Shown in pieces: positions 1-64,000 of a stretch of DNA of 64,000 nt. The notes below the pieces were generated by a model, which saw only the letters and a program-made list of their open reading frames with translations, searched no databases and was not told the DNA's origin. Where the stretch lies: contig JAIXOR010000055.1 of assembly GCA_027486655.1 (NCBI GenBank), forward strand, positions 26,652-90,651, read 5' to 3'. Position 1 is the stretch's first letter, and every line of letters begins with the position of its first letter. A program made the position numbers and the translations under genes. This DNA is from Verrucomicrobiaceae bacterium. Lineage in GTDB: Bacteria; Verrucomicrobiota; Verrucomicrobiia; Verrucomicrobiales; Akkermansiaceae.

Positions 1-3000
1 TCGGTCCAGGTGGCGAGGTCGGTGGAAGTCCAGACCGTGTAGGTAAGGCCGGTGGTCGTCGGCGTGGCACGACGGGTGTAGCGGAATTTGCCGGTGGCCT
101 TATCGAGCGGGACGACGATCGGATTGACCTCAGAGCTGCCGGTGGGATCGAGGCCGAAGGCGTATTCCTCAAAGTTGGTGAGACCGTCGGAGTCGTCGTC
201 GCCCTCTTCCGCGCCGGCCACGCCGTTGGCTGTGGCCCAGTCGTCGTAGTCGCTTCCGACGTTGAGCGTGAGTTCGCCGGTGGATTCATCAAAGGACCAG
301 TCGCCCTTGGCATCGGTCATGGTCCAGATGCCGTCGTTGTTGCTATCGTCGTAGCCGACCACGGTGAAGGTGGATTCGAAGGACGAAGCGGGATTGAGGT
401 TGGCGACGTCCACCAGCAACCAGATTCCGCCGGTGGTGCCGGTGACGGCGGAAGTATTGATGGCGAAGTCACCCCTGAAGATGGCGGTGCCGGTGCCGCC
501 GACGATGTTCTGGCCGCTGTCGCTGACTACGAAGGTGAGTTGGCCGCTGTCGGCGAGTTCGAGGGTGCCGCCGTTGATCGTGGTGAAGCCGGTGTAGGTG
601 TTGGCGGCGGAGAGTATCATCGTACCATCGCCGGACTTGCTGACGTTTGCCGGAGCGCCTCTATAGATTCCGTAGAAGGCGCCATTGTGCATCACGCCGC
701 CCACGTTCAAGGTGCTGCCGCTGTCCACGAAGAAATCCACGTTGGCAGCGCGCAGGGCGACTTCGGCGTTCAGATTCGAGGTGCCGGTGGCCGTCACATT
801 GCCGGTGAGGTGGAAGTTCCCCCAGTCGGCGTTGCCGCCGCCCACGGCATCCACCGTGCCGCCGTTGAGGACCAGGCCGTTGAGTTGGTTGGCAAGGGCG
901 TTGAACGCGCGCAGAGTCGCGCCGCTTTCCACCGTGACAAGACCTGGGACGATGGCTGTTCCCGTGCCGACGTTTCCGAGTGTCCAGTCGGTCGCGAGTG
1001 CCAGCACGCCTTCCGACACGGTGATCGCGGAGCTGAAATTATTTTGCGCCGAGAGCGTGAGTGTTCCGGCACCGGCTTTGTTCAGAGCATCAACGGTCGC
1101 CAATTTCGCGCTGATGGCGGCGGTGAGGCCAGACCCCACCGTGAGGGTCGAAATGTCGGACGAGGAATTGAGAGTCAGGGTGCTGGACCCGGCAAGCGTG
1201 TAGCCCGTAGTTCCGAAGGTGAGTCCGCCGATGGTCCGGCTACTGTCGAGGTTCACGGTGACGCCCGTGGCGGCATTGAAGGTTGCGATGCTGTCGAAGC
1301 CGCTGGCGACCGTGCCGCCGCTCCAGTTGCCAGCGACGCTCCAATCTCCATTCGATAGTGAGGTCCAGGTTCCATTTCCACCGAGAATCTCGAGCGAGCC
1401 GGTTCCGGTGAAATAGGAGCCGTAGGTGGAATGGCTGGAGTTGTAAATGCCGGGCGTCAATTCGGTGCCGTCGATCTTGATGCTACCGACCACGTCGGTG
1501 CCGACGAAACCGAGATTGAGAATACCATTGAGGCCGATGATGACTTGGGCGTTGTCATTCAAGAATGCCTGGCTGAGGGAGAGCGTTCCCGCCTCGACGG
1601 TGGTCGTGCCGGTGTACGTGTTGACGCCGGTGAGCGCGATCGTGCCCGTGCCGGTCTTGACGAGATTGCCAACGAAGGCCGGGTTGCCGTCGGTATTGGT
1701 GATCACGCCGTCGAAGGTGCTGCTGCCATCTGCCACACCGATGGTCAGGTTCTGGTAGCCCCCGCCGCTGAAGCCGGTTCCGATGCTGCCGGAGCCGGTG
1801 ATCTTGTCGACGCGGACGTTGGCTTCGACAGTGCTGAAGACGGCACCGGAAGCCACGTTGAGGTCGGAGAGGTTTCCGGACCACGATTCGTTGCCATAAG
1901 ATCCTGCGGTGAAGCTTCCTCCCTGGACGTCGATTAGCGCGCCGGGGTCGAGGGCGAAGGTGGCGGAGGTCGCGGGCCAAATCAGATTGCCCGCGCCGGT
2001 TTTGCGGAGGGTTCCCCCGCCGTTGATGGTGGTGCTGCTGGCGTTGTAAGTGCCGGCGGCCACGTTGAACTCGAGTGCCGCGCCGGTGGCGATGCCGTGG
2101 GTGGCCGAAGCGAAGGAACCTCCCGCATAGCTCAGGGTTCCCGCGGTGATTGAGGTGCTGCCGCTGTAGCTGGATGTGCCGCCGAGCACCAGGGTGCCGG
2201 TGCCCGACTTGAGCAGGCCTTCGGTGCCGGTGAGCGTGGCGTTGACGGTGGCGGTGGTGCCAACGGCTACATTGACGGTGGGCGTGGGATAGGTGATGTC
2301 GCCATCGAGGGTGAGGTTGCCCGTCCCATTGGAAAGCGTGTGGTTGGCGCCGAAGAAGAGCAGCGCGCCGATCGGCCGGACCACATCGACGGCGGCGGTG
2401 ACCGGAGTGGGGCCGTTGAAGGTGGCGGATTTGTCGATGCCCTGGCCGATGGTGTTGGCGTCCCAGTTCGAGGCGGTGCTCCAGTTGCCGCCGCCGCCGG
2501 TCCAGATGCCATCGGCAGAGGTAAAGACGGCCGGCAGGGCGCGGAGCTGGATCATGTTGATCTGCACCGAGGAATTGGCCGTGATCGCGATGTCCTGGGT
2601 CGAACTGTCCGCCGTGAAGGTCCCGACCGCCCACTGGCCGACGCCCGCGCCGTTGTTGTAATCCAAGGTGACCGGCGTCGAGCCGGCGAGGTCCAGGTTC
2701 CGGTCATTGATGTCTCCCGCGCCGGTGCGCGAGTCCTGGACCCAGTATTGGATGGCGTATTCCTGGCCGATGGCCAGCCCCGAGAAGGTAAGGGTGCCAC
2801 TGGTGGCGTTCATGTACCGCATGTAGCTAAGGGTGTCCCAGGTGTAGCCGGGGTTGGTGCCGTATGAGCTACCCTGCGGGCTGTTGCCGGCGATTCTGGT
2901 GTTACCCGACCAAGAGCCTCCACCCAAAGCCAACGTGACACCGTTTTGGGTGAATGCGCCGGGGTCATCGCCGCTCAAGAAAACGGTCTGCTGGGGAGTG

Positions 3001-3293
3001 GATTCGAAGAAGGTCACCCGGTTGATCCAGGTATCACCTGAGACTCCGGTGAAAACCATGGCGAACACCGAGGTGCCGGTGGAGAAAACGTCCGCCGTCC
3101 CGGTGGTCGAGCTATAGGTTACGTTGTTGTTCGGCTGGAAGTTCTTCACGGCGATGCCGCTGCCGGCGTCGCCCGTGATGGTCGTGGCGCTACCCCAGGT
3201 GATAGGGGCGGCCATCGCGGAGGGCACGTGGCCGAGGGCGAGCAGCGAGGGGAGGAAGGCGGAACGAAAGAGAAGACGGATTGAGGGTTTCAT
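1..3293 (-). CDS. PATR-type secreted surface protein, 3' end outside window
   Basis: ATG at 3293 (MKPSIRLLFRSAFLPSLLALGHVPSAMAAPITWG, signal peptide). Frame appears open to the window edge by hand translation, so the ORF track misses it. Repeats of the type LVKTGTGTIALTGVNTYTGTTTVEAGTLSL; C-terminal DYDDWATANGVAG..DDDSDGLTNFEEYAFGLDP..FRYTRR. Confidence 0.85.
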   Translation of the reverse strand, partial: MKPSIRLLFRSAFLPSLLALGHVPSAMAAPITWGSATTITGDAGSGIAVKNFQPNNNVTYSSTTGTADVFSTGTSVFAMVFTGVSGDTWINRVTFFESTPQQTVFLSGDDPGAFTQNGVTLALGGGSWSGNTRIAGNSPQGSSYGTNPGYTWDTLSYMRYMNATSGTLTFSGLAIGQEYAIQYWVQDSRTGAGDINDRNLDLAGSTPVTLDYNNGAGVGQWAVGTFTADSSTQDIAITANSSVQINMIQLRALPAVFTSADGIWTGGGGNWSTASNWDANTIGQGIDKSATFNGPTPVTAAVDVVRPIGALLFFGANHTLSNGTGNLTLDGDITYPTPTVNVAVGTTATVNATLTGTEGLLKSGTGTLVLGGTSSYSGSTSITAGTLSYAGGSFASATHGIATGAALEFNVAAGTYNASSTTINGGGTLRKTGAGNLIWPATSATFALDPGALIDVQGGSFTAGSYGNESWSGNLSDLNVASGAVFSTVEANVRVDKITGSGSIGTGFSGGGYQNLTIGVADGSSTFDGVITNTDGNPAFVGNLVKTGTGTIALTGVNTYTGTTTVEAGTLSLSQAFLNDNAQVIIGLNGILNLGFVGTDVVGSIKIDGTELTPGIYNSSHSTYGSYFTGTGSLEILGGNGTWTSLSNGDWSVAGNWSGGTVASGFDSIATFNAATGVTVNLDSSRTIGGLTFGTTGYTLAGSSTLTLNSSSDISTLTVGSGLTAAISAKLATVDALNKAGAGTLTLSAQNNFSSAITVSEGVLALATDWTLGNVGTGTAIVPGLVTVESGATLRAFNALANQLNGLVLNGGTVDAVGGGNADWGNFHLTGNVTATGTSNLNAEVALRAANVDFFVDSGSTLNVGGVMHNGAFYGIYRGAPANVSKSGDGTMILSAANTYTGFTTINGGTLELADSGQLTFVVSDSGQNIVGGTGTAIFRGDFAINTSAVTGTTGGIWLLVDVANLNPASSFESTFTVVGYDDSNNDGIWTMTDAKGDWSFDESTGELTLNVGSDYDDWATANGVAGAEEGDDDSDGLTNFEEYAFGLDPTGSSEVNPIVVPLDKATGKFRYTRRATPTTTGLTYTVWTSTDLATWT

Positions 3294-3431
3294 AGTGATG
3301 TAGAGTTGGCGTGGTCTGCCAAGGAAGCAATCCTCACTGTGGTTTGGCGGCGCGCTGCTGTCATGTCATGCAAACACATGACACCGCGAGTCGCCGCGGG
3401 GCAGTCTGCTCCGGAGCGGTGAACGCGTTGC

Positions 3432-4076
3432 TCAGGCCCCCTTGAGACGGGCGACAGCCTGGGCGCGGGAGTGGACGTGGAGTTTTTTGTAGATCCGGCC
3501 GATGTGGGTCTGGACCGTGGAGTGGGTGATCTTGAAATGAACGGCGATTTCCTTGAGCAGCAGGCCTTGGGCGAGCAGTTCGAGGATTTCCCGCTCGCGA
3601 GGGGAAAGCTGGGCGATATCATCCCCTTCCCGGCTGACCGGAGGAAACCTGCGGAAGGCCTGGACCACGCAGCGGGCGATCGACGAGGACATGGGCGCGC
3701 CGCCGCAAAGCACGTCGCGGATGGCTTCCAGCAACTGCGCACGGCGCACCGGCTTAAGCAGGTAACCACTGGCTCCGACTGAGAGCGACTGGAAGATCAC
3801 GTCGGTATCATCATAGACCGTCAGCATGATGATCTGCGTGTCCGGCAAAAGTCCGGCGAGCCGGGCGACGCAGTCCACCCCGCTCATGCCGGGCAGGTTG
3901 ATGTCCATGAGCACGACCTGCGGATGGAGAAAGGTCAGGCGGTCCAGCGCCTCCTCGCCGGAGCCGAATGAACCGGTGCAGACAAACTCCGGATCGCCGC
4001 CGAGGATATCCTCCAGACTGCGCCTCAGCCCCGGATCATCCTCGACGATGCAGACTTCGGTGCGTGGCGTTTTCAT
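3432..4076 (-). CDS. NarL/LuxR-family response regulator
   Basis: MKTPRTEVCIVEDDPGLRRSLEDIL..VVLMDINLPGMSG..MLTVYDD..KPV plus C-terminal HTH (LSPREREILELLAQGLLLKEIAVHFKITHSTVQTHIGRIYKKL). ATGA overlap with the upstream kinase gene. Confidence 0.95.
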   Translation of the reverse strand: MKTPRTEVCIVEDDPGLRRSLEDILGGDPEFVCTGSFGSGEEALDRLTFLHPQVVLMDINLPGMSGVDCVARLAGLLPDTQIIMLTVYDDTDVIFQSLSVGASGYLLKPVRRAQLLEAIRDVLCGGAPMSSSIARCVVQAFRRFPPVSREGDDIAQLSPREREILELLAQGLLLKEIAVHFKITHSTVQTHIGRIYKKLHVHSRAQAVARLKGA

Positions 4077-6310
4077 GGGGAAAATGGAGCCTTTAGCGAA
4101 ACGGTGGTGCCGTGATCCGCGGTGCTTTTCAGGTCGAAACTGCCGCCGATGGTATCCATGCGCAAGCGCATGTTGCCACAACCTCGTGGCGAGGCAGCCG
4201 CGGCGGCGACATCACAGCCTCTGCCGTCGTCGCGGATCTCCACCAGAAAACGCCCCCGCTCGACCCCCATTTTCAGCGTGACGGTTCCCGGATGGCCGTG
4301 GCGCACGGCATTGTGAACGGCCTCCTTGGCGGCAAGCAGAAGATGATAGCGCTGGGCGGCGGAAAGCGAGCCATGCGGCAGGCTGTCCGGCAGCTCGAAG
4401 CGGCAGCGCACGTTGGCGGAAGCCAGATAGTCCTGGGCGAACTTGCATAAATACTTGGTGAAATGTTCCAGAGTGTCGTTGGTCGGGTTCACCGCCCAGA
4501 CAATCTCACCGAGACGACGCGTGTTGCTTTCCGCATTCTTGAAAATCCGGTCGAGGGGACAGCGGGCGGGATGCTCCGGCGGCAGGGATTCGCGGGCAAG
4601 TTCGCTGATCATGGCGATCTCGGCGAGATTCGCCCCGAGGTCGTCGTGGAGGTCTCGGGCGATGCGGGCGCGTTCTTCGGCGAGGGCGGCGCGCGCATTG
4701 GCGGCGGCCAGCTGGCGGGCCGTGCGGCGCTGCATGACACGTCGCGAGAGAAAAACCGCGGCGATCATCGCGACAGCGACACCGAGGCCTTGGAAAGTCC
4801 GGTTTTCCCATGGATGCTGGCGGACCACGATGGGCAGCCGGAAAACCGTGGCATCCCACTGGTTGTCGCTGTGAAGCGCCTGCGCCTCGAAGACATGCCT
4901 TCCCGCCTGAGGGCAGACCATTTCGATGGTCTTGTTAGAAGCATGCTGCCATTCATCGACATCGCCGGAAACCCGCCAGCGGAACACATCATTCGGCGGC
5001 CTGCCGGGCTGCGGAATCTTCAAATCAAGGGACAGCCGGCGCGTGCCGGGCGGAATGACCAAGCCTTCCCGCCCATCGAGCGACTTTCCGTCGGCGCGTC
5101 CGGTTACCAACACAGGCGTGCGGGATTCATAGACTTCGACTTCGGCCAATTGCGGGGAATTCGGAACTATACTTTCCGAGAATATCCGCAGGTAGCGCCC
5201 GCGGAATGCGCCCTGCCCATTTCCCGCACGCACCAAATCCACCGCCCCTGCCACCGGCAAACTACCATCCGCGCGTAGCAGGGCAGTCCATGTCGGGGGA
5301 GTCCCATCATCCGGCGCTTGCTCGAACAATTTCACCCGCAGCCGGTTCATACGGTCCTGTGTCTGGGCGTCTCCCCGGTTTCGCAGGCCGATGTGGTCGA
5401 GGTTCGCCACCCGACCGAGGTCGATTTCGAAATAAAAAACTGAGCCCAGATCAGGATCCTTCGGGTGTGCGATGGTGGCGGGCAGTCCGTCGGTGAGATT
5501 GGTGGCTTTTTGGGACTGGCCCACCTCGGCAACGTCATAGAGCGCGTGACTCGCAGTGGCCTGCTGGTGTAAGGCGATATTGGTGGTTTGCCGGACATGG
5601 GTGCCGACGTGGAATTCAGTCAGGGTGAAATCATGAGGCGGCCACCAACTCATGCCCCTGTTTTCCGTGCCCGGCAACTTCACCGGAATGGCATCAAGGC
5701 GGAACCCGGTGACCCTCCCGCATGGCAGGCGGGCCGTCAGGCGATACACATCGTCCGGTTGGTTTCCCACGTTGTTGAAACGGAAGAAATCCAGATGCAG
5801 CCGCCCTTCCGCGGTACGCCGGAGGTTGTTCACGTCGGCGGCAAAGCGGGAGATTTCGAGCGGCTGCCAGTTTCCTTGCAGGGACGGCTCGGCGTCCGTG
5901 GTGAAGGACAGGGAAAACTCGGCCAGCGCGTTCCATGGCCGGCCCGCGAGAAAGAACAAGTCGATGTCGAGTTCATCGGATTCGACAGGGTGCTCGCAAC
6001 GGACCACCAGAGCCTGCGGTTCCGAAACCTTCGGCGCGGGCGACCAACCGCGAGGCCCCTCGGGCACACCATCGACCACGAATGCCAGATCATCGGCCGG
6101 GCCGGCATGGAAGGTGGCTTCCGGATGGGTCAGGCGTATCTGTTCCGCAGCCAAGAGCGTGGAAAGAAATGCCAGCAAAGCGGCTGGAACCCAGGCGCGA
6201 CCTAAAAATCTACCCCGGCAAGGGTTGCGGAGGAAGAACGGGCCCGGGAGACGCAGGTTCACACCCGCTTTCTGACGCGGTTCACATGAAACTTCAAGCG
6301 TAGTCAGCAT
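4073..6310 (-). CDS. NarL-type sensor histidine kinase with periplasmic discoidin-like (F5/8C) and Y_Y_Y-like regions
   Basis: HisKA_3 motif ARIARDLHDDLGANLAEIAMISELA, HATPase motif EIRDDGRGCD; TM segment near FQGLGVAVAMIAAVFLS; periplasmic NIALHQQATASHALYDVAEVGQSQKATNLTDG..FEIDLGRVANLDHIGLRNR. Confidence 0.9.
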   Translation of the reverse strand: MLTTLEVSCEPRQKAGVNLRLPGPFFLRNPCRGRFLGRAWVPAALLAFLSTLLAAEQIRLTHPEATFHAGPADDLAFVVDGVPEGPRGWSPAPKVSEPQALVVRCEHPVESDELDIDLFFLAGRPWNALAEFSLSFTTDAEPSLQGNWQPLEISRFAADVNNLRRTAEGRLHLDFFRFNNVGNQPDDVYRLTARLPCGRVTGFRLDAIPVKLPGTENRGMSWWPPHDFTLTEFHVGTHVRQTTNIALHQQATASHALYDVAEVGQSQKATNLTDGLPATIAHPKDPDLGSVFYFEIDLGRVANLDHIGLRNRGDAQTQDRMNRLRVKLFEQAPDDGTPPTWTALLRADGSLPVAGAVDLVRAGNGQGAFRGRYLRIFSESIVPNSPQLAEVEVYESRTPVLVTGRADGKSLDGREGLVIPPGTRRLSLDLKIPQPGRPPNDVFRWRVSGDVDEWQHASNKTIEMVCPQAGRHVFEAQALHSDNQWDATVFRLPIVVRQHPWENRTFQGLGVAVAMIAAVFLSRRVMQRRTARQLAAANARAALAEERARIARDLHDDLGANLAEIAMISELARESLPPEHPARCPLDRIFKNAESNTRRLGEIVWAVNPTNDTLEHFTKYLCKFAQDYLASANVRCRFELPDSLPHGSLSAAQRYHLLLAAKEAVHNAVRHGHPGTVTLKMGVERGRFLVEIRDDGRGCDVAAAAASPRGCGNMRLRMDTIGGSFDLKSTADHGTTVSLKAPFSP

Positions 6311-6390
6311 GCACCTTGGTCAATCGTAAGCCCCGTGAGGAGAACAAATAAATCAACTAAAGCATATTTCATCTGTTGGTGAGCTATCGG

Positions 6391-7126
6391 TTAGAAGTCT
6401 TGTTGGAAGACGCGGAAGGCTTCGGCGTCCATGAACTTGCCGCGCTTTTTCACCAGGTAGAGCGTATGGCGGCCGGGTGTCAGATTGGTGAGCGAAACCA
6501 GCGGTGAATTCGATTTCGGCTTGCCGTGGTATTGGTTGATCCGGCGGACGCTCTGGCCGGCGAGGGAGACCTCGATGGTGCCACGTTCGGGGCCTTGGGG
6601 GCGAGGATTTGAACGGGCAGTGCCGTTGAAATCGAAATGGACGAAATCTTCATGGCGGTCCGTGCTGTGGATGGAGTTGTTAGGTCCGGGATTCTTCCGG
6701 TTTCCGCCCGCCGGTATGTATACTCGGAACATGTCCACCTGCAGCCGGGAACCTCCGATCTTAACGCCCTTGAGTTCGTGTTTGCCATCGAGTGAGGAAT
6801 CGATCTCACCCATGCCGTTGCCGACCATCATCACGCCGGTGCGATTGAAATCGACGGTGAAGAAATGGCCGTCGAAGGGGGTAAAGTGGATGTGGCTTTG
6901 GTATTCACCACCGTCGCGGTGCTGGTGCTGCCAGTTGCCGTGGATTCGACCCATCCCGCGCAGCCGGGTTGGGTGACGGTGTTGTTGAAGACCTCTGGGG
7001 AGCCCCGATTTCGGCTTTATGAAAGGAACGGATTTTCCAAGAAGGCTCTGTTGCTTGGAGGAACTGCAGGCTCCCGGTAACGAAGAAAACAGCGAGCGAA
7101 GGGATGCATTGAAAGACCAACTCCAT
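6391..7126 (-). pseudogene. Probable frameshifted small secreted protein gene
   Basis: Signal-peptide start MELVFQCIPSLAVFFVTGSLQFLQA (ATG 7126) lies in a different frame from the 6391..6954 ORF (TPFDGHFFTVDFNRTGVMMVGNG..GRHTLYLVKKRGKFMDAEAFRVFQQDF). Gene begins 11 nt after the GH78 stop. Confidence 0.5.
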
Positions 7127-7136
7127 GGAAGAGGAA

Positions 7137-10100
7137 TCAGGTCGATTGAGCGGAGATCCGGACGAAGAGCCGGGTTTCGGAAAGCAATGCAGGGGACAGG
7201 GTGACCTCGACCGACTCGTTGTCGGTTCCGGGGATGGCGGCGGTGGTCTGCAATGCACCGCTATCCGGGGTCCAGTCGGTCAGGTTGGTGGAGGTTGAGA
7301 CGGTGAAGATCAAGCCGCTGAGGGTTCTTTTGCGCCGGGTATAGGTGAAGGTGCCGGTGGAGGGGGCCGGGAAATCGAGATAAGGGTTCGTGGAGTCGCC
7401 GCCTTGGGGATTCTGGCCGAATGCGTATTCTTCGAAATTGGAATGGCCATCCTGGTCGTCGTCGTCATTCGGGCCGCCGCTTAGGTTGATGGGCGCTTTC
7501 CATGAATCGTAATCCGAAACCAAGGTGATGCTGAGATTATCGATGCGGGTGATGTTCCAGGAGCCGTTGTAGGGATTGGCGGAGAAGCTCAGGTAGCCTT
7601 CGCCGCTGCCTAGTTGCGGCAGAGGGTAGGTGCCGACTAGGGTAGTGCCGTCATAAAGCTTGGCCTTCGAGCCGTTGCCGTTGAACGCGGAGCCGGTGCC
7701 GGCGGTGTTGGAAAGCACGATGCGGAAGGTGTTTCCGGCATGGCTGGTGTCGGGCAATTGCCTGATGCCATTGATCCAGACCTGCATGGAGCCGTTGAGG
7801 ATCGGCAAGATGCCGAAGCGGATTCGACCGTCGTTCGCGATGATGTTTTTCGCGCTGCCGATGCCGATGGACGACCAGCAGCCGGGGACGGTGGTGTCCG
7901 TGACCCGGGCGTCCATTTGAATGGAGAGCGGAAGATCGAACGCGTTGGCGGGCGTGGAGAAATCCTGGTTCAGGGCGGCGGTGGCACCGTAGCCTGCATC
8001 ACCGACGAGGAGCATGGCGGCGGTGTTTCCGTGCTGGGCCTGCCAGTCCTGTCCGGCGGTGGTGACCGTGTAGCTGACGGGAGCGAGTGTGCCCTGCTGA
8101 TCAGCCGCGAGCGTCGTGTTGAATCCGGCGGTGCTCTCGCTGACGGAGTCGAAATCGTCTTCTAACAAGAGCTGGCTGGTCCGGGGTGGAACCGGAAGCG
8201 CCATGGTCCATTGATACGAACCCGAGCCGACCTCGTGGCTGGTGCCATTCGGCAGGACAACGGTGGCCGTGCTGTTCGGAGGGATGACCGCATTCAGGAT
8301 GAACTGGTCGTTTTCCTTGCGCCAGTTGCTGGTGATGCGGCCGTAGGGGCCGTCGTGGTGGGTGTTGACGAAAGTCAGATCGCCGACCATCGCGGGCTTG
8401 ATGAGCACTTTTTTAAATCCGGGTTCGGCAGGGCGGATGCCACCGAGGATCTGATAGAGATAGGCTCCGATGGGGCCGCCGAGCGAGGGCATCTGGACCT
8501 GGCCGCCGTTCCAAGTTTCCATCTGCACGCCATTTTGGACGAGCGTGTTCCAGCCAGGGTAGTCCTGTTGCATGACCATCCGGTGGGTGAGTTCCGCCTG
8601 GCCGAGATCGGGTAGTCCTAACAACAGATGGATCGTGCCAACGAAGCCGGTGCTGACGTGTTCGTCGCGTTCGCCGATGTTTGCGACGAGGCGATCAAGC
8701 ACGAGCTGCTTCTTGTCCTCGGGGATCATGCCGAGGTAGAGCGGCAGGATCTGGGCGGTCTGGGTGTCGGCAACGGAGCCGACCTGGCCGGTGCTGGCAT
8801 TGAGGAAGCGGCGGTTGAAGCCGTCCTTGATCTCGGTGGCGAGGGCGGCGTAGGTGGCGGCGTCGCTTGTGTTGCCGAGCAGTTCGGCGGAGCGCTGGAG
8901 GATGGTGGCGTAGAGGTAGTAGGCGCAGGTCGAGGTGATCGGCACCGCGGTGCGGGTGGGATTGCTGATCGAGCCGACCTCGATCCAGTCGCCAAGGCCC
9001 CAGGAGATCACCTTGTCGGCGTCGGCGCGGGTGGCCAGGTGATCCATGAAGAGCTTCATGGCCGGGTAGGCTTCCTCGATGTATTTGCGGTCGCCGTAGT
9101 AGTGGTAGAGGTGCCAGGGCGTGTAAACGATCATGCCCGCCCACCATGGGCCGTTGTAGCCCGGCACCGCGATGTCGATCTGCGGCATGACCGGATCAAG
9201 GTAGCCGTTAGCCTGCTGGGTGTCGCGCATGCTCTTCCACCAGTTCCAGTAGAACTCCTCGCTATCGAAGTCATAGACGCTGGTATGGATCATCCCCATC
9301 ACGTCCTGCGACCAACCGGTTTTCTCGCGGCTGGGATCCATCGGATAGTCGAAGTTGTAGTTCCGCTGGGTGCGCAGCAGGGTCTGGTATTGCTGGTTGA
9401 GGAAGGCGTTCGAGCATTCGAAATTGCCGACGCGCGGGAGGTCGATGCCGACCGAGACGCGGGTGAGCGTGTCCGGCGTGGGGGGCTGGGTGAGGCCCTC
9501 GACGCGCACGGTTTTGCTGATGGTATGGAAGTACCATTTAGGCTCGAAGGTTTCCTCGCCGCTGCCGCTCAACGTGCATTGCATGCCGACCTGCGGGCCT
9601 TCGGGATACGCGGTCTGGCCAAAGGCAGAGCTGAAATCGCCACGTTGCAGGACGCTGACGGTCTGGCCGGCACTGCCGCTGGTCTTCAGACGCAGCCAAC
9701 CGGTGGCAAGGTGGTCGAAGTGGAATAAATTGCCGTTGATCGAGGTGGGTGAAGCGGTTTCCAATACTCGAACCGGCGCAACGGTGCGGGCGAATAAGGT
9801 GCCGCCTGGGTTTTGCAGGATGTTGGTGGCGAACCAAGCGGCATCCGGATAGCCTGTTAGGTTCCAGCCGTTTTTCGCGAGGCGCTTGTCGATCTTTTCT
9901 CCGACCCAGAGATCGTTGAAAGTGTTCTCGCCGATGTTCCATTTCCACGAGCCATCGGAAACGACGGTCTGGCTGGTGCCGTCGGTGAATTCAACGAGCA
10001 GGCGGAACAAGACGCGCGGCGGTGCGGCTTTGCCATACCAACCGAGGTAGCCGCCGCCCGGGGTGGATGCGAAGCCGTGGGCGAGCGAGATGCCGAGCGC

Positions 10101-11273
10101 ATTGGTCCCTTGCGCCACGGCAGCCGTCACGTCGTGCACCACGTAGGGCACGCGCTTGCGGTAGTCGGTGTATTCCGGTGAGAGCTGGGCATCGCCGGCC
10201 TTGGTGCCGTTGAGCGTGAGTTCCGACCAACCGACGGTGCTGATGGCAGCAAGGGCGCGTTTGACGGGTTTGGCGATGGCAAATTCCTTGCGCAGCAGTA
10301 TGGCGGCGGAGGGGTTGTCCAACAGAGCCGGGGATAGTGCCTGTTGGTATTTGCCATCGGTCAGATGGTCCTTGCTCCAACCGGAGCCTTCGTAGCTGTC
10401 ATTGGCGCTCACCGATTTGTTGAGGGCGACATTGGTCGCGCCGGAGATCGCTTCGATTTCCGCAAGGGTGAACACGTAGTTCAGTCCCGCGCCGCGTTGC
10501 CAGAGCTTGGTGGCGGTGAAGCGGACGTAGCGCGCGTTTGCGGCGGAAGCGTTGATGGGAACTGCGTTGTTTCCCGGATTGGCGAAGTCAGCAGCCGTTT
10601 GATCCGAGATGAGAGTGGAGGTGGAGAAGTCCGCGACATTTGAAACCTCGACCTTGAAGCGAAGGGGAAACCCGTAGCCCGCGACCCAGCCGCCAGCACC
10701 GGGATCGTTGTGATATTGTGGGCGGATCCTTACCGTGTCGAGCGCAACACTCGCGCCGAGGTCCACCTGCACCCACTTCACCGCGTCGGTGGTGGCGGAT
10801 TCGACGGCATATCCTTGTGAGGTCGAGCTGTCCGCGGCACCGATCCACGATGCTCCCTGCCAGTCTGACGTTTCTAACAATCCCATCGTCCATGTGGCGG
10901 GAGCGCTCCAGTCGGTCGATTGATCCGCCTTGTCCCAGACGCGGACTTTCCAGTGGAGTTTCTGTTCGGAGGCAAGCGCTGGTCCGGCGTAGCGGATCGC
11001 GCGGCATTGGGACGAGTTCACCTTGCCGCTGTCCCAGAGATCGCCGGTGTCGGCGGCGAGATTGGCATCGGACGATGCGACGAGGATTCGGTAGGCGCTT
11101 TGGGATTGGTTTGTCTGGCCGGGTGCCGCCTGGATCTGCCAGGAGAGGCGTGGCGCCGACGCTTCCACGCCGAGCGGATCGACGCGGTTTTCACAGCGAA
11201 GTGTGGAGGGCGTTAGAGCTGAAGCAATCGAAGCAATGAGGACAGTGAATGCAAATGGAACGACGATTTTCAT
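7137..11273 (-). CDS. GH78 alpha-L-rhamnosidase-like protein with F5/8C-like insert and C-terminal FSYTRR-type domain
   Basis: TLRCENRVDPLGVEASAPRLSWQI, ..SREKTGWSQDVMGMIHTSVYDFD.., ..YPGWNTLVQNGVQMETWNGGQVQMPSLGGPIGAYLYQILGGI.. are GH78-type. Start MKIVVPFAFTVLIASIASA chosen over the tracked 11402 start. Confidence 0.92.
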   Translation of the reverse strand: MKIVVPFAFTVLIASIASALTPSTLRCENRVDPLGVEASAPRLSWQIQAAPGQTNQSQSAYRILVASSDANLAADTGDLWDSGKVNSSQCRAIRYAGPALASEQKLHWKVRVWDKADQSTDWSAPATWTMGLLETSDWQGASWIGAADSSTSQGYAVESATTDAVKWVQVDLGASVALDTVRIRPQYHNDPGAGGWVAGYGFPLRFKVEVSNVADFSTSTLISDQTAADFANPGNNAVPINASAANARYVRFTATKLWQRGAGLNYVFTLAEIEAISGATNVALNKSVSANDSYEGSGWSKDHLTDGKYQQALSPALLDNPSAAILLRKEFAIAKPVKRALAAISTVGWSELTLNGTKAGDAQLSPEYTDYRKRVPYVVHDVTAAVAQGTNALGISLAHGFASTPGGGYLGWYGKAAPPRVLFRLLVEFTDGTSQTVVSDGSWKWNIGENTFNDLWVGEKIDKRLAKNGWNLTGYPDAAWFATNILQNPGGTLFARTVAPVRVLETASPTSINGNLFHFDHLATGWLRLKTSGSAGQTVSVLQRGDFSSAFGQTAYPEGPQVGMQCTLSGSGEETFEPKWYFHTISKTVRVEGLTQPPTPDTLTRVSVGIDLPRVGNFECSNAFLNQQYQTLLRTQRNYNFDYPMDPSREKTGWSQDVMGMIHTSVYDFDSEEFYWNWWKSMRDTQQANGYLDPVMPQIDIAVPGYNGPWWAGMIVYTPWHLYHYYGDRKYIEEAYPAMKLFMDHLATRADADKVISWGLGDWIEVGSISNPTRTAVPITSTCAYYLYATILQRSAELLGNTSDAATYAALATEIKDGFNRRFLNASTGQVGSVADTQTAQILPLYLGMIPEDKKQLVLDRLVANIGERDEHVSTGFVGTIHLLLGLPDLGQAELTHRMVMQQDYPGWNTLVQNGVQMETWNGGQVQMPSLGGPIGAYLYQILGGIRPAEPGFKKVLIKPAMVGDLTFVNTHHDGPYGRITSNWRKENDQFILNAVIPPNSTATVVLPNGTSHEVGSGSYQWTMALPVPPRTSQLLLEDDFDSVSESTAGFNTTLAADQQGTLAPVSYTVTTAGQDWQAQHGNTAAMLLVGDAGYGATAALNQDFSTPANAFDLPLSIQMDARVTDTTVPGCWSSIGIGSAKNIIANDGRIRFGILPILNGSMQVWINGIRQLPDTSHAGNTFRIVLSNTAGTGSAFNGNGSKAKLYDGTTLVGTYPLPQLGSGEGYLSFSANPYNGSWNITRIDNLSITLVSDYDSWKAPINLSGGPNDDDDQDGHSNFEEYAFGQNPQGGDSTNPYLDFPAPSTGTFTYTRRKRTLSGLIFTVSTSTNLTDWTPDSGALQTTAAIPGTDNESVEVTLSPALLSETRLFVRISAQST

Positions 11274-11354
11274 CGATTGGCTTGAACGGATGTTGAAACA
11301 GCTGCGTGAGGATTGCATGGAACCTTGGGGAAACAACGAGAAGGGCGGCGAGCG

Positions 11355-11404
11355 GAAACCCAATACCGCGCGCCGCCCCGGGATTTGCCCCTCCAGAGGC
11401 AAAG
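11355..11404 (-). promoter_or_regulatory. Shared leader element, copy A (CTTTGCCTCTGGAGGGGC-N20-GTATTGGGTTTC)
   Basis: Both blocks also occur at 32594..32644 with N21 spacing; lies about 80 nt upstream of the GH78 start. Confidence 0.55.
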
Positions 11405-11427
11405 GCTTTCATTGAACGATTCAGTTT

Positions 11428-13347
11428 TCAATGCGACCGCCTGCGGCGGAGAAGACCAAGCATTCCCAATCCGCCGAGGAGGGCTGCTCCGGGTTCGGGG
11501 ACGACAGTGATGGAGCCTGTAGTCGCCAGATCGTTCTGCCACATTAGGCCGCCGATGAGCGTTGGAAGATTGACGGAGGAAAAGCTGTCCGAGAATCCCA
11601 ACGTGGCGTCAAACAGGTTGAAGGTCATGCCCATGGTGAAACTGGACGCATCGCCGCCGTAGAGCACGTTCAGGATGCCGCCGTAGGAAATCGCTCCAGT
11701 CACGTTGGCGAAGTCCGCCGCGCGGTTGAGGCCGACGCCCAGGGTGGGATCGATCTCGAAGTCGGAGGTGCCGTTGAGGTCGAGCGTGCCGAGCACATTG
11801 ATGGTGCCGATGGAGTTGCCCGGAGCGAAGATGCCGTTGACGGTGGTTGTGCCCACGGTTCCGGTGCCTTTGAGGGTGGCTCCGCTGTCCACCGTGGTCA
11901 GGCTGCTGGTGGAGATGTTGCCGTTGACGACGAGCGTGCCTGCGGAAACGGTGGTCGCGCCGTTGTAGGAGTTGTTGCCCGCGAGCACCATCGTGCCGGC
12001 TCCGGTTTTGACAAGGGCCGAGGCGGGAACCCACCAGACTTCCGGGGATTGGTCGCTGAGATCGGCATTCACCTGGAGATCAACGGACGCCGAGCCGTCG
12101 GCGACGTTGAAGGTGTGGTTGGCACCATTGTCCGCACGCAGCACCCATGATCCGTTGATCGTGTTGGTGCTATTGCCCGAAGAGCTGAATCCCAGCAATC
12201 CGTCGCCGTTCCATTGCCCGGAACCTGAAATCGTGCCGCCATGATTCAAGCCCACCGTCATGTAAGCGCCGAAACCAACGTGCGCGCCGCTTGCCGCGTT
12301 GAAAGTGCCGCCATTGATGGTGAGGCTTGTAGGAGCGTTATTCCAACCGAAGCCGGTGCCGTCGCCGCCGGTGATCGCCAGGGTGGCTCCGGAATTCACC
12401 GTGATCGCGCCGCGGAGGTGTCCCCAGCCGCCGGTGGCTCCAGCCAATTCGAGCGTGCCTTGGTTGACTGTCGTTCCGCCGGTGTATGCGTTGTAGGTCG
12501 AGAGTGTCAGCGTGCCCGCACCGGATTTGGTGAGAGTGCCGGCTCCGCCGTAATCCTGCATCTGCTTGGTAATCGTGATGTTGAATCCGTTGGTGTTGAT
12601 GTTGGCTCCGCCCGTACCGACACCGACGTTGTTGCGGTTACCCCAGCCAGGATCCCACGTCTGGATGAAGTCGCTGCTGTTCGCCGAGGCGATGAGTGTT
12701 CCGCCGCTCAGGACAACACCGTCAGACGGGAGTCCCGTCCAACTTGCCGAGGTGGTCCTGATGTATGGAGTGGAGAGCGAGCCACCGAAGAGGACGACGC
12801 TCATCGTGTTGCCACCGTTGATGGAGTCATCGATGCCATTGCTGATCGTCACGTTGCCACCGCTGACAAGCAGACGTCCCCAGGAGCCTGCGGAGAGGAC
12901 GCGATTGGCGGTGAACGTGCCGCCGGTGATTTCCACGACGCGGCGTGCGATCTTGAGGTCACCGGTGACGCTCACGTTATTCGAGAAGGAAAGCGTTGGT
13001 CCGCCGGGGCCGTTATTGCCGTCCGCCTGGGCCAATAAATCGCCTGAAACAGCGAGTGCCGAGCCGGAGAATGAGCCCGAGGTGTTGGCGTTACCAAGGC
13101 CGAAAGTGAAGTTGCCGGCGCTGATCGCCTGGGTGAGATTGATCGCGCCAGTGCTGGTGTTGAAGATCGCGCTGTCGGGCGTGCCGTTATTCCAGGTGGA
13201 GCCGTTCCAGTTGGAGTCGGTGGTGTTCCAGTTGCTGTTGATCGCTCCATCCCAAGTGAGATTCGCGGCTTGGACGGAGATGGGGAGGGCCAGGGCGGCG
13301 GTGAGGAGGGAGGAGAAACCGACGAATGGATTGATACGGGATTTCAT
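11428..13347 (-). CDS. PATR repeat protein with C-terminal PEP-CTERM sorting signal
   Basis: MKSRINPFVGFSSLLTAALALPISVQA signal; repeats GAGTLTLSTYNAYTGGTTVNQGTLELAG; ends VVPEPGAALLGGLGMLGLLRRRRSH. Confidence 0.93.
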   Translation of the reverse strand: MKSRINPFVGFSSLLTAALALPISVQAANLTWDGAINSNWNTTDSNWNGSTWNNGTPDSAIFNTSTGAINLTQAISAGNFTFGLGNANTSGSFSGSALAVSGDLLAQADGNNGPGGPTLSFSNNVSVTGDLKIARRVVEITGGTFTANRVLSAGSWGRLLVSGGNVTISNGIDDSINGGNTMSVVLFGGSLSTPYIRTTSASWTGLPSDGVVLSGGTLIASANSSDFIQTWDPGWGNRNNVGVGTGGANINTNGFNITITKQMQDYGGAGTLTKSGAGTLTLSTYNAYTGGTTVNQGTLELAGATGGWGHLRGAITVNSGATLAITGGDGTGFGWNNAPTSLTINGGTFNAASGAHVGFGAYMTVGLNHGGTISGSGQWNGDGLLGFSSSGNSTNTINGSWVLRADNGANHTFNVADGSASVDLQVNADLSDQSPEVWWVPASALVKTGAGTMVLAGNNSYNGATTVSAGTLVVNGNISTSSLTTVDSGATLKGTGTVGTTTVNGIFAPGNSIGTINVLGTLDLNGTSDFEIDPTLGVGLNRAADFANVTGAISYGGILNVLYGGDASSFTMGMTFNLFDATLGFSDSFSSVNLPTLIGGLMWQNDLATTGSITVVPEPGAALLGGLGMLGLLRRRRSH

Positions 13348-13406
13348 GGGGTTTTGTCTATGTGGGGCGGCAATAACGGGTGGAGATTAGCGGATCGTGT
13401 GGTTCC

Positions 13407-13430
13407 GCCTACCCGTTAAAATGTGCGGGG
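13407..13430 (-). promoter_or_regulatory. Conserved ACATTTTAACGGGTA element, copy 1
   Basis: Minus strand CCCCGCACATTTTAACGGGTAGGC; ends about 63 nt before ATG 13347. Confidence 0.75.
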
Positions 13431-13442
13431 TGGCGCGCGAGA

Positions 13443-13466
13443 AGCGCCGAGCTGGGGCTCGGCGCT
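13443..13466. terminator. Perfect 10-bp stem hairpin AGCGCCGAGC-TGGG-GCTCGGCGCT
   Basis: Inverted repeat 20 nt after the stop of the 13486 gene; near-identical copy at 30726..30749. Terminator or REP-like palindrome. Confidence 0.6.
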
Positions 13467-13485
13467 CCCGGGGCGCTCCGAGGGA

Positions 13486-16400
13486 TTAGTTGGCGCGGAC
13501 TTGGATGAAGAGTTTCGGGTTCGTGAGAAGGGCCGGGCTGATCGTGACCGGAACGGTTTCCACTTCTCCATTGAGGGTGGGAGTTCCTTGGATCGCGCCG
13601 GTGTCCTCAGACCAAACAGCGAGGTCGGTGGAATACCAGACCGAGTAGCTCAGACCAGTGAGCGCCTGCTGGCGGCGGGTGTAGCTGAATGTGCCGGTGG
13701 ATTTATCGAGGGGAACGGCGATGGGGTTGACGGAGGAACCTCCGGTCGGATCGGTTCCAAAGGCATACTCCTCGTGGTTGGTGAGGCCGTCGTTGTCATC
13801 GTCATCGTTCTCGCCGCCGGTCACGCCGTTGGCGGTCTTCCAAGTGTCGTAGTCGGTGGCGGCATTGACGTAGGCGAGTTTGCCATCGGCTTCAGTGAAG
13901 ACCCACTCGGCACCGGTGACCGCGAGTTTCCAGGTGCCGACGGGCCCTTCGATGAAGGTTCCGATGTTGCTGGTGACTCCGGCGGTAGCCGAGAGGTCCG
14001 GAGCGGTGGTGAAGCTGGCGAGGTTGAATAGGTTCCAGACATTGCCGCCGGTGGCGTCTGCCGCGCCGAGGTCGAGATCGACGGTGCCGAGGAAGGACAG
14101 CGTGCCGGTGCCGCTTCCGGAGACGGAGTTGGTGGCGCCATTGGTGGTGGGGCGGAAGCGCAGGTTGCTGGTGGCGGTGACATTGAGCGCGCCGTCGGCA
14201 ACCACGGTATTGCCGTCATACGTGTTGGTGCCATTGAGGACCATCGTGCCCGTACCCGACTTGGTGAGACCGGAGGCAGGAACCCACCAGACCGCCGGCC
14301 ATTGGTCGGTGAGGTTGGCGTTGATCTGGAGATCGGTGGCTGCCGCTCCGTCGTCCACGGTGAAGGTGTGATTGGCCCCGGCGTCGCCGCGGAGGGTGAC
14401 GGAACCCGCGCCAATGGTGTTGGTGCTGTCGCCGTAGCTGGAGAACGCGAGCATGCCATCGCCGTTCCATTGCCAGTTGCCGAGAACAGTCCCGCCGTTA
14501 TCGAGAGTCATGGTGGCGAAGGAGCCGAAGCCGAGGTGGGCACCGCTGACGGCATTGATCGTTCCTCCATCGACGACGGTTGAAGTGACCGGAGCGTTCC
14601 AGCCGAAACCTGTGCCGTCTCCGCCGGTGATCGAAACAGTGGCACCAGCCGCGATGTTGAGAGCACCGCTGATTTGGGAGTTGCCACTGTTTCCGCCTGA
14701 GAGTTCGAGAGTTCCGGCAGTGACGGTGGTGCCACCGGTGTAGGATTTGATTCCGGTGAGGACGAGTTTGCCCGTGCCCGTCTTTTCCATGCCGAAGGTG
14801 CCGCCCAGGTTGGCGGCGATGGTGGCGGTGCGGCCGCTGGTGACACTGATAAGTGGCTGGATGGCGGATGAATCCAGTGACAACGTGCCAGAGCCGTCCA
14901 GCGTGTAGTCGGAAACCGAGAAGGCGAGACTGCCGATCTTGCGGTTGGAATCCACGGTGACGGTGACCCCGGTGGCGGCATTGAAGGTGGCGATGGCATC
15001 ATAGCCGACTGCGACGGTGTTGCCCGCCCAATTGGCCGCATCACTCCAGTTGCCATTGACAAGGGAGGTCCATGTGCCGTTTGCGCCGGCGATCACCAGA
15101 GAGCCGGTTCCGGTGAAGAAGGAGCCGTAAGTCGGGTGGCTGGAGTTGTAGATGCCAGCGGGCAGCGGGCCGCTCCCATCAATAAAAAGACTGCCAACCG
15201 TGTCGCTGCCTGTGAAACCCAGATTTGTAATGGCTCCGCTGGCGATGACAACGCTGGCGGTATCATCAAGAATCGGCTGGGATACAGAGAGTGTGGCACC
15301 CGTGTTCACGGTGATGCTGGGGCTGGAGAAACCCGCGCCTGAAATCACCAGCGTGCCGCCATTCACAGTCGTGGCTCCGGTGTAAGTATTGTTGCCGGAA
15401 AGTTCCATCGTTCCAGGGCCGGTCTTGGTGATGCTGCGTCCGCCTGAAGCCTCGGTGACGGCCGCACTGACGAGCAGGTCGGTGGCCGCCGCACCGTCGG
15501 CGACGTTGAAGGTGATGCCGGGCGCGCCGCCGTCGGCACGCATGCGGATGCGACCGCCGATGGTGGCAGTGTCCGCGCTGGCGTTGGTGGTGACATCGGC
15601 GTTGATCCACTCCATTTGTGGGCCGTTCGCGTTGCTCGTGCCATTGTTGCTGGCAAGCGTGCCGCCGCTCATGTTGATCCCTCCGGAGAGGTTCCAGACG
15701 TGCATGGTGCCCGGGCTGATGACGGTGCCGCCGTTGATTGTGAGGGCGGTGACCTTGTAGCCATTAATCCAGCCAAGGCCGGTTCCGTCTTCGTTGGCGA
15801 AGTTGACCGCAGCACCGCTGTTCACGGTGAGCGGTCCCGCAATGCGGGCGTAGCCGCCACCCGCTCCGTCAAGCAGCAGGGTGCCTTGGTTCACGGTGGT
15901 GCCGCCGGAGTAGTGGTTTGCGTTGGTGTATCTCAGAGTGCCTGCGCCGGTCTTGGTAATGGTGCCCGCACCACCGTAGTTCTGCATCGACTTGGTGATA
16001 GTGATGTCAAAGCCGTTGGTGTCGATGATCGTGCCGCCGGTGCCGACTCCGATATTGTTGCGGTCGCCCCAATTGAAGGGGGCTTGATAGGTCTGGATGA
16101 AATCGTTGCTGGACGCCGTGGCAATGAGCGTGCCGCCGCTCAAGACGACACCGTCGTTCGGGAGACCGGTAAAGCCCGCCGAAGTGGTCTTGATGAAAGG
16201 AGTGGAGAGCGAACCGCCGAAGAGAACGACGCTCATCGTGTTGCCACCGTTGATGGAGTCATCGATGCCGTTGGTGATCGTCACATTGCCTCCGCTGACC
16301 AGCAGACGTCCCCAGGAGCCTGCGGATAGGACGCGATTGGCGGTGAACGTGCCGCCGGTGATCTCCACCACACGGCGTGCAATCTTGAGGTCGCCAGTGA

Positions 16401-16773
16401 CGGTGACGTTGTTCGAGAAGGCAAGATTCGGGCCGCCGGGGCCGTTGTTGCCGTCCGCTTGGGCCAGCAGGTCGCCGGAGATGCTCAGTGCGGATCCGGA
16501 GAAGGAGCCGGTGAGGTTGGCATTCGGCAGGCCGAAGGTGAAACTGCCGGCGCTGATGGCCTCAGTGAGGGTGATGGCACCGGTGGAGGTGTTGAAAATA
16601 GCGTTTTCACCTGAGGCCCAGGTGGAGCCGGACCAGTTGGAGTCGGTGGTGTTCCAGTTGCCGGTGGCGGCGCCGTTGTCCCAGGTGAGGTCGGCGGCCT
16701 GGGCGGAGACCGTGAGGACAACCGCCGAGAGGAGGGAGGAGAGACGAAGGAATGGGTTGATTTGGGTTTTCAT
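13486..16773 (-). CDS. PATR repeat protein with C-terminal FSYTRR-type domain
   Basis: Start MKTQINPFLRLSSLLSAVVLTVSAQA; many GTGTMVLNGTNTYDGNTVV-type repeats; C-term DYDTWKTANGVTGGENDDDDNDGLTNHEEYAFGTDP..FIQVRAN. Confidence 0.93.
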   Translation of the reverse strand: MKTQINPFLRLSSLLSAVVLTVSAQAADLTWDNGAATGNWNTTDSNWSGSTWASGENAIFNTSTGAITLTEAISAGSFTFGLPNANLTGSFSGSALSISGDLLAQADGNNGPGGPNLAFSNNVTVTGDLKIARRVVEITGGTFTANRVLSAGSWGRLLVSGGNVTITNGIDDSINGGNTMSVVLFGGSLSTPFIKTTSAGFTGLPNDGVVLSGGTLIATASSNDFIQTYQAPFNWGDRNNIGVGTGGTIIDTNGFDITITKSMQNYGGAGTITKTGAGTLRYTNANHYSGGTTVNQGTLLLDGAGGGYARIAGPLTVNSGAAVNFANEDGTGLGWINGYKVTALTINGGTVISPGTMHVWNLSGGINMSGGTLASNNGTSNANGPQMEWINADVTTNASADTATIGGRIRMRADGGAPGITFNVADGAAATDLLVSAAVTEASGGRSITKTGPGTMELSGNNTYTGATTVNGGTLVISGAGFSSPSITVNTGATLSVSQPILDDTASVVIASGAITNLGFTGSDTVGSLFIDGSGPLPAGIYNSSHPTYGSFFTGTGSLVIAGANGTWTSLVNGNWSDAANWAGNTVAVGYDAIATFNAATGVTVTVDSNRKIGSLAFSVSDYTLDGSGTLSLDSSAIQPLISVTSGRTATIAANLGGTFGMEKTGTGKLVLTGIKSYTGGTTVTAGTLELSGGNSGNSQISGALNIAAGATVSITGGDGTGFGWNAPVTSTVVDGGTINAVSGAHLGFGSFATMTLDNGGTVLGNWQWNGDGMLAFSSYGDSTNTIGAGSVTLRGDAGANHTFTVDDGAAATDLQINANLTDQWPAVWWVPASGLTKSGTGTMVLNGTNTYDGNTVVADGALNVTATSNLRFRPTTNGATNSVSGSGTGTLSFLGTVDLDLGAADATGGNVWNLFNLASFTTAPDLSATAGVTSNIGTFIEGPVGTWKLAVTGAEWVFTEADGKLAYVNAATDYDTWKTANGVTGGENDDDDNDGLTNHEEYAFGTDPTGGSSVNPIAVPLDKSTGTFSYTRRQQALTGLSYSVWYSTDLAVWSEDTGAIQGTPTLNGEVETVPVTISPALLTNPKLFIQVRAN

Positions 16774-16836
16774 GGGTTGGGAGATGATCGGTGGCTCCAA
16801 TTCAAATGAAAAACTAGCAGGAAACGTGCTCCGGAA

Positions 16837-16858
16837 TACCCGTTAAAATGTGCGGGTA
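16837..16858 (-). promoter_or_regulatory. Conserved ACATTTTAACGGGTA element, copy 2
   Basis: Minus strand TACCCGCACATTTTAACGGGTA, perfect 6-bp dyad TACCCG-N10-CGGGTA; ends about 64 nt before ATG 16773. Confidence 0.78.
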
Positions 16859-17003
16859 AGATTTGACTGAGCCCCCTAGCACCCGAGGCCTGCCGGATGT
16901 GAATAGTTGATTTTGAAAGACTAGAGACGTAGGTTAAATCCGGGCATTGTGACCACGAGCGCGGAATTGTCACCCGATCAGGTGAATGATGCCGCTGGGA
17001 GGA

Positions 17004-20000
17004 TCAGGGGGACTGGGCGGTGATACGGACGAAGAGCCTCCTACTGGCTGGCAAGACGGGACTCAGAGTGACCTGCACCGTTTCCGTATCGCCCGAAGTT
17101 CCGGTGATGGTCTGGATGGCTGCTGAGTCTTCGGTCCAATTCGTCAGGCTGGTGGTCGTCCAAATCTTGAACACCAGACCGCTCAGCGAGGACTTGCGGC
17201 GCGCGTAGGTGAACATGCCGGTGCCCGCCGATGGATAACTCAGATACGGGGTCAATGCGGTGCCGTTCTTCGGATTCAGGCCGAAGGCGTATTCCGAGAA
17301 ATTCGTGAAACCGTCCTGATCGTCGTCGTCATCAAGCCCGCCGGTAAGATTGTTGGCGCTCTTCCAGGCATCGTAGTCGGAAACCGGACCGTTGGCGACG
17401 GTGAGCGTGCCCGTTCCTGTGATAAAGCCGGCGCTGTTGGTGGAAGAATAGACGCCCGGGGATTTGGCGACGCCGCCGAGCCAGAGTTCGTCGATCGTGT
17501 CGGTGCCGGTGTAATCGAGGTGAAGGGTGGCACCGCTGGCGACAACCACGTCGGCAGCATTGGCGAGGTTGGCATTGTTGGAACCATTGCCGAGGCGTAG
17601 CGTGCCGACGTTGACCGTGGTGGGGCCGGTGTAGGTGTTGGTGCTGTTGATGTGGAGCGTGCCGTTGCCGACTTTGGTGAGACCGAACGACCCCGCATCT
17701 TCATAGAAACCGGTCACGGTCAGGGTGCCGGCATCCACGCCGATGGTCGTGTTTCCGTCGAAGCAGAATCCCGGCCCGCTGCCACTGCCGCCGTAGGTCA
17801 GGGTCAGGGCGTTGTTGCCGGAAAGGCTGCGCAGGGCACCTTGCCCGTCCACGCCGCTGCCGAGCAGGTGGAGATGTTCACCGAGACTGATTCCACCTTG
17901 CAGGGCGAGAGTGGAGCCGTTGCGGATCCAGGTCATGTTCGCGCCACTCCAACCGCCCGCGCCGAGAGCCGACGAGTGGGCGGCGGTGAGCATGCCGCCC
18001 ACGATGTCGGTGACACCGTCGTGACTGTTAGACCCGGCGAGGACCGCGTTGCCCGCGCCGGTCTTGATGAGATTCGAGGCGGCAAGCCACCAAACCTCTG
18101 GGTATTGATCGCTCAGGTTCGCATTGATCTGGAGATCGACCGACGCCGCACCGTCGGCGACGTTGAAGGTGTGGTTGGCCCCGGCGTCCGATCGAAGGTT
18201 GAGGAGGCCGCTGATGGTGTTCGTGGCATCGCCCGAGGATGTGAATCCTAACAAGCCGTCACCGTTCCATTGCCAGTTACCCGCGATGGCGCCGCCCTGA
18301 TTCAGGGCCACAGTCGCGTAAGCCCCGAAGCCGAGGTGGGAGCTGCCGGACGCGTTCACTGCGCCGCCGTTGATGGTGAGACTGGAAATCGGGTTGTTCC
18401 ATCCGAAGCCGGTGCCGTCGCCTCCGGAGAGAGCGATCACGCCTCCGGAGTTCACGGTGACGTGACCGCTGACCAAGCTGTTTCCGCCCGAAGCCCCGGC
18501 CAGTTCGAGCGTGCCCTCGTTCACCGCGGTGCCGCCGATGTGGGAGTTGATGTTGGTGAGTTTCAACGTGCCGCTTCCGATCTTGGTCAGCGTGCTGGAG
18601 CCCGCGATGCTGGAGCCGATGGTGGCCGTGACGCCCGAGCCGCTCACTTGCAGGTTGGAGCTGCCCAAGGTGGTGGCGAGTGTAAGCGTGTTGCCGGTGA
18701 GCGTGTAGTCGGAGTTGGCGAAGCTCAGGCCGCCGAGCGTGCGGTTGCCATCGAGCGTGACGGTCACGCCGGTGGCTTGCGCGAAGGTGGCTGTGGCGTC
18801 GGCACCATCGGCCACCATGGAGTTCTGCCAGTTGCCAGCCGTGCTCCAGTTGCCGTTGGTCAGGCTGGTCCAGACGCCATTTCCAAGGACCGCGCCTTCG
18901 GTGACGATCAGGCTGCCCGATCCGGTGATGAATGAGGACGCGCTGGTGTAGGTGCCTGCCGGCTGCATGACGCCGTTGTTGAAAAGCTGGCGCACGGTTT
19001 CGGCGACTCCGCTGGCGAGGGTGAGCTTGCCGGTTCCTGTTAGGAAAAAAAGCGCCGTGTCGGCAATGGCACCGGCGGTGTTGCGGATCTCGCAGGTGGC
19101 GCCGGTGCCGACGATTAGGTTTCCACTGCCGAGCGTCCCGGCGGTTTCGGCGACGAGCGTGCCTGCGTTGACGGTGGTGGCACCGCTCTGGTTGTTAGAG
19201 CCGGTCAGCGTCAATTTTCCGGCACCGGACTTGGTGATGCCGAGAACCGGCGACGCTTCGGTGATCGCCGCGCTGACGAGCAGGTCGGTGGCCGCCGCGC
19301 CGTCGGCGACGTTGAAACTCACGGCCGTATAGCCCGCATCCCCACGAATACGGATGCGACCGCCGATGGTCGCGGTGTCGGCACTGGCGAGGGTGGTGAC
19401 GGAGCTGCGGTTCCATTCGAGCTGCGGGCCGTTCGGGTTGCTGGTGCCGTTGTTGGATTGCAGCGTGCCGCCGCTCATGGTGATGCCGCCGGGGATGTTC
19501 CAGATGTGGCTGATGCCGCTGCTGGTGAGCGTGCCGCCGTTGATGACGACCGAGGAAATCTGGTCGAGCCAACCGAGCCCGGTGCCGTCGCCGGTGGTTT
19601 CCACGGTGGCTCCGGCGTTGACGGTCAGCGCGCCGCGAAGGCAGCCGGTGCCCGAGTTCGCGAATAGCACGAGCTTGCCGCCATTGACCGCGGTGCCGCC
19701 GGTGTGGGTGTTGTTCGCCGCGAGGATGAGCGTGCCGCTTCCGGAATGAAGCAGGTGGCCGCCGCCGCTGACGACACCATTGAGTTGGACCGAGTTTCCG
19801 CTGAACTCGAGTTCCGCGCCGGAAGCGATGTCGAAGTTGCCGTCGTAGCCATGCAATTCGGAAGACGAGACAATTCCCATGTCCTGACGCATCGCCGAGA
19901 CGATCTTCACGTGGCGCATGAACTGAACAGCACCGCTTTCGTCATCGTAGTTCAATCCGTAGGGCCAGAAATGAATGCCATCGCAGCCGATGGTTGCGGA

Positions 20001-23000
20001 AGGACCGTCGAGCTGCCGGATCATCGCCACCCCGTTCCCACCGGTCCACACGCCGCCTGACTGGTTGGAACCCCAGCTGCCGTAGGTGCCCACTCCCATG
20101 GTGTGTCCCATTTCATGCAGGGCGACCCGGACGCCGATCATGCCGCCGAAGTCGATCCATCCGCCGTAGCCTGCCTGGGCGGTCGGCACGTTGGGATCGT
20201 AGTTGGCTGTTAGGTGACGGTTAAAGCTGCCATAGCGGTTGTAAACGGCGACCGCTCCATCCATCGCCGCGATGACGGCCGCGCGTTTGTCGGCGGGCCA
20301 GTTTTCGTTTCCTCCGGCAAGCGAGTACGTCGTCGTGGGACTCGTAGGAGGTGTTGTGCCAACGTTCCCGGAAAAGGTCATGCGTCCGCCGGTGACGCTG
20401 GTGATGCCGCTGTAGCCCGGTGAAATGGGAATCACCAAGGTGCCTGTTCCGGATTTCGAAAGCCCTTCATTTCCGGCGAGCGGAGCGGAAACCGTGGCGG
20501 TCACGCCGGGCGCCACATTGATGAGCGGCGAGCCGGTGTTAACGTCCAGATTCAGTGTGCTGCTGCCAGCGAGCGTGTGGTTGGCGTTGGCGAAATTCAG
20601 TCCGCCGATGGTGCGAATGCCGTCGAGGGTGACGGTCACGGCACTGTTCTGCGCGATGGTGGCGGTTTTTCCCGTGCCAATGGCCACCGTGCCGTTCTGC
20701 CAGTTTCCGGCAACGCTCCAGTTGCCATTCGACGGGCTGGTCCAGATACCGGAATCGCCGAGCGTCGTGGTCGCCGAGGCCTCGTCCGAGTATGCGGAAC
20801 TACCGATCGCATTGGCGGCGCGGACTCGATAGTAATAAGTGGTGCCGGCGGAGAGGCCGAGGTCGGTGTGGGAAACCGTCCCGGCAGGTAGAGATGCGAT
20901 CTGGGTGAAGCCGCTGCCGGATGCGAGAGAGCGTTCGACGAAGTAGGAGGTTTCATCCGAGGCGTTGTCGGTCCAAGTCAGCTGGATGGAGCTGGCGGAA
21001 GCGGTGCCGGCCACGAGTCCCGATGGCACGGCGGGTGCGCCCATGGTGACGACCAGGCTGCCAGCGCCGCCGATGAGCGCCGGATGGCTGGTGGCGGTGT
21101 AGGTGCCGGGGGAGAGCGAGTCATTGTTCAGGTAAAGCCGGGCGACGGTTTCGGTGAGGCCGGAGGCGAGGATCAGCTTGCCGGTGCCATTGAGATAGAC
21201 CGAAGCGCCATTCGCCACAGCGCCGGATGCGTTGCGCAGGTCGCAGATGGAGCCCGTGTTTACGGTGAGATTGCCGGACCCCAGCGTGCCTCCGGAACCG
21301 ACGATCAAGGTGCCGCCGCTGACGATGGTGCCGCCGTCGTAGCTGCTAGAAGAATTGATTTCCATGGTTCCGGCTCCGGATTTGACCAGCACGGAAGCCG
21401 ACACCCAGTTGACTTCGGGCCATTGGTCGGAAAGCACGGCACTCACCAGAAGGTCGGTAGCGGCCGCTCCATTGGCGACGTTGAAGCTATGGTTGGCCCC
21501 AGCATCCGCGCGCAGGACAAGATTTCCCGAAATGCTGTTGGAGCTGTCGCCCGAGGAGTAGAAACCGAGAAGCCCGTCGCCATTCCACTGCCAGTTGCCG
21601 GAAATCGAGCTGCCACCGGTCATGACCACGCTCGCGTAAGTGCCGAAGCCAAGGTGGGAGCTGCCCGATGCGTTCACCGAACCCCCGTTGATTGTAAGGC
21701 TTGAAATCGAGTTGTTCCAGCCGAAGCCGGTGCCGTCGCCGCTTGTGAGGGCGAGCATCGCACCGGAATTCACCGTGATAGCTCCATTGATCAATCCATT
21801 ACCGCCGGACGCGCCGCGAAGCTCGAGTGTGCCCTGGTTGACCGTAGTGCCACCGCCATAGGAACTCACCGCCGTGAGCGCTAGTGTGCCTGCGCCTGTC
21901 TTGAGCAGCCCATCGCTGCTGAGAAGCGCGAGGCCGAGCGTGGTAGTGGTGCTGTCTGCCACCGAGATGGAGGAGGAACCCGTGCCGACATCAAGTGTTA
22001 GAGGATTCCCCTGAAGCGCGTGGTTAGCGTTACTGAAGGCGACATGACCGATCGTGCGGCTGGCATCGCCTTGGTTGATCGTGACGCCATTGGAAAGCGC
22101 CACGGTGGCGGTTTGGTCGGCACCATTGGCGATGGCGTTGCCCTGCCAGTTTCCAGAGACCGACCACTCTCCACCCGCGGGATTGATCCAGGTGGATCCC
22201 ACGACCGGAGGCACGGCCGGCAGCGCGGTGAACGAGAATATCGACGTCGCAGATCCGCTTTGCGCCACGATGGCGACGCGCTGCGGCTGTGCCACTGCAG
22301 ACAGGGTGAGTACACCACTTGAGTTGATCGAGTAGCCAATCAGTGCCGGTACGACCGACCACGTCACGGGGGCACCGGAGATGGGGCGGAAATTCTGATC
22401 GCGCACCGTGCCGCTGAAACTCACCGTGGATGTGCCACTGTAGGGAATGGCGGCGGAATACGGGCCGCTCACCTGAGCGAAGGTTGGCGTGGCGGTGTAG
22501 TTGCCGATGGCATTGATCTGCGAGGCCCCGCGATGAGGAGCGGTTGTTGGCAGGGTCGCACTCCAGAAATCCTTGCCGCCGTTGCCGGCGATGACAGTGC
22601 CGGAACTCCGTGCCAGGGAACTGGTTTGCAGGATGAAACCGGCCAGATTTCCGGTCGTGTTGGGACTGACAAAGAGCGGGTCCTGGGTGCGGTTTCCATC
22701 GATCGTCACCGGCCGGGTCACGCCGCCGCTGAAGTTGTTGTTCATGAAAAGTTGCCGCGAAAACTCAGCGCTGCGACCGGCGGCGATGAAGAGATTGTTG
22801 GAAAAGAGGACATAACTCGGGTTGGGCGTCCAATTCACATCCAGCGTTCTGCCCGGGTTGTAGAAGACGTTGTTGTAAATGCGTGTGGAGTTGCGGTTGC
22901 TTGCGAGCACGCGACTTTCGTTCCACGAGATGTTGTAGCGAGCGATCGTCATCGCCCCCGGCGCATCGCCGCCCCAGGTGTATTCCATCAAGAAGCCGCC

Positions 23001-23993
23001 CTCGTTGTCGTGGGTGTAGTTGTATTGGAAAACAGTCGCCCCGGAAACAAAGCCGTCGTTGTCGAACGCCGTGCTGTCGTTGGCATTCAGCCACTTGGTG
23101 TGATGGACGTGGTTGTACTGCCAGAGGCCGTTCACGTGGCGCGTCGGCCATGCGGCGGCGATGTTGTTTCCGTTGTCACTCAGTTGCCCGACGTAGCCGA
23201 CTTCGTTGTGTTCGACGAGTTCGTTGTCGGTGCCGAGCATCAGAATACCGTCGCCGGAGGTGGAGATGACCGTGTTGCCGCGCGCGATGACGTTCGGGCT
23301 GCAATTCGCGTAGTTCATCCCGCCGCCCATGTATTCCGCTTCGGCGTTGAACGCGATGCCCTGACCGTAAATCGTTTTCACCGTGTTCCCTTGGATCAGC
23401 ACTCCGTCGGCTTTGCCCGGCTCGTTGATCCAAAAGAAAATGCCGCCATTGTTCCGTCCACCGTCGTTGACGTTCTTGATACCACGGACATCGTGAACGT
23501 CGTTGTTGAGCAGGTTGATACCCCGCATCGTGCCGCTGCCCGACCAATCCACGCGGATGCCCGAACGGCTGCTGTCATTGCTGGCCGGGTTGGTGACCTC
23601 GAAGCCGTCGATGGTCCAATAGCTCTGCGAGGAAAGGGTGATCACCGCCCAGTTTCCATTGCCGTTGATGAGCGGTTTCGCGCCGGTGCCGTAGGCTCCC
23701 AGCGTGATTTGTGACGTGCTGTTGCCCGAGCCTTGCGGACTCAGCGTGCCGACCCAAGTGCCGCCGCGTTTGAAGAGCACCTTGTCGCCAGGTTGGAACA
23801 CGGTGGCGTTCACCTTGCCGAGGCTTTGCCACGGCGCTGCCATGCTGGTGCCGATGTTCGAGTCGTTGCCAGCAGGATCGATGTAGTAATCAGCGGCCAC
23901 CAAGCTCTCCACTGCTGACAAAACGATGGCTAGATTCAAAACGAGTCGGGGCAAATTGATGCGAAAAAACGAGGGGAAATTGAAATCGGGCAT
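17004..23993 (-). CDS. Giant secreted multidomain protein: parallel beta-helix N-terminus, PATR repeats, FN3 and HExxH peptidase-like domain, C-terminal FSYTRR-type domain
   Basis: Start MPDFNFPSFFRINLPRLVLNLAIVLSAVESLVAADYYIDPAGNDSN chosen because the tracked 24134 start reads through the regulatory element. FN3: PSGLVAGTASASSIQLTWTDNASDETSYFVERS; peptidase motif VALHEMGHTMG. Confidence 0.9.
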   Translation of the reverse strand: MPDFNFPSFFRINLPRLVLNLAIVLSAVESLVAADYYIDPAGNDSNIGTSMAAPWQSLGKVNATVFQPGDKVLFKRGGTWVGTLSPQGSGNSTSQITLGAYGTGAKPLINGNGNWAVITLSSQSYWTIDGFEVTNPASNDSSRSGIRVDWSGSGTMRGINLLNNDVHDVRGIKNVNDGGRNNGGIFFWINEPGKADGVLIQGNTVKTIYGQGIAFNAEAEYMGGGMNYANCSPNVIARGNTVISTSGDGILMLGTDNELVEHNEVGYVGQLSDNGNNIAAAWPTRHVNGLWQYNHVHHTKWLNANDSTAFDNDGFVSGATVFQYNYTHDNEGGFLMEYTWGGDAPGAMTIARYNISWNESRVLASNRNSTRIYNNVFYNPGRTLDVNWTPNPSYVLFSNNLFIAAGRSAEFSRQLFMNNNFSGGVTRPVTIDGNRTQDPLFVSPNTTGNLAGFILQTSSLARSSGTVIAGNGGKDFWSATLPTTAPHRGASQINAIGNYTATPTFAQVSGPYSAAIPYSGTSTVSFSGTVRDQNFRPISGAPVTWSVVPALIGYSINSSGVLTLSAVAQPQRVAIVAQSGSATSIFSFTALPAVPPVVGSTWINPAGGEWSVSGNWQGNAIANGADQTATVALSNGVTINQGDASRTIGHVAFSNANHALQGNPLTLDVGTGSSSISVADSTTTTLGLALLSSDGLLKTGAGTLALTAVSSYGGGTTVNQGTLELRGASGGNGLINGAITVNSGAMLALTSGDGTGFGWNNSISSLTINGGSVNASGSSHLGFGTYASVVMTGGSSISGNWQWNGDGLLGFYSSGDSSNSISGNLVLRADAGANHSFNVANGAAATDLLVSAVLSDQWPEVNWVSASVLVKSGAGTMEINSSSSYDGGTIVSGGTLIVGSGGTLGSGNLTVNTGSICDLRNASGAVANGASVYLNGTGKLILASGLTETVARLYLNNDSLSPGTYTATSHPALIGGAGSLVVTMGAPAVPSGLVAGTASASSIQLTWTDNASDETSYFVERSLASGSGFTQIASLPAGTVSHTDLGLSAGTTYYYRVRAANAIGSSAYSDEASATTTLGDSGIWTSPSNGNWSVAGNWQNGTVAIGTGKTATIAQNSAVTVTLDGIRTIGGLNFANANHTLAGSSTLNLDVNTGSPLINVAPGVTATVSAPLAGNEGLSKSGTGTLVIPISPGYSGITSVTGGRMTFSGNVGTTPPTSPTTTYSLAGGNENWPADKRAAVIAAMDGAVAVYNRYGSFNRHLTANYDPNVPTAQAGYGGWIDFGGMIGVRVALHEMGHTMGVGTYGSWGSNQSGGVWTGGNGVAMIRQLDGPSATIGCDGIHFWPYGLNYDDESGAVQFMRHVKIVSAMRQDMGIVSSSELHGYDGNFDIASGAELEFSGNSVQLNGVVSGGGHLLHSGSGTLILAANNTHTGGTAVNGGKLVLFANSGTGCLRGALTVNAGATVETTGDGTGLGWLDQISSVVINGGTLTSSGISHIWNIPGGITMSGGTLQSNNGTSNPNGPQLEWNRSSVTTLASADTATIGGRIRIRGDAGYTAVSFNVADGAAATDLLVSAAITEASPVLGITKSGAGKLTLTGSNNQSGATTVNAGTLVAETAGTLGSGNLIVGTGATCEIRNTAGAIADTALFFLTGTGKLTLASGVAETVRQLFNNGVMQPAGTYTSASSFITGSGSLIVTEGAVLGNGVWTSLTNGNWSTAGNWQNSMVADGADATATFAQATGVTVTLDGNRTLGGLSFANSDYTLTGNTLTLATTLGSSNLQVSGSGVTATIGSSIAGSSTLTKIGSGTLKLTNINSHIGGTAVNEGTLELAGASGGNSLVSGHVTVNSGGVIALSGGDGTGFGWNNPISSLTINGGAVNASGSSHLGFGAYATVALNQGGAIAGNWQWNGDGLLGFTSSGDATNTISGLLNLRSDAGANHTFNVADGAASVDLQINANLSDQYPEVWWLAASNLIKTGAGNAVLAGSNSHDGVTDIVGGMLTAAHSSALGAGGWSGANMTWIRNGSTLALQGGISLGEHLHLLGSGVDGQGALRSLSGNNALTLTYGGSGSGPGFCFDGNTTIGVDAGTLTVTGFYEDAGSFGLTKVGNGTLHINSTNTYTGPTTVNVGTLRLGNGSNNANLANAADVVVASGATLHLDYTGTDTIDELWLGGVAKSPGVYSSTNSAGFITGTGTLTVANGPVSDYDAWKSANNLTGGLDDDDDQDGFTNFSEYAFGLNPKNGTALTPYLSYPSAGTGMFTYARRKSSLSGLVFKIWTTTSLTNWTEDSAAIQTITGTSGDTETVQVTLSPVLPASRRLFVRITAQSP

Positions 23994-24067
23994 GGGGCAG
24001 GGTCTTTTGTAAGATCGGCGCAAAAGGGAAATTTGATCAGACTTAACAATGAAATGGATTCGACAGC

Positions 24068-24088
24068 TACCCGTTAAAATGTGCGGGG
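24068..24088 (-). promoter_or_regulatory. Conserved ACATTTTAACGGGTA element, copy 3
   Basis: Minus strand CCCCGCACATTTTAACGGGTA; 75 nt before ATG 23993. Confidence 0.77.
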
Positions 24089-24174
24089 TGCTCGTTTTGG
24101 CCTGCCTGGGATTCAGTTTAAAGGATACAAGCAATTCCCTTCAGCGACCACATCCCATGCAGGCGCACTTTGTT

Positions 24175-24200
24175 GTGGAGGAGGTGTCGAACTCCTCCAC
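24175..24200. repeat. Hairpin GTGGAGGAG-N8-CTCCTCCAC
   Basis: Perfect 9-bp inverted repeat ending 5 nt before element copy 4. Confidence 0.65.
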
Positions 24201-24205
24201 GCAGA

Positions 24206-24230
24206 CCCCGCACATTTTAACGGGTATGCA
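24206..24230 (+). promoter_or_regulatory. Conserved ACATTTTAACGGGTA element, copy 4
   Basis: CCCCGCACATTTTAACGGGTATGCA; 74 nt before ATG 24300; head-to-head with copy 3. Confidence 0.77.
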
Positions 24231-24299
24231 GATCGGTAGCTCTCGATAGAGTCCGGCTTGATTCCGACTCTAATTTTCACTCGAAAACCCACAGAAGCA

Positions 24300-27296
24300 A
24301 TGAAATCTCACCTCAGTTCCTTCTTTCGATTCTTTACTCTCTTGACCTGTGCCAGCATCGCTTTCGCAGGTTCAGCCCATGCAGCGGACTTTACATGGGA
24401 CGGCGGCACTGGCAATTGGAACGCCACCAACTGGAACGGCGGCACCGCAAGCGGTCCCGTCACTGCGGGCAACACCGCCACCATCAACAGCGGCAACGTA
24501 ACTGCGAACGTGGGCGGCCCCGGCAATGTGGACTCGATCACGCTGGGCAGTGGTGCCCAGTTAAATCTTTACAATGGCGACGGCGGCATCTACGCTTATG
24601 GCTATTTTCCCAATCTCGTTTTGCAGGGAGGAACCGTCAACGGCGGCTCCGCCACCTACCATGCTTACGGGGCTTCGATATTCGGTAACGTTACGGTCAG
24701 CGGATCCGCCGCCTCGACGATCACCGGTGCTTCGTGGTTCAACATGAATCCGATCACGACCTTTGCCGTGGCCGACGCCACGAGCAACTCCGACTCGGAT
24801 CTCCTCGTCACCACCAGTCTGCGCGCCTTGCCGAATAGCGGGAACGACTGGGCTTACGGCGTTGCCAAGCTCATCAAGGAAGGCGCGGGAACGATGGAAG
24901 TCACCCAACACAGCTACTTCAGGGGCGGGCTGGATCTCAATGCAGGCACGCTCAAGCTTTCCGGAGGCAATAGCGGCTATGGTTTCTTCGACGGGACGGT
25001 CAATGTCAATTCCGGCACGACGCTCTCCATCAGCAGTGATGGCACCGGCTTAGGCTGGCAAAGCGGATGGAAGCCCGCCGCAGTCAACATCGTCGGCGGC
25101 ACAATTACCACCGCAGGCACGAGCCACGTCTGGGGAATCTCAGGTGGCGTCAACATGACCGGCGGCGCTCTACAGAGCAACAATGGGGTGAGTGATTCCA
25201 ACGGGCCGCAATTGGAGTGGAACCAGACGTCTGTAACCACCAACGCGAGCGCTGACACCGCAAGCATCGGCGGTCGCATCCGCATCCGCTCGGACGGAGG
25301 ATACGCCGGCATTGCATTCAACGTGGACGATGGTGCAGCCGCGACCGACCTGCTGGTCAGCGCCGCAGTGACCGAAGCCTCCGGTGGTCGCAGTATCACG
25401 AAGTCCGGAGCAGGCACCATGGAGCTCTCTGGAGCCAATTCCTACACCGGAGCCACTACGGTGAACGCCGGCACGCTAGTGCTCTCGGGATCGAGTTCCT
25501 CCAGCGGCAGCGTTGCCGTGAATGCCACCGGCACCCTGGCGCTTTCCGCGCCCATCCTCGACGATGCCGCCAGCGTGGTCATCGCCAACGGCGCCGCCAT
25601 GGCTCTCAACTTCACCGGCAGCGATACGGTCGGCAGTCTCGATATCGACGGCAGTGGACCGCTGCCCGCGGGTTCTTACAACAGCACTACCCACCCCGGC
25701 CTCTTGAGCGGCACCGGCTCGCTGGTCATTCTCGGCGCAAACGGCACCTGGACCTCGCTGGCGGATGGAAACTGGAGTGGCGCCGCCAACTGGGCCTCCA
25801 GCGCCGTCGCGACCGGCTACGACGCGACCGCCACCTTCAACGCCGCGACCGGTGCCACCGTCACTCTGGATACCAACCGCATCATCGGCAAGCTCGCCTT
25901 CGATGTCTCGGATTACATCCTCGCCGGCACGAACACTCTGACACTCCAAGGTGCCTCCACCCCGACCATCAGTGTCGGTGCGGGCCGCAGCGCCACCCTT
26001 TCCAACAATCTCGGTGGCAACCAGGGCTTGGAGAAGACCGGCAGCGGTTCGCTCGTCCTCAGCGGCGTCAAATCCTACACCGGCGGCACCACTGTCACCG
26101 GTGGCACGCTGGAACTCAGCTCCACCAGCTTCGATCAAGCCGCCATCAACGGTTCGGTGACCGTGAACAGCGGTGCCACGTTGAAGCTCACCGGCTACGA
26201 GTTCTCCGGCCTTGGGCGCGTCGGCTCGACGGTGTCCTACCTCGCGGTGGACGGCGGCACGGTCAACAACACCATCAACTCCTTCGTGAGCGGAGCCTCG
26301 GTGGATCTGACCGCCGCCACCCTGGGCGGCGGCACCTACCACGTCATCAACAGCGGCTTCAACGCACTGAGCAGCGCCACCGCTTCCACCATTTCGAGCA
26401 ATCTCCTGATTCGCGTCGATTACGGATCATCCAATTTGAACCTGTTCATTGATGACGGTGCCGCCGCCACCGATCTGCTCATCACCGGCAACATCGGCAG
26501 TGTCTTCTCGGCGGGTGTCAACAAGAACGGCCCCGGCAAGCTGGTGCTTTCCGGCACCAACACTTACTCAGGCAACACCGTGGTCAATGACGGCGAGCTT
26601 GAAGTGACCTCCACCCTTCGTTTCTACCCGACCGCCAACGGAACCAACAATTTCGTTTCTTCCTCCGGTGCAGGCTCCCTGACCTTCACCGGCACCGTCG
26701 AGCTCGACTTGAGCGCGGCGAACACCACCAACGGCAATCTCTGGAACCTATTCAACCTCGGCAGCTTCGCCGTGGCTCCCAGCCTTTCGGGCATCGGCGG
26801 CGTCTCCAGCACCACCCTCGGAGCCTTCAACGAGGTTTCCTCCGGCACTTGGGAACTCCCTGTCACCAATGCCAAATGGGTCTTCACCGAAGCCGATGGC
26901 AATCTCGCCTACGTCGTCACCGCCACCGATTATGACAACTGGGCAAGCGCCAACGGCGTGACCGGCGGGGGAAATGACGACTCAGATTCAGACGGCCTCA
27001 CCAACCACGAGGAATACGCCTTCGGCCTCGATCCCACAGGCGCCTCTTCTGTCAACGCCATCGCCGTCGCGCTCGACAAGACCACCGGCACCTTCAGCTA
27101 CACCCGCCGCACCCAGTCGCTCACCGGCCTGGCGTATTCCGTATGGTATTCCACCGACCTCTCGACCTGGGCCAAGGACACCGGGGCCGTCGAAGGCACT
27201 CCGGTAGTGACCGGCGAGGTTGAAACGGTCCCCGTCACGCTCGGCGGAGCGCTCCTGAGCAACTCCAAACTCTTCATCCAAGTCCGCGCCGAGTAA
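24300..27296 (+). CDS. PATR repeat protein with C-terminal FSYTRR-type domain
   Basis: MKSHLSSFFRFFTLLTCASIAFAGSAHAADFTWDGGTGNWNATNW; PATR repeats; C-term DYDNWASANGVTGGGNDDSDSDGLTNHEEYAFGLDP..FIQVRAE. Confidence 0.93.
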   Translation: MKSHLSSFFRFFTLLTCASIAFAGSAHAADFTWDGGTGNWNATNWNGGTASGPVTAGNTATINSGNVTANVGGPGNVDSITLGSGAQLNLYNGDGGIYAYGYFPNLVLQGGTVNGGSATYHAYGASIFGNVTVSGSAASTITGASWFNMNPITTFAVADATSNSDSDLLVTTSLRALPNSGNDWAYGVAKLIKEGAGTMEVTQHSYFRGGLDLNAGTLKLSGGNSGYGFFDGTVNVNSGTTLSISSDGTGLGWQSGWKPAAVNIVGGTITTAGTSHVWGISGGVNMTGGALQSNNGVSDSNGPQLEWNQTSVTTNASADTASIGGRIRIRSDGGYAGIAFNVDDGAAATDLLVSAAVTEASGGRSITKSGAGTMELSGANSYTGATTVNAGTLVLSGSSSSSGSVAVNATGTLALSAPILDDAASVVIANGAAMALNFTGSDTVGSLDIDGSGPLPAGSYNSTTHPGLLSGTGSLVILGANGTWTSLADGNWSGAANWASSAVATGYDATATFNAATGATVTLDTNRIIGKLAFDVSDYILAGTNTLTLQGASTPTISVGAGRSATLSNNLGGNQGLEKTGSGSLVLSGVKSYTGGTTVTGGTLELSSTSFDQAAINGSVTVNSGATLKLTGYEFSGLGRVGSTVSYLAVDGGTVNNTINSFVSGASVDLTAATLGGGTYHVINSGFNALSSATASTISSNLLIRVDYGSSNLNLFIDDGAAATDLLITGNIGSVFSAGVNKNGPGKLVLSGTNTYSGNTVVNDGELEVTSTLRFYPTANGTNNFVSSSGAGSLTFTGTVELDLSAANTTNGNLWNLFNLGSFAVAPSLSGIGGVSSTTLGAFNEVSSGTWELPVTNAKWVFTEADGNLAYVVTATDYDNWASANGVTGGGNDDSDSDGLTNHEEYAFGLDPTGASSVNAIAVALDKTTGTFSYTRRTQSLTGLAYSVWYSTDLSTWAKDTGAVEGTPVVTGEVETVPVTLGGALLSNSKLFIQVRAE

Positions 27297-27580
27297 CGAG
27301 CGGTCGGCGATCGAAGTCGCAGCGTTCCGGCTCAACCTGGGGCGGAACTCAGTCGATTCTAACGGGTGCAAACCGGAATTCGAAAGGTCCGTGACCGTAA
27401 CGCATTCACCCAATCAGGTGACAAGTCTGACCTCGCCGAAATCGAACCCCATCCTCATTGGATAGCATGGTGAACGCGTGATCGACTCCCCACTGCAGGA
27501 TTCGCCGCATCCGTTGTTCCAGCATCCAAGCGCATCCCAGCGTCAGAAAAATCCAAGTAAAAATCCAACTCCAAAAACCT

Positions 27581-30500
27581 GTGAAATCCAAATCCAATCC
27601 GTTCCTTCGTGCCCTCGCATTCACCGCCTCCATGGCCGTCACCATGGGGTCGATCGCACATGCCAACCAATACCAATGGGGCGGCGCCACCAGCACCGAC
27701 TGGGCAACCGCAGGCAACTGGTCAACTGGAGCGAACCTCACCGCGGGGCCTGCCCCCACGGGCGCGTCGTTCTCCCATCGGCTCAATGTATACAACGCTG
27801 CCAACAACAAGCTGATTTATAGCTCAAGCCTTGGCACCACGACCTACGCGAATACCAATACAGCCTCCGCAGCAGGAGGTGGACGTGGCTTGGTCATCGG
27901 CAGCGGCATTAACGGCGAGATGGAAATCACCGGTGGCACATTCTCCACACTGGGTGCCGTCTCACCGGACATCATCGGAAACGGCGATGGAAAAATCGGC
28001 ACTCTCGTCGTCAGCGGAGGCTCCTACATCGGCACCAATGCGGGAACATGGATGAATATCGGCGGAGCCATCGGCTCGGGACGGGTTTCGAATCTCACAG
28101 TCAGCGGCAGCGGCACCGCCACGCTCTCGACGCTCAACCTCAATGGCGTCACCATCAACGTGAACCTCAACGGAGGAACCCTCGAACTGAACGGTTTCAC
28201 CAACACCTCGATTGTCACCGCCGGCAAGATCCGCCTCAACAGCGGCACGCTCAAGGCCCGCCAGAACAACGCCGCGTTCATCGCGGCCCATCCGAACCTT
28301 GAAACCCTCGTCCAATCCGGCGGCGCGGTGATCGACACCAATGGCTTCGACGTCGGCATCGCCGAACCTCTCCTCCAAGACGCGGCATCCACCGGCGGCG
28401 GCCTCACCAAAAACAGCGCCGGCCTGCTCACGCTCACTGAACCCGCCACGACCACCGGTCCGACCGATATCAATGCGGGCGGTCTCTCGGTGAAAGCCGG
28501 AGCCGCATCGTGGGCTCCCTCGTCATTCAGCCACTCGGGCGACAAGTTGGATTTCAATCTCGGAGTTTTCAGCACATCCAACCCGGTCGTCATCAATACC
28601 GGAGCGCTGACAGTGGATTCCGCCATCACGGTGAATGTCACGGGCTCCAATTTCCAGATCGGCCAGATCCCGTTGATCAACTACACATCCAAATCCATCA
28701 CCGGATCGCTCACCCTCAACACCGCCACACTTCCAGTCGGAGTGATAGCGACGCTGGAAGACAACGGTATGGGTCAGATCTATCTCAACGTCACTCAGGC
28801 GGCTTCGATCTTCAACTGGTCAGGTGCCACGGCCACGCCCGGTAACGGCGACTGGGACACCAGCAGCCTGAACTGGAACACGTTCACCACCGCCTACTCC
28901 ACTGCCAACAGCCAGATCGCCAACTTCCCGGACATTGCGGGTGGAGGAACCGTCAGTCTCACGGCATCCTTCTCGCCACTGGTCCTGAACATCAGCAACA
29001 ACAGCGGCAATCCCTACGTCTTCGGCGGCGCGGGCAAACTCACCGGAAGCACCCCCATCAACAAGACCGGCACCGGACGTGCAACCTTCGCGGGTTCCTC
29101 GCACGATCACAGTGGTGCCACGACCATCTCCGCGGGAGCTATCGTCAAGCGAGCTGCCGATGGCTCCACCGGCAGTATCTCGGTGACTACCAACGGTGCA
29201 TCGTTCGCTCTAGATGGCACTCTCGGCGACATGAGCGATGGCGCCGGACAAACGCTTTACATCGCGGGGGCAGGCATCGCCGCCACTGGCTATTTCGATA
29301 CTCCTGCTTCGTCCCAGGCCTACCGAGGCGCGCTTCAGTCAACCGTCGGGTCGAATACCTGGGCCGGTGACATCGTTCTTACCTCCACCGCAACCGGCAA
29401 CACCACGATCAACCGCATCGGCGTCCAGCCCGGAGCGGACCTCACGCTCACCGGAACCATCTCCGAGAATATCGCGGGCACCTCACTGCTCTTCCGCGGC
29501 GGCTCTAGCGGAGACAACATCACTCTGTCCGGGGCGGGTACCTATTCCTACACCAATGAAACCCAGATGTATTCGGACGGTGGCACGATTATTCTGGGAG
29601 GCAACAACAAGCTGCCCACCGCCAAACTCCTCAACCTGACCTTCGGTGGAGCCACCGTGTTCGACCTGAATGCCCACAACCAGGAACTTTCGGCGGTCTA
29701 TGGAGGCGCTTACGGTACCGGGGCCACGATTACGAACCATGGAGCCACTCCCTCCATCCTGACTGTAGCTCCACCGGTGGCCACCAGCTACACGAGCAAT
29801 GCGTTCATCACCGATGGATCGAGTACCGTTTCCATCGTCAAAAACGGCGCGGGCACCCAGATTCTGGGATACACCAACTCCTACACCGGAACCACCACGG
29901 TCAACGACGGCACTCTCCTCATCAACGCCGACCAATCCGGTGCCACCGGCGCGGTGCAAGTGAACGGCGGCGTCCTCGGAGGCACCGGAACCATCGGCGG
30001 CACCGTCACAGTCGGCGCGCTCGGCACCATCGCACCCGGCGTCACGCTTGGAACCCTGACCGTGAATTCAGCGGATCTCGCGGCCGGAGGCACCCTCGCC
30101 ATCGGTCTCAATGACGCGGGCACTCCCACAGCCGACCAACTCGTGGTCACCAACAACCTCGACGTCAACGGCGCGAAACTCAATCTCAGCGTGACCGGCA
30201 CGCTTTCCGCCACGAGCTACGTCATTGCCACCGCCGCAGCCATCAATGGCACCATTGCCACGGCAAATGTCACCGGACTGCCTTCCGGATACACGCTGGT
30301 CCAGACGCCCACCGAGATCCGTCTCGACCAGTCACCGGCGTCCGATTACGACAACTGGGTGACCGCCAACGGCGTGACCGGAGGAGAGAATAATGACGAC
30401 GATTCGGACGGCCTCACCAATCATGAGGAATACTCCTTCGGCCTCGATCCCACCGGCGGCTCCTCCGTCAATCCGATCGCTGTCCCGCTCAACAAAAGCA

Positions 30501-30712
30501 CCGGCACCTTCAGCTACACCCGCCGCACCCTGTCACTCACCGGCCTGACGTATTCCGTGTGGTATTCCACCGACCTTTCGATCTGGGCCAAGGACCCCGG
30601 GGCCGTCGAAGGCACGGTCACAACAAGCGGCGAAGTGGAAACTGTTCCCGTCACGCTCAGCAGAGCGCTTCTGGGCAACTCCAAACTCTTCCTCCAAGTC
30701 CGAGCCGAGTAA
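27581..30712 (+). CDS. PATR repeat protein with C-terminal FSYTRR-type domain
   Basis: GTG start, MKSKSNPFLRALAFTASMAVTMGSIAHANQYQWGGATSTDWATAGNW; C-term DYDNWVTANGVTGGENNDDDSDGLTNHEEYSFGLDP..FLQVRAE. Confidence 0.92.
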   Translation: MKSKSNPFLRALAFTASMAVTMGSIAHANQYQWGGATSTDWATAGNWSTGANLTAGPAPTGASFSHRLNVYNAANNKLIYSSSLGTTTYANTNTASAAGGGRGLVIGSGINGEMEITGGTFSTLGAVSPDIIGNGDGKIGTLVVSGGSYIGTNAGTWMNIGGAIGSGRVSNLTVSGSGTATLSTLNLNGVTINVNLNGGTLELNGFTNTSIVTAGKIRLNSGTLKARQNNAAFIAAHPNLETLVQSGGAVIDTNGFDVGIAEPLLQDAASTGGGLTKNSAGLLTLTEPATTTGPTDINAGGLSVKAGAASWAPSSFSHSGDKLDFNLGVFSTSNPVVINTGALTVDSAITVNVTGSNFQIGQIPLINYTSKSITGSLTLNTATLPVGVIATLEDNGMGQIYLNVTQAASIFNWSGATATPGNGDWDTSSLNWNTFTTAYSTANSQIANFPDIAGGGTVSLTASFSPLVLNISNNSGNPYVFGGAGKLTGSTPINKTGTGRATFAGSSHDHSGATTISAGAIVKRAADGSTGSISVTTNGASFALDGTLGDMSDGAGQTLYIAGAGIAATGYFDTPASSQAYRGALQSTVGSNTWAGDIVLTSTATGNTTINRIGVQPGADLTLTGTISENIAGTSLLFRGGSSGDNITLSGAGTYSYTNETQMYSDGGTIILGGNNKLPTAKLLNLTFGGATVFDLNAHNQELSAVYGGAYGTGATITNHGATPSILTVAPPVATSYTSNAFITDGSSTVSIVKNGAGTQILGYTNSYTGTTTVNDGTLLINADQSGATGAVQVNGGVLGGTGTIGGTVTVGALGTIAPGVTLGTLTVNSADLAAGGTLAIGLNDAGTPTADQLVVTNNLDVNGAKLNLSVTGTLSATSYVIATAAAINGTIATANVTGLPSGYTLVQTPTEIRLDQSPASDYDNWVTANGVTGGENNDDDSDGLTNHEEYSFGLDPTGGSSVNPIAVPLNKSTGTFSYTRRTLSLTGLTYSVWYSTDLSIWAKDPGAVEGTVTTSGEVETVPVTLSRALLGNSKLFLQVRAE

Positions 30713-30723
30713 GCCTGGCTCCC

Positions 30724-30751
30724 GGAGCGCCGAGCTGGGGCTCGGCGTTCC
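30724..30751. terminator. Hairpin GGAGCGCCGAGC-TGGG-GCTCGGCGTTCC
   Basis: Starts about 12 nt after the 30712 stop; same stem as 13443..13466. Confidence 0.6.
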
Positions 30752-30759
30752 TTGGGGCA

Positions 30760-30783
30760 CCCGAACATTTTAACGGGTAGGCA
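30760..30783 (+). promoter_or_regulatory. Conserved ACATTTTAACGGGTA element, copy 5
   Basis: CCCGAACATTTTAACGGGTAGGCA; 64 nt before ATG 30843. Confidence 0.76.
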
Positions 30784-30842
30784 GGATGGGCCGATCCGGT
30801 ATTCTCCCTCAATACCCATTTCCCATCCGTTGCAAAAACCCC

Positions 30843-32501
30843 ATGAAAACCCGCATCAATCACTCCCTATTCCTCTCCACCGCCACCTTGGCCTTTGTCA
30901 CCTGCGCTCACGCCGTTGATTACACATGGGACGGTGGCAACGGCAACTGGAACGCCACCAACTGGAACGGCGCCACCGCATCTGGCCCCACTACCGCGGG
31001 AAACACAGCCACCATCAACAGCGGCGTTGTGACCGCGAACGTGGGCGGGCCCGGCAATGTGGATACCATCACGCTGGGCAGCGGTTCCCAATTGAATGTG
31101 TATAACGGCGATGGCGGCATCTATGCTTATGGCTACTTTCCCAATCTCGTTCTGCTGGGAGGAACCTTCAATGGCGGCTCCGCCACCTACCATGCATACG
31201 GGGCGTCTTGGCTCGGCAACGTAACGGTCAGCGGATCCGCCGCATCGACGATCAGCAGTGCTTCGTGGTTCAACATCAATCCCACCACTACCTTCACCGT
31301 TGCGGACGCCACGGGCAACTCAAGCACGGACCTGCTCGTCAGCACCAGCCTGCGCGGCCCGGTCAACGGAGGCAACGACTGGGTGCACGACCCCGCCAAG
31401 CTCGTCAAGGAAGGTGCAGGAACCATGGAAGTGACCCAACACAGCTACTTCAGGGGAGGGCTGAATCTCAATGGAGGCACGCTCAAACTTTCCGGAGGCA
31501 ATGGCGGCTACGGTTTCTTCGACGGAACGATCAATGTCAATTCCGGCACGACCCTCGAAACCGTCAGCGATGGCACCGGCTTGGGCTGGCAAAGCGGTTG
31601 GAAGCCCGCTGCAGTGAACATCAATGGCGGCACCATCACCACTGCCGGAGTCAGCCACATCTGGGGCATTTCAGGCGGAATCAACATGACAGGCGGCACG
31701 CTGCAAAGCAACAACGGCTTGAGCGATCCCAACGGTGGCCAATTGGAGTGGAACCAGACATCTGTCACCACCAACGCCAGCGCGGACACCGCCACCATCG
31801 GCGGCCGCATCCGCATCCGTAGTGACGGTGGTTACAGTGGCATTTCCTTCAACGTCGCCAATGGCGCGGCAGCCACCGACCTTTCAGTCAGCGCGGCGGT
31901 GACCGAAGCCTCCGGGGGGCTTGGCATCACCAAATCCGGTGACGGAACCATGGTGCTGTCCGGCATCAACAACTACACGGGTGCCACCACCGTTTCCGCC
32001 GGCAAACTCATCGTCAACGGCAACATCTCGACCAGCAACACCTCGGTGCAGGCAGGCGGAACGCTCGGCGGCTCGGGCACGGTCGGGGCAGTGACAATAC
32101 AGACGGACGGCATCTTCGCCCCCGGCAACAGCCCGGGCACCCTGACCTTCACCGGTGACCTCACACTCAACTCGGGGAGCATCTCCGACTTTGAAATCAA
32201 CAGCTTCAGCCTCGGCAACTACGACCTCGCCATAGCGGCAGCCGCGGGAACTCAGAACGTCTCCTTCAACGGAGTCCTTAATCTCCTGTTCCAGTCCGGA
32301 TTCAACACCGTCGGGTCGATCAAGATCTTCGAATTTGATGGCTACAGCGGCGCTTTCACGTCCGTGGTTCCCACCGGATTGGCATCCGGTTTCACGGCAT
32401 CCTTTGATAACACTACTGGCATCGTGACCGTGGTTCCGGAACCCGCCTCTGCGTTGCTTGGCGGACTTGGCATGCTTGCTCTCCTGCGCCGCAGACGGTG
32501 A
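30843..32501 (+). CDS. PATR repeat protein with C-terminal PEP-CTERM sorting signal
   Basis: MKTRINHSLFLSTATLAFVTCAHAVDYTWDGGNGNWNATNW; ends VVPEPASALLGGLGMLALLRRRR. Confidence 0.93.
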   Translation: MKTRINHSLFLSTATLAFVTCAHAVDYTWDGGNGNWNATNWNGATASGPTTAGNTATINSGVVTANVGGPGNVDTITLGSGSQLNVYNGDGGIYAYGYFPNLVLLGGTFNGGSATYHAYGASWLGNVTVSGSAASTISSASWFNINPTTTFTVADATGNSSTDLLVSTSLRGPVNGGNDWVHDPAKLVKEGAGTMEVTQHSYFRGGLNLNGGTLKLSGGNGGYGFFDGTINVNSGTTLETVSDGTGLGWQSGWKPAAVNINGGTITTAGVSHIWGISGGINMTGGTLQSNNGLSDPNGGQLEWNQTSVTTNASADTATIGGRIRIRSDGGYSGISFNVANGAAATDLSVSAAVTEASGGLGITKSGDGTMVLSGINNYTGATTVSAGKLIVNGNISTSNTSVQAGGTLGGSGTVGAVTIQTDGIFAPGNSPGTLTFTGDLTLNSGSISDFEINSFSLGNYDLAIAAAAGTQNVSFNGVLNLLFQSGFNTVGSIKIFEFDGYSGAFTSVVPTGLASGFTASFDNTTGIVTVVPEPASALLGGLGMLALLRRRR

Positions 32502-32593
32502 GAGTGGGTCAACAGTCATCCGTCCATGGTCAGCGGGGCGGAAAGAATAGACCGATGACAGAGCCGCTTCGTTCTCATCCGACACTTCATCCA

Positions 32594-32644
32594 CTTTGCC
32601 TCTGGAGGGGCGATCATTTGGGATGGTACGCCGTATTGGGTTTC
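32594..32644 (+). promoter_or_regulatory. Shared leader element, copy B (CTTTGCCTCTGGAGGGGC-N21-GTATTGGGTTTC)
   Basis: Matches both blocks of 11355..11404; about 100 nt upstream of the GH-kinase start. Confidence 0.55.
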
Positions 32645-32742
32645 AGTGCTACACCCCATCTCACGTTGATGATTTCGCGCAAGGCATGAACGGACAAATC
32701 CCTCTCGACGCACCTGTTCGTGCGTGCCAACGCTTGTCCGCG

Positions 32743-35652
32743 ATGATGCATGAATGGAGAAGCCGCTGCTTGTTGGCCGGACTGGCATTGCTGGCAGCGT
32801 TCGTGCCCATGCGCTCGGACGCCAGATCGGTCTCTGCGGCGTTTGTTTCCGGCGGGCGCTCGCTTTCTGTGGAAGCGGATGGTTTCACCGAATGGCTTTG
32901 TGGATATTCCGCGAAGGTGGTGGCGGGCGGGCAGGAAGTGGAATTGTCCTCAAGCGCAGGTGATCTTATCTCGACCACGGCGGCAGCTGAAACGGAGTTG
33001 ACTCCGCAAGGTGCGGCGACGGTCACCACGCGGACGATCGATTTTCCGGAGCAGGAAATCCGCTTGTTGCACCGCTTCGGCAAGATCCCCGGCTCTCCTT
33101 TGTTGTTGATGCAGGCCGGCATCGCCAACCGCGGCAAACAGCCCGTCCAACTGGTTTCGGTCACCCCGATGCGTGCGGAGCTCGCCGTGACGGGCAAAAC
33201 ATCGGAATGGTGGATCACAGCGCTCAATGACAGCGTGCAGACCGTGTCACCCGTCACTCTGCTGGCGAGGGCGGAGCAACCGGTCCCGGTGTTTGAAAAC
33301 GGCGGATTCTACCGCGGCGACGGCATCGGTTTCATGTTCGGCCCGGTGGGATCCCCGGTCGCCTACATGAACGCATCCTTCGCGAGGATCCAGGAGGACC
33401 GTGTCGCGTTCAGCTATACCGCCGACATGAGCCGGGTGAGGGTCGATCCCGGAGAAACGCGCTGGGGCCAGCAGACGGCAGTTCTGTTAGAGCCTCCTCG
33501 CGAGGCGCTGGCCCGCTGGACGGAGTGGGTGGCGGCCACTCATGGCACCCGCAACCGGCAGGGATCCGTCTCGGGCTGGAACAGCTGGCAGTTCCTCGGA
33601 GGTCAGGTCTCCGGAAAGGATGTGCTGGCGGTGGTGGATTCCGCACGCAGGTCTCCCGACCGTCTGCGACCCGCGGTGATCCAGATCGACGGCGGCTACG
33701 AGGACCCGAGCGGCGCGAAGGATTCCAACGAACGGTTTCCGGAAGGACTGGAGTTTTATGCGAAGCAGATCGCCTCCGTCGGCGCACGTCCCGGTCTGCT
33801 GATTGAGTCCGTCAACCGGGACGGTTTCTTCATTCCCTGGGTGCAGTCCGCGAACCGGGCGAGTGAGCTCGCGGGAAAAGGATATGCCTACTTCAAGCTC
33901 AACACCCAGAGGATCACCCAATACGCTCGTGGAAACGAGCGGCAGACGTCATTCGAGGTCATGCGCGACGGATTCGCCATGATCCGCAAGGCCGTCGGCG
34001 AAAACACCTATCTGGTCAACAACGACCTCAAACCCAACCGGGCAGCTCTGGGCCATGTGGATGCCCACCGCATCGGCGCGGAATCGAAACGCGATCAGTT
34101 GCGCCCCGTTTTTGATGACGTGCTGCGCTGCTTCTCCATCCAAGGACACTGGGGAAGTGTCGACAGCGACGCCTATTTCCTCGGCACCGATTTGGAAAAC
34201 ATCAGCTCCATCGCCGGCGGATGGCCGATCGTCCGCACATGGACCAGCATGGTCGGCCTGTCATGTGGCAACGCGATCACTTCGGATCCATGGTATCTTG
34301 AGGGATTCAAGCCCCTGCTCCGGAATGTGGAAACCATGACTCCACCGGCCAAGGAACGCACCGAGGTGCTGGACCTCTGCACCAGCCACGAATACCCGCG
34401 CTTGATCGGACACGTCGAGCGCGACTGGGGCCGCATGGCGGTGGCGCTGTTATGGAATCCCGGTGCCACCGAACGCACCGTGACTCTGGATTTTCATGAG
34501 GCGGGTCTCCATCCCGAGCGCCGCCATGCCGTCTGGTCGTTCTGGGATGATCGATTCCTCGGTGTCGCCAAGGGCTCCTGGACCACGCCATCCCTCGCGC
34601 CATCCGCTTCACAGCACCTTCGTTTCACGGATCTCGATCAGACCCCGGACCGCCCGGTGCTCATCGGATCCAACCTCCACATCTACTGTGGCGCGGCCGA
34701 AATCGAGCGGGTGACGAGTTTGCAGGGAGGCATGGAGATCGAGTTGACAGACGCCGGTGCCCGCGAGGGGGATCTGTTCGTTTACAGCCAGCTGACGCCC
34801 GTGCTCAAATCCGCGACCGGCTGCAAGGTGGACAAGATCGCTTATGCGGGCGAGAACGTCTGGCGCATCGCCTTGAAGGACCGCCGCATGGGCATGCCGC
34901 AGCGCGTGGAAATGAGCATCCAGCTTCCGGTTTGGAAACAACCCTGGTTCTGGTGGCTCGTCGCGCTGGCCGCCGCCAGCCTGCTCTTCGCCGCATCCCG
35001 ATACCTCGCAGGCCTGCGACTGGAGCGCGAGCACGCCCTCCAACAGGAACGCTCCCGCATTGCCCAAGATCTCCATGACAACATCGGCGCGAACCTCGCG
35101 CAAATCGGGCTCCTTACGGAACAGGTCGAACAAGCGATGAACGACCCCGATGAAATGCGCGCCCAACTGGACCGCATCTTCCATGTTTCCCAAGCGACGG
35201 CCAAGGAACTCGACACGGTAGTCTGGGCGGTGGATCCTTCCAACGACACGCTGGAGGAATTTGCGCGCTACCTTCACGGATACGCCGAAGACTATCTTGC
35301 GATGGCGGGCGTCCGCTGTCATTTCACCACCACAGAGTCGATGCCGGAGATCCATCTTTCCGCCAGCTTGAGGCATCACCTGCTGATGGTGGTGAAGGAA
35401 GCGCTGCACAACGTCGTAGGACACGCATCGGCATCGCTTGTCACCTTGAGTATCGGCATCGAGCGCCACATCATCCGCCTTGAGATCACCGATGACGGCC
35501 GCGGCTTGCCCGCCATGGACGCCCTGCGCGCAGGCAACGGCCTCGAGAACATGAAGAAACGCGCAGCCGAAGTCGGCGGCAGGTGCGAGTTTCTCCACCC
35601 GGCGTATGGCAAGGGAACCATTGTCCTCCTGACCGTTCCCGTGAAGGCTTGA
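32743..35652 (+). CDS. Fusion of a GH36/melibiase-like extracytoplasmic domain to a NarL-type histidine kinase
   Basis: Signal MMHEWRSRCLLAGLALLAAFVPM; GH-like SGWNSWQFLGG..VIQIDGGYED..RFPEGLEFYAKQIASVGARPGLLIESV..GYAYFKLNTQRI; TM WFWWLVALAAASLLFAASRYL; HisKA_3 RIAQDLHDNIGANLAQIGLLTEQ; HATPase EITDDGRGLPAMDALRAGNGLENMKKRAAEVGG. Start could be as early as 32596. Confidence 0.88.
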   Translation: MMHEWRSRCLLAGLALLAAFVPMRSDARSVSAAFVSGGRSLSVEADGFTEWLCGYSAKVVAGGQEVELSSSAGDLISTTAAAETELTPQGAATVTTRTIDFPEQEIRLLHRFGKIPGSPLLLMQAGIANRGKQPVQLVSVTPMRAELAVTGKTSEWWITALNDSVQTVSPVTLLARAEQPVPVFENGGFYRGDGIGFMFGPVGSPVAYMNASFARIQEDRVAFSYTADMSRVRVDPGETRWGQQTAVLLEPPREALARWTEWVAATHGTRNRQGSVSGWNSWQFLGGQVSGKDVLAVVDSARRSPDRLRPAVIQIDGGYEDPSGAKDSNERFPEGLEFYAKQIASVGARPGLLIESVNRDGFFIPWVQSANRASELAGKGYAYFKLNTQRITQYARGNERQTSFEVMRDGFAMIRKAVGENTYLVNNDLKPNRAALGHVDAHRIGAESKRDQLRPVFDDVLRCFSIQGHWGSVDSDAYFLGTDLENISSIAGGWPIVRTWTSMVGLSCGNAITSDPWYLEGFKPLLRNVETMTPPAKERTEVLDLCTSHEYPRLIGHVERDWGRMAVALLWNPGATERTVTLDFHEAGLHPERRHAVWSFWDDRFLGVAKGSWTTPSLAPSASQHLRFTDLDQTPDRPVLIGSNLHIYCGAAEIERVTSLQGGMEIELTDAGAREGDLFVYSQLTPVLKSATGCKVDKIAYAGENVWRIALKDRRMGMPQRVEMSIQLPVWKQPWFWWLVALAAASLLFAASRYLAGLRLEREHALQQERSRIAQDLHDNIGANLAQIGLLTEQVEQAMNDPDEMRAQLDRIFHVSQATAKELDTVVWAVDPSNDTLEEFARYLHGYAEDYLAMAGVRCHFTTTESMPEIHLSASLRHHLLMVVKEALHNVVGHASASLVTLSIGIERHIIRLEITDDGRGLPAMDALRAGNGLENMKKRAAEVGGRCEFLHPAYGKGTIVLLTVPVKA

Positions 35653-35684
35653 ATTCCCCTCCCCACCCGGCCACGAATCCAATC

Positions 35685-36347
35685 ATGACCACCCCGCCCC
35701 AGTCTTCCATCCATCCCATCCGCGTCGCACTCGTCGAGGATCAGGGAGGCTTGCGGGAATCGTTGACGAAGGCTTTGGCCGGTGTTCCCGGGATCACCTG
35801 CGTGGCGTCTTGTGCCAACGCCGAGCAAGCCCTCGAGGAGCTGCCCTCGGCGAAGCCCCATGTCGTCCTCATGGACATCAACCTGCCGGGCATGAGTGGT
35901 GTGGACTGCGTCCGCCACCTTGTCCAACTGGTTCCCGGCGTGCTGGTGGTCATGCTCACGGTCTTCGACAACACCGAGGCAATCTTCAACTCCCTGAAAT
36001 CCGGCGCATGCGGCTACCTGCACAAACCGGTGCGCGGCCGTGAGTTGGTGGCCGCGATCCGCGAGGTGGCCGCCGGCGGGTCACCCATGTCGGCGAGGAT
36101 CGCTCGCATGGTAGTGCAAACGTTCAGCAACCCGGCCCCATCGCCGGCCGCCGCACATCCGGATGGGCTCCTCACCGAGCGCGAGCAGGCCGTGCTCGAC
36201 CTTGTGCTCGAAGGGTTTCCCTACAAACAGATCGCCGACCGCTTGGATCTCAGCGTTTACACCGTGAACTTCCACATCCGGAACATCTATGGAAAACTCC
36301 AGGTCCATTCCCGTTCCGAAGCCGTGGCGAAACTGCGGAAAGGATGA
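35685..36347 (+). CDS. NarL/LuxR-family response regulator
   Basis: MTTPPQSSIHPIRVALVEDQGGLRESLTKAL..VVLMDINLPGMSG..KPVRGRELVAAIREV..LTEREQAVLDLVLEGFPYKQIADRLDLSVYTVNFHIRNIYGKL; directly follows its kinase. Confidence 0.95.
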   Translation: MTTPPQSSIHPIRVALVEDQGGLRESLTKALAGVPGITCVASCANAEQALEELPSAKPHVVLMDINLPGMSGVDCVRHLVQLVPGVLVVMLTVFDNTEAIFNSLKSGACGYLHKPVRGRELVAAIREVAAGGSPMSARIARMVVQTFSNPAPSPAAAHPDGLLTEREQAVLDLVLEGFPYKQIADRLDLSVYTVNFHIRNIYGKLQVHSRSEAVAKLRKG

Positions 36348-36425
36348 CATAGCCATGTCTGCTATACCCCTCGCCCGCGTCTTCATCTCAACAGGAACGC
36401 CGGTCCTGGCCCTCCGAAACCCTTC

Positions 36426-36448
36426 CCCGCACATTTTAACGGGTAGGC
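36426..36448 (+). promoter_or_regulatory. Conserved ACATTTTAACGGGTA element, copy 6
   Basis: CCCCGCACATTTTAACGGGTAGGCA-like; 99 nt before ATG 36544. Confidence 0.76.
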
Positions 36449-36543
36449 AAAGCCAGCGCCCCCGCTAGAGTGCGTTTGTGTGCGGTTTTCCCAGTGATCA
36501 CCGGCGATCCCGCACGCGTATCGACTTTCCGCAAGCGTCCGCC

Positions 36544-39500
36544 ATGAGTTTCCCCACCCGCCTGTCCCACATCCCGGCAGTCAAACTTCTGATTCTGGGA
36601 ACCTGCCTGTCCTTGCCGCCGTCCATGGCCGGGGAGCAGGCGATCCCCCTCGCCCGCGAGTGGAAATTCGAAATGGATGCGAAGGACGCCGGAAAAAGCG
36701 AGGCATGGTTCCGCAAAGACCTCAACGGCTCGATCCAACTGCCGGGCAGCATCACCACCAACAAACTCGGCAATCCGATCACGTCCATCCGCCAGCAGAT
36801 CTGGGGCGGCGATTTCACCGATAAACCGGTCTGGCATCCGATGCTCCGCCACGACTACCGCGGCAACGCATGGTATCAAACTGCCGTGGACATTCCGGAA
36901 TCATGGTCGGGACAATCAGTCTCGCTATTCCTCGAACGCGTCTGCTGGGTTTCCGAAGCATGGCTCGACGACAAGTCTTCCGGTGTTATCGACTCGCTCA
37001 GCGCGCCACACCACCACGTGTTCGGTCCCGTCGCGCCCGGCAGGCACAAGCTCACACTGCGCATCGACAACCGCCAACTCCACGACCTCGGTTGCAACAC
37101 CCATGCTTATCACGAGCAATCGTGCACGATCTACAATGGTGTGATCGGCAGAATCGAACTGCGCGCCACGCCGCTTGTTTCAGTTAGATCAAACCAGGTC
37201 TTCCCCGATGCCCGCACCGGCGTGGCCGAAATGCGCATCGCGCTTTCCAATGCCACCGACAAGCCGCAGGAAACGCGCATCACCACGGCCATCCTCGCCA
37301 CTGGCGGAAAGGACGTGCTCGCCAGCGAGACCCGCACGGTGACGCTGGTTCCCGGCGAAACCAAGCTCACGATCCCGTTGAAACTTCCCAAATCCACCGT
37401 GAAGCCCTGGAGCGAATTCGAGCGCCCGCTTTATCAGGCGGGCGTCGAGGTCAAGAGCACCGTCGGCACCGCAACACGCGAGGACCGCTTCGGTTTCCGC
37501 GAGTTCAAGACCGAGGGCGCGCGCTTCACCATCAATGGCACACCGGTACTGCTGCGCGGCGAGGCGAACAACGCGCAGTTTCCTCTCACAGGCCACCCGC
37601 CGATGGACAAGGAAACCTGGCTGAGAATCTTCCAACTCTTCAAGGACTTCGGCCTTAACCATTTCCGCTGCCACGCATGGACCCTGCCGCACGCCGCGTT
37701 CGAGGCTGCGGATGAACTCGGCATCTATGTGCAGGCGGAACTTCCCAACGGCGAGGCATCCGTGGCGACCGACTCGCCAGCAGGCCTCGAATGGCGGCGC
37801 AGGGAGTTCGACCGCATACTCGAGACCTACGGCAATCACCCGTCCTTCGTCATGATGTCCGGCGGCAACGAGGCCAAGACGCCGAAGATCGATCTGCTCA
37901 AGGAACTCGCCCAGCATGGCAAGACGATGGATCCGCGCCGCCTCTATGCCACCATTTCGAATCCCGAGGCCAGCGGCATCAAGGACGAGGTGCCCGGTGA
38001 TGATTTCGCCGTCGCCCACGGCAGCGCGAACGGCCGCCGCCGCATGGAACCCTACTTCAACCGCGACGCCCCGGAAACGATGGGCGACTACCGTGGAACG
38101 ATGGCGGGGCGCCCCGTGCCGCAGATCAGCCATGAGACCGGACAATGGTATGTCTATCCGGATCTATCGGAAATCGATCAGTACAACGGCGCGCTCCGTC
38201 CGGTCACATTGGAATATTTCCGCGATCTGGCAAAACAGGAAGGCGTGCTCGCCCAAGTGCCGGACTTCGTCAACGCCACCGGCCGGCTTTCGTTCGAACT
38301 CTACAAGGAAGAAATCGAGCGTTCGCTGCGCACGCCGGAATATGGCGGCTTCCAGTTGTTGGGATTGCAGGACTCCTTCGACCAGGGCGCGGCTTACGTC
38401 GGCATGGTCAACAGTTTCTTCGAGCCGAAGCCGTTTGTCACCGCGGAGAAATTCCATGAATTCTGCGGTCCGCAAGTGCCGCTCGCCCGCATGGCGAAAC
38501 GCGTCCATACCAACAACGAGTCGTTCACCGCCGACATCGAGTTCGCCAACTACGGACCGGCGCCGCTCGCCAATGCCACGCTGGCCTGGCGCGTGATGGA
38601 TGGTGAGAAACCGGTCGCGCAAGGCACCTTGCCCGCCGTTAGTTTACCGAACACCGGACTGACGCAGGTCGGCAGGGTTTCCGTCCCGCTTTCCAACATC
38701 AAGAGCGCCCGCAAATTGCAACTTGAAGTCGGCCTGCGCGGTGGCGAGTCGCGGAACCGCTGGAGTTTCTGGGTCTATCCACACACCGCGCCAACCAACG
38801 AGGAACCCGCGGACATGCTGGTCGTGAACAAACTCGACGGCGCGGCTCAGGATGCCTTGGGGCAGGGCAAGACGGTCGTGCTGCTGCCATCTGGATTCAA
38901 CAGCCCTTACGGCACGGCGATGACTCCGCCGTTCTGGTCGCCGATCATGTTCGCCAACCAGAAACAAACACTCGGAATTCTCTGCGATCCCAAACACCCG
39001 GCGCTGAAAGGTTTCCCCACCGATCTCCACAGCGACTGGCAGTGGTTCGAACTGCTGTTCCAAGCCTCCGCCATCCGCCTTAACGGCACGCCGGAATACT
39101 ATCATCCCATCGTCCAGGCCATCGATCGGCCCGACCGCAACCACAAGCTGGCCCTCGTTTATGAAACCAAGGTCGGCAAAGGAAAACTGTTAGTCTGCAC
39201 GCTCGACCTGAACCGCGACCTCGACAAGCGCCCGGTCGCCCGCCAACTCCGCCAGAGCCTGCTCGCCTACGCCGCCAGCCCGGATTTCAAACCCACCACC
39301 GAGATCCCGCTCGACGGCAACCTGCCCGCCTTCAGCCGCGAGTCCACACTCGCGCGCCTCGCTCCAAGGATGAGCGCATCGACCGAGCACGAGAATTTCT
39401 GGGCCATCAACGCCGCCGACAACAATCCGGACACCTATTGGCATTCGAACTGGAACCCGCCCGAGCCCGCGCTGCCCCATTCGCTGATCATCGAACTCAA

Positions 39501-39765
39501 GCAACCGCTCACGGCCACCGGTTTCATCTACACCCCGCGCACCGACTGCGACCACGGCCGCATCGCCCGCTACCGCATCCATGCCAGCAGCGATGGCAGA
39601 TCATGGAACCCCATCGCTGAAGGCGCTTGGGAGAACTCCGACAAACCCCGGACCGTCCGTCTCGATAATCCCACCACCGGGCGCTTCTTCAGATTGGAAG
39701 CGCTCCAGGAAGTCCAGAACCGCAATTGGACCTCGGTCGCGGAGCTCGATATCATCACGGAATAA
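36544..39765 (+). CDS. GH2-family glycoside hydrolase with C-terminal F5/8C-like domain
   Basis: LAREWKFEMDAKDAG..IQLPGSITTNKLG..WYQTAVDIPESWSGQSVSLFLERV..FTINGTPVLLRGEANNAQFPLTGHPPM.., C-term NFWAINAADNNPDTYWHSNWNPPEPALPHSLIIEL. Confidence 0.9.
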   Translation: MSFPTRLSHIPAVKLLILGTCLSLPPSMAGEQAIPLAREWKFEMDAKDAGKSEAWFRKDLNGSIQLPGSITTNKLGNPITSIRQQIWGGDFTDKPVWHPMLRHDYRGNAWYQTAVDIPESWSGQSVSLFLERVCWVSEAWLDDKSSGVIDSLSAPHHHVFGPVAPGRHKLTLRIDNRQLHDLGCNTHAYHEQSCTIYNGVIGRIELRATPLVSVRSNQVFPDARTGVAEMRIALSNATDKPQETRITTAILATGGKDVLASETRTVTLVPGETKLTIPLKLPKSTVKPWSEFERPLYQAGVEVKSTVGTATREDRFGFREFKTEGARFTINGTPVLLRGEANNAQFPLTGHPPMDKETWLRIFQLFKDFGLNHFRCHAWTLPHAAFEAADELGIYVQAELPNGEASVATDSPAGLEWRRREFDRILETYGNHPSFVMMSGGNEAKTPKIDLLKELAQHGKTMDPRRLYATISNPEASGIKDEVPGDDFAVAHGSANGRRRMEPYFNRDAPETMGDYRGTMAGRPVPQISHETGQWYVYPDLSEIDQYNGALRPVTLEYFRDLAKQEGVLAQVPDFVNATGRLSFELYKEEIERSLRTPEYGGFQLLGLQDSFDQGAAYVGMVNSFFEPKPFVTAEKFHEFCGPQVPLARMAKRVHTNNESFTADIEFANYGPAPLANATLAWRVMDGEKPVAQGTLPAVSLPNTGLTQVGRVSVPLSNIKSARKLQLEVGLRGGESRNRWSFWVYPHTAPTNEEPADMLVVNKLDGAAQDALGQGKTVVLLPSGFNSPYGTAMTPPFWSPIMFANQKQTLGILCDPKHPALKGFPTDLHSDWQWFELLFQASAIRLNGTPEYYHPIVQAIDRPDRNHKLALVYETKVGKGKLLVCTLDLNRDLDKRPVARQLRQSLLAYAASPDFKPTTEIPLDGNLPAFSRESTLARLAPRMSASTEHENFWAINAADNNPDTYWHSNWNPPEPALPHSLIIELKQPLTATGFIYTPRTDCDHGRIARYRIHASSDGRSWNPIAEGAWENSDKPRTVRLDNPTTGRFFRLEALQEVQNRNWTSVAELDIITE

Positions 39766-39774
39766 TCGATCTTC

Positions 39775-42597
39775 ATGAGGAATCTCCTTCCCCTTCTTCT
39801 CCTTGCCTCCCATGGATTTTCAGCGGGTGAGGCATCCACCAGGCTATTGTATGACTCGCCGGCCAAGCGCTTCTTCGAGTCTGCTCCGCTCGGCAATGGA
39901 CGCGTCGGAGCGATGGTCTTCGGCGGAGTCGATGAAGAACGCATCGTGCTCAATGAAAGTTCCGTGTGGTCCGGCTCGCCGCAAAACGCCGACCGAGAGG
40001 GAGCGGCTGCCGTCCTGCCGGAAATCCGCCGTCTGCTGCGCGAGGGCAGGAACCCCGATGCGGAGGCGCTCGTGAGCCAGCATTTCACCTGCGTGCCTCC
40101 AGGCTCCAACGGAGCCTTTGGAGCGAACGTGCAATTCGGATGTTATCAAGTGCTCGGCAATCTCCGGATTCTTTCCGGCAAGGTTCCGACTTTGTCATCT
40201 CCCAGCAGTCACGACGGGCAGGCCGGACAACAGATCGCGCAGGCATCCGATGGCGACCCGAATACGAAATGGTGCTTCGAACACGGCGGCAAGCCGGTGC
40301 AGTGGCAGATCGAACTGCCTGAGGACACCCGGCCAACACGCTATCAATTCACCTCGGCCAACGACATGCCGGAGCGCGACCCGCAACAATGGAAGCTCGA
40401 AGGATCGCGCGATGGCATTACATGGGTGCTGCTCGACGAACGCACGAATCAGCCACCGATTTCCAATCGCCAGGAAAGCAAGGCCTACGACATCGCAAGG
40501 CCGGGCAAATGCCGGTTCTTCCGCTTCACGTTTTCTAACAACCCCGGCGTCCCGCATTTCCAACTCGCGGAAATCGGCCTCAATAGGGTCGGCCGCAAAG
40601 ACGAAGCACCGTCCAAGTATCATCGCGCGCTCGATCTCCGAAATGCGGTCGCCTCCGTCCGCTATGAGCAGAGCGGCGTGACCCATGATCGCACGCATTT
40701 CATCAGCGCGCCCGACGAAGTTTATGTATCGAGATACTCAGCTTCCAAACCGGGCGAAGTATCCTTCAGCATCGCCCTCGATCGCCCGGAACGCGCGACG
40801 ACCACGGCGGTGGGTAACGACAGCCTGCTGATGACCGGCACGCTCAACGATGGCAAGGGCGGCGAAGGCCTGACCCACGTCACGCGCGTGAAAGTCGCGA
40901 CCAAGGGCGGCTCGGTGAAAGCCGTGGGAAACACCCTCCGGATTGAGAATGCCGATGAGGTGACACTCTATGTCGCGGCCGCCACCAATTACATGGGTTT
41001 CGCCGGCCGTCGAAGCGCCGATCCGCTCGCTGCGACAAGCGCGGATCTAACAAAAGCCATGGCCAAGGGCTACGACGCGCTGCTCGCCGATCACATCAAG
41101 GATCACCGCTCGTGGTTCGACCGCGTTTCCCTTCATCTCGGCGATGCGGATGCCGCGAAAGCCGGGGAAAGAACCACCGATCAACGCCTCGAAGATTTCT
41201 CCAAAGGCAAGGCCGATCCCGCCTTGGCGGCCTTGTATTTCAACTACGGCCGCTACCTGCTCATCGGCTCGTCGCGCCCCGGCGGGCTGCCCGCGAACCT
41301 GCAAGGGATTTGGGCGGAGGAAATCCAGACGCCGTGGAATGGCGATTGGCACCTCGATATCAACGTGCAGATGAACTATTGGCCGGCCTTGTCCGGCAAC
41401 TTGATCGAACTCCAGGATCCGCTCGATGCCTTGATCGCCTCGCTCGTCGAACCCGGCAGCAAGACCGCCCGCGCCTATTACAATGCACGCGGCTGGGTCG
41501 CCCATGTGATCACCAACCCCTGGGGCTTCACCTCGCCCGGCGAAGGAGCCTCATGGGGCGCGACCACCGGGGGTTCGTCGTGGCTGTGCCAGCACCTCTG
41601 GAGCCGCTACGAATACACCCTCGACAAGGCCTACCTCGCCAAGGTCTATCCCATCCTCAAAGGCTCCGCATTGTTCTATCTCGACAACCTGATGGAGGAG
41701 CCGAAGAACAAGTGGCTGGTGACGGGGCCCTCGAACTCACCGGAAAACGGTTTCATCATGGCAGACGGACGCAGCGCCCACGTCTGCATGGGGCCCACGG
41801 TGGACATTCAGCAGTTGCGCGAATTGTTCGGAAACACCGCCCGCGCGGCGGAAATTCTCGGCACCGATGACGACCTGCGCAAAGAGCTGCTCGCCACCCG
41901 CGCCAAGCTCGCACCCAACCAGATCGGCCCGGACGGACGACTCCAGGAATGGCTCGAACCCTACGGAGAAACCGAGCCCACACACCGCCACGTCTCCCAC
42001 CTCTACGGTCTGCATCCCTATCACGAAATCACGCCCGAAGGCACCCCCGAACTGGCCGAAGCCACGCGCAAGAGCCTCGAACGCCGTGGTGATGCCGGCA
42101 CCGGTTGGTCGCTTGCCTGGAAGATCAATCTCTGGGCCCGCCTCCACGACGGCGACCGCGCCCACAAGCTGCTGACCATGCTGCTCAACCCCACCACCGA
42201 CACCGGCGTGACCCACTTCAACGGCGGCGGCGCGGGCTCATCGAAGAACCTGTTCTGCTTCCACCCGCCGTTCCAAATCGACGGCAACTTCGGAGGCGCG
42301 GCTGGCATCGCCGAGATGTTGCTGCAAAGCCATCCGGACAGCGGCGTGCCCAGCGCGGAGCCCGTCATCAGGCTGCTTCCCGCACTGCCCTCCGCCTGGC
42401 CCGAAGGCGAAGTGAAAGGCCTGCGCGCCAGAGGCGCGGTCACAGTCGATGTGCGGTGGAAAAACGGCAAAATCATTTCCGCAAGGCTCACGCCGCAACT
42501 GGATGGAATGCTCATGATCCGTCACGCCGGACGCACGCTCATGAAGCCCACCCGCGCGGGTGTCCCGCTCGAACTGACCGCAGCTGATTTCAAATGA
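39775..42597 (+). CDS. GH95 alpha-L-fucosidase-like protein with internal F5/8C-like insertion
   Basis: LLYDSPAKRFFESAPLGNGRVGAMVFGGVDEERIVLNESSVWSGSPQNADREGA..LPANLQGIWAEEIQTPWNGDWHLDINVQMNYWPA..FQIDGNFGGAAGIAEMLLQSH. Confidence 0.93.
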   Translation: MRNLLPLLLLASHGFSAGEASTRLLYDSPAKRFFESAPLGNGRVGAMVFGGVDEERIVLNESSVWSGSPQNADREGAAAVLPEIRRLLREGRNPDAEALVSQHFTCVPPGSNGAFGANVQFGCYQVLGNLRILSGKVPTLSSPSSHDGQAGQQIAQASDGDPNTKWCFEHGGKPVQWQIELPEDTRPTRYQFTSANDMPERDPQQWKLEGSRDGITWVLLDERTNQPPISNRQESKAYDIARPGKCRFFRFTFSNNPGVPHFQLAEIGLNRVGRKDEAPSKYHRALDLRNAVASVRYEQSGVTHDRTHFISAPDEVYVSRYSASKPGEVSFSIALDRPERATTTAVGNDSLLMTGTLNDGKGGEGLTHVTRVKVATKGGSVKAVGNTLRIENADEVTLYVAAATNYMGFAGRRSADPLAATSADLTKAMAKGYDALLADHIKDHRSWFDRVSLHLGDADAAKAGERTTDQRLEDFSKGKADPALAALYFNYGRYLLIGSSRPGGLPANLQGIWAEEIQTPWNGDWHLDINVQMNYWPALSGNLIELQDPLDALIASLVEPGSKTARAYYNARGWVAHVITNPWGFTSPGEGASWGATTGGSSWLCQHLWSRYEYTLDKAYLAKVYPILKGSALFYLDNLMEEPKNKWLVTGPSNSPENGFIMADGRSAHVCMGPTVDIQQLRELFGNTARAAEILGTDDDLRKELLATRAKLAPNQIGPDGRLQEWLEPYGETEPTHRHVSHLYGLHPYHEITPEGTPELAEATRKSLERRGDAGTGWSLAWKINLWARLHDGDRAHKLLTMLLNPTTDTGVTHFNGGGAGSSKNLFCFHPPFQIDGNFGGAAGIAEMLLQSHPDSGVPSAEPVIRLLPALPSAWPEGEVKGLRARGAVTVDVRWKNGKIISARLTPQLDGMLMIRHAGRTLMKPTRAGVPLELTAADFK

Positions 42598-42604
42598 GGA
42601 ATAT

Positions 42605-42625
42605 AGCATTCCCAAGGGGGATGCT
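42605..42625. repeat. Imperfect hairpin AGCATTCCC-AAG-GGGGATGCT
   Basis: Inverted repeat 8 nt after the GH95 stop and 16 nt before element copy 7. Confidence 0.45.
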
Positions 42626-42640
42626 GCGCCATGTCCTCTC

Positions 42641-42663
42641 CAGCACATTTTAACGGGTAGGCA
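42641..42663 (+). promoter_or_regulatory. Conserved ACATTTTAACGGGTA element, copy 7
   Basis: CAGCACATTTTAACGGGTAGGCA; 49 nt before ATG 42708. Confidence 0.75.
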
Positions 42664-42707
42664 GTACAGCGGAGCGCGCTAAGCTCTGGTCCGCGGCAAA
42701 GTCTTTT

Positions 42708-45700
42708 ATGAAGCTCGCAGTTCATCCAATCCCGCTGAAAACCGTGTCCAACCTATTTGTCATCCGCCTCGTGCGCGCAGCTTTCATTTTCTGCGCCGGC
42801 ATCGTTTCCGGCCATGCGGCCACCTACCATCTCGATTCCGCTTCAGGAAACGATACCGCCGACGGCCTCACCCCGTCGACCGCGTGGCAATCTCTCACCA
42901 AAGCGAATTCGGTGGTCTATCAGCCCGGCGATAGCCTCTTGCTGAAATCCGGCGCGACGTGGACCGGCCGCCTTCAGCCGCAGGGATCCGGAACACCGGC
43001 GGCCCGCATCGTTATCGACCGTTATGGCTCCGGACCGAAACCACTCATCCACGGCGGCGGCATCGCCGGAGGGACGGTCACTTTGAACAACTCGGAATAC
43101 TGGACGATCCGCAATCTGGAGGTGACCAATAACGGAACGTCGGAACCGAAGAAGATGGGCATCAATGTCCGCAACAACTGCGTGGGCACCTTGTCCGGCA
43201 TCGAGGTGCGGGACTGCGACATCCGCGACGTCACCGGCGTGATGAACAACTACATCGACGGCAAGGAGAGCGGGGGCATCGTCTTCCAGGTCACGGTGTC
43301 CAACCTTTCCGTTCCCTCGAAGTGGGAGAACATCGTCATCGAAGGCAACACGATCCGCAACGTCATCCGCGAAGGCATCCTCATGCAGTCGCTCTGGATC
43401 AACAAACCGCAGGATCCGAATTCAAGCTGGGAAGGCGCTGGCCCTTATCTGCCGTCCGAGAACGTCCGAATCGCGTCCAACACGCTCGAAAACATCGGTG
43501 GCGACGGCATCATCCCCTGGTGCGTGAAGAACGGCATCATCGAGTACAACCTCGTCCGCCGGGCCAACAACAACAACCTCGGCCAGGGACACGCCGGGAT
43601 CTGGCCTTACTTCTGCGAGGATGTGATCATGCAGTTCAACGAGGTCTGCGAAACGAAGACCGCCTACGATGGCATGGCTTTCGATTTCGACAACAGCGAC
43701 CAGCGCTGCATCTACCAGTACAACTACAGCCACGACAACGAGGGCGGCTTTCTCAACATGTGCTGTGACGGGAACGGTAACGGCAACATCGCCCGCTACA
43801 ATATCAGCCAGAACGACGGCTGCATTCCCGGCGGACGCGTGTTCCTCGTCCACGGCCACGGGAACCACGGCTACCAGGTTTACAACAACACGATTTTTGT
43901 CAGCAAAAGCAACCCGCCCATGTTCGAGCAGGGAGCCGCCAGTAACGGCAGCGACATCATCTTCAAAAACAACATCTTCATCAACAGCGGCTCAGGGTCG
44001 TTCTTCGCTCCCGGTGGATGTTATTTTGACAACAACATCTACCACGGCAACGGCCACATCGCCGCCGACCCGCGGAAGATCCTCGCCGATCCCATGCTTG
44101 TCTTCCCAGGCAGCGGCGCGAACGGGCTCAACTCGCTTGATGGATACAAACTCCGCGCCGGTTCCCCCGCGCTCGGCAGCGGATTGGTGATTTCATCGAA
44201 CGGTGGTCTCGATTACTGGGGCAATACGGTTTCCTCCACGGCAGCTCCCAACATCGGTGCCTACAACGGACCTGCGAGCCCGGCCATTACCCCCACCTCG
44301 GCGATCTGGATACAAGCATCCGGCGGTCTGTGGACCGGAGGAACGAACTGGCAGGGCGGTGCCATGGCGATCGGCTCGGGCATGACGGCGACGATTCCAC
44401 TCACCACGGCGGTGACCGTTCAACAACCCATTGATGATTTTCCGTTAGGTGGGTTTGTCCTTTCAGGTGGGGACCATCGGATTGAAGGAGGCTCGTTTCT
44501 CATCAATTCCTCGTCCGGCATGCCCGTCGTCGAGGTCGGCAGCGGATCGTCCACCATTGCATCCACCCTCCGCGGAATGGCCGGACTACGCAAATCCGGC
44601 GGGGGCACCCTCACGTTGTCAGGCATCAGCACCTACACCGGCGGCACGGTCGTGGACGCAGGAACGCTGGTGCTGAATTCCACCGCATCGGATCAATCCG
44701 TCGTGCGCGGAGACTTGACCGTCAACGCCGGCGGCACCCTCCGGATCACCGGCTCGGATTACTCCGGCCTCGGCCGCATCAACGGAGCCACGGTCGGCAC
44801 CCTGAATGTGAACGGCAGCATCGTCGAAAACACCATCGCCAGTTTCGTCACCGGAGCCATGGTGAATCTAACCGGCGGCGCGATGACCGGCGGTGCCTAC
44901 CACATCATCAGCAGCAGCCTGAACAGCAAGGCCAGCGCCGCCACCTCTGCGATTTCCAGCGGCTTGCTGATCCGCAAGGATTACGGTTCGGCGGATTTGA
45001 ACATCGACGTCGAGTACGGCACTGCCGCCACCGATCTGCTGGTATCCGGCAACATCTCAGAAGTGCTTTCTTCCGGGATCGGCAAATCCGGCTCGGGCCG
45101 ACTCACGCTCCGCGGCACCAACAACTACACCGGAAGCACAAACATCAACGCGGGCACGCTTAGCATCCTTGGCACGGGGAAAATCTACGCTGGCTCGAAC
45201 TGGGCACCCCGGATCGTGAACGTCGCCCCCTCCGCAGTTCTGGAGATCGACCGCTGGAACGGCGACGGAAGCCTCGGTCAGTCCGACTTCCGGGCCTCGG
45301 ACCTCGTCCTCAACGGCGGCACGCTTCGATACACCGGAGCGGAAACGATGACACCATCCATCATCGACGGCAACACCGGCCGGGCCTTCAGCCTTGGCGT
45401 CAATGGCGGCACGCTGGAGAGCGCGGCTCCCGCAGGATATGTCTTCGCCATCACCCAGTACAACGGCGACCCCGGCACCTACGCACTGCCCGCATTCAAC
45501 AGCACGCTGAATCTATCAGGATCGGGCAATGGCTACATTGCCAAATACCTCTCCGGCAGCGGCGGTGTGACGAAATCGGGAACCGGCACCTGGTCCCTCG
45601 CACGTCCTAACAGCTACACAGGTTCGACCACTGTGAATGCAGGAACTCTCCGCCTCGGGAACGGATCCTCCAACACCAACCTCGCCGACTCCGCCGCCGT

Positions 45701-46238
45701 CATCATCGCCGGAGCGGGCACGCTCCACCTCAACTACAACGGCACCGATACTGTCAGCGCTCTATCCTTCGCCGGCATCGCCCGTCCGCCGGGCGTATAC
45801 TCTGCGGGGAACAGCAGCTTTATCACCGGCCCCGGCACGCTCACCGTCCTCGCCGGCCCGACGACCGACTTCGACGGATGGGCAGCATTCCACGGCATCA
45901 CAGCCGGCCAGAATGGCGACGACGACCATGACGGGGTAAACAACCTCGCCGAATACGCCTTCGGGCTCGATCCGAAAAATGGAGCCTCTGTTCAGCCTGT
46001 CATCGCACTGCCAACCAAGACCAGCGGCACCTTTACCTACACCCGCCGCAATGCTTCTATCACCGGGCTGAACTTCACGATCTGGACTTCCACCAATCTC
46101 ACCGGCTGGACCAAGGACACCGGAGCCGCCCAAACCGCCACTGACATTCCGGGCACCGACCAACAATCGGTCGGGGTCCTTCTCAGCCCGGCAGTTCCGA
46201 CCCCGGAACGGCTTTTCGTTCGCGTCCAGGCCGATTGA
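42708..46238 (+). CDS. Parallel beta-helix protein with PATR repeats and C-terminal FSYTRR-type domain
   Basis: N-term ATYHLDSASGNDTADGLTPSTAWQSLTKANSVVYQPGDSLLLKSGATWTGRLQPQGSG, paralogous to the N-term of 17004..23993; C-term DFDGWAAFHGITAGQNGDDDHDGVNNLAEYAFGLDP..FTYTRRN. Confidence 0.92.
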   Translation: MKLAVHPIPLKTVSNLFVIRLVRAAFIFCAGIVSGHAATYHLDSASGNDTADGLTPSTAWQSLTKANSVVYQPGDSLLLKSGATWTGRLQPQGSGTPAARIVIDRYGSGPKPLIHGGGIAGGTVTLNNSEYWTIRNLEVTNNGTSEPKKMGINVRNNCVGTLSGIEVRDCDIRDVTGVMNNYIDGKESGGIVFQVTVSNLSVPSKWENIVIEGNTIRNVIREGILMQSLWINKPQDPNSSWEGAGPYLPSENVRIASNTLENIGGDGIIPWCVKNGIIEYNLVRRANNNNLGQGHAGIWPYFCEDVIMQFNEVCETKTAYDGMAFDFDNSDQRCIYQYNYSHDNEGGFLNMCCDGNGNGNIARYNISQNDGCIPGGRVFLVHGHGNHGYQVYNNTIFVSKSNPPMFEQGAASNGSDIIFKNNIFINSGSGSFFAPGGCYFDNNIYHGNGHIAADPRKILADPMLVFPGSGANGLNSLDGYKLRAGSPALGSGLVISSNGGLDYWGNTVSSTAAPNIGAYNGPASPAITPTSAIWIQASGGLWTGGTNWQGGAMAIGSGMTATIPLTTAVTVQQPIDDFPLGGFVLSGGDHRIEGGSFLINSSSGMPVVEVGSGSSTIASTLRGMAGLRKSGGGTLTLSGISTYTGGTVVDAGTLVLNSTASDQSVVRGDLTVNAGGTLRITGSDYSGLGRINGATVGTLNVNGSIVENTIASFVTGAMVNLTGGAMTGGAYHIISSSLNSKASAATSAISSGLLIRKDYGSADLNIDVEYGTAATDLLVSGNISEVLSSGIGKSGSGRLTLRGTNNYTGSTNINAGTLSILGTGKIYAGSNWAPRIVNVAPSAVLEIDRWNGDGSLGQSDFRASDLVLNGGTLRYTGAETMTPSIIDGNTGRAFSLGVNGGTLESAAPAGYVFAITQYNGDPGTYALPAFNSTLNLSGSGNGYIAKYLSGSGGVTKSGTGTWSLARPNSYTGSTTVNAGTLRLGNGSSNTNLADSAAVIIAGAGTLHLNYNGTDTVSALSFAGIARPPGVYSAGNSSFITGPGTLTVLAGPTTDFDGWAAFHGITAGQNGDDDHDGVNNLAEYAFGLDPKNGASVQPVIALPTKTSGTFTYTRRNASITGLNFTIWTSTNLTGWTKDTGAAQTATDIPGTDQQSVGVLLSPAVPTPERLFVRVQAD

Positions 46239-46294
46239 TCCGCCTCACGGGTTAAGCTGGATACCTGCACAACCCCAAAATTTGTCGAAAGCCG

Positions 46295-48556
46295 ATGATT
46301 CGATTGTTCGCCCGCTCGTTGAGCGCCCTTCTACTGATTTCCACCGCGCAAGCCGCCGAAGTCCCTTATCCGGCCGCGCTCGATGCCGCCGCGGTCACCC
46401 TGCCGGATGTCGCGGATATCTCAAAGAAGGGCCTAATCGTCGGTAACGGCGAGCTGAACGCCATCGTGTATTCGTCGGGCAACGATATCCGCTTGCGTGT
46501 TTCGAAGAACGATTGCTGGGACATGCGGATCAACACGGAGGAGAACGCTCCGCTGCCGACGGTCGATGTAGCGAAGCAGACCTTCACCGGCGAACAAGGC
46601 AAGCCCCAGCCGAGTTGGGAGAAATATGTGCATCCCACCGCAATTCCCTGCACCGACGTCGCCCTCGCCGCCGCCGCTGGGCAGACGGCGTGGAAAAGCG
46701 CGAGACTCGATCTCGCGAAGGCTGCCGCCACGGTGGTCTCGGACGCGGACACGACCACCGTGCGGGTGCTTTCGCAGCGCAACGTAATCCTCATCGAGTC
46801 CGCCCGCGGCGTTTCGCTGAACGGCGTCAGCGATCTCGTCAAAGACCGCGATGGCAAACCAATCTCCGGTTGGGTAAGTGATGCGAAAACCGGAAAGCGT
46901 GGCGAACTCCTCTGCCTCCAACAGAACATCCCGGGCAACGCCGATGTGCGCGGCATGGACATCTTTGTCGTCGCCGGTCGCGAGGCCTCGAAGCAGGCCA
47001 TCGCGGTGGTCACCTCGCGTGAGTCCAGGCAGCCGCTGGAAGATGCCGTAAAGCTGGTGGAAACCACTTTGAAGGATGCCAACGGAGTGGCGGATCACGA
47101 GAAAGCTTGGCAGACTTTCTGGTCGCGCAGTGGCGTCTCGCTCGGCGATCCCACCTTGCAGAACTGGTGGTATCGCATGGTGTATTTCCTCCGCACCTTC
47201 GCCCGGCCCGGCGGCAACGTGATCGGCCTACAAGCCGCGTTCGACCAGCTCGGCGGCTGGCACAATTCGCTCACGCTGAACTACAACGCCCAGCAGGTTT
47301 ATCTCACCGCCGGACCGATCAATCATCCCGAATTGATCGAGCCATTCGTCGATGTGCTCCACCGCAATCTGAATCGCGCCAAATGGTATGCCAAAACCGC
47401 CTTTCCCGGCAGCGAGGGTGCGTATTTCGCAGTCAACCTCTGGCCCTTCGAGCCCGATCCCGCGAAATGTAAGACTCCTAACAAACACCAGCACGCCTAC
47501 ATGCCCTGGGGTTACTCGTGGGGCACCGCCGGCCATTCCGCCGCCGTTCTGTGGGACTACGCGAAGTTCAAGCCCGGCAAGGACAGCCTCAAGCGCATCT
47601 GGCCGACGCTCGAACAGTTCGCCCTCTTCTACTGCTCGGTGCTGGAGATGTGCCCGATGGTCGATGGCAAGCGCAAGGTCGGCCCGACCTACTTCGCCGA
47701 GATCGGCGATTTCGGGGTTTTCAATTCCAGCTACGACATCGTTTACATCAAGTTCACCCTCAACGCGGCAAAGCAGGCGGCGAAGCTCATGGGCAACTCC
47801 AAGCTCGCCAACCGCTGCGCCGCCAACCTTGCGACCCTGCCCGATTACCCCACCGAGATGGACCCGTCCCAAGGCGGCACGGTGATCGGGCAATGGCTCG
47901 GCGGAGGTTTGCCAAAATACATGAACATCGGCAGCGAGGTGATGTCCCTGTTTCCGACCGATGAGGTGACGTGGATGTCCGATACTTACGTTAGAGAGTT
48001 GCTGGCGAGAACCATCCACCACAGCGAGAAAGTCACCCATCACATCAACTCCAACGTCGCGATGAACATCGCCCGCGCCCGGCTTGGCATGGGCGCGGAG
48101 GCCATCGCCAATACGAAGATGTGTTTCAACCCGAACTCCGACATCTCCGCCGAGCAACCGAACGGATTGTTCTACTGGAAAATCCACGGCTTCTATCTTT
48201 CCGAGCAGGTGTGCATCGCACGCTTCGTCAGCGAACTGCTGCTGCAAAGCGCCGGCGACGTGATCCGCCTTTTCCCTGCCTGGCCGCAGGGCAGCGACGG
48301 AAAATTCAGCCGTTTGCTTGCGCAGGGTGGCTTCGAGGTTTCCGCTGAGCGGGTTGCAGATGTCGTGCAAAACGTCAGTATCAAGTCCACGGTCGGAGGC
48401 ACAGCCCGCATCGCCAATCCGTGGCCGGAGAAAGAACTGAAGGTTGTCGCCCGCGGGACGGGTGCTAACATCGCGACCAGCAAGTCGGATCACGGGTTCT
48501 CGTTTCCAACAGAATCCGGAGAAACCTACACTCTCAGCCCGGCAGCATCCGAGTAA
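46295..48556 (+). CDS. Secreted six-hairpin glycosidase-like protein (GH95/DUF5703-like)
   Basis: Signal MIRLFARSLSALLLISTAQA; GLIVGNGELNAIVYSSGNDIRLRVSKNDCWDMR..; PEQ-rich C-term with ISAEQPNGLFYWKIHGFYLSEQVCIARFVSELLLQSAGDVIRLFPAWP. Confidence 0.7.
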   Translation: MIRLFARSLSALLLISTAQAAEVPYPAALDAAAVTLPDVADISKKGLIVGNGELNAIVYSSGNDIRLRVSKNDCWDMRINTEENAPLPTVDVAKQTFTGEQGKPQPSWEKYVHPTAIPCTDVALAAAAGQTAWKSARLDLAKAAATVVSDADTTTVRVLSQRNVILIESARGVSLNGVSDLVKDRDGKPISGWVSDAKTGKRGELLCLQQNIPGNADVRGMDIFVVAGREASKQAIAVVTSRESRQPLEDAVKLVETTLKDANGVADHEKAWQTFWSRSGVSLGDPTLQNWWYRMVYFLRTFARPGGNVIGLQAAFDQLGGWHNSLTLNYNAQQVYLTAGPINHPELIEPFVDVLHRNLNRAKWYAKTAFPGSEGAYFAVNLWPFEPDPAKCKTPNKHQHAYMPWGYSWGTAGHSAAVLWDYAKFKPGKDSLKRIWPTLEQFALFYCSVLEMCPMVDGKRKVGPTYFAEIGDFGVFNSSYDIVYIKFTLNAAKQAAKLMGNSKLANRCAANLATLPDYPTEMDPSQGGTVIGQWLGGGLPKYMNIGSEVMSLFPTDEVTWMSDTYVRELLARTIHHSEKVTHHINSNVAMNIARARLGMGAEAIANTKMCFNPNSDISAEQPNGLFYWKIHGFYLSEQVCIARFVSELLLQSAGDVIRLFPAWPQGSDGKFSRLLAQGGFEVSAERVADVVQNVSIKSTVGGTARIANPWPEKELKVVARGTGANIATSKSDHGFSFPTESGETYTLSPAASE

Positions 48557-48594
48557 TACAAACACCTAAATCTCACCATTTTCTCGCAAAAGAA

Positions 48595-50934
48595 ATGAAC
48601 CACAGATTTCACAGATTGACACAGATTCAGAGAAGGTCGTCGGAATCATCAAACACCCTAATCCCTATTTTCTCCAATCTGTGTAATCTGCGTAATCTGT
48701 GGTTAAAATTATCCTCGTCCGCCCCACAGCCCAGCCTTCCTTTAAAAACCTCTCTACTCGCGTTCGCCTTCGCCACCACACCCCTTCATGCGGAAGTCCG
48801 CCTGCCCAAGATCTTCGGCAGCCACATGGTCTTGCAGCAGGGAAAGCCAGTCCAACTCTGGGGCTGGGCGAATGCGGGTGAAACCACCACCGCGCAACTC
48901 GGAGAGACGAAGCAATCCACCGTCGCCAACGAAAAAGGCGAATGGAAGATTTCCCTGCCCGCGATGAAAGCCGGCGGTCCCCATGTATTGAAGGTCGTCG
49001 GCTCGACCGAAATATTGTTAGAAGACGTGATGATCGGCGAGGTCTGGCTGTGCTCGGGCCAGTCAAACATGGAGATGGGCTTGAAGAAACTCCATATCGG
49101 CCCCCAGGAAATCGCCGCCGCGAACCACCCCGGACTGCGACTGATGCCTGTGAAAAACCGGTGGACCTCGCGCCCGCAGGACGACATCGAAGGAACTTGG
49201 AAAGTGTGTCATTCCCAAACTGTTTCGGAAGGCGGATCGGAAGGTGAATCTGACGGATTCTCCGCCACGGCCTACTATTTCGGGCGCGAGATCCACCAGG
49301 CTCTGGGAGTGACTGTCGGGTTGATCGAACCCGACTGGGGCGGCACTAAGATCGAATCATGGACGCCACCCGAGGGCTTCGCCGCCGTGCCCGCGTTGAA
49401 GGAGGAAAGCGACAAGGTCCAACTCGCCAATCCGAAATCGGAAACCTATCAACAACGCCTCCAACAAGCGGTCACCCAGTTGGATCAATGGCACCAAACC
49501 GCGAGGACTGCCCTGCAATCCGGCGAGCCAACGCCACCCGCGCCGAACCTTCCCGACGAATTGCGCGGGCCGCAGGAACTCCAACAAGCCACCGCGCTTT
49601 ACAATGGCATGATCCATCCGCTGGCACCCTTCGCCATCCGCGGCGCGATCTGGTATCAGGGCGAGTCGAACATGGGCGACGGCATGCGCTATGCCGATCG
49701 CATGAAGGCGCTCGTTTCCGGTTGGCGCAAGGTGTGGGGCCAAGGGGACTTTCCGTTCTATTTCGTGCAAATCGCGCCGTACAACTACCCCAATCATCCA
49801 CCCGAAACCGCGCCGGAAATCTGGGAGGCCCAAAGTGCCGCCGCTCGCGATATTCCGAATTCCGGCATGGCGGTGGTCAATGACGTGGGCGACCTGAACG
49901 ACATTCACCCTCAGGACAAGATCACGGTCGGAAAGCGACTGGCGTTTCTCGCCCTGGCCAAAACCTATGGCAAGCAGGACCTCGTTTACTCCGGTCCGGT
50001 TTTCAAATCCCTGAAGGCCGAACAAAACCAGCTGCGTGTCGAATTCGATCACGCCCACGGCGGACTCGTCACCCGCGATGGCAAAGCGCCGGATTGGTTC
50101 GAGATCATCGACGCGGAAGAAGGTGGTTTTGTCAAAGCCGAGGCCCGCATCAGTGGGGACAGCATTGTCCTTTCCGCTCCCGAAGTGAAACATCCCGTGG
50201 CGATGCGCTATGCCTGGAGCCACATTGCCACGCCGAACCTGATGAACGGCAAGGGCCTGCCCGCTGGTGCGTTCCGCTCTTCGGTGGAGTCCCAACAGAA
50301 TTGGATCAGCCACCAAGTGCCCGAGTCGAAGGACTACTCGCTCGTTTATGATCTGGATCTCACCAGACTGGGAACGTCGATCCATTACGACACCGACAAA
50401 CACAAGGAAATCGGCAAGCCCTTCGACCGCATCGCCTATACGCTCGAACTTCAGGACAAGAATCTCCGCACCCGGCATCTGTTTGTTTCCATGGATGCCT
50501 TCACCGATGATCTCGCGAAAATCGGCGTGCCCACGATCGCTTCGGGCGCGACATTCCAACAGAATGTCTCAAATCTGAACGTGTTTTCCAATGTGAAGGA
50601 CATCTTGAATGGAAAAGCCCTCGGGAGCGGAAACATCGAGTTCTGGCCTAACAACTATTCTCAGGCAAACTCCGCAAACATCCCCGGTGCCACGGCGGAG
50701 CGCTATGATGGAGGCGATCAACCGATCGAAGGACCGGATGGATATGGATCCATGCAGGTGCACCATCAGGGCTCGGGTCAGACGCTGTTTGCCATCAACC
50801 ACTGGCGCGATGGAATCAACGCGGATGTCGGTATCGGCAACCAAAGCACCGGAGAGCCCGATTGGACCTTTGCGAAAAACGCCAGCTCCTACCGGGCGAT
50901 GCGCCTCAAGGTTCTCGTGCGTGTCCGTCGCTGA
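48595..50934 (+). CDS. Sialate O-acetylesterase-like protein
   Basis: EVRLPKIFGSHMVLQQGKPVQLWGWANAGE..VWLCSGQSNMEMGLKK..IRGAIWYQGESNMGDGMRYADRMKALVSGWRK. The first ~36 codons are encoded by an inverted-repeat element, so the N-terminus is uncertain. Confidence 0.9.
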   Translation: MNHRFHRLTQIQRRSSESSNTLIPIFSNLCNLRNLWLKLSSSAPQPSLPLKTSLLAFAFATTPLHAEVRLPKIFGSHMVLQQGKPVQLWGWANAGETTTAQLGETKQSTVANEKGEWKISLPAMKAGGPHVLKVVGSTEILLEDVMIGEVWLCSGQSNMEMGLKKLHIGPQEIAAANHPGLRLMPVKNRWTSRPQDDIEGTWKVCHSQTVSEGGSEGESDGFSATAYYFGREIHQALGVTVGLIEPDWGGTKIESWTPPEGFAAVPALKEESDKVQLANPKSETYQQRLQQAVTQLDQWHQTARTALQSGEPTPPAPNLPDELRGPQELQQATALYNGMIHPLAPFAIRGAIWYQGESNMGDGMRYADRMKALVSGWRKVWGQGDFPFYFVQIAPYNYPNHPPETAPEIWEAQSAAARDIPNSGMAVVNDVGDLNDIHPQDKITVGKRLAFLALAKTYGKQDLVYSGPVFKSLKAEQNQLRVEFDHAHGGLVTRDGKAPDWFEIIDAEEGGFVKAEARISGDSIVLSAPEVKHPVAMRYAWSHIATPNLMNGKGLPAGAFRSSVESQQNWISHQVPESKDYSLVYDLDLTRLGTSIHYDTDKHKEIGKPFDRIAYTLELQDKNLRTRHLFVSMDAFTDDLAKIGVPTIASGATFQQNVSNLNVFSNVKDILNGKALGSGNIEFWPNNYSQANSANIPGATAERYDGGDQPIEGPDGYGSMQVHHQGSGQTLFAINHWRDGINADVGIGNQSTGEPDWTFAKNASSYRAMRLKVLVRVRR
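48598..48704. repeat. Imperfect inverted-repeat element with AACCACAGATTTCACAGATTGACACAGATT arms
   Basis: Left arm 48598..48627 matches the reverse complement of 48676..48704 (AATCTGTGTAATCTGCGTAATCTGTGGTT) with a few mismatches. Confidence 0.8.
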
Positions 50935-50950
50935 ATCGTTGCGGGCGGTT

Positions 50951-52375
50951 TTATTTCCAATCGTCCTCGATTTGTTCGAGGCTCTTACCCTTGGTTTCCG
51001 GCAGTTTCACTGCAACGAAGATCGCACCGGCCAAACAGATCGCAGCGTAAAGCCAGAAGGTGCCCGATGCGCCGAGGCTGTCATTGAGAATAGGGAAAGT
51101 GTAAGTGAGGATGAAACACGCAGCCCACAAAGCCATCACTGCTACCGCCATCGCCTCGCCACGCACACGGTTCGGGAAAATCTCGGAAATCACCACCCAC
51201 GTGACCGGAGCGAGGGACATCGCGTAGCAGGCGATGGCCGCAAGCACCAACAACAACACTGGAAGTCCGGTGACCTGAGTGAAGTAACAATAGCCCAGCG
51301 CCGAATACACCAGCGCCAGTCCGATCGAGCCGCCGATCATCAAAGGCCTGCGTCCCATGCGGTCCACGGTGCCGAGAGCGACAAAGGTAAACACCAGGTT
51401 CACCGATCCGGTCCATGCGATGTTCTGCAGCACGCTCGACAAACTATACCCTGCGGACCGGAAAATTTCCTCCGCGTAGTTGAAGATCACGTTGATGCCG
51501 CACCACTGCTGGAACACGGCGAGAGTGATTCCAAGGACCATGGCCGGTCTCAGAGAGGGAGAGAGCAGCTCGCTGAAGGACACCTTTTTCGTGTTCTTCT
51601 CGGCGGCGACGGACTTCATGATTTCCGCCATCGCTTCGTCGGCATATTGGTTGCCGCCGATTTTTACGAGCACCTTGCGGGCCTCATCATTGCGGCCCTT
51701 GCCTGCCAGCCAGCGCGGGCTTTCGGGAACCAGGAAGGTGGCAATGACAAACAAGGCCGACGGCACCGCGGTAAGGCCGAACATCCAGCGCCAGGCATAA
51801 TGGCCATACCAGTTCTCGCGAATCATCTCGGCTGTGGCCCCCTCCGGAACATCCTTCACGATCAACCAGTTCACCAACTGCGCGAGCAGCACCCCCACCA
51901 CGATGGTGAGTTGGTTCACCGAGACCAATCGGCCACGCATCGATGCGGGAGAGATCTCGGCGATGTATAACGGTGAGAGGTTCGAAGCCAGCCCGATGGC
52001 AAGACCACCGATCATCCTCCAGGCAATGAAGAGATCCAGATTGTGAGCCAGCGCGTTGCCGATGGATGTGACCACAAACAACACCGCAGCGATCAGGAGC
52101 AGGGACTTGCGCCCCATGCGGCTGCTGAGTTTCCCGGTGAGCATGGCCCCGAAGAAACAGCCGATGAGCGCACATGCGTTCGCCCAGCCCGACACGGCGG
52201 GATCGGTGATATTGAAGTGCGGTTCGAAGAATGGCTTGGCACCACCGATCACGACCCAGTCGTAACCGAAAAGCAATCCACCCATCGCGGCGCAGACCGA
52301 AATGAGCCAGATGTATCCTGCATTCAGCTGTGCGCTGGGGGCTGGAGACGATGAATGTGAAACTTGGGTGATCAT
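50951..52375 (-). CDS. MFS sugar porter family transporter
   Basis: GGLLFGYDWVVIGGAKPFF..GRRPLMIGGS..VPESPRWLAGKGR..LPETKGKSLEQIEDDW; about 12 hydrophobic segments. Start MITQVSHSS preferred. Confidence 0.94.
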   Translation of the reverse strand: MITQVSHSSSPAPSAQLNAGYIWLISVCAAMGGLLFGYDWVVIGGAKPFFEPHFNITDPAVSGWANACALIGCFFGAMLTGKLSSRMGRKSLLLIAAVLFVVTSIGNALAHNLDLFIAWRMIGGLAIGLASNLSPLYIAEISPASMRGRLVSVNQLTIVVGVLLAQLVNWLIVKDVPEGATAEMIRENWYGHYAWRWMFGLTAVPSALFVIATFLVPESPRWLAGKGRNDEARKVLVKIGGNQYADEAMAEIMKSVAAEKNTKKVSFSELLSPSLRPAMVLGITLAVFQQWCGINVIFNYAEEIFRSAGYSLSSVLQNIAWTGSVNLVFTFVALGTVDRMGRRPLMIGGSIGLALVYSALGYCYFTQVTGLPVLLLVLAAIACYAMSLAPVTWVVISEIFPNRVRGEAMAVAVMALWAACFILTYTFPILNDSLGASGTFWLYAAICLAGAIFVAVKLPETKGKSLEQIEDDWK

Positions 52376-52388
52376 GGGTTTTGTGGGG

Positions 52389-55300
52389 TCAGAAGGAATC
52401 GAGGAGATCGGCGGCAGCGGCATGGTTCGGGTCCTCTGCGAGAAGACGCTTCAGCACCGCCTTGGCCTTGCTCCGCTGCCCGAGGCCTAGACGTGCCTGG
52501 GCTTCGAGGAACCAAGCGGTAAGCTGCTGGGAGCAGGTGAGATCCTGTTCGAAGAGCAGCATGGTGGGCAGTGAAGTGGCGAAGTAGTCGATCTTCGCTT
52601 CCGTCTTCGCCAGCTTCGCCGCGTAGGCGAGCAACTGCTTGAGGAGATCTGCGGCGGCGCCTTTTTTTCCGAGCCGTTCGAGTGCGGACGCGGAATAATA
52701 GGTCATTTCGGAAAAAGTCCGCACGCTCATGTTCTGAAAATCGCCCCTGGCATTGGCGGCGAGCGTCCAATGCGCCTTCGCCTCGGCCTTCTTGCCGACC
52801 GCACGGAGAGCGTCTCCTAACAATAGATGGATGTCACTTTGGTTCGCGAGCAGGTGCTTCGCCTCTCCAAGATTGCGCGGGGCGGTGAGGGCTGCCTTGA
52901 GATATGCGATCGCCTCATCCCCTGTGGAGCGGCGACCTAACAGAATATTGGCACGGACGTATTGGCCGAGCGCGCCGCCTTCGCCACCTTCCCACGGTTG
53001 GAAATTCCGGGATGACAGGATCGCAAGCGCCCTTTCCGGTTGGGAGATCTGGTTGTAGAGTGTGCAGAGTTCGAGCGCAACATCATCGCGGCCCAGCAGG
53101 AGGTCGCCGTGTTTCAGCAGCTTCTTCAAGCGGCTTTCGGGTGACTCGCCGAGGCGCTTTGCCAGTTGGTCGTCTTCATAAACCAGCCGCGCATCGCCGG
53201 GGGCGGCAGTGATTGCATGCCGGTAGGCCGACCGGGCCTTCGATGGTTTGCGAAGGATATTGAAGTAGGCGATGCCCAGGCAGCGCCACACCACGGCATT
53301 CGTGGCATCGAGCTTTACGGCAGCCTCCCATTGATCAATGGCTTCGCGATGGCGGCGGCGGTCATACAGCCAATGCCCGAGCGCGGTTCTTGCCACCACA
53401 TCATCGGGATTGGCTTGGATCGCGGCCGTGAGGATCGTTTGCTCCGCCAGGCGCGAGGGAAAGCAGTAGTCAGCATTCGAGACGGCACCTTTGGCGAATG
53501 ATGACGCGCCGGATTTGCCCGCGAGTTGGAGAATCCAGCCCCGGTAGTAATGAAGCAGGGGAGCGGTTCCGCTGATTGCTTCGGGCTGTGCAGCATCGAG
53601 GATTTGCAGTGCTTCGTCATGAAATCCCGCCTGGGTGAAGTCCAACGCGAGATCCAGAGCAACCTGCGAATCGCCGTCTAGTTTGCGATTGGCCAACCAG
53701 CCAGCCCAGTGGTCCAAGGGATCCAGTGAGATGATTGCCGCAAGGTCACTGGTAATCTCGTGGCCGAGTTTTACCTTTGCCATGGCAAGCAGGCAACGGG
53801 CCTTGAGGTTTTCCGAGTTGAAAGTGATGGATCGCCGCAAATGCGCGCAGGCGGTCGTGAATTTCCCGCGGCAACAATCGATTTCCGCGAGAAGATGATA
53901 AGCGGCACCCGCCCAGGCTTGGTTCCATGTGGATTTGTAAAAGGCATCATAGGCTTCGCCGTCGCGGCCGAGGTGGCGCAGGCATCGGCCGAGTTGATAG
54001 AGGGCCTCGCCGTCGTAGGGGTTGGGGTTTCTCAGGGTGATTCTCTGGATCGACTTGCGGAAATAGGATTCTGCCTTCTCGAATTCACCACGCCGGAGAT
54101 GCCAGCGGCCCATGGCAAGATTGCAGCGGGAGTCGACCGCGTCGCGGCGCAGGGCTTCCATCCAGTAGAGGGTGGGACAGCGCGTCGCATGCCGGTATTG
54201 GTCCAAGTGAAGTCCGGTGATGAACAATTCATCCGCACTGTCGATTTTCTTCGGCAAGGGCGGTTCGGTGGCGGCGAGTTGTTGGATTTCCTCTTCAGAC
54301 AGCGGTGCGGCCTTCTCCGTGTGGTGACGCAGCAGCTCGTTTCCATCGGCATCCTCCACGACCACTTCAACTCCGACGGAAGAGTGCTTCAGGCGCTTGA
54401 GCAGCGGCTTGGATGGAGAAACATCCGCTTTGAATGTTTGCAGCACCTTGCCGCCGAGCAGCACCTTCACCGTGAGCCCCGGGATCGCGCGCGTGGCATG
54501 CAGACCGATGTGCTGGCCACCAACCAACGAAATGGCCAGATCCACACTTGCCGCACAGGCCGGGCCGATCTCCCGGATGGGAAACCAATACTGGCTCCAG
54601 CTCTTGGTTTCGCCGGGCTGAAGGTAGGAAAAGTCCGGCTGGTTGTCGGTATAAACTCCGGCCATCAACTCGATGTAAGGGCGGAACTCGCCATTGGCGT
54701 CCGCATCCGTTAGATTGCGATCCCATGCATAGCCGAACTCATGGTTGCCCCAAGTCCACTGCTTCTTGCCAGGAGAGATGTGATGATTTGCCACATGGAC
54801 AATGCCCGCATGCTCTCGGAAATCATAGCCGCCGAAAAAATCCTCCGTGCTACCCATGCACATGTAGGACGTCGGCACGGGGATGTTCGCATACCAGGAA
54901 AGATCATTGGCGGCATAATCGCCGGGCGGTTGATAGAGCGCAGGCTTTTCGCATGCTGGCACGCCCTTGGTGGCGCGGGTGGCATAATCCACTCCATAGT
55001 AATGGTCTGAGCACAAAGGAAAGGTGCTCATCGCGCGCTTGGCGTGATCCGCAACGTAGGAGGAGTCCTGGGGAAAAAAGGATTGATAGCGCTCGTGGAC
55101 TCGGGTCGCCACATTGGCCCACCACAGGAAAGTCTGGACGTCATCCGTGCGATTGTAGGCACGGGCCTTCAGTTCCAAAACGGAACGCCCCGGGTGCAGA
55201 CAGACTCCGTGCATGCCCTTCATTCTCGCCATCGGATCATGCTCGCCCAACCAAACCGTCACCGAGCCATCTTCATGCTCTTCGATTTTCACATCCGCAG

Positions 55301-55688
55301 GCATGAAGGTGGACGGGCGGTGATGCTGCGGCCAGTTGAACTCGATGCCTCCGCTGATCCATGGTCCGGCCAAGCCGACGAGCGCGGGTTTGATGACCGG
55401 TTGGTAATAGATCACATCATATCCATTCGTCTTATCGACCATCCGGTGGATGCGTCCGCCCAACTCGGGGAGGATGGTGACCTCCAGATATTCGTTTTCG
55501 ACGACCACCGCATCCCATTCGTGGTCCACCGCTGTTTCGGCAATCCGGTCATAATAGGGCAATGGATAGACCCTGCCGGATGAACCCTGATAGACGCGCT
55601 TCTCAAGGAACATCGGATTCTTATCCGGAGCGGCAGGCAGATAGGCCGGAAAGGAAAGGGCCTCCCGTCGAACATGGACAGTCTTCAT
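52389..55688 (-). CDS. DUF5107-type domain protein with C-terminal TPR repeats
   Basis: N-term NEYLEVTILPELGGRIHRMVDKTNGYDVIYYQPVIKPALVGLAGPWISGGIEFNWPQHHRPSTFMPADVKIEEHEDGSVTVWLGEHD; C-terminal TPR-like helices (DALRRDAVDSRCNLAMGRWHLRRGEFEKAESYFRKSIQ). Confidence 0.88.
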   Translation of the reverse strand: MKTVHVRREALSFPAYLPAAPDKNPMFLEKRVYQGSSGRVYPLPYYDRIAETAVDHEWDAVVVENEYLEVTILPELGGRIHRMVDKTNGYDVIYYQPVIKPALVGLAGPWISGGIEFNWPQHHRPSTFMPADVKIEEHEDGSVTVWLGEHDPMARMKGMHGVCLHPGRSVLELKARAYNRTDDVQTFLWWANVATRVHERYQSFFPQDSSYVADHAKRAMSTFPLCSDHYYGVDYATRATKGVPACEKPALYQPPGDYAANDLSWYANIPVPTSYMCMGSTEDFFGGYDFREHAGIVHVANHHISPGKKQWTWGNHEFGYAWDRNLTDADANGEFRPYIELMAGVYTDNQPDFSYLQPGETKSWSQYWFPIREIGPACAASVDLAISLVGGQHIGLHATRAIPGLTVKVLLGGKVLQTFKADVSPSKPLLKRLKHSSVGVEVVVEDADGNELLRHHTEKAAPLSEEEIQQLAATEPPLPKKIDSADELFITGLHLDQYRHATRCPTLYWMEALRRDAVDSRCNLAMGRWHLRRGEFEKAESYFRKSIQRITLRNPNPYDGEALYQLGRCLRHLGRDGEAYDAFYKSTWNQAWAGAAYHLLAEIDCCRGKFTTACAHLRRSITFNSENLKARCLLAMAKVKLGHEITSDLAAIISLDPLDHWAGWLANRKLDGDSQVALDLALDFTQAGFHDEALQILDAAQPEAISGTAPLLHYYRGWILQLAGKSGASSFAKGAVSNADYCFPSRLAEQTILTAAIQANPDDVVARTALGHWLYDRRRHREAIDQWEAAVKLDATNAVVWRCLGIAYFNILRKPSKARSAYRHAITAAPGDARLVYEDDQLAKRLGESPESRLKKLLKHGDLLLGRDDVALELCTLYNQISQPERALAILSSRNFQPWEGGEGGALGQYVRANILLGRRSTGDEAIAYLKAALTAPRNLGEAKHLLANQSDIHLLLGDALRAVGKKAEAKAHWTLAANARGDFQNMSVRTFSEMTYYSASALERLGKKGAAADLLKQLLAYAAKLAKTEAKIDYFATSLPTMLLFEQDLTCSQQLTAWFLEAQARLGLGQRSKAKAVLKRLLAEDPNHAAAADLLDSF

Positions 55689-55744
55689 ATGGGCTTTGCT
55701 GGTTCAATCTACATACACATCAAACCAGGTTGGAGCATTTCCCG

Positions 55745-56662
55745 ATGGACGAATCCGGCAAAAAGATGGACGATCTTCCTGCTATGCCAATCCGCCACCT
55801 TCGTGAAGGATTTCCCGGACAACACCACGTCGTGTTGCCCTCGTCAGTGGTAGCCATGCAACGCGAACATTCTCTGCTCCGTGGTCTTTTCGTCACGGAT
55901 GCAGGCCAGTATCCCCGCGCGGAACGACATCTGGTCAGCCGCTCCAAGGGCAGCGAGGGCTTTGTCCTGATTGTTTGCACGGCCGGCAAGGGCTGGGTCA
56001 GATCGATGGGGAGAAAACACGAAATCGTCCCTGGCGACACCATCCTCCTGGGCCCGAACCGGGAGCACGCCTATGGCTCCGCCGATGCCGATCCATGGAC
56101 GATCGAATGGACCCATTTCGCCGGAAGTGATGCCGAGGAGTGGCGGCACGCCATTGTCGGCGATGGTTCGGTTCTCAACCTTCACCCCACCGCATCCATT
56201 GGCATCCGGCTCTCGCGCATCCACGAATATCTTGAGGCCGGCTATGACGAGACGCGCCTGCTTCTTTCCGCCGCCGCGCTGCGCCGGAGCCTCGCCGAGC
56301 TTGTGCGCTTCCGGCGGATTCCCAACCAAACCCCTACCTCGATCGATGCGGTGGAAGCCACGGCCGACTGGATGCGGGTGAATCTATCCGCGCAAGTAAA
56401 CCTTTCCGTGCTCGCAAAAAAGGCAGGCATGTCCTCCTCACGATACTCCGAGATTTTCCGCCAGCGTTTTGGCTATCCGCCAATCGATTGGTTCATGAGA
56501 CAGCGCATCCTCCAAGCCTGCCGTTTGTTGGATCTCACAGGAGAAAAGGTGGAAGTGGTGGGCCTGGATGTGGGCTTCCGGGATCCCTACTATTTCTCCC
56601 GTAGTTTTCGCAAGGTGATGGGATGCAGCCCGCGTGCCTATCGATCCGTTGCAAAGGGCTGA
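55745..56662 (+). CDS. AraC-family transcriptional regulator with cupin-like N-terminus
   Basis: GKGWVRSMGRKHEIVPGDTILLGPNREHAYG..; HTH LAKKAGMSSSRYSEIFRQRFGYPPIDWFMRQRILQACRLLDLTGEKVEVVGLDVGFRDPYYFSRSFRKVMGCSPRAYR. Confidence 0.95.
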   Translation: MDESGKKMDDLPAMPIRHLREGFPGQHHVVLPSSVVAMQREHSLLRGLFVTDAGQYPRAERHLVSRSKGSEGFVLIVCTAGKGWVRSMGRKHEIVPGDTILLGPNREHAYGSADADPWTIEWTHFAGSDAEEWRHAIVGDGSVLNLHPTASIGIRLSRIHEYLEAGYDETRLLLSAAALRRSLAELVRFRRIPNQTPTSIDAVEATADWMRVNLSAQVNLSVLAKKAGMSSSRYSEIFRQRFGYPPIDWFMRQRILQACRLLDLTGEKVEVVGLDVGFRDPYYFSRSFRKVMGCSPRAYRSVAKG

Positions 56663-56776
56663 TCGGATTGAAGCCGGTCGATCAGCGGATTTCCCGGTCG
56701 TGAAATGAAGGTTATGTAAGGGCTCACCCCGTTGAAAGCATCTGCGACGTAGCTACGTTTACGTCACCTCAATACG

Positions 56777-59170
56777 ATGACACGCCCCGTCCACCTCATC
56801 CATTTCTTCGTCACTTTTCTTGCTTTCAGTTCCCCGACACAATCCGCTGAGTCCGACTTGAAGCTCTGGTACGACGAGCCCGCAAAAGAGTGGATCGAAG
56901 CCCTGCCCATTGGCAACGGCCGCTTCGGCGCGATGATCTTCGGCCAGCCGGAAAACGAACGATTTCAGCTCAACGATGTGACCGTCTGGTCCGGAAGCCC
57001 GCAGCCGGATGCCGACCGCAAGGACGCGTGGAAGGATCTGCCCGAACTCCGCCGCCTGATCCGCGAGGGTAGATACGACCAGGCTACCAATTTTGCCAAT
57101 GATCGCTTCAGTGGTCCCGCGCCCTACGACCATTCCTATCAGACGCTTGGCGACCTCAAGTTCAGCTTCGATCTCGGCGGCAATGCGGTGTCCGACTACC
57201 GCCGCGAACTCGACCTCTCGACCGCTCTCGCTACGGTGAGCTTCAAATCCGGCGGCACGACCTTCCACCGCCAGGCCTTTTCCAGCGCGGTGGACGGAGT
57301 GCTCGTCCACCGACTCGTCGCGGATAAGAAGAGCGCCATCCGCTTCGGTTTGAAACTCGACCGCGTTGAGCGCGCGACCACCCGTTTCGAGGCACCGGAT
57401 ACGCTGGTGATGACCGGCAACACCGGCGGCACCCTGCAATACGAAGTCCGTGCCAGGGTGCTTCACACCGGCGGCAAACTCACCAGCAACACCGATGGCA
57501 CGCTGCGCCTGGAGGGTGCGGACGTCGCCACGGTGCTCGTCGCGGCCGCTACCAACTTCGTGCTCGATTTCGACAAGGGCTACACCGGCGGCGACCTCTC
57601 CACCGCCGCCAGCCGGATCAAGGCCGCCGCCGCAAAGGAATACACCGCACTGCGCGATGCTCACGTTGCCGAATACAGCGGCTACTTCAACCGCCTCAAA
57701 CTGGATCTCGGCAAGCCGCAGGACACCGGCACACCCACCGACGAGCGGCTGAAATCGTATTTCAAGAACCCCGATTCATCCTTCGCCGAGCTCTTCTATC
57801 AGTTCGGCCGCTACCTGATGATTTCCTCCAGCCGTCCGGACAATCCGCTGCCATTGAACAGCCAGGGCATCTGGGGCGACGGCCTCGACCTGCCGTGGAA
57901 GTGCGACTACAAGTCGAACATCAACTACCAGATGGCCTATTGGGCCGCCGAAGCCTCGAACCTCGGGGAAATGCACAAGCCGATGCTGCGCATGACGCAG
58001 AACCTCGTGAAACCCGGCACCCGCACCGCCCAGGCCTATTTCGGTCCGGACACTCCGGGCTGGGTGGTCGGCTACACCACCAACGGCTGGAGTTGGACAT
58101 CGCCCGGCGCACGATTGACGTGGGGCGTCTGGTTCGGCGGCAGCGCGTGGATGTGCCAGCATCTCTGGGAACACTACGCCTACGGCCGCGACAAGGATTA
58201 CCTCCGTTCGGTCTATCCGACGCTGAAGGGCGCGTCGGAGTTCTGGATGAGCCAGCTCATTGAAGGCACTGATGGGATGCTCATCACTTCGCCCTCCAGT
58301 TCGCCGGAGAACGAATTCGTCACTGAAAACGGCACCCGAGGGGCGATTTGCGAAGGTGCCACGATGGAGAAATCGCTCGTCCGCGACCTTCTAACAAATA
58401 CCGCCAAGGCCGCCGCCGTGCTAGGCCTCGATGAGGAGTTCCGCCGCAAGGTCGAGCAAACCCGCGACCGCATCCGCCCGCCGCAAATCGGCAAACATGG
58501 CCAGATCATGGAATGGGGCGGCGATTGGGACAATCCGAGCGACACGCATCGCCACGTCTCCCATCTGTTCGCCCTGCATCCCGGCAGCGAAATCACAGCG
58601 CACGGCACGCCGAAACTCGCCGAAGCGGCCAAGGTCACACTCAAACACCGCGGCGACGACGGCACCGGCTGGGCACTCGCTTGGAAGATCAATTTCTGGG
58701 CGCGTCTGCTGGATGGAGACCACGCCATGACCCTCATCGCCAACCAACTCCGCAGCACCCAGGAACTCCAAACCGTCATGCAAGGCGCGGGCGGCACCTA
58801 CCCGAACTTGTTCTGCGCGCACCCGCCCTTCCAGATCGACGGGAACTTCGGCTTCGTTTCCGGAGTCAACGAACTGCTGTTGCAAAGCCACGAGACCTAC
58901 ATCGATCCCAAGGCCCCGAACGAAGACCGCTATGTGATTCACCTCCTGCCAGCGCTGCCCAAAGCATGGAGCAACGGGTCCATCCGCGGGATCCGCGCCC
59001 GTGGCGGCTTCACTTTTGATCTCGAATGGAAAGATGGCAAACTCGCTTGGGCCCGCATCACCAGCATCGGTGGCACCCACGGACGCCTCCGCATCCACGG
59101 CAAGGAAAGCGATTTCTCGGTAACACTCGGAGGTAGCAAGGTCGTAAACCCTGAGGGCATGGAGCATTGA
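56777..59170 (+). CDS. GH95 alpha-L-fucosidase-like protein
   Basis: LKLWYDEPAKEWIEALPIGNGRFGAMIFGQPENERFQLNDVTVWSGSPQPDADRKDA..LPLNSQGIWGDGLDLPWKCDYKSNINYQMAYW..FQIDGNFGFVSGVNELLLQSH. Confidence 0.95.
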   Translation: MTRPVHLIHFFVTFLAFSSPTQSAESDLKLWYDEPAKEWIEALPIGNGRFGAMIFGQPENERFQLNDVTVWSGSPQPDADRKDAWKDLPELRRLIREGRYDQATNFANDRFSGPAPYDHSYQTLGDLKFSFDLGGNAVSDYRRELDLSTALATVSFKSGGTTFHRQAFSSAVDGVLVHRLVADKKSAIRFGLKLDRVERATTRFEAPDTLVMTGNTGGTLQYEVRARVLHTGGKLTSNTDGTLRLEGADVATVLVAAATNFVLDFDKGYTGGDLSTAASRIKAAAAKEYTALRDAHVAEYSGYFNRLKLDLGKPQDTGTPTDERLKSYFKNPDSSFAELFYQFGRYLMISSSRPDNPLPLNSQGIWGDGLDLPWKCDYKSNINYQMAYWAAEASNLGEMHKPMLRMTQNLVKPGTRTAQAYFGPDTPGWVVGYTTNGWSWTSPGARLTWGVWFGGSAWMCQHLWEHYAYGRDKDYLRSVYPTLKGASEFWMSQLIEGTDGMLITSPSSSPENEFVTENGTRGAICEGATMEKSLVRDLLTNTAKAAAVLGLDEEFRRKVEQTRDRIRPPQIGKHGQIMEWGGDWDNPSDTHRHVSHLFALHPGSEITAHGTPKLAEAAKVTLKHRGDDGTGWALAWKINFWARLLDGDHAMTLIANQLRSTQELQTVMQGAGGTYPNLFCAHPPFQIDGNFGFVSGVNELLLQSHETYIDPKAPNEDRYVIHLLPALPKAWSNGSIRGIRARGGFTFDLEWKDGKLAWARITSIGGTHGRLRIHGKESDFSVTLGGSKVVNPEGMEH

Positions 59171-59410
59171 TTTCCAGATCGGAACCCCTAAAAATTCCGC
59201 CATTGCCACATAAACTTTGATAATCAATTTGGCCGTGGTTCGAGGCCAAGCCGGGGTTTTACTTCACCACTCGAAACGGATTTCTCCACGGAGCAGCCCC
59301 ACCCGAAGAGGCCTCGGGACGGCGCGGAGAAAGCGGAGGCCACTTGGAGTCAGAAGGGATGCACAAGCGACTCAGGCATGCCCCGCCCGCATGACACAGG
59401 GGGCTGAACG

Positions 59411-59483
59411 TGGAGCATAGGAGATTCGAACTCCTGACCTCTTCATTGCGAACGAAGCGCTCTACCAACTGAGCTAATGCCCC
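59411..59483 (-). tRNA. tRNA-Ala (anticodon CGC)
   Basis: Minus strand GGGGCATTAGCTCAGTTGGTAGAGCGCTTCGTTCGCAATGAAGAGGTCAGGAGTTCGAATCTCCTATGCTCCA; anticodon arm CTTCG-TTCGCAA-TGAAG; paired acceptor GGGGCAT/ATGCTCC. Confidence 0.92.
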
Positions 59484-59640
59484 TCACATTACAGCGCCAA
59501 AGGTTTGCCATTCCCCGTCATTCGGCGCAAGTGGGAATTTGGTTGCGCCTCGAATGCGGAAATTTTCCGAATTTATGGTTTGCTGACAATCGCCCCGCTT
59601 TGGCATTCTCGCCCCAGATTTAAACAATCACGAATTTCCC

Positions 59641-60213
59641 ATGAAACCGGCTTTCTGGCTGACCCTTCTCTCCCCGATTCTCCTTCTTCTCGCAAACTGC
59701 GCCCACAAGGACCCTGGCAGTCCCGATGGTCCGGGCACCGGTCCTTTCGACAGCGCCGGCAACTATCGCGAGGACTGGGCCGATGATCCATCCAAATGGC
59801 GCCGTCCGGGAAGCCGCCAGGCCAATCCTCCCGCCGACGACCTGCCCGTCATCACCCGCAACGAGCAGCCACCCGCCAATGCGAACCCGCTGGCTCCAGC
59901 CGTCCAATCGAACCCCCGCCAGAGCTCGGTCAACAAGCCCAACACCCAGGTCCAGTCCGCTCCCCGCGAGACCGCCCGCACGACCAGCGCCCCAAGGGTG
60001 GAGTCCAAACCGAAGCCCAAGCCGGTCACCGTCAAGGCCAAGCCCAAACCCAAGCCGAAGCCCAAGCCCACCCGCTACCTGGTCAAGAAGGGAGACACGC
60101 TCTCCGGAATCGCCAGCCGCAACGGAACCTCGGTCAGCGCCCTGCGCAGCGCCAACGGAATCTCCGGCAGCCTCATCCGCCCGGGCCAATCCTTGGTCAT
60201 CCCCAAACGCTGA
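59641..60213 (+). CDS. LysM-domain lipoprotein
   Basis: Lipobox MKPAFWLTLLSPILLLLANC; Pro/Lys-rich linker; RYLVKKGDTLSGIASRNGTSVSALRSANGISGSLIRPGQSLVIPKR. Confidence 0.93.
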   Translation: MKPAFWLTLLSPILLLLANCAHKDPGSPDGPGTGPFDSAGNYREDWADDPSKWRRPGSRQANPPADDLPVITRNEQPPANANPLAPAVQSNPRQSSVNKPNTQVQSAPRETARTTSAPRVESKPKPKPVTVKAKPKPKPKPKPTRYLVKKGDTLSGIASRNGTSVSALRSANGISGSLIRPGQSLVIPKR

Positions 60214-60280
60214 TCCGGCCCTCGGCGTGCTTCGCGGCGGCAAGGCCGCCTGCCGGGCACTGCCGTCCCCTCACGCCGCT

Positions 60281-60679
60281 CTAACTGTTCCGCCAGTCCG
60301 GCGGCAGCGGGTTCGAGGGGTCGAACACTTTCCGGTTTCTCATGAAGCGGCCCGGCGATACCCGGTAAACGGAGTAAAACTTCCTGCGAAAAGCCTCCAC
60401 CGAGAGAAATCCCAGGTCCGTGGCCACCTGCTCGGCCGTTTTGCCACCCTCCAGCTTCCTGCGGGCCACCACCATCCGCTCCATGTTCATCCAAGTCTTC
60501 GGTGGAAGACCGATGTCGCGCATGAAAACCACATACAAATACCTCTGGCTGCAGCCAAGCGCGAGGCACACGTCAGCCACTCGATAACTCTTCGCAAAAA
60601 CCAGTTTCTCAAGGCAGTAGCCGCGTCCCGAGAACGCCTCGACCACACGCCATGTCTGTTTTGATCGAATGAACCTCAC
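60281..60679 (-). CDS. AraC-type helix-turn-helix protein
   Basis: RVADVCLALGCSQRYLYVVFMRDIGLPPKTWMNMERMVVARRKLEGGKTAEQVATDLGFLSVEAFRRKFYSVYRVSPGRF. Confidence 0.85.
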   Translation of the reverse strand: MRFIRSKQTWRVVEAFSGRGYCLEKLVFAKSYRVADVCLALGCSQRYLYVVFMRDIGLPPKTWMNMERMVVARRKLEGGKTAEQVATDLGFLSVEAFRRKFYSVYRVSPGRFMRNRKVFDPSNPLPPDWRNS

Positions 60680-60838
60680 GAAAAATTGGGGGGGCTATCA
60701 ATGAAGGATGTTGATATTCCGAAGGATTCGGGTCACTTGGTCAACGTACCTTTTCGGCATTCTTGTCAGTGGAAACCACTGATTCCGAGCGGCCCGCAGA
60801 GGATCGCATAGAAAACGTCGAAGTCATATCATTTTATC

Positions 60839-63800
60839 ATGGAAATCCTCGCCAAGAACCTGCTGATCCTCGCCTCCGCGGGCTCGGGCAAAACCTTTCA
60901 ACTCGGCAACCGGGTGATCGGACTCGTCGCCCGCGGAGTGGAGCCCGCGGAGATCGTGGCCCTCACCTTCACCAGAAAGGCCGCAGGCGAATTTGCCGAC
61001 TCGGTGCTTACCAAACTCGCCAAGGCCGCGGCGGACGATGAGGCGGCGGCACGCCTGAGAAAGGACCTCGATCTTGCCGATGCGGATTTCCACGACGCAC
61101 TCGCCAGGATCGTCCGCGCCCTTCCGCGATTCACCCTGTCCACCATGGACAGCTTCTTTGCTAGGATCGTGCGCGGCTTCCAATACGAACTCGGACTCAC
61201 GGGAGGGACCTTCGAGCTGGTCGAAGGCCCGCGTGCCGCGGCGCTTACCGATGAAATCCTCTCCTCCATCCTCGGAGACGCCTTGGCACTCCATCAGGAC
61301 GAGGATTTCTTCCATGCTTTCCGCAGGGCCTCCATCGGCAAAGAGGAACAGGGGGTTCTCAGTTCGCTCCGCTCTTATGTGGGCACCTGGCAGAGCCGCT
61401 ATCAGGAGTCCGCCGATATCGATTGGGGCCCCGCCTCTCTATCTCCTCACTCGATCGAGGATTGGGAGATTCATAAGAAGGCCATGGCCCGGGCCATTCG
61501 CGACGCGTCGCACTCCATCGGTTTCTCGGACGCACGGCAGCCCGCGGCCCTGGACAAATGCATCGACCTGCTGGAAGCCCACACGATCGGCAGCGGCAGT
61601 CTCGGTGGGACGATCCCGAGCTTGTTGGAAAACCTTCTGGAGGTGGTCGCCTCCACCTCCACCGGACCGCTCGATGTCAGGTTCTACAAACCGTTCACCA
61701 TCGGAGGAACCGCCGCCTCACAACTTCGCGGGATGATCCGGCTGGCCGCACAGTGTGAGCTTGCCGCCGCCCTTCAACGCACCCGCTCGGTTAGAAACAT
61801 CGTTTCCCTCTACGATTCGCTCTGCCGCACCCGCCTCAGAAACCGCGGCTTGCTCGGTTTTCACGACATCAAGATCCTCATGGGCGAATGGGCCCGCGAC
61901 GAGGACGCCAGGCTCCGCAGGGAAGCCGTCGACTACCGCCTCGATGCCCGGTATCACCACTGGCTGCTCGACGAGTTTCAGGACACCAGCCGGGCGGACT
62001 GGACCGGCCTGCTGCCGCTCATCGATGAAGCCGCCACCGGTGAGGACGGATCCGTCTTCATCGTCGGAGATCGGAAACAGGCGATCTATGCCTGGCGTGG
62101 AGGCGATGAAAGCCTCTTCGATGACGTGATTCACCGCTACTGTGGGAATCTCCGGACGGAGCCCATGGCGGAGTCCTGGAGGTCCTGTCCGCAGGTTCTC
62201 GACCTCGTCAATCTCGTCTGCAGCGACCAACCACTCATGGGGCACCTCTTTGGGAAAGCCGCGGATCGGTGGCAATGGGAACGGCACTTTCCTGCCAAAC
62301 CACTCGAAAGCCCCCAAAGAGCGGGCGAATCGCGAGTCGAATCGGTGGGCGACTGGGAAGAGAGACAGCAGCGTCTTTCCGAGATCCTCATGGAACTGGG
62401 CATCGGCCGGCGCTCGCTGACCTGCGGTGTGCTTCTGCGTGGCAACGAAAAGGTGAAGGAAACCGCAGACTACCTGCGCGCCCAAGGATTCGACGTGATC
62501 GAAGAAGGTCGCCGGGAACCCGCAAAGGACAATCCGCCAGGCATCCTCATCATGCACCTCATTCGTTGGCTGGCCAATCCTGCGGATGAGTTCTCCAAGG
62601 GAATCATCGCCATGTCCCCGATCGCCTCCGGTCTCCTGGATTCCGTCCGTGGAGGCTGGCAAATGCTTTGGACCCAACTCACCGGCCAGATTTCCCGCGA
62701 TGGAATCACCGCGACCATCGAATCGGTGATCGGTCCCGCCTCAAGCGCTTGGTCCGCTTTCGGAAAACGCCGGACCGGCGATCTGATGGCCGCTCTTCGC
62801 GCGATCGAACTCAAAGGCATCACCTCCCTGGCGGAAGCCGCGGAATGGCTTGGACGCCTCGAAGTCTCACAAAGCCCCGGCATGGCGGCCGTTCAGGTCA
62901 TGACGATCCACAAGTCGAAGGGGCTCGGTTTCGACGTGGTCATACTTCCGGATATTCCGGAAACCGAAGTCCCCCTCGCACAACGTTTCACCGTTGCGGA
63001 ATCGGATGACTGGATCACCGAAACCCCGCCGAAGTGGGCGAGGTCCCTGATCCCTGAAATGAAGGATGCCGAAGCCCGCTGGGAGGAAGCCCAGCGCTAT
63101 GAGGCCTTCTGCACGCTTTACGTGGCGCTCACCCGCGCCAAACGAGGGCTCTACGTCCTCTTGGAGCCACCAAAACCAAAAGCCGATCCGGATAAACCCA
63201 CACTGGCAAACTGGATCCGTGCCGCGCTGCCGGCATCGGCCGAGACCGGAATTCTCTATCAATCCGGTTCCCCAGGGTGGGCGGATTCGGTTCCCACATT
63301 CGAAGATCGTGCTGCCCAGTCCTCCCCTCCTCCGCCAGGTCCCGCGCTTCCGCGTCCCCGGCGCTTCTCCGGAACTCATGGAGCTACTGCTTCATCAAAA
63401 AGGGGATCAAACAACGCCGCAGGATTGTCCTACGGAAACGAAATCCACTCCTTGCTTGAGGCCATCTCCTGGCATGACGAAACACCCCGCAAGCTCCCGG
63501 AAAGCACCGCAGGAAAAACCATCGCTCGCCTGTTGGAAAACCCCTCTCTCAAATCCATCTTCCACCGAGACGGCAGAAACATCACTTTGCTGAAGGAACA
63601 ACCTGTCGACGGATTCATCGACGCCCGCCATTTCAGCGGGGTGATCGACCGCCTTCACCTCCATCGCCGGACCGACCACGAAGTGGAACTGGTTGAGATC
63701 ATCGATTTCAAATCCGATTCCTGCGATGATCCGGATCAGCTGCGGTCCCGGCACAGGGCACAACTGGAGTCCTACCGCCAGGCACTCGCCCGCATCCACC

Positions 63801-63862
63801 CGAATGCAAACATCCGCTGCCTGATTCTATCCACCCACCTCGGCAGCCTCATCGAAGTCTGA
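60839..63862 (+). CDS. UvrD/RecB-family helicase-nuclease (AddA-like)
   Basis: Walker A ASAGSGKTFQL, ALTFTRKAAGEF, LLDEFQDTSRADW, VGDRKQAIYAWRGGDESLF, VMTIHKSKGLGFDVVILPD, YVALTRAKRGLYV; C-terminal nuclease-like VELVEIIDFKSD. Confidence 0.95.
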   Translation: MEILAKNLLILASAGSGKTFQLGNRVIGLVARGVEPAEIVALTFTRKAAGEFADSVLTKLAKAAADDEAAARLRKDLDLADADFHDALARIVRALPRFTLSTMDSFFARIVRGFQYELGLTGGTFELVEGPRAAALTDEILSSILGDALALHQDEDFFHAFRRASIGKEEQGVLSSLRSYVGTWQSRYQESADIDWGPASLSPHSIEDWEIHKKAMARAIRDASHSIGFSDARQPAALDKCIDLLEAHTIGSGSLGGTIPSLLENLLEVVASTSTGPLDVRFYKPFTIGGTAASQLRGMIRLAAQCELAAALQRTRSVRNIVSLYDSLCRTRLRNRGLLGFHDIKILMGEWARDEDARLRREAVDYRLDARYHHWLLDEFQDTSRADWTGLLPLIDEAATGEDGSVFIVGDRKQAIYAWRGGDESLFDDVIHRYCGNLRTEPMAESWRSCPQVLDLVNLVCSDQPLMGHLFGKAADRWQWERHFPAKPLESPQRAGESRVESVGDWEERQQRLSEILMELGIGRRSLTCGVLLRGNEKVKETADYLRAQGFDVIEEGRREPAKDNPPGILIMHLIRWLANPADEFSKGIIAMSPIASGLLDSVRGGWQMLWTQLTGQISRDGITATIESVIGPASSAWSAFGKRRTGDLMAALRAIELKGITSLAEAAEWLGRLEVSQSPGMAAVQVMTIHKSKGLGFDVVILPDIPETEVPLAQRFTVAESDDWITETPPKWARSLIPEMKDAEARWEEAQRYEAFCTLYVALTRAKRGLYVLLEPPKPKADPDKPTLANWIRAALPASAETGILYQSGSPGWADSVPTFEDRAAQSSPPPPGPALPRPRRFSGTHGATASSKRGSNNAAGLSYGNEIHSLLEAISWHDETPRKLPESTAGKTIARLLENPSLKSIFHRDGRNITLLKEQPVDGFIDARHFSGVIDRLHLHRRTDHEVELVEIIDFKSDSCDDPDQLRSRHRAQLESYRQALARIHPNANIRCLILSTHLGSLIEV

Positions 63863-64000
63863 AAGAGCGTAACGGATCAAGCCCGGGTCGTTACGTTCGG
63901 TTACGGGTGGTAAGTTCGCCGTGAGGTCTTCACGGTGAGGGATGGCTGGCGGCATGTGAACGGTCCGCAAGCATGTGAGCTGTCGGCAGGGGGTTTCCGG

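Follow-up and report, generated by a model that had tools for sequence, protein, structure and literature searches.

A histidine kinase of Verrucomicrobiota with a GH36-like extracytoplasmic domain that lacks the catalytic aspartates

What does a glycosidase-like domain do in front of a histidine kinase? Verrucomicrobiota are major glycan degraders, and how they sense their substrates is poorly known. In the 64,000-nt stretch of DNA analysed here (called the window; the term means the whole stretch, not the feature under study), a single ORF joins such a domain to the kinase of a two-component system. A sequence-only reading had suggested that the domain might be a catalytically dead relative of GH36 enzymes, used as the ligand sensor of a surface-polysaccharide locus. 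We examined both parts of this proposal for the encoded protein (the window protein), its relatives and their loci.

Architecture and ancestry of the window protein

The ORF has the start and stop that the sequence-only reading gave it (Table 1), and the features singled out there are in place. The motifs WNSWQF, VIQIDGGYE and GYAYFKLN were found at residues 279, 312 and 380, the Asn codon of YFKLN is AAC, as claimed, and the proposed signal sequence and single transmembrane segment correspond to hydrophobic stretches at residues 9-27 and 734-757. HisKA_3 and HATPase_c are indeed complete: both scored above the Pfam cut-offs, and the H, N and G boxes are intact in the window kinase as well as in the complete fusions described below. 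Apart from these kinase domains, Pfam and NCBIfam recognised nothing in the window protein; there was no anti-sigma domain, i.e. the protein does not qualify as RsgI-type.

Table 1. Window coordinates of the kinase gene, its parts, its mapped pocket residues and the genes downstream
Feature	Position	Strand	Basis
Pseudo-GH36 sensor histidine kinase, 969 aa	32743..35652	+	single ORF
N-terminal hydrophobic segment, residues 9-27 (signal peptide or signal anchor)	32767..32823	+	hydropathy
N-terminal beta-sandwich region of GH36-like part, approx. residues 29-270 (boundaries approximate)	32827..33552	+	residues 29-730 homologous to unfused GH36-like enzymes
TIM-barrel region, approx. residues 271-545 (boundaries approximate)	33553..34377	+	profile match to TmGalA 1zy9
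D316-G317 = TmGalA D220-D221 (DD motif, second Asp gone)	33688..33693	+	alignment
L353 = TmGalA W257; onset of region shortened by about 37 residues	33799..33801	+	alignment
K385 = TmGalA K325 (O3/O4 contact retained)	33895..33897	+	alignment
N387 = TmGalA nucleophile D327	33901..33903	+	phmmer and profile alignments
R443 = TmGalA R383 (O3 contact retained)	34069..34071	+	alignment
E447 = TmGalA acid/base D387	34081..34083	+	phmmer and profile alignments
C-terminal beta domains, approx. residues 546-730	34378..34932	+	weak Melibiase_C matches in relatives; end of homology
Transmembrane helix, residues 734-757	34942..35013	+	hydropathy
HisKA_3, residues 769-833, phospho-acceptor H-box RIAQDLHD	35047..35241	+	Pfam E 5.5e-10
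HATPase_c, residues 879-968, N and G boxes	35377..35646	+	Pfam E 1.9e-7
NarL/FixJ-type response regulator, presumed partner	35685..36347	+	32 nt after kinase ORF
GH2-type glycosidase with F5/8C domain, possible target gene	36478..39765	+	domain annotation
GH95 glycosidase, possible target gene	39775..42597	+	domain annotation

The Pfam search suggested by that reading gave no Melibiase match for the window protein, and the glycosidase assignment of the sensor is therefore not taken from Pfam; the unfused relatives L126 and L021 exceed the Melibiase cut-off. Searching PDB with phmmer, the window protein matched the Thermotoga maritima GH36 alpha-galactosidase TmGalA (1zy9, E 4e-5; another entry is 5m0x) and a Thermus GH36 enzyme (6lcj, E 6e-4). 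A family profile of 26 rows (24 fusions and two unfused relatives) matched TmGalA with E 4.3e-18, which bears out a GH36-like sensor on a NarL-type kinase, and a profile of unfused relatives did so with E 4.7e-41. These values lie far beyond chance and rule out a fortuitous resemblance of motifs. AlphaFold gave low-confidence models for seven sequences (mean pLDDT 55 and 41), of a quality too low for superposing the active site on a GH36 enzyme; a fold search with a low-confidence model still ranked GH36 enzymes first, with DesK also among its best matches. With the family profile, we regard homology of the TIM-barrel and flanking beta domains to GH36 enzymes (clan GH-D) as firm, as judged by alignment. 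The unfused relatives stop at the end of the C-terminal beta domains, around residue 730 of the fusion.

Active-site residues in fused and unfused proteins

The roles of TmGalA residues were taken from PMC6089974; the PDB chain of this enzyme is numbered differently from the literature, by 12 positions, an offset that the mapped residues fit. In the window protein N387 stands opposite the nucleophile D327 and E447 opposite the acid/base D387, i.e. both catalytic Asp are replaced. In TmGalA, the exchange D387A alone cuts kcat/Km about 3100-fold (PMC6089974). Asp221, which binds O6 in galactosidases, and Trp257 are missing as well (L353 takes the place of Trp257), and the beta3-beta4 region is shorter by about 37 residues. 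Equivalents of D220, K325 and R383, which contact sugar O3/O4 in TmGalA (PMC6089974), are present. That is, the two proteins have in common the order of barrel sequences, these three residues and the overall domain order, whereas the window protein is without the catalytic pair, D221, W257 and about 37 residues, and adds a transmembrane helix and a kinase.

Searches at the level of phylum, class, family and the family of genome G211 yielded 34 fusions from three Verrucomicrobiota families (f1, f33 and f11) and 19 close unfused relatives, many of them from metagenome-assembled genomes. A distant 20th unfused protein (L022), with both Asp and no DD motif, was excluded from the counts. The window's own genome holds four fusions and one unfused paralogue. 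Outside Verrucomicrobiota, a single pattern scan, the sole test of distribution, gave kinase-only matches.

Both catalytic Asp were present in 19/19 unfused proteins and in 0/34 fusions. Taken singly, the nucleophile Asp was retained in two of the 34 fusions and the acid/base Asp in seven (versus 19/19 unfused proteins for each). The Asn of the window protein, whose conservation among such fusions the sequence-only reading wished to see checked, is no family rule: the fusions carry N, G, S, F, E, D, A or V as nucleophile residue and A, D, E, T, V, M, W, S, G, C or N at the acid/base position. The fusions L111 (6739-9981, minus strand) and L114 (4276-7416, minus strand) combine the nucleophile Asp with Ala in place of the acid/base Asp. 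No fusion has the Trp257 equivalent, and all are shorter by about 37 residues between beta3 and beta4; the segment from the beta3 motif PG to the nucleophile measures 28-43 residues in every fusion, compared to 71-87 in unfused proteins. What the aligned fusions have in common is thus the beta3-beta4 deletion together with the absence of the catalytic pair, and one fusion and two unfused proteins found after this rule had been fixed conform to it.

Among 40 columns invariant in unfused proteins, nine were retained in less than half of the fusions. The nine are both catalytic Asp, the columns aligned with TmGalA Y191, D221 and W257, near neighbours of these motifs, and one Pro from the segment that the fusions have lost. 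Most of the remaining columns were retained in more than 70% of the fusions, and the equivalents of D220, K325 and R383 in 28, 31 and 31 of 33, respectively. Most likely, catalysis has been lost in the fusions while the sugar pocket was partly kept, activity being inferred from sequence. On this level the proposal of a catalytically dead domain stands, both for the window protein and for its family.

Origin of the fusion and its genomic surroundings

In the tree, all fusions form one clade (support 100/99). The next branches outside it, L145 and then L011 with L125, are all unfused and catalytically intact, and L011 belongs to the window's own genome. The reconstructed phylogeny shows that a complete enzyme gained a predicted transmembrane helix and HisKA_3 kinase once in Verrucomicrobiota. 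Since the fusion was a single event, its association with catalytic death counts as one origin. By parsimony, the fusion ancestor had Asp at the acid/base site, which changed repeatedly after fusion; over the whole tree, at least 11 state changes were needed at this site and at least nine at the nucleophile site, with several deep nodes weakly supported. An NPCBM domain, present in unfused L011 and L125, persists in the deeply branching fusion L123 (6911-10738, minus strand), which is a possible intermediate, its long branch notwithstanding. Fusion L124 (6911-9087, plus strand) is split over two frames with part of the kinase missing, and is either a pseudogene or an assembly error.

A regulator gene starts within about 60 nt downstream in 29/29 fusions with enough contig (33 were tested; the other four stop at a contig edge). 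Upstream of the kinase gene, conservation was only weak and no convincing motif was found. Two related arrangements were seen elsewhere. In L010 (6162-13496, plus strand), from the window's genome, two different fusions stand in tandem and each has a separate regulator behind it; in L129 (7229-10313, minus strand) an unfused intact GH36-like gene has a NarL-type regulator 8 nt downstream with no kinase between, and L080 is arranged similarly.

The window has genes for GH78, GH2 and three GH95 proteins, two of these clear and one divergent. It also encodes a SASA esterase and a sugar transporter, as well as an AraC regulator and several PATR autotransporter-like proteins. Other fusion loci encode GH95, GH78, GH29, GH116, sulfatase or esterases. 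Given this glycosidase-rich content and the similar gene sets elsewhere, we conclude that the locus degrades glycans; the surface-polysaccharide locus assumed by the sequence-only reading, in the sense of biosynthesis, is rejected on its gene content. The glycans probably contain deoxyhexose. Neighbour genes vary among fusion loci, and some fusions adjoin housekeeping genes (DNA polymerase III alpha, Mfd).

Three further window genes deserve description. The divergent GH95-like protein (46295-48556, plus strand) matched with E 2e-12, compared to about 1e-170 for its neighbours. A PATR protein of 2376 aa (17004-24134, minus strand) has an fn3 domain and resembles lacto-N-biosidase 6kqs in its N-terminal part (E 5e-21). 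A second HisKA_3 kinase (4073-6310, minus strand) has a sensor with weak matches to F5/8C (Pfam E 0.0014) and, in PDB, to the Sm-hPAF lectin domain (E 0.003).

Proposed function and known parallels

We consider it likely that the window protein acts as a two-component receptor in the membrane, and that its extracytoplasmic sensor, once a secreted GH36-type exo-glycosidase, now has a non-hydrolysing glycan-binding pocket; ligand, binding and regulon are inferred, in the absence of activity or expression data. Because the catalytic machinery is lost and several sugar contacts are kept, the former digestive enzyme is now most likely a glycan sensor.

Three other explanations were weighed. The GH36-like domain could be a scaffold without sugar binding that senses membrane or envelope state or a protein partner, comparable to Klotho proteins, which are co-receptors for FGFs (PMC10628560). 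Loss of W257 and the variable Y191 and D221 positions would suit such a role, but retention of the O3/O4 contacts in 28-31 of 33 fusions and the glycan-degrading enzymes encoded at many fusion loci argue against it, so that we regard it as unlikely. Alternatively, the domain may still be an enzyme with an altered (e.g. inverting) mechanism, like GH97 members without the usual nucleophile, and the kinase may sense its own turnover or product. Inverting and retaining enzymes do occur within GH97 (PMC2670981); in the window clade, E447 could take the role of the acid, and position E405 is Glu in 32/33 fusions versus Gln in 18/19 unfused proteins. However, both catalytic positions vary freely, no replacement carboxylate is common to the fusions at either of them, and the Trp257 equivalent is missing from all fusions along with about 37 active-site residues, which makes this explanation improbable. 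Ordinary decay, leaving the domain a non-functional remnant and the kinase under control from elsewhere, would fit the lost active-site residues and the broken fusion L124 but can practically be dismissed, as the domain has kept its full length in diverged species and families and is under strong purifying selection (dN/dS of the GH region 0.08-0.17 in the window's near relatives, where dS is not saturated; kinase similar).

As a glycan sensor, the inactive pocket would bind a glycan, or a fragment of one generated close to the cell, and leave this ligand intact. The end of the complete enzyme joins the transmembrane helix directly, and the simplest reading, by inference, is a relay from the non-hydrolysing pocket via the C-terminal beta domains to helix and kinase. 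Ligand binding would shift the packing of these domains beside the helix and thereby change the kinase/phosphatase balance, the direction of the switch being inferred; the phosphorylated regulator would then adjust expression of the neighbouring GH2, GH95 and autotransporter-like genes. An alpha-galactoside as ligand is unproven, and the O6-binding Asp221 and Trp257 are lost. Their loss with O3/O4 contacts kept suggests, speculatively and without binding data, a pocket that tolerates sugars lacking the C6 hydroxyl, and this would be in keeping with the abundance of GH95 and GH78 at the locus. Pocket residues differ between paralogues within one genome (four here), and paralogous fusions probably read different glycans.

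The hybrid two-component sensors (HTCS) of Bacteroides combine kinase and regulator in one polypeptide, whereas the window kinase and its regulator are separate ORFs and the sensor is GH36-like. Like the proposed receptor, HTCS are carbohydrate-sensing two-component systems tied to glycan-utilisation loci (PMC3404733). DesK/NarX-type HisKA_3 kinases with NarL-type regulators are alike in kinase core and regulator type but differ in the sensor domain. Closer to the sensor is RsgI6 of Clostridium thermocellum, in which a GH10 fold with very low activity acts as extracytoplasmic polysaccharide-binding sensor (PMC4711584). The likeness lies in this use of a glycosidase fold, although glycan binding by the pseudo-GH36 domain is inferred; RsgI6 belongs to another phylum, and its output is an anti-sigma factor instead of a histidine kinase and response regulator. 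The tobacco chitinase-like receptor kinase CHRK1 likewise couples a kinase to an inactive glycosidase ectodomain, from which the catalytic Glu is absent (PMC10573068), but is a plant receptor-like kinase with a class V chitinase (GH18) fold. Glycosidase-derived sensors are hence already known. A two-component kinase with a pseudo-GH36 sensor was not described in the open-access full-text literature we found, which is no proof of absence, and glycosidase folds go unmentioned in a review of histidine-kinase sensing.

For the family as a whole we lean, with some reserve, towards a receptor family specific to Verrucomicrobiota: one enzyme-to-receptor conversion followed by diversification of paralogues, each pseudo-active site tuned to another glycan and each receptor driving a regulator and degradation genes of its own. 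Such a family would show, in a two-component system, the conversion of an active site into a ligand-binding site. With intact enzymes beside their dead receptor descendants, even within one genome, the fusions are a testable receptor class, and pseudo-GH36 kinases could supply ready-made glycan biosensors.
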